A DNA stretch of 36,922 nucleotides from a virus, in IMG/VR virus record IMGVR_UViG_3300032238_001159, positions 1-36,922 of that record, one strand, 5' to 3'. Under the pieces are notes generated by a model. It was not told the DNA's origin. It worked only from the letters and a program-made list of their open reading frames with translations, and searched no databases. This document shows, one piece after another, positions 1 to 36,922 of this stretch (positions within the stretch are counted from its first letter, which is position 1; each line of letters opens with the position of its first letter). Both the position numbers and the translations under genes were made by a program.

Positions 1-1767
1 AAGTGTTGTGATTTCAGATTTTTTTGATGTCTTTTGACTTTCAAGTTCCTCCAATCTCATATCAGCTTTAATCAACATTGTTTCGATTTGTTGATTGTCT
101 TTAATCTTATCTTGTAGTTCGGTGTATCTTTTAAGTTTTGAATTTAAACTTTCAACTTTCAAATCACAACTCTCAACTGACAACTCATATTTTTCTTTGA
201 TTAGTTTGTTTTTTTCATACTCATCAAATTCTTTTTTAAGTTGTACGAACCCTTCTTCTGTGCGGGTTAAAACCGTCATAGCCGCTTCATTTGTGGTTTT
301 GTGTTGGATATAACCATCAAGTTCTGCAATTTTGGCATTTGTGATTGCAGCATTCATTAACTCAATTCCACAATGTTCACATTTGATTCCACCTTCAACA
401 GAAGACTTCAATTTGTTGATTGATGAGATTTCAGTATCAATCTTAACAATCTCTTTATAAAGAACATTTATCTCTTCTTTAACTTTATCATGTGTTTCTT
501 CATGATAAAACTGTGATGGTTCAACTACTTTAAGTTCATTAATTTTAGATATGAATGTACTTTTTTCATAGTTGATTGTATTGATTTCTTCTTGTGTTTT
601 TTCAGGATTCAATACAGATATTTCTTGGTCAATATCAGAATGTTTCTTCTTTAACATATCATCCCGATACTCTTTTCCTTTTTTGATTTTCTCATCAATA
701 TCTTTCAACTCAATTTTAACTTCTTCAATTTTTTTCAAATTGTCAGAAATTGTATTTTTTAACTCTTCGTTGTTGTCTTTAAGTTGTTGTGAAGAATACA
801 CATTAGACATCTTTGATTTTGAAAAGTCCCCGTACACTTCTTTTGCGACTTCTTCTTTTCTTTTCAAAAACTCTAATCCCATAAATCTTGATAACACTTG
901 ACCACGAGCGGTTGGTTTTGCTTCCAACAATTCTTCAAGGTTTGATGCGGTCGTAAGAATGGTCATTAAGAAGTCTTCTTTAGTACCAATAGAAGTTTTG
1001 ATAAACGCTTCAGTTTCACGTCTTTGTTCGCCAGTAAAGTTTTGTAAACTACCATCTGATAGTTTTTTAAAGAAGTCCAATTCTGTTTTTACGTTCCATT
1101 CGTTTTTCTTGGATAACTTTCTTTCAATACTTCTAACGATGATGTAATCTTCACCGTCAATTGATACTTCACCTTTTACATATACTTTATCTTTATCTGT
1201 AAATCGGTTGAATATTTCTTCAGCCTTTGATGTTTTGGTTGTTTCGTTGAAGAACAAAAACATCAAAAGGTCTACCGATAAAACCGTCTTACCTCCAAAG
1301 TTTGGTGGGTCGGATTCAACAACGACGATACCATTAAGTTTTTCAAAATCCAATCTTTGATTTTCACCATAAGACAAGAAGTTTGAGAACTCAATGTTTT
1401 TGATATACCACTTTTTGAATTGTGTAGTTTCTTCGTGTTTTTCTAAAATCTTGTTTTCAACTATTCTGTTAATTGAAAGGATTTCATCGGTATGACCTGT
1501 AAGACCTTTACCTTCCAAATATTGTTTCATTAAACCCAACTGGTAGTTTGCATCAGTTATATTAACTGATACGTCTACCGTTTGAACCTCATCTGTGTTT
1601 GTGATTTTAGCCTTCGTTAATACATTGACGTTAGTTGTGTTATACTTTTTAGAAAAGTAATGTTTAACACTTTTAATTTTGTCTTGTGTAAAGTTTTCAG
1701 GCAAATCTTCCCAAACAACTTGAATAATCGGATTTATGAACTTTGAAAAATCAAGGTCTTTTGACAT
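1..1767 (-). CDS. 46: SbcC/Rad50-like recombination endonuclease subunit (T4 gp46-like), C-terminus cut by window edge
   Basis: ATPase partner of the SbcD/gp47 nuclease encoded at 3392-4171; in this family the pair resects DNA ends for recombination-dependent replication. The frame is open from ATG 1767 to the left edge (589 codons visible). Seen in order: an N-terminal stretch of about 120 residues; the start of the ABC ATPase head (IKNIEFSNFLSYG, residues 122-134); a P-loop-like PPNFGGKT (154-161); a long charged coiled-coil region; and a zinc-hook CEHC (Cys463, Cys466). The second coiled-coil arm and the Walker B/signature half lie outside the window. Odd points: SbcC proteins normally begin almost at the ATPase strand, so the N-terminal extension is unusual, and the first Gly of the Walker A motif is replaced by Pro. 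The upstream gene ends only 19 bases away, so this is the last visible gene of the recombination operon. Confidence 0.88.
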   Translation of the reverse strand, partial: MSKDLDFSKFINPIIQVVWEDLPENFTQDKIKSVKHYFSKKYNTTNVNVLTKAKITNTDEVQTVDVSVNITDANYQLGLMKQYLEGKGLTGHTDEILSINRIVENKILEKHEETTQFKKWYIKNIEFSNFLSYGENQRLDFEKLNGIVVVESDPPNFGGKTVLSVDLLMFLFFNETTKTSKAEEIFNRFTDKDKVYVKGEVSIDGEDYIIVRSIERKLSKKNEWNVKTELDFFKKLSDGSLQNFTGEQRRETEAFIKTSIGTKEDFLMTILTTASNLEELLEAKPTARGQVLSRFMGLEFLKRKEEVAKEVYGDFSKSKMSNVYSSQQLKDNNEELKNTISDNLKKIEEVKIELKDIDEKIKKGKEYRDDMLKKKHSDIDQEISVLNPEKTQEEINTINYEKSTFISKINELKVVEPSQFYHEETHDKVKEEINVLYKEIVKIDTEISSINKLKSSVEGGIKCEHCGIELMNAAITNAKIAELDGYIQHKTTNEAAMTVLTRTEEGFVQLKKEFDEYEKNKLIKEKYELSVESCDLKVESLNSKLKRYTELQDKIKDNQQIETMLIKADMRLEELESQKTSKKSEITTL

Positions 1768-1786
1768 TATATCGTAATTATATGGT

Positions 1787-2029
1787 TTAGTTGGCTGAAA
1801 CAGGTTCAGTTGATTGTTGTTCCTCGTTTGTTGTTTCAACTTCATCTGTGTTTTCTACCGTTATATTATTTTCAGTTTCTGCTGACATTTTTGCAAACTC
1901 TTCTTTTAGTTTATCCATTTGTTCTTTCATCGCTTCATTCCATTCTTTTGAAATCTTGTTTTTTTGATGTTGCATGTTGCGATTTCTTTTCAAAACTTTT
2001 AGTCGGTGTTCTTTTGCTGCTTTTCCCAT
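1787..2029 (-). CDS. small charged hypothetical protein
   Basis: An 80-residue protein of unknown function. Its first 35 residues are basic (MGKAAKEHRLKVLKRNRN) and probably helical; the middle is a K/E-rich helix; the last 30 residues are acidic and low-complexity (E, T, N, Q). The ATG follows an A/T-rich leader (AATAATAAAAA) without a Shine-Dalgarno match, as for many genes here. It sits between two small genes in the recombination operon, 19 bases before gp46 and 25 bases after the 77-residue gene. Its composition would suit a small nucleic-acid-binding or scaffold-like protein, but nothing identifies it. That it is a gene is supported by its operon placement and lack of overlap with a better frame. 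Confidence 0.65.
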   Translation of the reverse strand: MGKAAKEHRLKVLKRNRNMQHQKNKISKEWNEAMKEQMDKLKEEFAKMSAETENNITVENTDEVETTNEEQQSTEPVSAN

Positions 2030-2054
2030 TTTTTATTATTTGTTTTAGTTTATT

Positions 2055-2288
2055 TTAATCCATGATTGGTTCATCGTCACCATCTATGTAATACACCATT
2101 CTACTAGACCCATCGACAACTGACATTTCCGAAAATGGTAATCTATCATTATAGATTTCATCCATAAAGGTATCATCGTCATTTCTGAATTGTTCAGCCT
2201 GTTCATCGGTAATCTCAACTTCGTAGTATTCATATACCACATTTCTTTCTTTTCTAATTAACTTTGGCATTTTTATTTTATTAATCAT
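2055..2288 (-). CDS. small acidic hypothetical protein
   Basis: A 77-residue protein, not recognised. After a basic start (PKLIRKERN) it becomes very acidic, with DDDTFMDEIYNDRL in the middle and DGDDEPIMD at the end, and has several Tyr-rich strands. The ATG at 2288 overlaps the stop of the upstream membrane-protein gene by one base (TAATG), a junction used repeatedly in this genome and the reason this start is preferred. A second in-frame ATG at 2270 follows an A-rich leader and could be the true start, giving a 71-residue protein beginning MPKLIRKE. No membrane segment or metal-binding motif is visible. Confidence 0.62.
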   Translation of the reverse strand: MINKIKMPKLIRKERNVVYEYYEVEITDEQAEQFRNDDDTFMDEIYNDRLPFSEMSVVDGSSRMVYYIDGDDEPIMD

Positions 2289-2635
2289 TATTTATTACTC
2301 GGTCTATTTTCTTCAAACCATTCGATTATACCGTTAATACCCCATACAAAACCTGCGGCTAACATACCATCAAAGAATACTGAAATTATTTTATTAAGTC
2401 CAATTATTTCAACGTTAGGTGAAAAGTAAGCTAACGATAAAAAGAATCCAACCCACGTTGAAGTACACATCACACACGATATCAATCCAGATAAGAACTT
2501 ACCTAAGAAGTTGAGTGGTGCGTTATTGTTTCTACCCCATTTATGAATTCCATTTCTTAGTCCATTGAATATAGACCCATACACTAAAATTGTCGTCATT
2601 CCATAGGCTACGACTGCCCAAATTAAAAGATTCAT
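2288..2635 (-). CDS. small membrane protein with a CxxC motif
   Basis: A 115-residue protein with three likely transmembrane segments: about residues 2-23 (LLIWAVVAYGMTTILVYGSI), 43-71 and 83-103. The second carries CVMCTSTWVGFF (Cys54, Cys57 and a following Trp). A pattern of Cys-x2-Cys then Trp and Gly inside a helix is known from small DUF1360-type membrane proteins, but this assignment is from memory of the pattern and is weak. It starts two bases after the coiled-coil gene and overlaps the next gene by one base. It presumably sits in the host inner membrane. What a membrane protein does inside a recombination operon is unclear; anchoring of replication or packaging machinery is one possibility. 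Confidence 0.7.
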   Translation of the reverse strand: MNLLIWAVVAYGMTTILVYGSIFNGLRNGIHKWGRNNNAPLNFLGKFLSGLISCVMCTSTWVGFFLSLAYFSPNVEIIGLNKIISVFFDGMLAAGFVWGINGIIEWFEENRPSNK

Positions 2636-2637
2636 AG

Positions 2638-3381
2638 TTATTTATATAATCCATTGTTTAGGTTAGAACTTCCATGAAAACGAGCTCTTGTAAAGTCACT
2701 TTCTTTTGGTTGCTCTAACAGTTTTTTTTCTAATTCTTCATTTTTCTTTTTCAAATCCCTTATCTCAGAATTCAAGTTTTGAATAGTTTGTTGTAACATA
2801 TTTAACTTATCATTTGTTACAGGAATGTCTAAATTACGTCTAAGTTCGTCTAACTCTACATCCTTTTTAGACATTTTATCTTGGAAGATATTTTCCATTT
2901 CTTCCGTTTTAGTGGAAAATTCTTGTCTAATGTTGTCAATTTCAAGACACTTAATGGAAATTTCTCCGTTTAACTGGTCTATTTTTGACAAGAGTTCATT
3001 TATCTGTGTATCATCAGATGTTTGAATTATTTTCTCAACCACTCTTTCAACAGGGACCTCCTTAATAATCTCTTGTATTACCACTTTTTCAACCGGTACT
3101 TCCTTAATAACTTCAACAACTCTATCAACAGGAACCTCAACTATTTTCTCAACCTCTTTGATAACTTCAACCGGTACTTCCACCCGTATTTCTCGAATTA
3201 CCTCAATTTCCACCTGTTTTTCTTCAATCCCACCCGTTTTTAAGTCTTTTTCACCTTCATTAAGTGTTTTTCCCAAAAGACCATACTTCTTTATATCAAA
3301 TCCCTGTTTGAAACATTTATAGATAAACTCATCAATATCATCAATGTTATTTGCAGAACAATATGCAGACAACGTCTGCAT
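2638..3381 (-). CDS. coiled-coil protein with repeated EVPVE/KVVEV segments
   Basis: A 247-residue protein. A short globular N-terminus of about 55 residues (with DDIDEFIYKCFKQGFD) leads into about 60 residues of near-repeats of the form V-x-E-V-P-V-E/D-x-V-x-E-V-I-K, with five EVPVE/EVPVD-type units. A heptad-rich coiled coil fills most of the rest, and the last 25 residues are polar. Start choice: the frame extends upstream to a TTG at 3435, but that would overlap the nuclease gene by 44 bases. The ATG at 3381 lies 10 bases after that gene's stop and is preceded by AAGGA at a good distance, the best Shine-Dalgarno match in the window. The function is unknown; rod-like EVPVE repeats occur in many phage and bacterial coiled-coil proteins. 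Confidence 0.75.
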   Translation of the reverse strand: MQTLSAYCSANNIDDIDEFIYKCFKQGFDIKKYGLLGKTLNEGEKDLKTGGIEEKQVEIEVIREIRVEVPVEVIKEVEKIVEVPVDRVVEVIKEVPVEKVVIQEIIKEVPVERVVEKIIQTSDDTQINELLSKIDQLNGEISIKCLEIDNIRQEFSTKTEEMENIFQDKMSKKDVELDELRRNLDIPVTNDKLNMLQQTIQNLNSEIRDLKKKNEELEKKLLEQPKESDFTRARFHGSSNLNNGLYK

Positions 3382-3391
3382 TGTTTCCTTA

Positions 3392-4171
3392 TTATATATT
3401 TTGGAGTTTTTCTGTTCCACTTTCAATATCTTCAAATGATTTTATAGAGAACTTCAAAAATGGTTTTGGGTTATCTAAATCAACATAAGTATAGTCCTTA
3501 CTTTCAACATCATAGATTCCATAACCATGTCGACCAATACTTTCACCAATGTTTTGTTGTATAGGACTTCCAATCATATAACCCTTACCTGTTTTGAATT
3601 TAAACTCTTGTCGTTTATGAATATCACCACATAACACAGTTTCAAGCCCATCAAACTTTTCAACATCATAAGCCTCTTCACCAAAGTCAAACCCTAAGTC
3701 AGTTTTCATTCCTTGGATTGGTCCGTGAAATAATCCAATTCGTCTTCCCTTTGATTCAGTTAAATCAGGTGGAATGTTTCCTTGATATTGTGAATAAACG
3801 CACCAACTAATGTTCTTGTCTTCATATACACCCCTATCTTTATAGTAAGAAATGTTATCACTATTAAGTGAACTAATGATAGGTGAAAGTGCATCCAATC
3901 TTTCTGTGTTATTTACCAAAAAGTCGTGGTTACCAGGAATGATAATTGTTTTTGCAATACTAGAACATTCAGTCAATAACCATCTAACCATCTCAATAAG
4001 TTCGGGTGTCATTTGATTTTTAGAATGAACAAGGTCACCAGTGAATACAATCCTATCAGGATTTAATTCTTTCCACTGCTCTATTGCCGTTTCCAAAATA
4101 GATTTATACAAATCGTGGTCTTTAAAAAGACGGATATGTAAGTCTGAAAAGTGTATTAGTTTCTTAATCAT
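3392..4171 (-). CDS. 47: SbcD/Mre11-like nuclease subunit (T4 gp47-like)
   Basis: A metallophosphoesterase-fold nuclease, partner of the gp46-like ATPase in DNA-end processing and recombination-dependent replication. All metal-binding motifs are visible: SDLH (Asp10, His12), TGDL (Asp46), PGNHD (Asn81, His82), FHGP (His149) and GDIH (His185). At 259 residues it is shorter than T4 gp47 (about 340), so the C-terminal capping and ATPase-contact regions appear reduced. The ATG at 4171 overlaps the stop of the preceding 79-residue gene by 8 bases. The two complex subunits are separated by four small genes here, rather than by one as in T4. Confidence 0.92.
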   Translation of the reverse strand: MIKKLIHFSDLHIRLFKDHDLYKSILETAIEQWKELNPDRIVFTGDLVHSKNQMTPELIEMVRWLLTECSSIAKTIIIPGNHDFLVNNTERLDALSPIISSLNSDNISYYKDRGVYEDKNISWCVYSQYQGNIPPDLTESKGRRIGLFHGPIQGMKTDLGFDFGEEAYDVEKFDGLETVLCGDIHKRQEFKFKTGKGYMIGSPIQQNIGESIGRHGYGIYDVESKDYTYVDLDNPKPFLKFSIKSFEDIESGTEKLQNI

Positions 4172-4403
4172 TTAATTGTGTTTTGTCTCCGCAATATACT
4201 TCGTATGGTGGTCTATATGGGTCTGAGTCATTTGGGAAAGGGTTGATTGGCATTGGAACTCTGAATGGTTCTGCAATACCGATTCTACTATCTTCTTTAA
4301 CCAAATCCATTTTTTCAACTATTGGCGTGATGTCAATATGTTTATTTTCAAGTTTACCATATAGGTAACCTTCTAACCAAATATAAAATTCTTTGTGTGT
4401 CAT
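4164..4403 (-). CDS. small hypothetical protein
   Basis: A 79-residue protein without a recognised family. The N-terminal 35 residues look helical (HKEFYIWLEGYLYGKLENK); the C-terminal half is Pro-rich (PFRVPMPINPFPNDSDPYRP) and probably extended. The start ATG at 4403 overlaps the stop of the upstream 48-residue ORF (ATGA), and its end overlaps the gp47-like gene by 8 bases, so it is translationally embedded between them. Many T4-like phages carry small proteins beginning with a similar helix (K-E-F-x-x-W-L-E-G), but I cannot name a function. Confidence 0.7.
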   Translation of the reverse strand: MTHKEFYIWLEGYLYGKLENKHIDITPIVEKMDLVKEDSRIGIAEPFRVPMPINPFPNDSDPYRPPYEVYCGDKTQLND

Positions 4404-4546
4404 ACTAATTCTCTACTATAAAGGTTTGCCAAAATAATTCTTGCAAATTTAAAATCTTTTGTTCTGTTTAATTTTAATCCATAAGCGAGTGCCACAGTTT
4501 TTAAATATGGGTACGCTTCACTTATTGTCATCTTACCTATTTCCAT
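4400..4546 (-). CDS. small ORF, 48 residues, hypothetical
   Basis: A short reading frame that fills an otherwise empty gap in the operon. It begins at ATG 4546, overlapping the stop of the zinc-ribbon gene by one base (TAATG), and ends in a TGA that overlaps the next gene's ATG (ATGA). The product starts MEIGKMTISEAYPYLK and ends in ILANLYSRELV; it looks like two or three amphipathic helices, with no Cys or membrane segment. The tight coupling on both sides is the main evidence that it is real. No function can be assigned. Confidence 0.6.
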   Translation of the reverse strand: MEIGKMTISEAYPYLKTVALAYGLKLNRTKDFKFARIILANLYSRELV

Positions 4547-4764
4547 TAGTTATCAAATAATTGGAATTCCTCATTCACAAATCCACATTTATTACACATG
4601 TAAGTTGGAAATGGTACAATCGTATCTTCAGATGTCCCTGTTAAAATTTTTGATACTTTTTTTAACATAGTAACTTCTTTGAAGTACAAACCACCACAAT
4701 CACCGCAAACAATGGTCGGTTGTTCTTTTAGATTGATTCTTGGTTGGATAATATCTTCGCTCAT
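4546..4764 (-). CDS. small zinc-ribbon protein
   Basis: A 72-residue protein with two Cys pairs, CGDC (Cys20, Cys23) and CNKC (Cys57, Cys60), about 33 residues apart, as in zinc-ribbon folds that bind one Zn ion. The rest is a short basic/hydrophobic helix (VTMLKKVSKIL) and polar termini. Zinc ribbons of this size in phages often bind nucleic acid or RNA polymerase, but nothing shows which applies here. It sits in the recombination/replication operon, overlapping the 48-residue ORF by one base and the 30-residue ORF by four. Confidence 0.75.
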   Translation of the reverse strand: MSEDIIQPRINLKEQPTIVCGDCGGLYFKEVTMLKKVSKILTGTSEDTIVPFPTYMCNKCGFVNEEFQLFDN

Positions 4765-4853
4765 TTTATTATATAATTTACATTTATTTTAATCGGTAAT
4801 AATTGGTCCCAACTTGTTGTTGTTACCCATGTAGGTGTAATTGTTAGTTGCAT
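4761..4853 (-). CDS. possible micro-ORF, 30 residues
   Basis: A very short frame from ATG 4853 to a TGA that overlaps the ATG of the zinc-ribbon gene (ATGA). The product is MQLTITPTWVTTTSWDQLLP followed by about ten mostly hydrophobic or polar residues. It occupies nearly all of the 105-base gap between the PD-(D/E)XK nuclease gene and the zinc-ribbon gene. The overlap is of the same type as at proven junctions nearby, which suggests that it is translated. It could instead be chance, with the gap acting as a leader. Confidence 0.4.
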   Translation of the reverse strand: MQLTITPTWVTTTSWDQLLPIKINVNYIIK

Positions 4854-4869
4854 AATACAATATAATTTA

Positions 4870-5736
4870 TTAGTTTAATTTAGTCAAATACTTAGACATA
4901 TCCATATTCAAGATTGTATCAACAACATCCCTTGGTATACGGTATTCTTTGAATTCTAAGTTTTCATTCAGGTGGACAATAACTCCACCCATTAAAGGAA
5001 TATTTCCATACTTGGTCCCTTCTAACATTTTTAATAATAACTTACCATAAAAAGGTAATTGTGTGTTGTAGTGACCAAGGGCATTGTTTGGGAGTTTTTC
5101 AAAAGGTTTTTTCATTGGTTTTGTGTAGTCATTTACCTCCATGTTTTTTTCCTTGTTTGTTTTCCAATCCGTAATTACAATACCAAACCCAGTTTTTTGT
5201 TTATTAAACATTAACCAAACTTTATCGGGCTGACCGGTATAACCAAGTTCAGGGTGACCTAAAACAATCTCCGTATCAAGTAAAACAGCTCCTCGTTCTT
5301 CCATGAGTGACAAAAACTTTTTACCGGCTTTTATCATTCTATCACCTTTCATAGTAAGTTCTAAATCGCATTCAAACAATGGTTGTCGAACCTCTTTATC
5401 TATTTTGAATTTGTTAATCGTTTCTAATTCAAGTTCATAGTGTACCCTACTACCCATATTTGTTGAAACTATACCTGATTGTTTCCACTCTTCTAAATAA
5501 GTGTGCATTAAATATGGACTACCTTTAGCCAATTTTCTTGCAACATCCTCAGCAGGAAACTCATCATAAAACAATTTCATTACTTTCGATACAGATGGAA
5601 AATCGTCTCTTACAACACCATTCACATCTAACATGGTGTATTTGTGTTTATCTTCCTCAAAAGTTAATTGAAACTCTTTTTGTTTTTCGGATATTATATC
5701 TCGTATTTCTTTTGCAACTTCTTTTAAATCTATCAT
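4870..5736 (-). CDS. PD-(D/E)XK superfamily nuclease (RecB/Cas4-type fold)
   Basis: A 288-residue predicted DNA exonuclease. The motifs run in the order usual for the Cas4/RecB nuclease branch: GSRVHYELE (His99 with the following acids), an acidic residue in DTEIVLG (Glu156), QPDKVW (Asp171), ITDWKTNK (Asp190, Lys192) and QLPFYGKLLL (Gln226, Tyr230). No Cys cluster is present, so there is no Cas4-type iron-sulphur site. The start ATG at 5736 overlaps the TGA of the primase gene (ATGA), linking it to replication. In phages such nucleases process replication or recombination intermediates or degrade host DNA; which applies here cannot be told. Confidence 0.85.
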   Translation of the reverse strand: MIDLKEVAKEIRDIISEKQKEFQLTFEEDKHKYTMLDVNGVVRDDFPSVSKVMKLFYDEFPAEDVARKLAKGSPYLMHTYLEEWKQSGIVSTNMGSRVHYELELETINKFKIDKEVRQPLFECDLELTMKGDRMIKAGKKFLSLMEERGAVLLDTEIVLGHPELGYTGQPDKVWLMFNKQKTGFGIVITDWKTNKEKNMEVNDYTKPMKKPFEKLPNNALGHYNTQLPFYGKLLLKMLEGTKYGNIPLMGGVIVHLNENLEFKEYRIPRDVVDTILNMDMSKYLTKLN

Positions 5737-6650
5737 TTAAATTCTACATAATAATTTTCAATGTCACCTTTAAGGTCACATACATCTTTATCTTTTGGTA
5801 ACTTTATTAACTTAACTCTGTTGTATAAAGCGCCTCCGTTTAGTTTGTCATATAGGTTTTTAGCATCAGTATAAGCATCACCATCTAAACAAACTATAAT
5901 ATTTTTCTTTGCCTTTGAATATAGTTTTTCCCAAAGGTTATCTGTTAAAAACTTACCTAATAAACAAATTGAATTGTCCAAGAAGAAACTATCAAAAACT
6001 CCTTCAACAAGGTATATGTCTTTTTTCCAATCAATTAAACTCTCATTGAAAATTAAAAAGTCTTTTGATGCTTCAGGGTTTTTATATTTTAATTTACTTC
6101 GTGGGTTCCATGACCTTGATACAAAAAAGTTTAATTCACCTTTTTTATCAAAAGATGGGACAATAATTCTACCAGCGTATTCACCTTCTAAACATAAACC
6201 AATTTGATACTTTTCAATAATCTCATCAGTGATACCTCTTTTTTTCAAATAGTTAAGTGCTTCTTTTCTTGGAATATGAAGTGGATGTATCTCGTCAAAC
6301 TTTTTGTATTCTTTTGGTAGTTCAAGTTTCTTGTAAACCTTTTCTTTCTTTTCAAACTCATCAGGTCTGATTAACTTATAGATTTTCTTATCTTTTTTGG
6401 AGCCAAACTTATCTATAAGTTTTCCTAAATGCCCATGAGTCCCATGTGTTTCTGCACAAGCCCAACACTTGTAAACGTGTTGTTGGTAGTTGATTTCAAG
6501 ATTTCCTTTTCCGTCTAATTTATCAAGTCCTTTAATGGTGTATGAGCACACAGGACAATCAACCGAGATTTGTCCTCTGATTTCATTTATCATCTTTGGC
6601 TCACCAAAAATATTACCAATAAGGTCTATGATTAACTCTTCTGCTTCCAC
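5733..6650 (-). CDS. DNA primase: zinc-binding domain plus TOPRIM domain
   Basis: A 305-residue primase of the DnaG/T4 gp61 type, which makes RNA primers at the replication fork. An N-terminal zinc-binding domain has CPVC (Cys32, Cys35) and CWAC (Cys62, Cys65). A linker leads to a TOPRIM core with YLVEG (Glu216) and LDGDAY (Asp256, Asp258), the metal-binding acids. No helicase domain is fused. The frame has no ATG near its start; GTG at 6650 is chosen because the preceding in-frame stop is close and the N-terminal helix (EELIIDLIG) looks genuine. The next ATG, at residue 20, is the alternative. A terminator and a candidate promoter lie just upstream, so this gene probably opens the replication/recombination operon. 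Confidence 0.88.
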   Translation of the reverse strand: MEAEELIIDLIGNIFGEPKMINEIRGQISVDCPVCSYTIKGLDKLDGKGNLEINYQQHVYKCWACAETHGTHGHLGKLIDKFGSKKDKKIYKLIRPDEFEKKEKVYKKLELPKEYKKFDEIHPLHIPRKEALNYLKKRGITDEIIEKYQIGLCLEGEYAGRIIVPSFDKKGELNFFVSRSWNPRSKLKYKNPEASKDFLIFNESLIDWKKDIYLVEGVFDSFFLDNSICLLGKFLTDNLWEKLYSKAKKNIIVCLDGDAYTDAKNLYDKLNGGALYNRVKLIKLPKDKDVCDLKGDIENYYVEFK

Positions 6651-6656
6651 ATATAA

Positions 6657-6684
6657 AAGATAAGAATTTTATATGAATTGTCAA
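6657..6684 (-). promoter_or_regulatory. candidate promoter for the replication/recombination operon
   Basis: On the minus strand there is TTGACA (6684-6679), 16 bases of spacer, and TATCTT (6662-6657), a good housekeeping-type -35/-10 pair. The same stretch also fits the Bacteroidota pattern loosely (TTG, 19 bases, TATCTTTT against TTTG-N19-21-TAnnTTTG). It lies between the intrinsic terminator and the primase gene. The predicted transcript start would fall at about 6650, at the GTG itself, so the message would be leaderless or start internally. This is a motif match only. Confidence 0.42.
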
Positions 6685-6693
6685 TCAACAAAA

Positions 6694-6718
6694 AAACCCA
6701 CCTTTATGGGGTGGGTTT
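6694..6718 (-). terminator. intrinsic terminator after the 162-residue gene
   Basis: A perfect 9-bp stem (AAACCCACC at 6694-6702 with GGTGGGTTT at 6710-6718) and a 7-base loop. On the minus strand it is followed by a U run (A's at 6690-6696 on the plus strand). It is the only strong G+C-rich hairpin noticed in an intergenic gap. It would end transcripts of the 162-residue gene, and those reading through from the tail operon, before the primase gene. Opposite-strand termination is less likely because the T-rich stretch there is interrupted. Confidence 0.85.
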
Positions 6719-6781
6719 GATATTATTTTTTTGGGTAAAAATACTAAATAAAAAAAATTATATTAATTAATAGATTTAGTA

Positions 6782-7270
6782 TTATTGCTCAGGAGACATT
6801 AATCCTTTTTTCAATGCTTCGATTGCCGCAGTATATTTTGGTAATAAAGGCTTAAATGTTTCAGAAGTACCATAAAGTTTAACCATATTTTCTAAATCTG
6901 CTAAAGTGTCTCTCATTTCAGCCATATTTCTTTTATTAACTCTTTCTTGTTTGTTAGCCAATCTTTCAGCTTGTCTTTGAGTTCTAGCTAGCTCTCTTTT
7001 TGCTTGATTCTCCATTCTTTCTTTTTGACGTTGGTCTTGATTTGCTTGTCTATCCGCTTGACGTTGGTCTTGATTTGCTTGTCTTTCCGCTTGACGTACA
7101 TCTCTTGCACTCTGATTGATATTTCTTATATCTTGTCTTGCGTCTTGTCGTATGTCTCTTCTTAATTGGCCAGGAGTTTTAGCTAAATCGCCATACTCGT
7201 CTTGTTCTGAAATCACTCTTTTAACAATCCTTGCTAAATCAGATTCAGTTAATCTTATTATTCTACCCAT
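6782..7270 (-). CDS. basic, Arg/Gln-rich protein with a possible capsid-targeting N-terminus
   Basis: A 162-residue protein. The first 22 residues (MGRIIRLTESDLARIVKRVI then SE) form an amphipathic helix. The middle (about 35-110) is extremely rich in Arg, Gln, Ala and Asn, with near-repeats RQANQDQRQ, and would be helical and DNA- or polyanion-binding. The last 45 residues are a more ordinary helical segment. From memory, N-termini of the form I-x-L-T-E-S-D-L-x-R-I-V-x-R-V recur on otherwise unrelated marine phage proteins. The ISE at 20-22 matches the L/I-x-E rule for T4 prohead protease cleavage, so this may be an internal head protein; that is inference. It stands alone between a 68-base A/T-rich gap and a strong terminator, so it could be a separate transcription unit. 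Confidence 0.75.
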   Translation of the reverse strand: MGRIIRLTESDLARIVKRVISEQDEYGDLAKTPGQLRRDIRQDARQDIRNINQSARDVRQAERQANQDQRQADRQANQDQRQKERMENQAKRELARTQRQAERLANKQERVNKRNMAEMRDTLADLENMVKLYGTSETFKPLLPKYTAAIEALKKGLMSPEQ

Positions 7271-7338
7271 TTTTATAAAATTTAAATTAATTTATTATTT
7301 TTACTATAAATACCTTAATAAATAAAAAAAAACAAACA
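7271..7338 (-). promoter_or_regulatory. A/T-rich leader of the 162-residue gene with a TATTTATA motif
   Basis: A 68-base gap, almost entirely A/T. On the minus strand it holds a T9 run after the resolvase stop, then TATTTATTAAGG, TATTTATA (7312-7305) and an A-rich stretch up to the ATG. TTTG lies 20 bases before TATTTATA, roughly the Bacteroidota promoter spacing, but TATTTATA matches TAnnTTTG poorly. The same octamer precedes four other genes here. No G+C-rich hairpin is present. Confidence 0.3.
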
Positions 7339-7944
7339 TTACCAAATTTTTTCTTGTTTCATATATCCAAGAACACAAGTATAAGAATCTGCCATATCAA
7401 AACATTCTTTCTTTAGTGTATTATTTTTGGTATAATGCCATGTAATTTGAGGTTCTTTGTCAGATACTCTTTTCCAAATAAGTTCTTTTTTATCTACGTC
7501 TTTTGGTAGTCCCCCAAATAAAACGTATTTGTCCTTATCATTTTTTTGAATTAAATCAGGCCAAGCAAATTTTCTTGAGTTGTATGTTGAGATATAGTTT
7601 GGCACAATTCCCAAGATATCATAGATTGATTTAGTAATCATCGAGTTATATCTCAAAAGTGTTCCTACCGTCCAAACATTATTTGAGTTTAATAACGGTT
7701 CTTCAATCACAACTTTTGCAATACCTAAATTTTGATATCCTCTTAGTTTTTCTTCAAAACCAATTACTTTCATAAGTAATTCTTCAATCTTATCCTCAGG
7801 TTTTGGTTTTATAACAGGTGAGAAATGTGTTAATTCTAATAATTGTTGTGTTTGAATATCGAATAGACTCCACCCAATTGTTTTTGTGGAAATGTCTAAA
7901 CCAAGAACTTTCGGTGAGTTCTTTAAATCATGTTTTTCAGCCAT
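7339..7944 (-). CDS. RuvC-like Holliday junction resolvase (RNase H fold)
   Basis: A 201-residue predicted nuclease resolving branched DNA. The acidic RNase H-fold set is visible: LGLDISTKTIGWSLFD (Asp17, first strand), VVIEEPLL (Glu81/Glu82) and CFDMADSYTC (Asp183, Asp186, last helix). The spacing suits the RuvC/YqgF-like resolvases found in some phages; T4 itself uses the unrelated endonuclease VII (gp49). A charged, less conserved insert lies at about 125-170. The ATG at 7944 is six bases after the stop of the 735-residue tail protein, so a DNA enzyme is co-transcribed at the end of a structural operon. That timing fits late resolution of replication branches before packaging. Confidence 0.85.
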   Translation of the reverse strand: MAEKHDLKNSPKVLGLDISTKTIGWSLFDIQTQQLLELTHFSPVIKPKPEDKIEELLMKVIGFEEKLRGYQNLGIAKVVIEEPLLNSNNVWTVGTLLRYNSMITKSIYDILGIVPNYISTYNSRKFAWPDLIQKNDKDKYVLFGGLPKDVDKKELIWKRVSDKEPQITWHYTKNNTLKKECFDMADSYTCVLGYMKQEKIW

Positions 7945-7950
7945 AAAAGA

Positions 7951-10158
7951 TTAAAAATCTAATTTAATTGGATACTGTTGAATCCCTTGTCGTTTTTCGG
8001 GTGATTGTATCTTCGATATAACCATAAGTTCTTTGTCCGCATTGTAAAGTCCAATTTCTGTCACATGTGGGTTTGTACCTGTCCATGTTGGGTTGGATGA
8101 ATCAAAGAATTGTGTTTGTCCAAGATTACATAAGAAGTTCATTACATAAATTGTCGCTTGAATGTCCGTTCTAATACTACCAAAGAAAAAGTATTCACCA
8201 CCAAAGTTTAAAGTTAATCCTGTATTACCAACTGCAGGTAGATTAATATAGTTATTTAAATTATATGCGGATGCTGAGTTATACATTGCATTTGTAAGTT
8301 GTAATGTAGTACCTGTCATACCTGAAGCGGTAATTCTACCACCTATGGTTGATGCTGATAATTGACCTGTGATGTCAATTTCTTTCCACGATGTAGCTGA
8401 AGGTCTTGTTGTTCCGCTCGGTACTTTTTGAGCAATTAACTTTAGTCTATTTGCAGTAAACCCACTTGGTGTTGAATATGTGTTTTTTAAGAACGGGAAC
8501 TCATTACCAAATCTAATGATTACATCCGACGCTCCCGGTAATAAACTTTGGTCATTACCTGTTATGGTTGTGTAGTAATTACAATGTAATGAATTTGTAA
8601 AAGCGGAATTTGAAAATATATACGTTAAATGTAAAGTTTCAGAACTACCTGTCAAAAGACCTGTCGTTCCACCTAAAACACCACTGAATGTATTTGGTGT
8701 TACTAAACCTAATTTTGGTGCCGGTAATGTCCAGTTTCTATTAGATTTATAATTTAATGCCGCAACTATTTCATCATCATCAAATATAATCATTTTATAA
8801 TCAGGAAAAACTTTACCAACTCTATTAGGATATCCATTTGTGTTTGGTCTTGTGTCCCATAAATGATAATATCTTAAACCGGGGTCATTAAAGTTAGGGT
8901 CTTTTTTAGATTGAATGTAGTGTGGTTCAAATAAACCTAAGCTGTCAAAACCAGCGGGGTCTGTATAAAACTCTTCTCCGATTGTTCCGCCTGAGTTTTT
9001 GTGCCACATCAACCAAGGAATACTTAATCTAAAGTTTCTTGCTTGTCCTGTCCCACCTGGGTCGTTAGCATCATATTCTTCTTGTGCGAATTTTTCACCA
9101 TAGAAATTATCTATTGCCTGATTTGTATAGTGAACAATTGCTATAGATTTTTGGTCTGAAGGTGAAAGATTAATCTTTTCAGCAAAAGAATTGTAGTAAT
9201 ATGTTGAGTCAGTATCTACTTGTCCACTGTTTGTTTGATATCCAAAATATTCTTTTGAACCTGTGTATCCTGTAGATTTATAAAGATTATAATCTTGATT
9301 TGCGTTACTGAATACACCCGCTGGTGACTCAGTCCATGGAATGTTCATGTTCCAAACATTAACATCTCTTTGTGATACGTCACAATTTGTTTCAAAATTA
9401 ATTACGTCATTTTCCCAATAAGGTGCTGGTGTTGTGGTATCATAAATTACTGTCATACCACTTGGGTAGAATAAGGTTTGTGATAAACCTGTAAGACCCA
9501 TGGTACCAAAATTAGGTAATTGTCTGTCTACTTGTATTGTAATAGTTCCACCCGTCGCCGTGTTCCCTGTCACACCAACCACAAGATAGGTAAACATAGG
9601 CCCTGCATTTTGAATTGGTGATATACTACCATTACTAAACAATGTCATAAACATACCAGGTGTAACCGTTCCTGAAACAGAAGGGTTAATTGATGTTCCT
9701 GATATAGTTAAAACGGTTCCTGAAGTAATACCACTTAATCGTGCAACAAAATTAGGATTTATTGTATATGCTGAGGTTGTATATGCACTATATGTGTACG
9801 GTGTGCCTGTTGAGCCACTAAAAAATCCTCTCGGAGCGGCACTATTATATACACTATCAATGTAAGATGCGTCAAATGGAATACCATAAGTACTACCTGA
9901 TGTAGAGTCCAAATAGATTGGATATTTTATTTCCATTCTATTTTTCTGTGGTACCGGAGCTAAGTTTTGTGTATTATATTGTGGCATTAAAACATTACCA
10001 CTAACTAAATTTGCACCGTTAATACAGTTATAACAAACTTCACTATCACCAATTTGGAAATATGAAATATCGAATTTACCTTGCGATATTTTTTTTCTTC
10101 CTGCATCAGTTACAAGAGTGTTAATTAAAGCTGCGGTATCCTTGATTATGTATGACAT
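7951..10158 (-). CDS. tail-collar-like structural protein, 735 residues
   Basis: A large virion protein, probably fibre- or baseplate-associated. The N-terminus (TDAGRKKISQGKFDISYFQI then GDSE, about residues 17-39) resembles the opening of phage tail-collar/fibre proteins (LTNAGR...AIGDGE pattern). The C-terminus (VTEIGLYNADKELMVISKIQ, then a short KLDF-type end) matches the EIGL-type strand that closes such domains. Between them is a long Gly/Ser/Thr-rich beta region with SGT-type segments and a more ordinary Trp/Asp-rich domain at about 290-480. The gene starts with ATG 28 bases after the 533-residue gene, with TATTTATA four bases before the start. Its exact position in the tail is not known. 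Confidence 0.75.
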   Translation of the reverse strand: MSYIIKDTAALINTLVTDAGRKKISQGKFDISYFQIGDSEVCYNCINGANLVSGNVLMPQYNTQNLAPVPQKNRMEIKYPIYLDSTSGSTYGIPFDASYIDSVYNSAAPRGFFSGSTGTPYTYSAYTTSAYTINPNFVARLSGITSGTVLTISGTSINPSVSGTVTPGMFMTLFSNGSISPIQNAGPMFTYLVVGVTGNTATGGTITIQVDRQLPNFGTMGLTGLSQTLFYPSGMTVIYDTTTPAPYWENDVINFETNCDVSQRDVNVWNMNIPWTESPAGVFSNANQDYNLYKSTGYTGSKEYFGYQTNSGQVDTDSTYYYNSFAEKINLSPSDQKSIAIVHYTNQAIDNFYGEKFAQEEYDANDPGGTGQARNFRLSIPWLMWHKNSGGTIGEEFYTDPAGFDSLGLFEPHYIQSKKDPNFNDPGLRYYHLWDTRPNTNGYPNRVGKVFPDYKMIIFDDDEIVAALNYKSNRNWTLPAPKLGLVTPNTFSGVLGGTTGLLTGSSETLHLTYIFSNSAFTNSLHCNYYTTITGNDQSLLPGASDVIIRFGNEFPFLKNTYSTPSGFTANRLKLIAQKVPSGTTRPSATSWKEIDITGQLSASTIGGRITASGMTGTTLQLTNAMYNSASAYNLNNYINLPAVGNTGLTLNFGGEYFFFGSIRTDIQATIYVMNFLCNLGQTQFFDSSNPTWTGTNPHVTEIGLYNADKELMVISKIQSPEKRQGIQQYPIKLDF

Positions 10159-10186
10159 ATTTTATAAATATCTTTTTTTTATTTTT

Positions 10187-11788
10187 CTACGCTGATGGTG
10201 ATGCTGGACATATAGTTCCTGTTTTATTTATTTGGGTTTTTTGTGGTGTAACATTTTTATTTATGAATGTACACGTATTTGGTGTAAGTCCAATATTCTG
10301 AATTGAAACACTATCAACTATAAATCCATTCAAGGCACATAATCCTCCACTTACACATGGTGTGTTAACATATTGAACTATTGTTCCTGACGCAACTCCG
10401 TTATTAGTTAATTGGACATTGTATGATATTGTTTGAGCACTTGTATTAACAAATCCTCCCGTACAACCCGGTCTTGGGGTACTAGTACCTGTTATAACCG
10501 AACTTGATAATGGGGTAACTGTAGCGTTTGGTGTTGTATTTGCCGTTATTGAATTTGTTATTGTTGGTTTTATTGTTGCCGATGCAGTATTTGCAGTATA
10601 ATTAACATTAAATGTAACTTTCATATTAACAGTCGCACCTGTAGGTAATGAAGGTGAAACACTAATAGACCAAGTTGTTGTTCTACTTGTAGCTGTCCCA
10701 TATGTTTGTTGCATCCCTTCATTTAAATTCAAACTAACTACATAGTTTTGAACACTCTGTTGTGGCGTTAATGCTTGTGATGATGAATTTGTTGTTCCAA
10801 CGGAATCTTTAATATATACAGTATATGTTCCGACACCTAATCCCGCAAATATATTAGACACTTGGTAATTTACACCATCCAAAGAATATGTATAAGGACC
10901 TACTCCTCCGCTTCCCGTTACAATAATAGAACCGTTACTTTGTGTAGAACATAATGGGTTAGTTGCATTTAATTTTAGTTTTAACACCGCCGAAGAACAA
11001 GAACCACTACTTACAAACATAGTCGTAGTAAAGGCGTTTGGTCCCGTTACCGTCCAATTTCCTGTTGGTGGTGATAATGGTGATTGTTTGAACACCGAAC
11101 CATTAGTATACCCACTCAAAATCCATTTAGTCGTCCCACTATTATAATAGATTTTATAACTTGGTGTTGCACTTGTCCAAGTCATATAACCATTAAGTGT
11201 TCCTGCAGAATAAAAATTAATTAATGTTGAAGTTGTGTTAACAGTTTGATTTAAACAAAGTCCACTTGGTATCACAGGTACAGGTGCTGGTGGTGGTAAA
11301 CATTGTGTACAACCTGTGAATGGTCCAGATGATACGGATGCAAAATTATTAATATACGTTTGACCCGTATAAAGTGTTGTTCCACTACTTGTCCAACAAC
11401 CTACTTGTGTTGATAAACCATAAACGGTACCAGCTGAGAATGGGTTGTAAATGTCAGCCAAATAATAAACAAATGAATTAGAATTAGAACAATCTTGGAA
11501 TTTCTCTAAATAAAAACTATCATAACTAACAACACATGTTGTTGTTGCACTAAAATCACCATAATAATCAACAACCGTTGCTGTGTAATTACCCGGTGAT
11601 AAATTAGTTAATAATGTTCCTTGTCCACCATTGTTCCAAGTTACGTTATATGGTGCGGTTCCACCTGTTATGTATAATGATATTAAACCATTTGAAGTTT
11701 CAGGTGTAGAACTATTAACAGAATTACATTCAACCCCCAAAGGAAACAAAGTTATTATATTACAACTATTACCACTCAACTGTCCCAT
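10187..11788 (-). CDS. tail protein with two SprB-like repeats
   Basis: A 533-residue probable tail adhesin. Two SprB-type beta units are visible. One is at about residues 20-75 (GLISLYITGGTAPYNVTW, then LSPGNYTATVVD); the other at about 280-335 (CSTQSNGSIIVTGSGGVGPY, then LGVGTYTVYIKD). Between and after them are Cys-containing, Ser/Thr/Asn-rich beta segments with a Pro stretch (PPPAPVPVIP, about 165-175). No signal peptide or membrane segment is seen. The ATG at 11788 overlaps the preceding stop by one base (TAATG). SprB repeats are known from the Flavobacterium gliding adhesin and related surface proteins; a role in host attachment is inferred from the fibre context. Confidence 0.72.
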   Translation of the reverse strand: MGQLSGNSCNIITLFPLGVECNSVNSSTPETSNGLISLYITGGTAPYNVTWNNGGQGTLLTNLSPGNYTATVVDYYGDFSATTTCVVSYDSFYLEKFQDCSNSNSFVYYLADIYNPFSAGTVYGLSTQVGCWTSSGTTLYTGQTYINNFASVSSGPFTGCTQCLPPPAPVPVIPSGLCLNQTVNTTSTLINFYSAGTLNGYMTWTSATPSYKIYYNSGTTKWILSGYTNGSVFKQSPLSPPTGNWTVTGPNAFTTTMFVSSGSCSSAVLKLKLNATNPLCSTQSNGSIIVTGSGGVGPYTYSLDGVNYQVSNIFAGLGVGTYTVYIKDSVGTTNSSSQALTPQQSVQNYVVSLNLNEGMQQTYGTATSRTTTWSISVSPSLPTGATVNMKVTFNVNYTANTASATIKPTITNSITANTTPNATVTPLSSSVITGTSTPRPGCTGGFVNTSAQTISYNVQLTNNGVASGTIVQYVNTPCVSGGLCALNGFIVDSVSIQNIGLTPNTCTFINKNVTPQKTQINKTGTICPASPSA

Positions 11789-12729
11789 TATGCTTCAAAT
11801 TTTTGTGTTATGCAACCATATTTTTGTGATGTTCTTCCAAAACCAATCGGTGTTGTTGATGTGTCTTCATATGTTATTAAATATGGTGGTGTTAATCCTA
11901 TTTGGTATATTTGATTTGAATTATTTAAAATATAAAATTGGTCATTAACCTCGACAAATGACCCAACATTTGTAATTCCCGATAAGTTTATTTCAACTTC
12001 TAAAGTTCCTCCTGAAACATAATTATATTGTTGTAAATAAGTTGACCCGGTTTTTGTACCAATAACCATTATCTTATTTTGGGTTGAAAGTTTCATATCC
12101 CTAATAAATGGGTCTCCTGATAATGAACCAACAATTTCCAATAAATTTGTGGTAGATGCTGTTGTTCCCGTAATAACCGAATTATAAATAAAAGTTTTAG
12201 ACGTTCCTGTGTTTGTTGCAACCACTACAAGATTATTATTATCTATTGCAAATATTTCTTTATTTTGATTCAGATTTATCGCAACTTGTCTATTAAATGA
12301 ACTTGTGAAAGGGGTTATTGAAATATTTAATTCTGTAACTCCTGTTGAACTTAAAAACCATAGTTTGTTGTCCGTATTAGCCATTGGACTATTATCATCA
12401 ATAGGTGTGTAATTTAGGGTCAGTGGCCCTTCTTCCGTATCACTTACCAAATTATATTTGTAATAATTATTACCATCCCAATATCCCACAAAAATATTAC
12501 ATCCAATTATTGGTGGTGAAACACAATATGAACAATTGTTTGCATCAATTACTTTAACCACATAATTTGGGATACTTTCATAAGCTGTTGGTAAAGTAAA
12601 GGTATATGCACTTGTTGAAAATGTATTAATGTATTGACACGTCGCACCTAAATTACAACTATCACATACCCATACATTATATGGTGAGGTTCCTGATACT
12701 ATTGAGCCGACTGTTATTTCTATTGCCAT
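11788..12729 (-). CDS. tail protein: mini-SprB-like N-terminus plus propeller-like repeats
   Basis: A 313-residue protein. Residues 1-77 form a Cys-containing unit (SGTSPYNVWVCDSC, then VVKVIDANNC) closely similar to the two stand-alone small proteins at 19104-19388 and 19382-19672. Residues about 80-300 are repeated short beta segments (NKLWFLSS, NKEIFAIDNNNLVVVAT, NKIMVIGTK, NDQFYILNNSNQIYQIGL), the look of a beta-propeller or similar blade repeat. It overlaps the 533-residue gene by one base and begins one base after the Thr-Pro-tract gene. It is probably a fibre-tip or decoration protein binding the host surface or a glycan; that is inferred from fold type and position. Confidence 0.72.
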   Translation of the reverse strand: MAIEITVGSIVSGTSPYNVWVCDSCNLGATCQYINTFSTSAYTFTLPTAYESIPNYVVKVIDANNCSYCVSPPIIGCNIFVGYWDGNNYYKYNLVSDTEEGPLTLNYTPIDDNSPMANTDNKLWFLSSTGVTELNISITPFTSSFNRQVAINLNQNKEIFAIDNNNLVVVATNTGTSKTFIYNSVITGTTASTTNLLEIVGSLSGDPFIRDMKLSTQNKIMVIGTKTGSTYLQQYNYVSGGTLEVEINLSGITNVGSFVEVNDQFYILNNSNQIYQIGLTPPYLITYEDTSTTPIGFGRTSQKYGCITQKFEA

Positions 12730-12730
12730 A

Positions 12731-14335
12731 TTATCTACAATTTCCGTTTACTGTACAGTATTGAGTTATTTTTCCACTTGTATCTACACGATAAATAAGG
12801 TTTCCGTATTGAACGTAATCTTCAACTATTGGTTTAGTTAATGATGAGTCTTGGAATATATATACATCTGTCGCAATCTCTTTAACCAAATTAGATGTAT
12901 AGAATGTTAATTTTTTACCAAAGTCTGTTATTTGACATTTAGGACAGTTAAGTGCGAACCCTCCTGTACCTTTCCATGCGTTATAAGTTAAAGTTTGTGC
13001 TGTCACTGTTAAACAATCAATACAATCTGTGTATGTCGTGGCGGTAGTTGCCGTAAACTGATTAACGTTTGCTACTACATAACCTGACGGTGCAACATAT
13101 CCAACATAATTTCCAACATAAGTGTAACAATCACCTGACGTTGTTTTCAATACATTTCCAATCGTAACATTTGTTGGTGGATATGCTGTCTGTGTAATCA
13201 TACTATTAGTAGTACAAGATGTGAATACAAATACAGTTCCAGGTGCAAATGTTGGAGTAGGTGTTGGAGTAGGTGTTGGTGTTGGAGTAGGTGTTGGTGT
13301 AGGTGTTGCTGTAGGTGTTGGTGTAACACACGATACCGAACAAGCTCCTGTATATGCTGAAATAATATATTGAACCGTAGCATTTGCACTACCATTAATA
13401 TCTCTTGTGTAGGTAGCACATCTGATGTCATTATTTATAACACCATAAATTGTTGTTCCTGTTGTTGTTACCGTTGTTGCGGTAGTACCAGTTAATAATA
13501 ATGCTCCACTAACATAGAATACCGTTCCATCATTACAATCTACTAACTCTTTAACTGTTGAACATACAAAGTTTCCATTATCTACAATAAAAGTAACAGT
13601 ATCTGCAGAAGGTGTTACTGTTGGAGTAGGAGTAGGTGTTGGAGTAGGTGTTGGTGTAGGTGTTGGAGTTATAGTCTGATAATATATTTCAGCAGTGAAT
13701 CCACTACAAATATTTGCAGTTGGAGTTGGAGTCGGTGTTGGAGTTGGAGTCGGTGTAGGTGTCGGAGTTGGGGTTGGGGTTGCAATATTACACTCCAATA
13801 AAACATCAAAATCTAATGACGCACATGGGTCAGTTGGTGTTGGTGTTGGAACACAAGTACCAATAGACATCACCGTCTCATCTAAATCAGGACAAAGTGA
13901 AAAAGTTGGGTTTGAACCAAAGAATATACAAGTCCCACCTAATGAACTACTTAAACACCAATTAATACCATTATAATGTATGTATCCGGTATTTGTTGTT
14001 CCTCCTGTCCAATATGGATATGAATTATATCCCCCTTTTATTGTATAAGTTCCCGAATAACCACTATATAGTGTTGTTGGAGTACTTATGCATAATGTAC
14101 TTGAGCAGCAAGCAATACAAGATGGGTCATTACAAGATGAACCTGATGTTGCGGTTCCGGTAACCGTTGTTGATATTGTACTTGCGGTAACTCCTGTTAC
14201 AACTTTATAACACCCGTTTGGGATATTTGTATCACCGGTAATAACATAAACTGTATTTGTTGCAGCCGTGACTGGAAAAGTCGTGGCACTAAACACAAAA
14301 TTATAACAACAACTACTAAAAACTACATTTGCCAT
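12731..14335 (-). CDS. Cys-rich fibre protein with Thr-Pro tracts
   Basis: A 534-residue probable tail-fibre or decoration protein. Globular Cys-rich beta modules are joined by (Thr-Pro)n tracts at residues 163-168, 186-206, 223-242 and 338-363. The first module has CC pairs (Cys9-Cys10, Cys76-Cys77). The last module (about 365-534) has [24 protein letters not shown] and a short [15 protein letters not shown] strand. Thr-Pro tracts act as stiff extended linkers, and their Thr residues could be glycosylated; two glycosyltransferase genes lie directly upstream. The ATG at 14335 follows a 44-base A/T-rich gap. The same kind of linker is present in the 1119-residue protein. Confidence 0.72.
13247..13324 (-). 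repeat. (Thr-Pro)n coding tract, longest of several
   Basis: Low-complexity DNA encoding alternating Thr and Pro (residues 338-363 of the 534-residue protein). It is built from ACT/ACA and CCA/CCT codons, so the DNA is a hexamer-like repeat. Similar tracts lie at 13610-13669 and 13718-13780 in the same gene and at about 23058-23108 in the 1119-residue gene. Antisense frames through these tracts read (Gly-Val)n and are shadows. Confidence 0.85.
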
Positions 14336-14379
14336 TCAGGTATTAACTTTTTATATAAATAATCAAAAGTTTATTTTAT
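14336..14379 (-). other. 44-base intergenic gap with a weak hairpin and TATTTATA
   Basis: On the minus strand the gap carries AACTTTT, a 13-base loop and AAAAGTT, a 7-bp A/T-only inverted repeat. It also has TATTTATA (14361-14354) 18 bases before the ATG of the Thr-Pro-tract gene. Too weak to call a terminator; it may be a promoter or translation signal. Confidence 0.3.
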
Positions 14380-15177
14380 TTATAATCCCAACTCAATTTC
14401 ATTTGGTTGGTAGTTATAAAAATGTTTGTAAGCGTGAATGAAAGCAACGTTTGGTTGTTCTTCCATAGGGATTGACCACCCTGTCTTGTCCCACCAATTA
14501 CCGATATCTCTAGTGTCATATTGCGCCCAATCTTCCCAAAAACCACTTGTATACCCAAAAAACTGAAATAAAAATGAAAGTGTAGCGTCACACCATTCAA
14601 TTGGTCTTGAATCTAACCTGTAGATTTCATCCCAAGGCACCTCATCTAATCTATTGTATATTTCTATAAATTTTTCTCTATTAAATATTGTTCCACCACA
14701 TGCTCCATAACTTTTTAAAGAACCTAAAAGACTCCAATTATGTCTTGAGTCATCAATAACTCCAAACTTGTTTTTTAAATATTCATAAAGTTCTGGCGTA
14801 TATAATGGTCCGTTTGCCCCTGATATGTCAAACTTTGGTGGTCTTGTAATTTCAAATCTACACCACACATCATCTTCATAATGAATAACCCAATCAACAT
14901 CTTTAAGTGTTGTTGTACAAGCATCATAGATTCTTTTTAACCAATCCAATTGTCCGTTCTCTTTTACAAATACTCTTCCTGAATGTGGATGGTTAATGCC
15001 TTGTTGTTCAATCCATGTGTAATCACAATTAAATTTTTTGGCAACAGGTTCCAATAATGTTGACCCATCTTCATATAATGCAACAGGTATGTTTGGATAA
15101 ACTTTTCTTAATTGTTCTAATGCTTTATAACAAGCAACCAACTTATGTCCTGATTGGTAAAATGCTCCTATATTCAT
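14380..15177 (-). CDS. GT-A-like glycosyltransferase candidate
   Basis: A 265-residue protein that looks like a small nucleotide-sugar transferase. It opens with a Rossmann-like strand and helix (NIGAFYQSGHKLVACYKALE) and a second strand ending in YEDG. VDWVIHYEDDVW follows at residues 94-105, whose E-D-D is the likely DxD metal/nucleotide-sugar site. GACGGTIFNREKF (about 158-170) fits the acceptor-loop region of GT-A enzymes. Asp and Trp residues are abundant in the C-terminal half. Its ATG overlaps the stop of the GT60-type gene (ATGA), so the two are translated together and probably act in sequence on one glycan. The sugar and acceptor are not predictable. Confidence 0.68.
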   Translation of the reverse strand: MNIGAFYQSGHKLVACYKALEQLRKVYPNIPVALYEDGSTLLEPVAKKFNCDYTWIEQQGINHPHSGRVFVKENGQLDWLKRIYDACTTTLKDVDWVIHYEDDVWCRFEITRPPKFDISGANGPLYTPELYEYLKNKFGVIDDSRHNWSLLGSLKSYGACGGTIFNREKFIEIYNRLDEVPWDEIYRLDSRPIEWCDATLSFLFQFFGYTSGFWEDWAQYDTRDIGNWWDKTGWSIPMEEQPNVAFIHAYKHFYNYQPNEIELGL

Positions 15178-16370
15178 AATAATATATCTTGTCTATTAAC
15201 CCACTCTCCGTTTATGTTATTAACCCAATAAACCCATTTATGTGGTTTTTCATATGCTTCAATTTTTATTTTTACTTTTGGTGTGTGATTTCTTAAATCT
15301 TCTCTATGTAAAACTGTACCTTCTTTATCTTCAATCCCTATATAAATAAAATTAAAGTTTTCGGCATATGGTATATCTAATTCTAAATCAAAAACTTGTT
15401 TTTGTTTTAAATACCATTCAGTTTCATCATTAATAGGTGGATTAATTCCACTAATGGTATCGTCGTGTAATCTTCTTTCTTTAAAGTTAATTCCGGCATA
15501 AAGTTCATAATCTCTATGTGTTCTAACATTTCCTAATCCATATTCACCTAAGTCAATGTTGTTATCTTCTTCTTGTAACATATGTCTTAGTCTTCTTTTA
15601 GATTCATTATCCATTTCCCACCAAGGTTTTTCAACAACACCTGTATTTAAATTTTCATTATTGAAGTCTGTCCAATGTTTTGTTCTACCTTCTCTTGTGT
15701 ATTCATGCCACACAACAGTTTTATGTGGATGGAATAAATCATAACCCAATGTAAATGAACGAATAGCTAAACTAATTTCATCTCCAGCAAAATAAATGTT
15801 CGGGTCATACTTGTATTCTTCACAATGTTTTCCGATTGTAAAAAAGAAATGTCCGCTGACAAATCTTGCAGGGATTGGTTTATCTAAATTTTGCCAATTT
15901 TCAATTGTATGTGGTCTAAAAAGAATTGTTCCTCCTGGTGTGAAGTTTGATGCAACCATTTTATATGGTTCAACATTTAATAATTGATTATCGCTTGGTC
16001 TATACATACCAGCATATGATGTAATAATTGGTTTTTCTGAACCTGTCATTTTTATCATTTCAATTAATTCGGTATCCCAATCTTGTAAAAATCTATGATG
16101 TGAATCTAATTGAAGTGTGTATTCTTCATCTTCCCATAATTTTTGGATTTCTGAACGAGCCCAACACAATCCTTTACTCTTTGACCAATGGTAATCTAAG
16201 ATTTTGAATCTTGGGTCATTTGCAAATTCTTCCATTGATTCATTTTCATCTCGTTGCCAACAAATTCCAAATGTTAAATTTTCGGGATGTTTTGCTTTTG
16301 AAATACAGTCTCTGATTGTCGGTAAAAGTTCGGGGTCTCTATAAGACGCAATTTGAACAAATATTTTCAT
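15174..16370 (-). CDS. GT60-type (GlcNAc-transferase family) glycosyltransferase
   Basis: A 398-residue enzyme matching the glycosyltransferase (GlcNAc) family, whose best-known member adds GlcNAc to hydroxyproline of Skp1 in Dictyostelium. Family signatures are at the start: IFVQIASYRDPELLPTIRDC (3-22), AKHPENLTFGICWQ (26-39), then LQLDSHHRF (87-94) with Asp89-Ser-His91 in the DxD position, and ITSYAGMY (116-123). Later come FAGDEISLAIRSFTLGYD, with a likely catalytic acid, and HEYTREGRTKHW. The C-terminal 120 residues form an extra beta-like domain. No signal peptide is present, so it acts in the cytoplasm, where virion proteins are made. It follows the Ser/Thr/Gly-repeat fibre gene by 45 bases, and that fibre is the likely acceptor (inference). 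Confidence 0.82.
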   Translation of the reverse strand: MKIFVQIASYRDPELLPTIRDCISKAKHPENLTFGICWQRDENESMEEFANDPRFKILDYHWSKSKGLCWARSEIQKLWEDEEYTLQLDSHHRFLQDWDTELIEMIKMTGSEKPIITSYAGMYRPSDNQLLNVEPYKMVASNFTPGGTILFRPHTIENWQNLDKPIPARFVSGHFFFTIGKHCEEYKYDPNIYFAGDEISLAIRSFTLGYDLFHPHKTVVWHEYTREGRTKHWTDFNNENLNTGVVEKPWWEMDNESKRRLRHMLQEEDNNIDLGEYGLGNVRTHRDYELYAGINFKERRLHDDTISGINPPINDETEWYLKQKQVFDLELDIPYAENFNFIYIGIEDKEGTVLHREDLRNHTPKVKIKIEAYEKPHKWVYWVNNINGEWVNRQDILL

Positions 16371-16415
16371 AAGTTTTTTTCTTTATGATAAGTTATAACC
16401 ATAAAAAAACAATAC
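16371..16415 (-). other. 45-base gap between fibre and glycosyltransferase genes
   Basis: A/T-rich, with a T7 run just after the fibre stop and an A-rich leader (AAAGAAAAAAACTT) before the ATG. A 5-bp TTATG/CATAA inverted repeat is too weak to call a terminator. No motif shared with other gaps is seen. Confidence 0.25.
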
Positions 16416-19076
16416 TTAACCTATTTGTTGGATAATCATTGCAGTGTTCAAATCAGACCTAATCTGTTCACCACTTAAAGCATTTGTACTATTAGTGGTT
16501 TTAATCTTAACATCAATCGTATTAGTTACCGTATAGATAAAATCTAAATAACCATTTGAAATGTTATTAGTACTGTTTGTTGATTGTATCATTTCAACAG
16601 TAGGGCCCAATTGATTGTTTGAGCTATCGTAACAAGAAAATTGAATCGTGTATACTGCTGCCGCCTGCCAAGCAAGTTGAGCGGTAATTCTATATACACC
16701 AGGAGGTAAAGTCGCTCTACCTGTACTTGTGTTATAAGTAATTCCCTTTGAGGTGACAGTGTTATTAAATATAATGTCGATATTGGCCCATGTACCACTT
16801 CCAATTGTTTGATTAGTGGTTAACCTTGTAACATACAAATATCTCCATGGCGCCAAATTAACACCAACAGAAGTATCTAAATCAGTAATATCTATATAAG
16901 CACCTCTAGCAGACCCACCTTGTTCAAATATACGATATCTATTTTGATAAACATCAATACTAACACCTGTTCCCGAAATTGAAGAGTTAGTTACCGGTTT
17001 ACTCATTAACATTTCGCCACCTTCATCTCCAGATTGATACAACAATCTTAATGTTGACCCGTCATATGTTAATGTAGATTCAACCGTAGCATTTGGTGAT
17101 GTGCCGTTTAGTGTTATTAAACCATTATCTGTGGACCCTAATAACACTAATAAACCACTTGACCCTGATGTACCTGAGCTTCCGCTAGTTCCCGAAGAAC
17201 CGCTCGACCCTGATGTTCCACTTGAACCTGATGTTCCACTTGAACCTGATGTTCCACTTGAACCTGAGCTACCACTAGTACCCGAAGAACCGCTTGAGCC
17301 AGATGTTCCGCTACTTCCACTAGAACCTGAAGAACCACTTGAACCAGATGTTCCACTTGAACCTGAAGTACCTGAACTTCCTGATGAACCTGATGAACCA
17401 CTTGTACCTGAAACTCCTGAGGAACCTGAACTACCTGAAGAACCACTTGAACCAGATGTTCCTGATGAACCTGAAGTACCCGAAACTCCTGATGAACCAC
17501 TTGAACCTGAACTTCCTGAAGAACCTGAGCTTCCGCTAGTTCCACTTGAACCTGAGCTTCCGCTAGTTCCTGAACTTCCTGATGAACCTGAACTTCCTGA
17601 TGAACCACTTGAACCAGATGTTCCTGAAGAACCACTTGAACCTGATGTACCATTAATACCCGAACTACCTGAAGAACCTGATGCACCTATAACCGAAAAA
17701 CTAATAGAATATTCTCTATTATCTTGTAAAGTACCATTAGATACTAATGTATTATTTGTAGTGAAAATAAAATTATCGGTATCAGCAGATGATGATGTTA
17801 AATCCCAACTACCTAAAATGGTATTATCATTAACATTTGTAATTGTTATATATACATTAGATGCTACCATTTTAGTTAAGAATGTCGTATAGTCATTCAT
17901 AGTAGCACCTGTTTTAGATATTCTAATAGCGGTAATAGTAGATAAAACAGGACTATTAGTTATAAAATCACCTGCAGAAATAGGACCCGGTAAATTGTAA
18001 TACCAACGTCCACTTAACGCACCATCAACACCACTTACACCTGAAGTTCCTGAATTTCCCGATGTTCCACTTGAACCCGACTCACCATTTAGTCCTGAAC
18101 TACCACTTGAACCTGAGGTTCCACTTGTTCCGTTTAAGCCTGAACTACCATTACTTCCGTTTAAACCAGATGAACCTGAAGTCCCATTAAGACCTGAAGA
18201 ACCTGATGTTCCATTTAGTCCTGAACTACCTGATGAACCACTTGAACCTGACGTTCCATTCAGTCCTGAAGAACCTGATGTTCCACTAGTACCGTTAGTT
18301 CCTGTTCCACCTGTTGTTGGCGCCCAACTTGCATTACCACTTGAATCTGAAGTTAAAACATAACCGTTAGTCGCTCCCGATGTCATTTGGAAATTAATAG
18401 TTTTTGTTTTACCATTAACATCCACTTTTTCAGTTGGGTTTGTGGTTCCAAAACCTACATTTCCTCTTGTTGAACCTGAACCTTGAATGTGAATATCAGG
18501 AGTTGTGCCGTTGGCGTCTTGTCCTGCATAAAATCTAATATAATCTTCGGTTCCTGTTCCCTGTCTATTAATTATATTTAAACCGTTTGCTTCATTACTT
18601 GCATAAATAAAACCATCACCTATTTTACCATAACCAGGATTAGATACGTTATCCCAACTTCTCATCCCCATCTGCATTGAAGCAGTAGGGTAAGTCAAAT
18701 AAGGTGATATTGATGCTTGATAAATTGGTAAGGATGTAAATCCAGATATTATAATCCTACCTCCAAGTTCATTAGGATTAACATACATATATGCAGTGCT
18801 ACCTGTAATTGTTCCACCTGAAAGTGGTAAATATAAACCACTTCCTACCCCACTAGTTCCACTTGTTCCATTTGTTCCTGATGTACCGGCAGTTCCAGCA
18901 CTACCCGAACTCCCTGTTGCTCCGGTAATAATATTTGCTAATTGTCGGATTGTAGCTTTATATGATGAACCCGCAGGATTTTGTGACGTATCACCTGTTA
19001 TTACTATATGAATTAAATCATTAAGGGTAACACCTGTTGCTAAGGTTCTATCGGTTAGTCTATTATAAGTTGGCAT
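16416..19076 (-). CDS. collagen-like tail fibre with a C1q-like C-terminal domain
   Basis: An 886-residue fibre. In order: an N-terminal attachment segment (1-50, LTDRTLATGVTLNDLIHIVI); a short Gly-x-y run (51-79); a globular part ending in NVGFGTTNPTEKVDVNG and GATNGYVLTSDSSGNASW (207-251), a module common in Bacteroidota-phage fibres; a Gly-x-y block (254-352); a beta insert (353-463); a long Gly-Ser-Ser/Thr block (464-641); then a second shaft part and a C1q/TNF-like jelly-roll (about 750-886, with YNTSTGRATLPPGVYRITAQ). C1q-like heads after Gly-x-y shafts trimerise in known proteins. The repeats contain almost no Pro and are dominated by Ser, Thr and Asn. It ends 45 bases before the glycosyltransferase pair, likely its modifying enzymes. 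ATG 19076 follows TATTTATA by seven bases. Confidence 0.85.
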   Translation of the reverse strand: MPTYNRLTDRTLATGVTLNDLIHIVITGDTSQNPAGSSYKATIRQLANIITGATGSSGSAGTAGTSGTNGTSGTSGVGSGLYLPLSGGTITGSTAYMYVNPNELGGRIIISGFTSLPIYQASISPYLTYPTASMQMGMRSWDNVSNPGYGKIGDGFIYASNEANGLNIINRQGTGTEDYIRFYAGQDANGTTPDIHIQGSGSTRGNVGFGTTNPTEKVDVNGKTKTINFQMTSGATNGYVLTSDSSGNASWAPTTGGTGTNGTSGTSGSSGLNGTSGSSGSSGSSGLNGTSGSSGLNGTSGSSGLNGSNGSSGLNGTSGTSGSSGSSGLNGESGSSGTSGNSGTSGVSGVDGALSGRWYYNLPGPISAGDFITNSPVLSTITAIRISKTGATMNDYTTFLTKMVASNVYITITNVNDNTILGSWDLTSSSADTDNFIFTTNNTLVSNGTLQDNREYSISFSVIGASGSSGSSGINGTSGSSGSSGTSGSSGSSGSSGSSGSSGTSGSSGSSGTSGSSGSSGSSGSSGSSGVSGTSGSSGTSGSSGSSGSSGSSGVSGTSGSSGSSGSSGTSGSSGTSGSSGSSGSSGSSGTSGSSGSSGTSGSSGSSGTSGSSGTSGSSGTSGSSGSSGTSGSSGTSGSSGLLVLLGSTDNGLITLNGTSPNATVESTLTYDGSTLRLLYQSGDEGGEMLMSKPVTNSSISGTGVSIDVYQNRYRIFEQGGSARGAYIDITDLDTSVGVNLAPWRYLYVTRLTTNQTIGSGTWANIDIIFNNTVTSKGITYNTSTGRATLPPGVYRITAQLAWQAAAVYTIQFSCYDSSNNQLGPTVEMIQSTNSTNNISNGYLDFIYTVTNTIDVKIKTTNSTNALSGEQIRSDLNTAMIIQQIG
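17154..17687 (-). repeat. long (Gly-Ser-Ser/Thr)n coding repeat
   Basis: About 59 consecutive Gly-x-y triplets (residues 464-641 of the fibre), nearly all GSS or GTS with a few GVS and one GIN. The DNA is a degenerate 9-base-like repeat, open in other frames too; those frames read Val/Gln- or Pro/Glu-rich nonsense. A second block at 18021-18317 has GLN, GTS and GSS triplets, and a short one lies at 18840-18926. Such arrays may vary in length by recombination and are prone to assembly collapse. Confidence 0.92.
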
Positions 19077-19103
19077 ATCACTTTATAAATATTGTCGAAA
19101 TAG

Positions 19104-19388
19104 TTATTGGAACACATTAATGTCTCCATCCATGAAAATAAAAATATTCGCATCTTGGAACGCATATAATCCACATTCTAATAAATATAATTTCTCACAT
19201 AAAGTGCCGTCTAAAATTTTAAGATATACCGCAGGTGCATAAGGAAAAAAACTATCGGTATCAAAAACAACTGAAGGTGGTATTGATGTGACTCCTGTTA
19301 CAAAAAAACAAGCAGTATTATTTGAATCACAAACATAAATGTTGTAAGGACTTGTTCCACTTGTTATACCCGTTATCGTTACTAACAT
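19104..19388 (-). CDS. small Cys-containing tail protein, mini-SprB-like (second of a tandem pair)
   Basis: A 94-residue protein. Core pattern: TSGTSPYNIYVCDSNNTAC (about residues 9-27), a Ser/Thr/Val-rich middle, then YLKILDGTLCEKLYLLEC (about 54-71) and a hydrophobic tail. It shares SGTSPYN, VCD and the following Cys residues with its upstream neighbour and with the N-terminus of the 313-residue protein. The pattern recalls a single SprB repeat (GGTPPYTYxW...VxDxxGC). The frame opens at TTG 19394, but ATG 19388 is preferred; it overlaps the previous stop by seven bases. Probably a small virion or fibre-cap protein; no function is proven. Confidence 0.65.
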   Translation of the reverse strand: MLVTITGITSGTSPYNIYVCDSNNTACFFVTGVTSIPPSVVFDTDSFFPYAPAVYLKILDGTLCEKLYLLECGLYAFQDANIFIFMDGDINVFQ

Positions 19389-19672
19389 ATCCAAAGAAGT
19401 CTGTCTCCACTTTCTGTGGTTATTATAAGTTCTGTTTCTGTCAATATATAGAATGTTTCACCTTGACAATAAACATATTTGAAGTTGATGCAACCTGTAC
19501 TATCAACAACCTTAATTAAAAGGACGTTAGCACTTGAAAAAAATGTATTTAGACTAAATGTCCCACCGGTTTGACCCAATAGAAAACAATTATTCATGAA
19601 TTCATCACATACATAAAACTGATAAGGAGGTGTTCCTCCTGTCTCCCCCGATATGATTAGTTGTGATGACAT
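19382..19672 (-). CDS. small Cys-containing tail protein, mini-SprB-like (first of a tandem pair)
   Basis: A 96-residue protein. Core pattern: GETGGTPPYQFYVCDEFMNN then Cys (about residues 9-29), a Thr/Ser/Phe middle, then LLIKVVDSTGCINFKYVYC (about 51-69) and a short C-terminal strand region. The frame extends upstream to TTG 19681, but ATG 19672 overlaps the stop of the SprB-repeat gene by one base (TAATG), the usual junction here, so it is the chosen start. It sits between the 1005-residue SprB-repeat protein and its own paralogue. It looks like one SprB-type unit released as a separate protein. Confidence 0.66.
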   Translation of the reverse strand: MSSQLIISGETGGTPPYQFYVCDEFMNNCFLLGQTGGTFSLNTFFSSANVLLIKVVDSTGCINFKYVYCQGETFYILTETELIITTESGDRLLWIC

Positions 19673-22600
19673 TAAGGGCAAGTTTGAACATTTGTTATTG
19701 CCCCTGAAGCATCAATTTGAATTACATATTTTGTACCATACGTATATCCTGAATAATAACCAAAACCAACTGGTACGGGGGCATAATAAACAGAAATCCA
19801 CTTATTATTTCCATTAACTAAATTAGTTCCTGTCGCACCTGAGTATACTGTAGAACCAACATTAATAGTTATACCACTATTAATTAGTCTATATGATGTT
19901 TCATAAGTTATGTTGTTACATGCATCACCACTTGTTGTTGCTGAAATTGTATTACCTCCAATCAAATTTTGACTGCCGTAATCAGGTGCAGTATATCTCC
20001 ATCTTAAAAATGAAGAACCACTTCCTGGAGGTCCAATAGTTGACCCTGAACTTGAATTCAATATTTCTAAATAATGTATCTTTTGACCGTAAACTCCGGT
20101 ATATGTCGTTGCACTTGATATAACATTTAAAGTTCCAACTCCTGAACTGTTTGTTGATGCCGTAAATGTGTTAGCACTATATTCATTGTAATTAATTCCA
20201 TTCACTGATGTTCCACCAGAAAGATTAATTAAATTTAATAATGACATTCTCATTGTTAGAATCTCATTAGGTGCTCCTGAATATGATATAGTTCCCGTTT
20301 CAACACCGGGTGCAGGCCATAAACCACCACCTACGTTAGCAAACGATGTAGATGTAAATAAAGCGGAGTATGTTGGTACAGCAGGAGGATATACGTATCC
20401 AGAACAGGTTACATCATAAACTATATTAAGACCTAACGTAAATTCAGCATCTCCAAGTGGGTCATTATCCCCATCACAATTTGAAAGTATTGTTAGAGTA
20501 TTGTTTAATAAATCGATATTATAACTTTGTATTTGACTAATATTAGACAAAATACTTTCGATTGTTGATTGCCAAACAGTATCTTGAGGAACGTCATTTA
20601 AGGTTGTTGCAGTATAGAATGTTTGTGTGAACGCACTTCCGTTGATGTCTATTTCACAAGTTAGTTCAGCAGAATTAAACGAACACCCCGTATAACCTGA
20701 TGTTATATCCAAATAACCCTCATTCAACATTTCAATTAAACCTCTTTGACCTCCTGATGTTGTTGTAAATGTGTTAGTACAAAGATTAAAAGTTTGGTAT
20801 GAATTAAGTAAATTACCAATACAACTTATTACTACATTTTGTGTTTGTGTACAACCTGACCCATCGGTAATTGTCACAGTATAATTACCTTCACCTAAAT
20901 TAGTTAAAGTTGAACCTGTTGAACCATTTGACCAAGTATATGTGAATGGTGGTGACCCGTCGTAAATTTGAACTTGAGCGGCACCATCATTTGAACCCGT
21001 GCAGTTTGTGGTAACAATACCAGTAATTAAACTACCTCCCGTTGTGATTGTAAAACCTGTGGAAACTACACATCCATCGGCATCGGTAACACTTATCGTA
21101 TATGACCCAGCAGCTAAATCTGTGTAGGTTACTGATGAAAGTGGTGAATCAATTAAAGTGTCACCATTACTTAAAATATAATCTAAAGGTGCCGTATAAC
21201 CCGTACCAACCGTAATAATCGCTTCACCATTTAATTGACCACATGTAGAACCTGTGGTCGAAGCGCTTATTGTAAATTTAGGTGTCGATGTTACGTTTAC
21301 CTGTTCTGTATAAACACAACTACTACCACTACCTGAAATCGTTACAAGATAAGTGTCTGTTTGTAGGTTTGAAAATGTGTAAGTTTGACTTTGACTATTT
21401 TCTGATTGAACATTTCCTGACGTTTGTCCTGATAATGTGAACACATAAGATTGATTGGCTCCACCAACGGTAACTTGTATTGCCCCTCCGTTTGCATTAC
21501 AAACAGGATTTGTTGTTGATATACTTACAGTGTCAAAACCTCCTGGAGTTGTTACGTTACCACCAACCATAACTTCACAATAACTCGCATCTCTTACTAA
21601 TACTTGGTAATTACCTGCACTTAAGTTTGGAATTGTAAATGTGTTGTTGAGTGTGTAACTTACGTATCCTGTCGTTGCTGAATAGTAAAAAGGTAAAGTC
21701 CCCCCTGTTATCGTGAAAGTTAAAGAGCCATCATTTTGAAAACATGTTGGTTGAGACGCGGTTAAAAACGCTAAACCTAATGGGTCAGCAACACCGATAG
21801 TTTCACTTTTAGTTGTTTGACAACCAAGACTATCAGTCACCGTACAACTATAAATCCCCTGAGTTAATCCCGTAATGATTTGAGATGTTTCACCATTACT
21901 CCACGAGTAAGTGTATGGTCCCGTTCCTGTAACACCAGTAACAGCTAATTTACCCCAATTTAATGTACAATTAGACGTATTTACCTTCCAAAACCCAAAA
22001 TTAACGGCAGTACTTGTACTTATAATCGCGTTTTCTGTATATGCCGTAGCTAATCCATTATCGACAACCATAGCATAATATATACCATTACCTAAGTCTG
22101 TAAAATTATGTGGAAAAACCGTTGCAACTTCTGTTGAGTCATAAACACCATTTTTATATAATAGTATAGTGTATGGTGACCCTGACGTTGCGGCACTTAC
22201 TTGTAAAAATCCGTTATTTACTCCACAAGTAGTTCCACTTGCATTAAATATTTTAGCATCAAAACAACCACTTACAGTTACGTTGATGTACAATTCATTA
22301 TTTTGTATTCCTTGTGAATCGTTTAATCTAAAAACATACGTTCCACCCGAAAGTCCTGAAAAAGTAATTTGTGTTGTTCCTGTTTGAGCACTTATTGTAG
22401 CATCAAAAACATTATCAATAGTATATGGTGGAACCCCACCAATAGGGTTAAATTGGATTGTACCTGTTGCTGCTGAACATACACCAGTTAATGAAAAACT
22501 ATAGTCAAGGTTTCCTTGATTACAATTTAAAGTACAGGTTTGTCCTGTTGCGATGTATACACCAATTGACGACCCTGTATATGTTTCGTCCAAACAAATG

Positions 22601-22689
22601 CTTTCTCCAACAGACGCACCTGTTCTTGTGAAACCACAACAATCTATGTATGAGTATACCCCGTTAGTTAAACCTGAAACACAAGCCAT
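19672..22689 (-). CDS. large tail adhesin with seven SprB-like repeats
   Basis: A 1005-residue virion protein. N-terminus: a Cys-rich segment (1-60, DCCGF, CTLNC). Seven SprB-type repeats follow, at about residues 70-125, 153-212, 239-290, 313-371, 394-458, 480-540 and 561-613. Each has Cys...G.....GG..PY.Y...NG, then nL..G.Y.v.V.D..GC; repeat 7 is the clearest (SPPFTYTWSNGSTGSTLTNL, GEGNYTVTITDGSGC). Residues about 649-762 form a domain shared with the 1119-residue protein. The last 240 residues are Gly/Ser/Asn-rich beta with few Cys. SprB repeats are known from gliding and adhesion proteins of Bacteroidota. A phage tail made of them suggests a host-binding fibre built from host-like modules. 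It starts eight bases after the 1119-residue gene. Confidence 0.82.
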   Translation of the reverse strand: MACVSGLTNGVYSYIDCCGFTRTGASVGESICLDETYTGSSIGVYIATGQTCTLNCNQGNLDYSFSLTGVCSAATGTIQFNPIGGVPPYTIDNVFDATISAQTGTTQITFSGLSGGTYVFRLNDSQGIQNNELYINVTVSGCFDAKIFNASGTTCGVNNGFLQVSAATSGSPYTILLYKNGVYDSTEVATVFPHNFTDLGNGIYYAMVVDNGLATAYTENAIISTSTAVNFGFWKVNTSNCTLNWGKLAVTGVTGTGPYTYSWSNGETSQIITGLTQGIYSCTVTDSLGCQTTKSETIGVADPLGLAFLTASQPTCFQNDGSLTFTITGGTLPFYYSATTGYVSYTLNNTFTIPNLSAGNYQVLVRDASYCEVMVGGNVTTPGGFDTVSISTTNPVCNANGGAIQVTVGGANQSYVFTLSGQTSGNVQSENSQSQTYTFSNLQTDTYLVTISGSGSSCVYTEQVNVTSTPKFTISASTTGSTCGQLNGEAIITVGTGYTAPLDYILSNGDTLIDSPLSSVTYTDLAAGSYTISVTDADGCVVSTGFTITTGGSLITGIVTTNCTGSNDGAAQVQIYDGSPPFTYTWSNGSTGSTLTNLGEGNYTVTITDGSGCTQTQNVVISCIGNLLNSYQTFNLCTNTFTTTSGGQRGLIEMLNEGYLDITSGYTGCSFNSAELTCEIDINGSAFTQTFYTATTLNDVPQDTVWQSTIESILSNISQIQSYNIDLLNNTLTILSNCDGDNDPLGDAEFTLGLNIVYDVTCSGYVYPPAVPTYSALFTSTSFANVGGGLWPAPGVETGTISYSGAPNEILTMRMSLLNLINLSGGTSVNGINYNEYSANTFTASTNSSGVGTLNVISSATTYTGVYGQKIHYLEILNSSSGSTIGPPGSGSSFLRWRYTAPDYGSQNLIGGNTISATTSGDACNNITYETSYRLINSGITINVGSTVYSGATGTNLVNGNNKWISVYYAPVPVGFGYYSGYTYGTKYVIQIDASGAITNVQTCP

Positions 22690-22697
22690 TTTTTATA

Positions 22698-25600
22698 TTA
22701 ACAAATTACGTATCCGCTACCAGTGTTTTGGATGTTTATGTAGATAAGGTTTGAACCACTAACTACTGTATGTGTATTGTACGAACTAATCCCACAATAA
22801 CCTGTATAAATACCACTATTGTTACCGCTACCAAATGTGATATTATTAAATGTCGAATTTAATACTCCAAAGTCAATAACACTACCAACAACCATAGAAG
22901 TCCCATAAGGTTGGTAGTTTTGGAAAGTAGATGGTTTGTTACCAACAGTTTGACCATTTAAATAAGTCCAAACCCCACCATTAACTCGATAAACAAATGA
23001 TACGTTAGCCGGCGATGCAACAGGTGCTCCAAAATAGAAATTAACCTCAGAATAAACCGGTGTTGGCGTCGGTGTTGGTGTTGGCGTCGGTGTCGGTGTA
23101 GGAGTTTGAGTTGGTTGTGGTGGTGTACAATTTATATCTATATCAATACCAATATTCAAGTATAAAGTACTGGTTGAGAAATTATCGTAACAAGATGAAT
23201 TACTTACAATTAAAGTATTACCTGCAAAGTAATAATTTAAACCGTAGTTATATAAACCTGCAAGTTCAGTATCTAAAGCATTAATTAATTGAGTTTGTGT
23301 TGGGTAATCATTAATACCGTATCCCGTATAGAATTGTTCTTGAACTAATATTTGTGAATCCAATCTACAATCAACATACCAATTAGAAACAATACTATTC
23401 AAGTCACACATGTTTTGTGTAAATCCACTTTGTGCCAATAAACTTGATAGTAAGGATTGAATCATTTCTGAAGGTGACCCTTGAATAGTACAAGTGAGTG
23501 TTTGGTCTATGCAGTCGTAAGCAAATGGTTGCCCTGTGTATTTACAAGGAATACAAGCCACAGGAATAATTTGACAACCTCTTTGTCTTCTCCAAACATA
23601 TTTTTGTCTATGGAAAATAGAGTTTTCCATTTTTTGTCCTGTTAACCACAATGACGTACCAGGAACCATTTGTTCCAATAATCTTTGCCAATAATCACCA
23701 AGTCCCAAAGTGTAATCAATCATTTTTTGGTAAGTGAAGTTGTTGTTTGGTATACCTACCGTTTGTTCTGATTGTAAATAATTCCAAAATACCGATTGTA
23801 ATGTAGGATATCCTCCTGTTTTACCATCACTTATTGTTTGTCTGTTTCTTACATTTATAAAATTGTTATAAAAAGTTTGAGCAAACTCAAAGAAAGTTTT
23901 TTGTTTTGGTTTTGGGTCAATATGTGTCCAATCTATATTACCAGGATACGGATAAGGTGCTGTTAATCCAGAATTAGGAATTGGGTAATCGTACTTAACC
24001 GACATATCCCATACATCATATGTAATACCTTGACCCATATTCATATAAAGTTCAAGGTTTTTAGAATTAATTACTAACTTATCATTAGATACTTTATAAT
24101 CTACCCCATTAAAATTTGTATCAACTTTTCTAGTACCTACATCATTAACAACCCAAGATTTTTGATTATCAGAAACTCGTCTAAGTGTATATCCGACATC
24201 CATGTCTTCAAACTTTCTAAGACCATTCATATATTCTTGTCCAAAATTAAATGGTGCAATTTCAGTTACTAAAAAAGGATTAGACCCACTGAACTGTGAA
24301 TTTTCAACATCAACAGTTTCAACTGAACGGTGTTTTGGACTTTTTTCAAACCAACCCGCCCCTTTTTGAAAGAAGTTTGTATCAGTTTGTTGAGGACTTT
24401 TTGGATACCCGTCACTATCGATACCATAATCAGCCAAACTCGTATTAACTAATTTTAACAAACCACTACTAGTGTATCCTGTATATTCTACACCTTGTAT
24501 TTTGAAGACATTTGTTCCGTCTAATTCTGCGTTTGTTACAAACTTTGTACCACCAGAAATTTGTGCATATTGTTCATTAAATTTATCTACATTAATTTTA
24601 GCATCCGCAACATATACAATTTCATTAAATTCTAATAACGCATCAGGAGCGCCAATAAATCTCATTACATATTCTAAAGATTGTCTAGTACCTTTAGTTT
24701 TATACATGTAAGCAGCATTAAGAATTAAGTTTCTATAATATTGGTAATTTAATTCTGTAGGTGTAAGTGTCTTTTTTTGTCCTTCATAAATTTGTTCTGT
24801 ATTTGAATTAAAAACAGAATTTAAAAAGTTTTCATTAGTGATTGGTGAGATATTTGGATTAATACCTAATGTCTGTGCTAAATTAGTAAGTAATTGTGAT
24901 GGTATGTCATTTCCAACTTGGTAATTCACTGAGTTGATGTATGCCAAACTATCTATGAATTTTTTAACCTCATCAAAACTTCTTCCATAAATTTGTAAAA
25001 CTTTTTCAACTTTTTGGTCGGTGGTGTCAAATTCTTTAAATGAACCTGTTATTAAAAAACGACTAATTAAGTTTGTTTTATACTCATCTAATTTTTCTGC
25101 AGCTAATTGCAAATCGTCCAAATATCTATTAAATAGTGAACTTGTTATATCTAAGTTCCAAAACTTATTTAATGGCCAAGTAACACTAGTGTTGTATAAT
25201 GTTGATTTACCATTACTATCATAATCAGGATAACTAAATTTAGCAGTGTATAAAGGTGCACTATTTTGATTCAAAAGAAATTTTTCAACCTCATCAAAGG
25301 CGTCTGTAAAAATTTCTTGTGTTTTAATATTATTTGGTTTTATAACTAACGACCTAGTAGTTGCAGTAGCACCACTAAACGGATTCCCACTAACAGTCAT
25401 AGTAACCGAACCTCCACTGACACTAACCGTTGGTTCAAAGTCAGTTAATGGATATTCAACATCCAAAGTATCAAAATACAAAGCGTAACTTTCATATTTA
25501 GAAGTTAATGCCCTAATTGGGTGTATTGGGTATGGTCTTACTTCAATATTTCTTTCTGCATTTTCAGAAAAATCAATTTCAAATGGATTTCTAAATAATA

Positions 25601-26057
25601 CACTATCCATACTAAATGTGGTCTCGTCATTAAGAGAACTATATGATATATTGTAAGCAGTTTGTCCTGTTAATAAACCTGATTGGTGGACAGCTATGAC
25701 TTCAATGGCTGCCGGAAAGTTATTAATTATTTTAATTGCCGACGCTGAAAGTCTTTTTGCTAATGAACCATATAATGAAAAACTTGTTACTTCTGATAAA
25801 TCATAATTAGGATAAACTTTAAAGTTTTTTTCTATTATTCTTTTAGCCTCGGCTAAATTACCTATTTTAAGATTTTCTAAAGTGTATGCTTCTGAAAAAA
25901 CACCAGTATCAAAATTCCTGTTAGTCTTTTCGTATATAGCACTAGTAAATTTAAAATTTCCTTGTGTAAGACCACCTGCATCAGTAATCTGAACTCCAAC
26001 AAGATTATCTGCGAAAGTATTAGTTCCAATAGGTGGGTAGAAAATTTTATTTGCCAT
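22698..26057 (-). CDS. baseplate/fibre-connector candidate with a Thr-Pro linker, 1119 residues
   Basis: A large structural protein. Residues 1-830 are globular and not Gly/Ser-rich, unlike the neighbouring fibres. The region 436-482 (YYRNLILNAAYMYKTKGTRQ, then IGAPDALLEFNEIVYV) recalls the KGT segment of tail protein I-type baseplate proteins that join fibres to the baseplate; this is a modest resemblance. A helical segment precedes it (310-400). Then come a Cys cluster CIPC (835-838), a domain at about 864-977 shared with the adjacent SprB-repeat protein, a (Thr-Pro)n linker (984-1000) and a C-terminal beta domain of about 118 residues. The ATG at 26057 overlaps the previous stop (TAATG). 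By position it may anchor the SprB-repeat fibre. Confidence 0.72.
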   Translation of the reverse strand: MANKIFYPPIGTNTFADNLVGVQITDAGGLTQGNFKFTSAIYEKTNRNFDTGVFSEAYTLENLKIGNLAEAKRIIEKNFKVYPNYDLSEVTSFSLYGSLAKRLSASAIKIINNFPAAIEVIAVHQSGLLTGQTAYNISYSSLNDETTFSMDSVLFRNPFEIDFSENAERNIEVRPYPIHPIRALTSKYESYALYFDTLDVEYPLTDFEPTVSVSGGSVTMTVSGNPFSGATATTRSLVIKPNNIKTQEIFTDAFDEVEKFLLNQNSAPLYTAKFSYPDYDSNGKSTLYNTSVTWPLNKFWNLDITSSLFNRYLDDLQLAAEKLDEYKTNLISRFLITGSFKEFDTTDQKVEKVLQIYGRSFDEVKKFIDSLAYINSVNYQVGNDIPSQLLTNLAQTLGINPNISPITNENFLNSVFNSNTEQIYEGQKKTLTPTELNYQYYRNLILNAAYMYKTKGTRQSLEYVMRFIGAPDALLEFNEIVYVADAKINVDKFNEQYAQISGGTKFVTNAELDGTNVFKIQGVEYTGYTSSGLLKLVNTSLADYGIDSDGYPKSPQQTDTNFFQKGAGWFEKSPKHRSVETVDVENSQFSGSNPFLVTEIAPFNFGQEYMNGLRKFEDMDVGYTLRRVSDNQKSWVVNDVGTRKVDTNFNGVDYKVSNDKLVINSKNLELYMNMGQGITYDVWDMSVKYDYPIPNSGLTAPYPYPGNIDWTHIDPKPKQKTFFEFAQTFYNNFINVRNRQTISDGKTGGYPTLQSVFWNYLQSEQTVGIPNNNFTYQKMIDYTLGLGDYWQRLLEQMVPGTSLWLTGQKMENSIFHRQKYVWRRQRGCQIIPVACIPCKYTGQPFAYDCIDQTLTCTIQGSPSEMIQSLLSSLLAQSGFTQNMCDLNSIVSNWYVDCRLDSQILVQEQFYTGYGINDYPTQTQLINALDTELAGLYNYGLNYYFAGNTLIVSNSSCYDNFSTSTLYLNIGIDIDINCTPPQPTQTPTPTPTPTPTPTPTPVYSEVNFYFGAPVASPANVSFVYRVNGGVWTYLNGQTVGNKPSTFQNYQPYGTSMVVGSVIDFGVLNSTFNNITFGSGNNSGIYTGYCGISSYNTHTVVSGSNLIYINIQNTGSGYVIC

Positions 26058-26965
26058 TAACTAATAATATTTGTAAAGTTTTTACTAAAGTCTATATTGT
26101 TTCCTCTATCTTGTCTCACTTCATATAATAACTCATTAAAGTTATCCCTAACCTCAAATAAGTTGTATTGTTTATAGATATTGTTATTACTATCGTATAG
26201 TGTGTAAATTCCGTCTTCCATACTTTTCGATTGATTACCGTAAAGAGCAATTGCTAAAGTATCTAAATCATAATCCGCCATTTGAATATCAATAGTGATT
26301 GGATTAAAAAAAGTATTACTTACAATGATATCTTGATTCGGTTGACCGATAAAAGGTGTTGCCGTCGGTTTGTTTGTTGGTGATGATGATGGTGATAAAG
26401 TACAGAATACTAAATCACTTCCCCCATCAACATATCTATATCTAATTGTTTTTTGTGATGAATTAACTTGTTCTGTTACTACTGGCTCACAAAAAAATGA
26501 TGAAGTCACAATTCTATAAAAGTTAGGTATTTTACTACCATCATTATTTAAGTACTCAATTCTGAACCCAACTAAACCTTGGTTTGTAAATTTGTTTCTA
26601 AACTGTGGTGGAACGTCATTAAGGTTTATAATAATGCCTTTTACATTAGGGAGTGCAGATAAAACACCACAATCAGTAATTGTTGTTCTTATTTCTGCAG
26701 GTTTGATGTATAATGTGTAAATTCCTTTTTTATTAAATTCACTCGCAGGTAGTTTTAAATTATAAAGACCGCCCAAAATTTCAACACCCGCATTACCACC
26801 TGTTTCGCTATTGTGAAAGTAAGGTGTTAGAATACTTTGTGAATTTAATTTCTTTAGCAAAAAGTTATTTGTTACATCCCTACTCGGTGTATAATGTAAT
26901 ATTATATCAACGTCTGCCGGTGATACGTCTGAAGGTCTTACAATACCATAAGTTCCTAATGCCAT
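26057..26965 (-). CDS. structural protein of the baseplate/tail region, 302 residues
   Basis: Not recognised. The protein is mostly beta, with motifs such as GIVRPSDVSPADVDIILHYT at the start and GIYTLYIKPAEIRTTITDCG in the first half. A Ser/Pro/Thr-rich linker (SPSSSPTNKPTATPF, about residues 193-207) is followed by a C-terminal domain that includes DYDLDTLAIALYGNQSKSME and ends in NIIS. The linker resembles the Thr-Pro linkers of neighbouring fibre proteins. It begins 33 bases after the PKD-domain gene, with TATTTATA (26983-26976) ten bases before the ATG, and overlaps the 1119-residue gene by one base. A wedge or fibre-joint role is inferred from position only. Confidence 0.62.
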   Translation of the reverse strand: MALGTYGIVRPSDVSPADVDIILHYTPSRDVTNNFLLKKLNSQSILTPYFHNSETGGNAGVEILGGLYNLKLPASEFNKKGIYTLYIKPAEIRTTITDCGVLSALPNVKGIIINLNDVPPQFRNKFTNQGLVGFRIEYLNNDGSKIPNFYRIVTSSFFCEPVVTEQVNSSQKTIRYRYVDGGSDLVFCTLSPSSSPTNKPTATPFIGQPNQDIIVSNTFFNPITIDIQMADYDLDTLAIALYGNQSKSMEDGIYTLYDSNNNIYKQYNLFEVRDNFNELLYEVRQDRGNNIDFSKNFTNIIS

Positions 26966-26998
26966 TTTTTTATTTTATAAATAGTTTATCTGTATTTT

Positions 26999-28141
26999 TT
27001 ATGTAGTATTAATTTTAAAGAAACCATAACCATATCTTTCTAAATCACCCATGTTATCAACTTCACCTAACCTTTCAATTGATTCAAAAGCACTATATTT
27101 TCCCCTTTCAACATAAACATCAGTTTGAACTTGTGGTTCCATAACAAAATCTAAAAGTTCTTCATTTTTTGTAATCATCGATGGATTTAAATCGTTAGGT
27201 TGTAAACCATTACTATTCATAACATAGAATGTTTTTCCATTAGGTAAATCGTAATAAGTTATTGATTCGATAGTATATCCCGTAATGCCGTCTATGATAG
27301 AATCAATCTTACCATAAAACTGATTGTTTTTTGTAAAAATATATCCAACAGTATATGGATTTGGTCCGTATCTTCTTAAGTCTTGTACTTTTGATTTAGT
27401 GAATCCCGAAACAATAAAAGGTGTTGTTGTCCAATTAGACGAAGACTGATAAGATAAACTGTTAGTACTATCTAAAGGATAAATATAATTGTACGCTATT
27501 GATGCCCCATTCCAACTACCACCCTGTGGTGTAAATGATATGAATCCATTAGGGTTTGGTGTTAATGTGGTTGCTAAAGGTATTGTTATTGGTTTAGATA
27601 TTGTAGTTAACCCAAAAGAGTTTGACCCTGATAATGTAATTGTATAATTTCCAGCGTTTTGGTAAACGTGATTAATTTGAGTACCTGTAAGTTGTTGTTG
27701 TGTTGTACTATCTCCCCAATCAACAACATATGTACTAAAATCTAAATAACTTAATGTGAAATCACCTGAGGTATTATAAAGAGTTACAGAATATAAATTA
27801 AGAGGTGTATTTGCTGAATATAAAAAATTAGTAACAATATCTTTTTGACATAACAAACCATCAAACTCAGAATAATATCCAATATCATTGTATGTTTGTG
27901 TTAACATGATTGGTATTGTAAGACCCGTTAATAATGATTCACCATTAGTCCCACCACTTAAAATTTGTGTCATACCTGAATACAATCCAAAATTTTGGGT
28001 TGTGGCGGTAAACGCAGTCGTATTAGTTGGTATACCATTTGCAGGTAAATCATAATACGTTTTTGCGGTATAAACTAAATTTACTATATCACTTGATAAT
28101 ACTTCTGGTGATATTCTAAAACTATATTCTTCAGCCTCCAT
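26999..28141 (-). CDS. tail protein with an internal PKD domain
   Basis: A 380-residue protein. Residues about 118-188 form a PKD-type Ig-like domain: YVVDWGDST (138-146), INHVYQNAGNYTITL (156-170) and FGLTTISKPITI, the classic W-G-D ... H-x-Y-x-x-x-G-x-Y-x-V order. The N-terminal part (1-115) is structural and unrecognised. The C-terminal end (VYVERGKYSAFESIERLGEV, then YGYGFFKI) looks like a conserved interface segment. The ATG at 28141 overlaps the previous stop (TAATG). PKD domains are common on Bacteroidota surface proteins and phage tails, where they often bind carbohydrate or act as spacers. Confidence 0.75.
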   Translation of the reverse strand: MEAEEYSFRISPEVLSSDIVNLVYTAKTYYDLPANGIPTNTTAFTATTQNFGLYSGMTQILSGGTNGESLLTGLTIPIMLTQTYNDIGYYSEFDGLLCQKDIVTNFLYSANTPLNLYSVTLYNTSGDFTLSYLDFSTYVVDWGDSTTQQQLTGTQINHVYQNAGNYTITLSGSNSFGLTTISKPITIPLATTLTPNPNGFISFTPQGGSWNGASIAYNYIYPLDSTNSLSYQSSSNWTTTPFIVSGFTKSKVQDLRRYGPNPYTVGYIFTKNNQFYGKIDSIIDGITGYTIESITYYDLPNGKTFYVMNSNGLQPNDLNPSMITKNEELLDFVMEPQVQTDVYVERGKYSAFESIERLGEVDNMGDLERYGYGFFKINTT

Positions 28142-28983
28142 TATGGGTTCACATATTCATACCATGTTATGGCTTCATTTGCCGTTTGTCCCACACCGAC
28201 TCTAACTTGGGACGGTGATTCTCTATAAATTTTGTAATTATAATTGTTGTTATTCATTACCACTTTATAATAAAAATATTTTTCTTTATCGAAATTAAAT
28301 TTAACCCCACCTGAAAAACTTGATTGTGGTTCGTTAATCATTCTTACAAATTGTCCTGTTTTAGCATTAAAAAACTTACAAGACATGTAAAATGTACTTT
28401 GTGCTATATAAGCGTTGTTTCTTAACCAATAAAAGAAAAATCCTTCTTTATCTTGACCAACATAATCTAAAACGTATTTTGGTTTTTTAACCATAACATT
28501 TGTCGGGTTTAAAGCTGGTCCTATTGTGCCAGGTTCTTTAAGACCTTGTTGTGTTGGGAGAATCACACTAAACATTATTTTTTGACTTTCAGAAATTTTA
28601 CTGTCATAAAAATCTAATTTAAAAAATGACCCTTTGAATGAATTTGAAAAATAATATATCTCTGAATCTGTAAAACTAGCGTATTGATAATCATCTAACC
28701 AATCACCAATACTTGGCGCATTTGTTAAAAAAGTAGTAGGTAAGTTTGGATTGAAAAAATTAAATATATAATTTATTTCTGTTTTGTCAGGGTTTGAATC
28801 CCATGGTGCATGTGCAAAACTACTAACTTCAAAATCCTCAATACCATTTATTAGTCGTTGAGCGATTTTGTTTTGAAACTCTTCTACCGATTGTTCTCTA
28901 CCTTCCATATCAAAAGTAATCTGAATAGGTATATTAATTTCAGTGTCGTTTGGATTTAAAGAATATCTATAATAATTACTCAC
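28141..28983 (-). CDS. baseplate-region structural protein, 280 residues, GTG start
   Basis: Not recognised by fold. It starts SNYYRYSLNPNDTEINIPIQ and contains aromatic-rich beta segments (YFSNSFKGSFFKLDFYD, EGFFFYWLRNNAYI). The only plausible start is GTG at 28983, overlapping the stop of the 583-residue gene by eight bases (GTGAGTAAT). The order after the gp6-like protein, the 1624-residue and the 583-residue protein would place it near gp9/gp10 of T4, but there is no sequence support for equating them. It ends overlapping the PKD-domain gene by one base. Confidence 0.6.
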   Translation of the reverse strand: MSNYYRYSLNPNDTEINIPIQITFDMEGREQSVEEFQNKIAQRLINGIEDFEVSSFAHAPWDSNPDKTEINYIFNFFNPNLPTTFLTNAPSIGDWLDDYQYASFTDSEIYYFSNSFKGSFFKLDFYDSKISESQKIMFSVILPTQQGLKEPGTIGPALNPTNVMVKKPKYVLDYVGQDKEGFFFYWLRNNAYIAQSTFYMSCKFFNAKTGQFVRMINEPQSSFSGGVKFNFDKEKYFYYKVVMNNNNYNYKIYRESPSQVRVGVGQTANEAITWYEYVNP

Positions 28984-30727
28984 AGTCGTCTGTAGTTGGT
29001 TGGTTTATGATTGTTGTTACAATTTCAGTTTCTCTTTGTATTGGTTTTTGTAACAATAATACTTGGGCGTATGGGTAATGCGCTCCGTTTATAAACGGAT
29101 AATTAACCCCAAAACCATCACTATCAACAAAACCATAAGTATATATGTCTCTCCACATGAATGTCTGATTGTAATCAGAATACCAAGCCCAAAATGGTAT
29201 GTTATCTATATTATTTTTAGACCCAAACTCCATATAATCACTTAAAGCCCTAATTTGTATTGGGTAATGTGGTTCGTAGACATAACCACTAGGAAGATTT
29301 AATGGTGAGTTATCAAAAAAGTAATTACTGTTAAAAGAATACTTATGATGCATTGGTGAAAGGACATATTCTTTTTGTTCTATATAATTGTATTCACAAA
29401 AATCTCCTTTAATTGTTGCTCCACTTGGTAAAAAATCATTGTAATAAAATTTTTGTCCGCTTCCTATTGGCTGCTCATAACTTGCTAATGGTATGTTATC
29501 TTTATTATTAGTAGAACTGTGGTTCCACCAAGTGTCTGTAGAATTTACCAAAAAGTTAAATCCCCAACCAATATCAATACCTGTAGGTTGGTTGTTTGAA
29601 TTAACGGCAGGTGGGTTAAACCAACCCATATAACCTCTCTGTATTAACGTTATAAATAATTCACTAATAGGTATACCGTTATTATCTTTTAGTCCTGAAA
29701 TATTAATGTCTTTATTTAAAACAAAACTAAAAGTTCTTGACCCTTCTTTTACCGAAACCCTTTGTGTGTTATTTGGTGTAAGGGCAGAATATTCAATTTT
29801 TGATTTAGTATTAAATGGTATATTTTCAAAACCAGCCTGTGTAATATTAAATTCATTATTAGTGGCTAAAACTTTATGTAATCTAATGTAGTATATTGAT
29901 TTTGTCTCAGCACTATTTACGATATTTGTAATTCTTTTTAAAGTTCCTTTTGTACCAGTAAGTGTTTGATTGATTGGAAATTTTAAATTAAATACTGAAA
30001 ATACTTTTTCTTCTGAACGATACTGTCCATCGCCTAAACTAAAAACTTCAAATACTTTTTTATTATTAATACCACTTGGATTTGATGGGATATTTAATTC
30101 AACCCAATCCCCCACATTAAGATTGTGTTTAACCCCACAATAAAAATAAACAACTTTTTTTCCATTTAATTCACCCGGAGTTAAAACAAATGGTATACCA
30201 TCGCCCGAAGTAAAATTAACACTAACATTAAATTTTTCAGACGTATAAGTCATTGGTTGTGTCGTATCACTACTATATGGGTAAGTTAGATTCATCATCC
30301 AATTATATGATGTCGCACTTTTTGGCACATAAATTCTGTGACCTGTAACAGCGGAGTATCTTACAAACGTAAATTCATCAAATTGTGGATAACCTTCCCA
30401 TGGAACGTTAGGATTTGGTGGTGTGTTTAATGTCGCGTTAGCAATCGCATTGGTGTAGTATAGTATGTTTTTGTACGGTGTGTATGTAGTTTTACCTGAT
30501 ACTGTATTTTGAAATATGTTTGTTATTTTACCAGAAATTCTAAATGTATCACTTTCTTCTCGTTCTGTGGTAAATTGGTCTGCAAGATTAATAGATAATG
30601 ACCTATCACCTTCGACCATCGTTCTTCTATCACCGATAAGTGGTGGTTGAATCCAAATGTCTTTGTCGGTATTACCCGCATATTGTTTAGAACCTAAAAC
30701 TATTTGTATTTCGTTTTGATTAGACAT
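28976..30727 (-). CDS. baseplate-region structural protein, 583 residues (gp8 position)
   Basis: A mostly beta protein, not clearly of any family. It begins NQNEIQIVLGSKQYAGNTDK and has long stretches rich in Tyr, Trp, Asn and Pro (for example IPFWAWYSDYNQTFMWRDIY, about residues 505-524). It ends in TIINQPTTDDCE. There is no signal peptide, membrane segment or repeat. Its position, third after the gp6-like gene, corresponds to gp8 in T4, and size and composition would allow a wedge protein, but that is inference from gene order. The ATG at 30727 overlaps the preceding stop by eight bases. Confidence 0.65.
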   Translation of the reverse strand: MSNQNEIQIVLGSKQYAGNTDKDIWIQPPLIGDRRTMVEGDRSLSINLADQFTTEREESDTFRISGKITNIFQNTVSGKTTYTPYKNILYYTNAIANATLNTPPNPNVPWEGYPQFDEFTFVRYSAVTGHRIYVPKSATSYNWMMNLTYPYSSDTTQPMTYTSEKFNVSVNFTSGDGIPFVLTPGELNGKKVVYFYCGVKHNLNVGDWVELNIPSNPSGINNKKVFEVFSLGDGQYRSEEKVFSVFNLKFPINQTLTGTKGTLKRITNIVNSAETKSIYYIRLHKVLATNNEFNITQAGFENIPFNTKSKIEYSALTPNNTQRVSVKEGSRTFSFVLNKDINISGLKDNNGIPISELFITLIQRGYMGWFNPPAVNSNNQPTGIDIGWGFNFLVNSTDTWWNHSSTNNKDNIPLASYEQPIGSGQKFYYNDFLPSGATIKGDFCEYNYIEQKEYVLSPMHHKYSFNSNYFFDNSPLNLPSGYVYEPHYPIQIRALSDYMEFGSKNNIDNIPFWAWYSDYNQTFMWRDIYTYGFVDSDGFGVNYPFINGAHYPYAQVLLLQKPIQRETEIVTTIINQPTTDDCE

Positions 30728-33700
30728 CTTGATTAAAAATATATTTAGTTATGTATCTATTCATTGCACTTTTACCTTTAGATAGACCAAAATAAAAATG
30801 GTATGGTGCCCCAACAACAAATTTATCATTTTGCCCTGGTGGGAATGATTCGGTATATCCATTACTATCTGTGTTATAGATATATCCTTTCTTACCATAA
30901 TTTGTTGTATTAAAGTAATTTGAGAATGGTGCTTGGTAAAAACTCATGGTTTGGTATTTTTGTTTGTAAAATCCTGAACCTTGTAAATTTGTTTGCCATT
31001 CATTTTTATCTGAACCAAATATTGTGTTGGTATTTGCCAACTTCCATAAATAAAATGGAACTTCTTGTGTTTTAGGATAACCAAAATAGTTTGTTAGTGT
31101 TGGTGTGAATGTGGTAATTCCTGGTGTTAATTTAATTCTATTTTCTGTATTAGCGGTAAAGAAGACACCCACTAACGCATCACCTGAACCAGCAACATAA
31201 AGTGTATCGTCATCGTAAACGTCATCGCTAAATCCTTCTACACCGTATTCAGAATTTATACTAAATAATTGTGCTATATCACCATCAATTCTATCTTCAC
31301 TTCTAGAAAACATTCTATTAATTGAAGCATCACCAATACCTAACATTTGAGTTAAAAAGTTGGTGTTTATCAATCGTGAAATTATAAACAACTGTAAAAG
31401 GTCTGATGTATCATTGTAAGAAGTTGATTGTAACGTTTCCGCTAAATATCCCTCAAATTGTGGGTTTACACATATTTCTTTTGTGAATTGGTCTCTTGGT
31501 CCTAAATCCATAATTGTGGTAGGGAAGAATAAATTTCTATCATTACTACCCGCAAAATTAGCAGGAACTAAATTTGTAAATAATGTTTTTTTCTGAGGTA
31601 TTTGTCCCAAAAAGTTAGTTCCATTGTATGGTGTTGACCTATAGAATAACGCATTTGTTTTTCCTTCTGTGTAGAATATAGGTCCTTGTCCAGGTCTAAA
31701 AAAACTATCATAACTTCCACAGAATACATATTTTTTAGGTTGTCCTAATATATTGGATATTGTTTTTTTCTTAAATGAAAACATATATAATGTCCCGTTA
31801 ACCCAATTGTTTTGGAAAACTTGTGAGAACACTCCTCTACACGCACCAAACATCATTCTAAATCTTGCCTTCCACTCAACAAAATATTTTATGTCTTTAG
31901 GTATTGATGCAATTAATGGTTTATCAACAAAATAATAACATCCACCTTTAACACGTTTATTATCTAAATTTGCATCACAAGGGTCATCAACCCCAAAACT
32001 TGTACCCGTACCGCTATAACATTCTAAAAGTGTTAAATTTTCACATTGTAATGAACCAATTACCGCGTCTGTTATTCCATTTGCAGTATCACCTGTTAAG
32101 TCCGCTAAATTGTTAGTAGTGTCTGTTGGTTGTAATGATACAAAAGGTGTTATTAAACCATTACCTTCACTATCTACCAAATAAATTGCAAAGTTATCAT
32201 TAAGGTGTAATGAATATGATGTATTACCACTTGTTTGTGTTTTTGTTGAAGTAGGTAATCTGTCTGACCTTAAAACAAGTCTATTATTGTTTGTAATTGT
32301 AATATTAGTGTTTAATTGTAAGTGGTATGCCGGTGACATTAATCTTACTTGTTGGTTAGGGTTCGCTATTGGGTCAAAATATGAACCAATAACAACACTT
32401 GAAGTTAAAAACGAACTACCTTCAATATTACCTTGTCCAACAAATGTTGCATTTGTGTTATTATATTGAAAACTATAAGTATTAATTGCTCCGTCACTTA
32501 TCGCCCCACTATTAGATGTAAAATAACCTAAATTGTAACTATCACCATTAAATGCCTTATGTGTGATTTGACTCTTATCTGTTGAGTTATAGTAATATGC
32601 TGCGTTGTTAGTAAAAGCAGTAAACTTAGTAGAGTCTACGGTAAACCCATAAGGTTGGTGGTATAGGGTTGTATTAGTATTATTAGTAACATTATGTGTT
32701 TGTGGTGTTACATATGAATTATACCAAGTGTAAGGTGCAGTACTTGTAGCTGCCCCACTATTAGGTTTAATAGGTATATTCAAATAATATTCACCTTCAA
32801 TTATTGGTCCACCGTTAAAAGAATAACCAAATAATTTTGATAGGTCATATCTAATATTTTGTTTTTGAGTATATGGGTCAACTCCTCGATTCAAAATTAA
32901 TATTTCCATATCTTGGAACCCATCTAAAAATTTAATAGGATAGATGTAATCAGTATAAGAAAATAATGGTGATAAACCATATGTATATGTTTGTGTTTTA
33001 TTGAAAAGATATTTGTTTAAAAGTCCAGCAGTACCATTAGTTAAACCGGAATATTGTTGAACTGTAGACCCAGTCAATAACTGAAAGTATTCTGTCCCTC
33101 CTTTAAAGTTATATTCTTTACCATTTTCAGTTATACTTAATTTTAAAACCCCTGTTTGAACGTTACCATTTGTATCGACCCAATTAAATTGTTTATTATA
33201 TAAATTGTTAGGACTATATGGTGTTGAACCCGTAACGTTAGTAGTGTTAAATTGGTTTGGTGTCGATAACCCCGTTAAATTGGGGTCATTAATAGCACTT
33301 AAATCGGTAAAAGTTAAAAGTTGACCTGATTGTATATTTGATAAAGTACCGTTATCACAAAATATTATAAGAACGCTGTCGTCATATGGTGTTGATGGTT
33401 CAACTAAATTTGTTGTTGGATTTGTATTTCTTACAGTTACTTTAATGTGATTTTCTCCGTCAAAATATCTTTGTCTGATATTTGCTAAATTCATAGATTG
33501 AGCTAAGTGAACATCATAACCCATATTTGTTGGTCCTCCTTGGGCCAAATATTGAGTAACGGGTGTTTTCAATAATTTATCAAAATTATTCCCCAAGTTT
33601 TGGAACTGATATCCTGCATATGCTTGTCGTATCGCGTTATTAAATGTTTCAGGGTTACTTGAGTTTGCCGCTTGTACACTATTATAAGAACTAAATGATG

Positions 33701-35594
33701 AAATAGAATTAAGGTTTGCTAATGGACTATAATTACTAGATGAAATCGTTATAGTCGCACTTTGTTGGAACTCGCTTTCTTCTTCAGGTAATGTCGCGTC
33801 TTCACATGGACAAGCCTCACAATCAGGATAAGACATCATAGGTAATGAAATTCTTTTGAATGGATTGTCTTTACCTAGTGGTTGAATATTTTGTTTTTTA
33901 CAATCTTCTTTTTTTAATTTAGATGATATTGCAGCAACTACTATACATATGGCATATATGAGTGTATTAATAATCCATAAAATAATATTGATAATAACTC
34001 TAAGTATTGGGTAAAGAAGTGCTAAAACATGTAATACTATTATTAATGTTACAAATTGTGGTGTTATAATGGTAATTAATAGGTTTAATATGAAGACCAA
34101 AAAATCAAAATTCCTAACGCCATCATTTACAGGAAACTTATTAACTGTGTTCGAACAAGTTCTATCTGTAATGTCTTTAATACCTAAATGTCTTAATCTA
34201 TTTGACCCCCATTTCCATCTATCTAAAAAACTTGAAATAGTATAAACTTTATTATAATTAAATTCATAAAACCTATCTTCACAATTGATGGCTTCTTGTA
34301 TCATTTGTTGTCCTATGGTTGTTGTATCGTCACCATATTCATTCCAATCTAAACTAAAAGCGTAAGAATATAATTGAGCATTTAAATCTGTAGGAGCATC
34401 ATCGTCGTTTGAAGACCATCCCCACTCTTTAACGTTAGGGACAAGATAATCACCACGCATAATACTATTTTCCATACCAGACTCATTCTGATATTGAATT
34501 CTAAATCTATATCTACCTTTAGTAGGTATACCAACAGATGGGTTATTGGATAAAACTTGTTCCCCAAACTCATTTGTTGTGACATAATCTAAGTTCATAG
34601 GTACTTCTATCAACCATGTTCCGTTGTCGTCAATTACTTTACCACCATCAGGTAAAGTATACGATTCCAATATTGGTCTTCCATCAACATCGTAATCAAT
34701 AGTTTGTCTAATTGCCAAAATTCTACCGGGAGCTGTAACCAAACTACATAGATTACCTGTGTCTTTACCTGGTTTACAATTTGTTTTTAAGAAGTCTTCA
34801 TCTGAAGAAGAAAATGCGGACCCCATAAAAACAGCATGAGGTTTTATATCAATACCAAAATCTCTTAAATCAAAATCCGCTCTTGTAATACCAACATTAC
34901 AAATTTCAGTTTCCCCCCAAAAAGAAGAAACTTCAATGTCTTGTTTAATATTCACAATTTGAGGTAAGGAGTTTAAGTCAGAAGATGATTTGAATTGGTC
35001 TCCGTTAAATTGTTCTGCACTTGCTAAACCCGCTCTAATTAAATCTGCAGGTCTTAAGGAAAAACAACCGATGTTTGATAAGTCTAAATCTAAAGATAGT
35101 GTTTGAATACCAAGTGGTGCCCCAATAATCATAAAGTCACCGCTTTCATTAGTTTTTACGGTGTATTTGTAATACTTTTCATACACCTCTAATACTTCAG
35201 TTCTTGTTAATAAATCTTCTTTATCTGGAAATGTTCCTGTTGGGGTGTGCCCATTATATTCTTTTCTATAAGGTAAAAGATTGTATCTGTAACCATCTTC
35301 ATTTTTTTGGTCTACATTCTTATAAGGGTATAATGTTGATATTACTGGGTCATTTTCGTCTATAGCGTCAAGTGGGATAAATATAGATACATTAGCATTA
35401 GGAACACCATAACCACCATTAACTATTACTCTACCTGCAACCACACCGTAATCCGCACAAAACCTTGTATACACATCTTCTTGTCTTAATTTTAAAGATA
35501 ATATTTCTAAAAAATCAAAATCTTGTGTGACGTTAAGTCTTATGCTTGTTTCTTTTCTTCCTGGTGTCGTTCTTATCCTATAACTTTTGGTCAT
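30720..35594 (-). CDS. giant baseplate-region protein with an internal hydrophobic block, 1624 residues
   Basis: The largest gene in the window. Near the N-terminus, GVVAGRVIVNGGYGVPNANV (50-69) and VKTNESGDFMIIGAPLGIQT (146-165) look like the two halves of a carboxypeptidase-regulatory/prealbumin-like beta domain with an insert. Residues about 496-556 are almost wholly hydrophobic (FLVFILNLLITIITPQFVTL and the 40 residues after), enough for two or three membrane helices. They are followed by a basic stretch and a Cys cluster DCEACPCED (Cys592, 595, 597). The remaining 1000 residues are beta-rich, with several Asn/Thr-rich parts. Its place after gp6 corresponds to T4 gp7 (about 1030 residues) by order only. 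Such a hydrophobic block is unusual for a baseplate protein. Confidence 0.75.
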   Translation of the reverse strand: MTKSYRIRTTPGRKETSIRLNVTQDFDFLEILSLKLRQEDVYTRFCADYGVVAGRVIVNGGYGVPNANVSIFIPLDAIDENDPVISTLYPYKNVDQKNEDGYRYNLLPYRKEYNGHTPTGTFPDKEDLLTRTEVLEVYEKYYKYTVKTNESGDFMIIGAPLGIQTLSLDLDLSNIGCFSLRPADLIRAGLASAEQFNGDQFKSSSDLNSLPQIVNIKQDIEVSSFWGETEICNVGITRADFDLRDFGIDIKPHAVFMGSAFSSSDEDFLKTNCKPGKDTGNLCSLVTAPGRILAIRQTIDYDVDGRPILESYTLPDGGKVIDDNGTWLIEVPMNLDYVTTNEFGEQVLSNNPSVGIPTKGRYRFRIQYQNESGMENSIMRGDYLVPNVKEWGWSSNDDDAPTDLNAQLYSYAFSLDWNEYGDDTTTIGQQMIQEAINCEDRFYEFNYNKVYTISSFLDRWKWGSNRLRHLGIKDITDRTCSNTVNKFPVNDGVRNFDFLVFILNLLITIITPQFVTLIIVLHVLALLYPILRVIINIILWIINTLIYAICIVVAAISSKLKKEDCKKQNIQPLGKDNPFKRISLPMMSYPDCEACPCEDATLPEEESEFQQSATITISSSNYSPLANLNSISSFSSYNSVQAANSSNPETFNNAIRQAYAGYQFQNLGNNFDKLLKTPVTQYLAQGGPTNMGYDVHLAQSMNLANIRQRYFDGENHIKVTVRNTNPTTNLVEPSTPYDDSVLIIFCDNGTLSNIQSGQLLTFTDLSAINDPNLTGLSTPNQFNTTNVTGSTPYSPNNLYNKQFNWVDTNGNVQTGVLKLSITENGKEYNFKGGTEYFQLLTGSTVQQYSGLTNGTAGLLNKYLFNKTQTYTYGLSPLFSYTDYIYPIKFLDGFQDMEILILNRGVDPYTQKQNIRYDLSKLFGYSFNGGPIIEGEYYLNIPIKPNSGAATSTAPYTWYNSYVTPQTHNVTNNTNTTLYHQPYGFTVDSTKFTAFTNNAAYYYNSTDKSQITHKAFNGDSYNLGYFTSNSGAISDGAINTYSFQYNNTNATFVGQGNIEGSSFLTSSVVIGSYFDPIANPNQQVRLMSPAYHLQLNTNITITNNNRLVLRSDRLPTSTKTQTSGNTSYSLHLNDNFAIYLVDSEGNGLITPFVSLQPTDTTNNLADLTGDTANGITDAVIGSLQCENLTLLECYSGTGTSFGVDDPCDANLDNKRVKGGCYYFVDKPLIASIPKDIKYFVEWKARFRMMFGACRGVFSQVFQNNWVNGTLYMFSFKKKTISNILGQPKKYVFCGSYDSFFRPGQGPIFYTEGKTNALFYRSTPYNGTNFLGQIPQKKTLFTNLVPANFAGSNDRNLFFPTTIMDLGPRDQFTKEICVNPQFEGYLAETLQSTSYNDTSDLLQLFIISRLINTNFLTQMLGIGDASINRMFSRSEDRIDGDIAQLFSINSEYGVEGFSDDVYDDDTLYVAGSGDALVGVFFTANTENRIKLTPGITTFTPTLTNYFGYPKTQEVPFYLWKLANTNTIFGSDKNEWQTNLQGSGFYKQKYQTMSFYQAPFSNYFNTTNYGKKGYIYNTDSNGYTESFPPGQNDKFVVGAPYHFYFGLSKGKSAMNRYITKYIFNQDV

Positions 35595-35665
35595 TTGTTC
35601 TTTTAAAATAAATAGTTATTTTACCCATTTTAAAAATAGGTAAGTAGTTTAGGAAATAAATAATC
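35595..35665 (-). other. 71-base gap with an 11-bp inverted repeat
   Basis: TTACCCATTTT (35621-35631) faces AAAATAGGTAA (35633-35643), a near-perfect inverted repeat. On the minus strand it would fold as an 8-bp stem with one G-U pair and an A/U loop, followed by an A/U-rich tail containing TATTTATT. It could be a weak terminator or an RNA-processing site between the gp6-like and 1624-residue genes. The A/T-rich stem makes it a poor intrinsic terminator. Confidence 0.35.
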
Positions 35666-36922
35666 TTAGGAGAAATCTACAGTCGCAAGATTTTTAACAT
35701 AAACTCTTATGTCTTTGTTATCGTATCTTATTTGATAGATTTGTGTTGGTTCAGCATAGATTGTATCATCAATTAATTCAATTTCCCTTGTTTTTTTATC
35801 CACATATCTTTGTGAAGTTTCTGAAGTAGAATATTGACCACCAACTAAATTGAATACTTTTAGATTGGAAAGGGTAAGAACCCCCGCAGTATTTTGTATT
35901 AATCTTCTTACATTAGACACGTTAACGTTTTCACCAAGTTCTCTATTTTCAGGTGCCATATAATTTGAAACCTGATTAATAATTTCTGTTATTACTTGTC
36001 CTCTGTTAACATTTGATTCGACCACAACATAAATGTCAAACGCCAAATCAATAACTTTAGCAACATCAATTGAAATGTAGTCATTTATCATTCTATATTT
36101 TGATAGATAATTTGCCAAATTAGTTTTAAGATTGTTAGAAACAGTTTGAGTTAAGTTTCCGTTCTCGTCGTAAGCCAATATTTGTATTGTGATTTTGTTG
36201 TTGTTTTCAGTAATCGCAACTTTAGCAGGTGCTCCAAATTTACCTGGCATTGTATCAATTAATGATTTATAATCATTTACTGTTACCGCTCTTTTTTGTG
36301 CAGAAAAATTAAACGCAACCATATTTCTAACTTCCTCTGTTGAAGGTGGGTTAGCACCACCGATAGCCGCAGTTACGTTATTTACAGTTACGGACTGAAT
36401 TACGTTTGAATTAATATTATTTGATGGTCCATTTACCGCAAAATCAATTGTCCCTACTTGATTGATTACACCAACACCAACGTTAGACGCTAAACCACCA
36501 CCAGTTCTGTATTGAACAAAAATAGTAGTGTTTGGTTGAACGGTTAATCCTAAACCAATATTGTTTTGATAATTTGCTAAATCTAAATTTAATCCTTGTT
36601 GTGCAAAGTTAGCCAATTGTATATTTGGTGTAGTACTTCCTCCACCAAATTGTATTTTTAAAAATCCTTCAGGTGTATATTCACTAATAAAACGATTTTC
36701 TGTTTTAATATATTTTCCAACTTTTATTCCCGCATTATCTACAGGTTTTGTTGGGTCTTCAATAAAAACAGTATCTTCTGCTAAGGCATCAACCTCATAC
36801 CATCTATTTGTTGATGTCGCAAATTCGGTATAATTAGGAACGTTAGGGTAATTACTACCATCTTTTTGTATTATAGAATTAACACCTAAAACATTTCTTT
36901 CAGGTAAAAAGAAATTAAAAAA
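35666..36922 (-). CDS. 6: baseplate wedge protein, gp6/baseplate-J-like, N-terminus cut by window edge
   Basis: The frame is open to the right edge (418 residues visible), so the true start lies outside. An internal TTG at 36616 is not a start, because the upstream frame also reads as a sensible protein (for example FFLPERNVLGVNSIIQKDGS near the edge). The diagnostic stretch is EEVRNMVAFNFSAQKRAVTV then NDYKSLI, the conserved core of gp6/baseplate-J proteins, followed by a beta domain with KVAITENNNKITIQILAYDE. The C-terminal part (ENVNVSNVRRLIQNTAGVLT) resembles the ring-contact region of the family. In T4, gp6 forms the inner ring of the baseplate wedges. It heads the visible tail operon and ends 71 bases before the 1624-residue gene. 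Confidence 0.82.
   Translation of the reverse strand, partial: FFNFFLPERNVLGVNSIIQKDGSNYPNVPNYTEFATSTNRWYEVDALAEDTVFIEDPTKPVDNAGIKVGKYIKTENRFISEYTPEGFLKIQFGGGSTTPNIQLANFAQQGLNLDLANYQNNIGLGLTVQPNTTIFVQYRTGGGLASNVGVGVINQVGTIDFAVNGPSNNINSNVIQSVTVNNVTAAIGGANPPSTEEVRNMVAFNFSAQKRAVTVNDYKSLIDTMPGKFGAPAKVAITENNNKITIQILAYDENGNLTQTVSNNLKTNLANYLSKYRMINDYISIDVAKVIDLAFDIYVVVESNVNRGQVITEIINQVSNYMAPENRELGENVNVSNVRRLIQNTAGVLTLSNLKVFNLVGGQYSTSETSQRYVDKKTREIELIDDTIYAEPTQIYQIRYDNKDIRVYVKNLATVDFS

Follow-up and report, generated by a model that had tools for sequence, protein, structure and literature searches.

We analyzed a 36,922-nucleotide viral sequence (IMG/VR record IMGVR_UViG_3300032238_001159; hereafter the window) from a large, probably freshwater, bacterial virus. 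The best reading of its glycosyltransferase genes is a new type of phage virion self-glycosylation, in which swappable extender enzymes would act on a Thr-Pro protein. We consider it reasonably probable that the phage adds mucin-type sugars to a virion protein of its own and that the Thr-Pro protein is the acceptor. This protein, conserved and presumably at the virus surface, is the likely sugar-coated target because enzymes resembling the initiators of animal and protist mucin glycans adjoin it across dozens of relatives. Mucin-type O-glycosylation is best known from protists and animals, and a glycosyltransferase found in a phage is usually guessed to act on DNA or LPS. To our knowledge, virion protein glycosylation by phage-encoded enzymes has been proven in few phages. 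If the reading is true, mucin-type O-glycosylation would be placed in bacterial viruses, with an acceptor (the Thr-Pro linkers) that can be named from comparative genomics, an enzyme family of known peptide chemistry, and an extender slot that is a natural experiment in glycan variation.

Gene order and the GT60 enzyme

The genes for the fibre, the GT60 enzyme, the second enzyme and the Thr-Pro protein follow one another along the minus strand, and transcription therefore runs in that order. The ATGA overlap between the GT60 and second-enzyme genes was read in the sequence (...TTATTATGAAT...), confirming the initial annotation of an overlapping transferase pair with the fibre on one side and the Thr-Pro protein on the other. 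A promoter and terminator scan of the region gave signal no higher than in shuffles. The features of the GT60 gene are as follows.

15174..16370, minus strand: GT60-family (PF11397) polypeptide-type glycosyltransferase, 398 aa, proposed initiator (profile matches, model)
16098..16106, minus strand: DxH metal motif Asp89-Ser-His91, the GT27/GT60 variant of DxD
15180..15398, minus strand: C-terminal all-beta domain, residues 325-397 (model secondary structure only)

The assignment to GT60 made at first sight holds: PF11397 matched at 224 bits (cut-off 21; E 4e-66), and phrog_24687, "glycosyltransferase", matched over the full length (1e-106). Asp89-Ser90-His91, with DxH in place of DxD, did not vary across 43 homologues; GT27 and GT60 have both DxH and O-glycosylation of Ser/Thr in polypeptides in common (PMC7185993). 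The model of the enzyme (pLDDT 93.9) has a GT-A fold, and its first 47 matches in the PDB were all polypeptide GalNAc-transferases (GT27; E 1e-11 to 2e-8). These matches and the invariant motif shared by GT27 and GT60 suggest that the acceptor is likely a protein. A PDB sequence search with profiles of the GT60 and second enzymes found no relatives, and a search of the phages collection with GT60 matched only XacN1, CM1 and RAS14.

The GT60 enzymes had been described as acting on hydroxyl groups of cytoplasmic proteins. This is true of Dictyostelium Gnt1, whose substrate is a hydroxyproline of cytoplasmic Skp1, but not of the family as a whole, since Trypanosoma cruzi TcOGNT1 works in the Golgi, forming GlcNAc-alpha-Thr on mucins (PMC9472816, PMC8724618). 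The window enzyme belongs to PF11397 like these two protist enzymes, and it shares DxH and the closest fold with protist GT60 and with GT27 ppGalNAc-transferases, whose substrates include Thr of mucin-like sequence, to which Gal or Galf is added in a later step. Unlike them, it is encoded by a phage, has no secretory pathway, carries the C-terminal all-beta domain, and has a putative acceptor and donor.

The second enzyme occupies an exchangeable slot

14380..15177, minus strand: second glycosyltransferase, GT-A fold, nearest GT6 (blood-group A/B type), 265 aa; optional, exchangeable slot (AlphaFold model)
14869..14877, minus strand: candidate metal/nucleotide-sugar motif EDD, residues 101-103, invariant in 22 homologues

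The second enzyme had no sequence match in Pfam, PHROG or PDB, and one weak match, a Synechococcus phage, in the phages collection. Its AlphaFold model (pLDDT 87.7) was compared with the PDB, and the top 50 matches listed were all GT6 (E about 1e-8, TM about 0.5, identity 12-14%), which supports its earlier description as GT-A-like. We call it GT6-like rather than GT6, as the predicted fold lies near GT6 and a match to the family was not found at the sequence level. In relatives, the slot that separates GT60 from the Thr-Pro protein holds a GT6-like, HtrL_YibB or GT34 gene or is empty, and longer sets of sugar genes in some of them include UDP-galactopyranose mutase.

These slot genes are of kinds known from polysaccharide loci, and host pathways for polysaccharides also include HtrL_YibB and UDP-galactopyranose mutase. 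The transferases could thus act on glycans of the host surface (LPS or capsule), for instance to exclude other phages; for pelagimyophages, such a role has been put forward for the glycosyltransferases of the tail-fibre region (PMC7029224). We regard this as quite unlikely, because the fold of GT60 and its motif speak for polypeptide acceptors and the cassette lies inside a tail/adhesin block, tied to one structural-type protein over 40 clusters.

The Thr-Pro protein is the constant neighbour

12731..14335, minus strand: Thr-Pro-tract protein, 534 aa, 116 Thr, 28 Cys; proposed acceptor (61 homologues)
13721..13780, minus strand: Thr-Pro tract 1, (TP)10 (sequence count)
13622..13669, minus strand: Thr-Pro tract 2, (TP)8 (sequence count)
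13253..13306, minus strand: Thr-Pro tract 3, (TP)9 (mixed synonymous codons)
23058..23105, minus strand: (TP)8 tract in the 1119-aa protein at 22698-26057; possible second acceptor

The long Thr-Pro tracts noted before were counted as 10, 8 and 9 TP units, which form three linkers between Cys-rich segments and whose positions are conserved across the 61 homologues. An origin of the tracts as a DNA microsatellite was rejected, since the TP units are written in mixed synonymous codons, suggesting selection on the protein. The protein had no Pfam or PHROG match and no homologue in the phages collection; from the position of its gene we infer that it is structural, and it would be present in the virion.

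The 61 homologues fell into 40 clusters at 90%. GT60 adjoined the Thr-Pro protein in 34 of the 40, directly in 11, with a GT6-like enzyme in 11, with YibB in 10 and with GT34 in 2. A longer sugar-gene cassette including GT60 was found in 2 of the 40, so that GT60 was adjacent or in the cassette in 36, and 4 had a GT29 gene instead; a transferase of some kind was present in 40/40. The four GT29 clusters kept their Thr-Pro tracts with no GT60 on the contig examined, suggesting that the tracts are not strictly dependent on GT60. The cassette sits within the tail/adhesin gene block, and the Thr-Pro protein was the constant neighbour whether the second enzyme was present or not. The order conserved in relatives is GT60, an optional second transferase and the Thr-Pro protein, and not the order of fibre, GT60 and second transferase that the initial annotation had proposed to look for.

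The fibre is less likely to be the acceptor

16416..19076, minus strand: collagen-like Gly-Ser/Thr fibre, 886 aa; variable upstream neighbour, alternative acceptor (Pfam Collagen)
17148..17687, minus strand: longest Gly-X-Y run of the fibre, 60 triplets
18015-18302, minus strand: Gly-X-Y run, 32 triplets
18843-18923, minus strand: Gly-X-Y run, 9 triplets

The fibre is indeed a Gly-Ser/Thr repeat protein, as had been claimed. Pfam Collagen matched it at 2e-39. Its 101 Gly-X-Y triplets form three runs, and it has 103 Gly-Ser/Thr dipeptides and 86 G[ST][ST] triplets; the longest G[ST][ST] run was 28, whereas 500 shuffles gave none above 3. In the window its gene immediately precedes that of GT60, and in other organisms collagen-like proteins with Gly-X-Thr repeats, Bacillus BclA among them, carry sugars on Thr, so that the fibre might be the acceptor, alone or with the Thr-Pro protein. 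However, only 7/40 clusters had at least 24 aa of Gly-X-Y upstream of the cassette; elsewhere the upstream slot holds other genes, of 82 to 1624 aa, with no Gly-X-Y. Reciprocal IMG/VR scans pointed the same way: GT60 was present on 12/64 contigs with an in-frame (TP)6 and on 1/78 independent Gly-Ser/Thr-repeat contigs (p = 6e-4), and on 9/61 and 1/78, respectively, when the window's own family was removed (p = 0.005). On the single GT60-positive Gly-Ser/Thr contig, GT60 directly adjoins a 643-aa protein rich in Thr (29%) and Pro (14%). We consider the fibre an unlikely acceptor and a less likely target than the Thr-Pro protein, and the acceptor named earlier is probably wrong. The other part of the earlier self-glycosylation idea, an initiating and an extending enzyme acting on a virion protein, is strongly supported by structure and comparative genomics.

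The association of GT60 with Thr-Pro proteins could also be mere hitchhiking, since large phages commonly have both in their variable adhesin region. Genes are gained especially often in such regions, and these phages have Thr-Pro tracts in further proteins, such as the 1119-aa protein of the window. But GT60 was almost never on Gly-Ser/Thr fibre contigs, although these total more DNA (4.6 Mb) than the Thr-Pro set (3.6 Mb), and in several unrelated loci (L445/L457, L446, L472, L474) GT60 is next to a Thr-Pro protein with a different sequence. Hitchhiking alone therefore seems very unlikely to us. Among GT60 contigs outside the window's family, (TP)5 was present in 7/16, compared with 1/50 Gly-Ser/Thr contigs (p = 1e-4). 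Some GT60 contigs (L015, L024, L026, L036, L050, L056) had no (TP)5 tract, about 80% of Thr-Pro contigs had no GT60, and the distance from GT60 to the tract on independent contigs was only modestly below chance (combined p = 0.04). One apparent Thr-Pro contig, G054, was dropped from the in-frame count because it encodes an antisense (Gly-Val)n protein. A Paraburkholderia GT60 lies near a VgrG-like Thr-Pro gene (L115).

A model for glycosylation of the Thr-Pro protein

In the reading that we prefer, with the Thr-Pro protein as acceptor, GT60 would put the first sugar on threonines of the Thr-Pro linkers in the protein encoded just downstream. By precedent in the GT60 family, this sugar may be alpha-GlcNAc or another HexNAc, taken from a UDP-sugar. 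The second GT-A enzyme would append a further sugar. Its position is a cassette slot, which in relatives holds a GT6-like, HtrL_YibB-like or GT34-like enzyme, nothing, or a longer set with UDP-galactopyranose mutase, and because the content of the slot varies, the same protein would carry different sugar coats in related phages. Glycosylated linkers would be stiff, extended and resistant to proteases, and their surface would be changeable. A broader idea, which we put forward tentatively as possible rather than probable, is that many large phages of several lineages make true mucin-type (HexNAc-alpha-Thr) glycoproteins in the bacterial cytoplasm. They would combine a conserved Thr-Pro linker protein, one conserved starter of a protist-mucin family and a swappable extender by which the coats of close relatives come to differ, which would parallel, in phages, antigenic or lectin-specificity variation.

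Comparison with known systems

Mycobacteriophages Che8, Corndog and Myrna encode glycosyltransferases that decorate the phages' own structural proteins (Freeman et al. 2023, as cited in PMC12619734 and PMC12363180). The acceptors in these phages are the capsid and tail-tube C-termini, whereas that of the window would be a Thr-Pro linker protein in an adhesin block, served by a GT60 starter with an exchangeable second enzyme.

A literature search for virion glycosylation with GT60 enzymes found none beyond Xanthomonas phage XacN1, whose ORF334 GT60 is 38% identical to that of the window. The giant Thr-Pro protein of XacN1, ORF325, is encoded about 9 kb from its GT60, while the Thr-Pro protein of the window is in the GT60 cassette. 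Two glycoproteins were detected in XacN1 (PMC5852040), with no assignment to ORF325 in the text consulted.

In XacN1 and RAS14, the neighbourhood of GT60 contains carbamoyltransferase genes and genes of DNA metabolism (DNA polymerase, RNase H); three large relatives have an enzyme of the thymidylate-synthase family, which includes base hydroxymethylases. DNA-modifying phage glycosyltransferases are well known, and the transferases might modify phage DNA. We hold this to be highly improbable, as the GT60 fold is that of polypeptide transferases, the genes lie beside fibres and Thr-Pro proteins, and no thymidylate-synthase-family enzyme was found on the contigs, possibly fragments, of six other large relatives.

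Bacillus BclA and C. difficile BclA3/SgtA are collagen-like Gly-X-Thr glycoproteins of bacterial spores with neighbouring transferases. The window likewise has a Gly-X-Thr-type repeat protein beside a glycosyltransferase; unlike in these spore systems, its Gly-X-Y neighbour is not conserved. Moraphages are large freshwater phages of Bacteroidota with four core glycosyltransferase groups (PMC12619734). Relatives of the window are similarly large (up to 292 kb), and SprB repeats hint at a host among the Bacteroidota.

Gene order and repeat content of the block

The window spans 36,922 bases of an IMG/VR virus record. All its genes of interest lie on the minus strand, in a block that runs from a Baseplate-J-like gene through large adhesin-like proteins and a four-gene segment to DNA-metabolism genes (primase, exonuclease, RuvC-like) at its far side:

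35666-36616 (-), Baseplate-J-like gene, start of the block
22698-26057 (-), 1119-aa protein
19672-22689 (-), large SprB-repeat protein
19382-19681 and 19104-19394 (-), pair of genes, ~95 aa each
16416-19076 (-), collagen-like fibre
15174-16370 (-), GT60 enzyme
14380-15177 (-), second enzyme
12731-14335 (-), Thr-Pro protein
10187-11788 (-), large SprB-repeat protein

SprB repeats are typical of Bacteroidota adhesins, and their presence suggests that the host belongs to this phylum. Because contigs of relatives reach 292 kb, the window and its relatives are probably large phages. The ~95-aa gene pair directly before the fibre recurs there in many relatives and gave no match in a family search.

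The order fibre, GT60, second enzyme and Thr-Pro protein proposed in the initial annotation was exact, and the ATGA overlap was present. The Gly-Ser/Thr repeats of the fibre were far above chance, with a longest G[ST][ST] run of 28 versus at most 3 in shuffles. In the Thr-Pro protein, the Thr-Pro unit is repeated 8 to 10 times in each of three tracts, which use several Thr and Pro codons apiece and separate cysteine-rich segments. Linker positions were constant across 23 aligned homologues, in five of which the third linker is shortened and followed by an inserted domain. The 1119-aa protein, encoded upstream of the SprB-repeat adhesin, has a (Thr-Pro)8 tract at 23058-23105 and may be a second acceptor.

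The two enzymes

The PF11397 profile matched the first enzyme with E 4e-66. The best 47 PDB matches of its AlphaFold model (pLDDT 93.9) were all polypeptide GalNAc-transferases (E from 1e-11), pointing to the same predicted fold, and its DxH motif (Asp89, Ser90, His91) was invariant in 43 phage and bacterial homologues. A GT60 enzyme of T. cruzi forms GlcNAc-alpha-Thr on mucin-like proteins, and this is then extended with Gal and Galf (PMC9472816, PMC8724618). Fold, motif and precedent together are good evidence that the acceptor of this putative transferase is a protein, and Thr-rich, Pro-rich linkers would be one natural form of such an acceptor. Sequence-family searches found no match for the second enzyme; its model (pLDDT 87.7) has a predicted GT-A fold nearest to GT6, its EDD motif is invariant, and we call it GT6-like only.

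The Thr-Pro protein is the usual neighbour of GT60

Starting from GT60, most loci have the Thr-Pro protein next downstream or after one intervening gene, and the upstream gene varies freely (82 to 1624 aa), often without a Gly-X-Y repeat. Starting from the Thr-Pro protein, we found 61 homologues, which formed 40 clusters at 90% identity. GT60 adjoined it in 34 of these, directly in 11 or with GT6-like (11), HtrL_YibB (10) or GT34 (2) between. Two clusters had longer cassettes, one with UDP-galactopyranose mutase; at homologue locus L187 (520-5903), GT-like genes, a methyltransferase-like gene, HtrL_YibB and the mutase lie between GT60 and the Thr-Pro protein. The remaining four had GT29 and no GT60 on the contig:

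L156, L159, L161 and L171 (homologue loci), near 5330-5920, reverse strand, GT29 (sialyltransferase-family) gene in place of GT60 beside the Thr-Pro protein

Thr-Pro linkers were kept in all 40 clusters, though more interrupted in two (L172, L187), whereas a Gly-X-Y stretch lay upstream in only 7/40. The general idea of virion glycosylation stands; as putative acceptor, the Thr-Pro protein should take the place of the Gly-Ser/Thr fibre that was first proposed.

We then searched with PF11397 the whole contigs of two IMG/VR samples not chosen by GT60: the matches listed in a pattern scan for (Thr-Pro)6 at codon level, and those listed in a second scan, for eight Gly-(Ser/Thr)-(Ser/Thr) triplets. 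Among the matches listed, GT60 was on 12/64 in-frame (Thr-Pro)6 contigs versus 1/78 Gly-Ser/Thr contigs (p = 6e-4), although the latter comprised more total sequence; with the window's own family removed the counts were 9/61 versus 1/78 (p = 0.005). Independent events are fewer than these counts, since some contigs are related. On the sole GT60-positive Gly-Ser/Thr contig listed, the immediate neighbour of GT60 is a 643-aa protein in which [TS]P dipeptides occur 66 times. At loci L445/L457, L446, L472 and L474, GT60 lies beside Thr-Pro proteins that differ in sequence from the one in the window. GT60 lay only modestly closer to the nearest tract than it would under random placement (p = 0.04), because the two are far apart on some contigs. 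At L473:3333-5540 (contig G054), a divergent GT60 gene has as its neighbour a protein that combines long (Gly-Val)n tracts and PASTA-like segments with a Hint/intein-like end.

Proposed mechanism

We propose that GT60 would act as the starter (Thr-HexNAc) and the second enzyme as the extender, in the cytoplasm during assembly, and that the Thr-Pro linkers would become stiff, extended, protease-resistant, sugar-presenting rods. Swapping the extender would change the coat and leave starter and carrier protein unchanged. Shielding, attachment and escape from proteases are conjectured benefits. Mycobacteriophages are known to glycosylate their own virions (Freeman et al. 2023, as cited in PMC12619734 and PMC12363180); the proposed system differs, and would be new, in its GT60 starter, its putative Thr-Pro acceptor and its exchangeable extender.

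GT60 in XacN1 and in bacteria

In the cultured jumbo phage XacN1, ORF334 is 38% identical to the window GT60, and in the giant ORF325 short repeats are separated by Thr-Pro tracts. The XacN1 report (PMC5852040) describes at least two glycoproteins, and its authors suggested that glycosyltransferases encoded by the phage itself were responsible. This is a hint from experiment at protein glycosylation by phage enzymes. The GT60 genes of XacN1 and RAS14 are, however, located among replication and carbamoyltransferase genes, bacterial GT60 homologues exist without Thr-Pro neighbours, and GT29 can replace GT60 beside the Thr-Pro protein. On these grounds, modification of host glycans keeps a low probability and modification of DNA a very low one; adjacency and fold favour the Thr-Pro protein as acceptor.

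At L100, L102, L115 and other genome loci (Sphingomonas MAGs, Paraburkholderia), the neighbourhood of bacterial GT60 genes includes Thr-Pro-rich genes of baseplate-like or VgrG-like type, and glycosylation of contractile injection parts is possible there. At L093:5986-9039, in a bacterial MAG, a GT60 gene precedes one for a small protein that looks exported and has Thr/Ser-Pro repeats at its end.

Follow-up and report, generated by a model that had tools for sequence, protein, structure and literature searches.

SprB of Flavobacterium johnsoniae is a 669-kDa cell-surface protein that is secreted by the T9SS (PMC9127263), and it shares with other T9SS adhesins a short repeat family, PF13573. 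Among phages, the closest described system is the eight-BACON array associated with the tail of crAssphage, and BACON arrays of crAss-like phages have been proposed as host-surface binders (PMC6949934). A further chain of similar domains is found in the grappling-hook protein GhpA of Aureispira, a bacterial surface protein. A literature search for 'SprB repeat' together with Caudovirales found nothing, and the combination of 'SprB repeat' and 'phage' returned bacterial toxins only. Here, we analyze a 36,922-nt stretch of viral DNA (the whole of it is hereafter the window) from the IMG/VR record IMGVR_UViG_3300032238_001159, which encodes a 1005-aa tail protein with seven SprB-type units. The units are constant in number and order among relatives, and they are followed by a domain that occurs in two tail proteins (domain D) and by an optional, exchanged tip, all within a tail operon. 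We consider it probable that the protein is an arm of a contractile phage tail, made of a fixed-length Ig-like stalk that would act as a spacer and an exchangeable tip.

The 1005-aa open reading frame (ORF) begins with ATG in the ORF listing (Table 1). By Pfam search the protein belongs to the SprB repeat family, scoring 46.3 bits (E 3.2e-12) against PF13573 over six matched stretches, above the curated cut-off of 28 bits. The HMM search proposed in the initial annotation nevertheless gives a divided answer at the level of single units: six of them (units 1, 3, 4, 5, 6 and 7) correspond to Pfam places, but unit 2 has none and only unit 7 exceeds the cut-off on its own (31.4 bits). To avoid the circularity of detecting units with a profile made from the same units, we used a held-out test, in which a profile built from all units of 49 family members minus unit k was scored against unit k of the window protein. 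The scores for k = 1 to 7 are 35.6, 35.2, 56.0, 51.0, 37.6, 44.2 and 59.5 bits, and the top score among 2000 shuffled sequences is below 0. Because each unit reaches 35-60 bits in this test and the shuffles stay below 0, we take all seven units to be real and homologous, including unit 2, for which the support despite the Pfam miss comes only from the held-out profile. The seven consecutive SprB-pattern units read in the initial annotation are thus borne out by the whole-protein match and the held-out test. The array also lies where it had been placed (residues 68-615, 20845-22488), but by eye and alignment it is slightly wider, spanning aa 67-623 (20821-22491) with units of 65-87 residues. 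In the family alignment, units 3-6 have Cys residues close to both ends that are invariant or almost invariant. The preceding segment, aa 1-66, is absent from the most distant relatives, in which the protein begins at unit 1, and other sequence takes its place in fused proteins. Judged by eye only, a hydrophobic leader is not apparent in the N-terminus MACVSGLTNGVYSYIDCC. Among the Pfam matches of the protein up to E 1 there is no BACON family match, and the T9SS sorting domains CHU_C and Por_Secre_tail gave no match in the Pfam search.

Table 1 Features of the array gene and its neighbours in the window
Feature	Position	Strand	Basis
Gene of the 1005-aa tail protein, encoding an N-terminal segment, the seven SprB-type units, domain D and a tip	19672..22689	-	ORF, PF13573 match, gene order
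N-terminal segment, aa 1-66; six Cys invariant wherever the segment is present	22492..22689	-	family alignment
SprB-type unit 1, aa 67-149	22243..22491	-	Pfam place, alignment, held-out profile
SprB-type unit 2, aa 150-236	21982..22242	-	alignment, held-out profile; without own Pfam match
SprB-type unit 3, aa 237-311	21757..21981	-	Pfam place, alignment, held-out profile
SprB-type unit 4, aa 312-392	21514..21756	-	Pfam place, alignment, held-out profile
SprB-type unit 5, aa 393-478	21256..21513	-	Pfam place, alignment, held-out profile
SprB-type unit 6, aa 479-558	21016..21255	-	Pfam place, alignment, held-out profile
SprB-type unit 7, aa 559-623	20821..21015	-	Pfam place (sole unit above cut-off alone), alignment, held-out profile
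Domain D, aa 624-762	20404..20820	-	kept in relatives; related to C-terminal part of upstream 1119-aa protein
C-terminal tip, aa 763-1005; optional, exchanged among relatives	19675..20403	-	comparison with relatives; low-confidence model
Upstream 1119-aa tail protein; own domain D at about 23121-23432, then Thr-Pro linker and another tip	22698..26057	-	ORF, hhalign
Baseplate J-like protein (PF04865), tail operon marker	35666..36922	-	Pfam; similar to Flavobacterium phage immuto baseplate wedge protein
99-aa ORF just downstream; lone domain remotely like SprB-type units	19382..19681	-	hhalign probability 93.6; gene order
96-aa ORF, paralogue of the 99-aa ORF	19104..19394	-	alignment/hhalign
533-aa ORF with two more SprB-type units	10187..11788	-	two Pfam places; same tail gene run; two units in relatives too

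A structure model built from 49 sequences has a mean pLDDT of 70.9 and a pTM of 0.33. Within it, the array appears as repeated all-beta domains with block-mean pLDDT mostly 75-91, in keeping with the Ig-like fold that had been expected of the units; the units are well predicted, and their mutual arrangement and the tip are poorly predicted. Foldseek matches in the PDB are chains of Ig/FN3-like domains, the best being Aureispira GhpA (9flp and others, E 2.5e-20), and a second structural comparison lists fibronectin fragments with Z up to 12.2. With tandem Ig/FN3-like domains in the model and a gene that lies in a tail gene run, the protein has the features of a putative Ig-like tail stalk. A PDB sequence search with the single 1005-aa protein gave no match. 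In a single-unit search, major tail proteins of Salmonella also came up (E 0.1 to 1), which we took as general Ig-like similarity.

Relatives of the protein are widespread in viral contigs. A first scan found 11 loci, and a second, alignment-based scan found at least 105 relatives, of which 77 distinct loci on contigs of up to 318 kb were kept; the kept set includes near-duplicates and reduces to 48 at 95% identity. Exactly seven units are present in 76 of the 76 loci with the array in view (33-94% identity), including two arrays within larger proteins of 1819 and 3006 aa. The only shorter array (L098) is cut by the contig end after three units. The scan patterns are located in domain D and unit 1, and therefore do not select for unit count. 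In 343 of 343 cases the nearest match of unit k is unit k of another protein; against the most distant relatives alone, a few of units 2, 6 and 7 best match other ranks, as would be expected from weak similarity. The constant count and the rank-matched units suggest that the array is old, with no growth or loss within this set and no unit turnover. Its dN/dS is 0.06 to 0.33 across five pairs, and since the array is not always slower-evolving than the tip, part of its surface may face changing selection. One close pair has lower dN/dS in the array than in the tip (0.06 versus 0.23-0.25), but this is inconsistent in more distant pairs and we do not claim stronger purifying selection on the array. 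The same architecture is present in other phages, as the 76 seven-unit loci show. Gp28 of Polaribacter phage P12002S, a candidate for a cultured member, was rejected because the SprB search at E 0.1 gave no match in it, which leaves only a similarity of 34 residues to the 533-aa ORF of the window.

In contrast to the array, the part that follows it varies. Domain D is found in every member whose contig extends to it, and it aligns with the C-terminal part of the neighbouring 1119-aa protein with an hhalign probability of 94.8 (E 5.2e-8). Its best PDB fold match is no better than E 0.012, and the rows of the second structural comparison mostly cover the tip. Many relatives stop right after domain D and are tipless (L046, L053 and many more). 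The same tip as in the window protein follows a short linker in L045 and L066 and a Thr-Pro run in L047 and L048, and other members have Thr-Pro runs, up to about 110 residues long, followed by other tips; that of L086 is a Fib_succ_major domain (E 4e-18). FimH-like lectin matches of the window tip (Z about 7) were left unused as evidence, as the tip model is of low confidence. The tip shows much less synonymous divergence than the array both for L047 and L052 (dS 0.25 versus 1.45) and for the window and L045 (0.60 versus 1.09), which suggests that homologous tips were recently swapped between phages, on a comparison of few pairs by a simple method with near-saturated dS. Thr-Pro runs also connect domains in the 534-aa protein (window 12731-14335) and the 1119-aa protein, so the linker-and-tip architecture appears to be general in this tail.

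The gene order supports the assignment as a phage tail protein that had been made from the window alone. The genes upstream of the array gene are those of the 1119-aa protein, of conserved tail proteins and of the Baseplate_J protein; those downstream are two small ORFs and the genes for a collagen-like tail fibre protein and a glycosyltransferase. In 75 of 76 loci, the gene immediately upstream encodes a homologue of the 1119-aa protein, and tail genes likewise surround the array gene in 75 of 76. Tail-sheath matches occur in eight of nine related contigs tested, mostly below the family cut-off and in open frames of 1069-1198 aa; because these frames are long and found in nearly all contigs tested, the tail is likely contractile and the array gene likely part of a contractile-tail operon. 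As a separate observation, both small ORFs (19104-19681) and the N-terminus of a 313-aa ORF (11788-12729) share a single domain that carries a GG/SG-PPY-like motif and bears a remote similarity to the SprB-type units.

The host is likely of the phylum Bacteroidota, since the nearest named relatives of the Baseplate_J protein are from Flavobacterium phages (29% identity; a Microcystis phage follows at 27%). A host or prophage search in bacterial and archaeal genomes gave no match: neither a relative of the array protein nor the better conserved 302-aa neighbour was found in the genome collection, and the 302-aa neighbour had no match among named phages.

As the most probable explanation, the seven Ig-like SprB-type units would build a stalk, rigid or semi-rigid, whose length does not vary. 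At its end, domain D would be a common coupling module, used also in the neighbouring 1119-aa protein, and in many but not all members it would bear a Thr-Pro linker and a tip that touches the host cell surface. Specificity would then shift by tip swapping while the stalk stays unchanged. Because unit number and order are constant while tips vary, we favour a spacer of critical length with specificity at its end; the units would thus serve as spacer rather than as the ligand-binding part, and the receptor would be bound by the tip. The end of the protein that would face the baseplate likewise belongs to this model, and so do stiffness and length of the stalk, as the inter-domain geometry is poorly predicted (pTM 0.33); at an estimated 4 nm or so for each Ig-like domain, an extended stalk would measure roughly 25-30 nm. 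Since many members end right after domain D, the array or D might be the binding part in tipless members.

The main rival to the stalk reading is that the units bind carbohydrate weakly and keep the phage close to capsule, slime or other material on the host surface, with the tip as an accessory. Gut-phage Ig-like proteins, including BACON and PKD ones, are tied to or confer epithelial adherence (PMC13370021), host-surface binding has been proposed for the crAss-like BACON arrays (PMC6949934), and many relatives are tipless. However, unit number and order are invariant, the variable part is located elsewhere and fold similarity reveals no ligand, and we consider this explanation possible but unlikely. 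The proposal in the initial annotation that the units are the adhesive, host-facing part finds no support, given their constancy and that what is gained, lost or swapped lies C-terminal to them. Alternatively, the protein could be a virion decoration or whisker, Hoc-like or neck-whisker-like, and no tail arm. Sequence searches with the family profile retrieve 9occ, a neck whiskers protein (E 1.4e-4), and 5lxk, a phage decoration protein (E 0.0021), and among PHROGs the protein weakly matches Hoc-like head decoration (E 0.0067), but these weak matches hit an Ig-like domain that is widespread in virion proteins. As 75 of 76 loci also have the gene inside the run of baseplate and tail fibre genes, and domain D recurs in the neighbouring tail protein, we regard a decoration or whisker as highly unlikely. 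It is very improbable that the array mimics SprB-type adhesins of the host, letting the phage compete with these or hitch a ride on the moving gliding track. In favour, T9SS-secreted adhesins and the window units have one Pfam repeat family in common, and the gliding machinery is thought likely to include the phage receptors in Flavobacterium (PMC7345892). Against it, likeness to cellular SprB units is at the repeat-family level only, the window protein has no CHU_C or Por_Secre_tail signal, and the collection of bacterial and archaeal genomes yielded no relative of the protein. The competing or hitching role raised in the initial annotation therefore gains nothing beyond the shared repeat family. 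We find it barely credible that the array derives from a host gliding or T9SS adhesin and still works with that machinery, the arm binding or riding the adhesin track; if true, gliding hosts would bring phages to the cell.

T9SS-type domains are also encoded on some phage contigs. The 291-kb phage contig IMGVR_UViG_3300034117_001582, which also encodes a member of the seven-unit family, carries at 202755-205214 (minus strand; L138:9756-12215) the gene for a protein of 819 aa whose N-terminus is leader-like and which has an SprB repeat below the cut-off as well as PKD-like and CHU_C T9SS domains; a second T9SS signal, Por_Secre_tail, lies at 287673-287882. Of 31 related contigs, only one has CHU_C. 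Unless the 291-kb contig is chimeric, the 819-aa protein would be a phage-encoded secreted adhesin. On the same contig, at about 193-230 kb (L138 and L139), many unrelated ORFs open with a similar short stretch, for example MKIIITESQ or RLTESQL, resembling a shared N-terminal tag. A whole-protein search of phage records with the window protein returned one record, a 642-kb uncultured phage (LR756502.1). Its 1670-aa ORF (L021:17325-22337) has 14 SprB repeats, a PKD domain and CHU_C; it was rejected as an orthologue on account of the T9SS domain, and by its domain content we take it to be an adhesin of the T9SS type, encoded by the genome of a huge phage.

A widespread phage protein family without prior description hence now has an anatomy of stalk, coupling domain and tips. 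Some constraint appears to hold the stalk at seven units, the coupling domain is used twice in one tail and tips seem to travel between phages. That the repeat number stays constant while sequences diverge to about 35% identity suggests a constraint on length, as in a molecular ruler. In the tail arm, the conserved part can thereby be told apart from the part likely to set host specificity, in phages with contigs of up to 318 kb.

Compared with known systems, the closest sequence is A0A6J5LD72 from an uncultured Caudovirales phage, the best match in a viral structural library (32% identity over about 720 columns, E 1e-55) and evidently of the same protein family; it has 714 aa, about the length of the tipless members, and its UniProt name 'SprB repeat' is a database label on a metagenomic sequence. 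The SprB adhesins share the PF13573 repeat. Unlike them, the phage protein has only 1005 aa, no T9SS signal was found in it, and it is located in a tail operon; with tail-gene neighbours in 75 of 76 loci and no bacterial relative found in the genome collection, we class it as a member of the SprB repeat family by score, yet not as an SprB-type gliding adhesin. GhpA likewise strings together similar domains and is matched marginally by sequence (E 0.0015), but it is cellular, is 5898 aa long and gives low TM-scores over the whole chain, so that the fold alone is in common. We regard the crAssphage eight-BACON array as the direct precedent and nearest described parallel (PMC6949934). It too is a stable tandem Ig-like array with a unit number fixed per lineage, adjoins tail genes, has a poorly conserved C-terminus and belongs to phages predicted on Bacteroidota. 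The units there are BACON rather than SprB (PF13573) domains and the phages are crAss-like, whereas the window family belongs to phages with tail-sheath matches (contractile) and continues after the array into domain D and an exchangeable tip.
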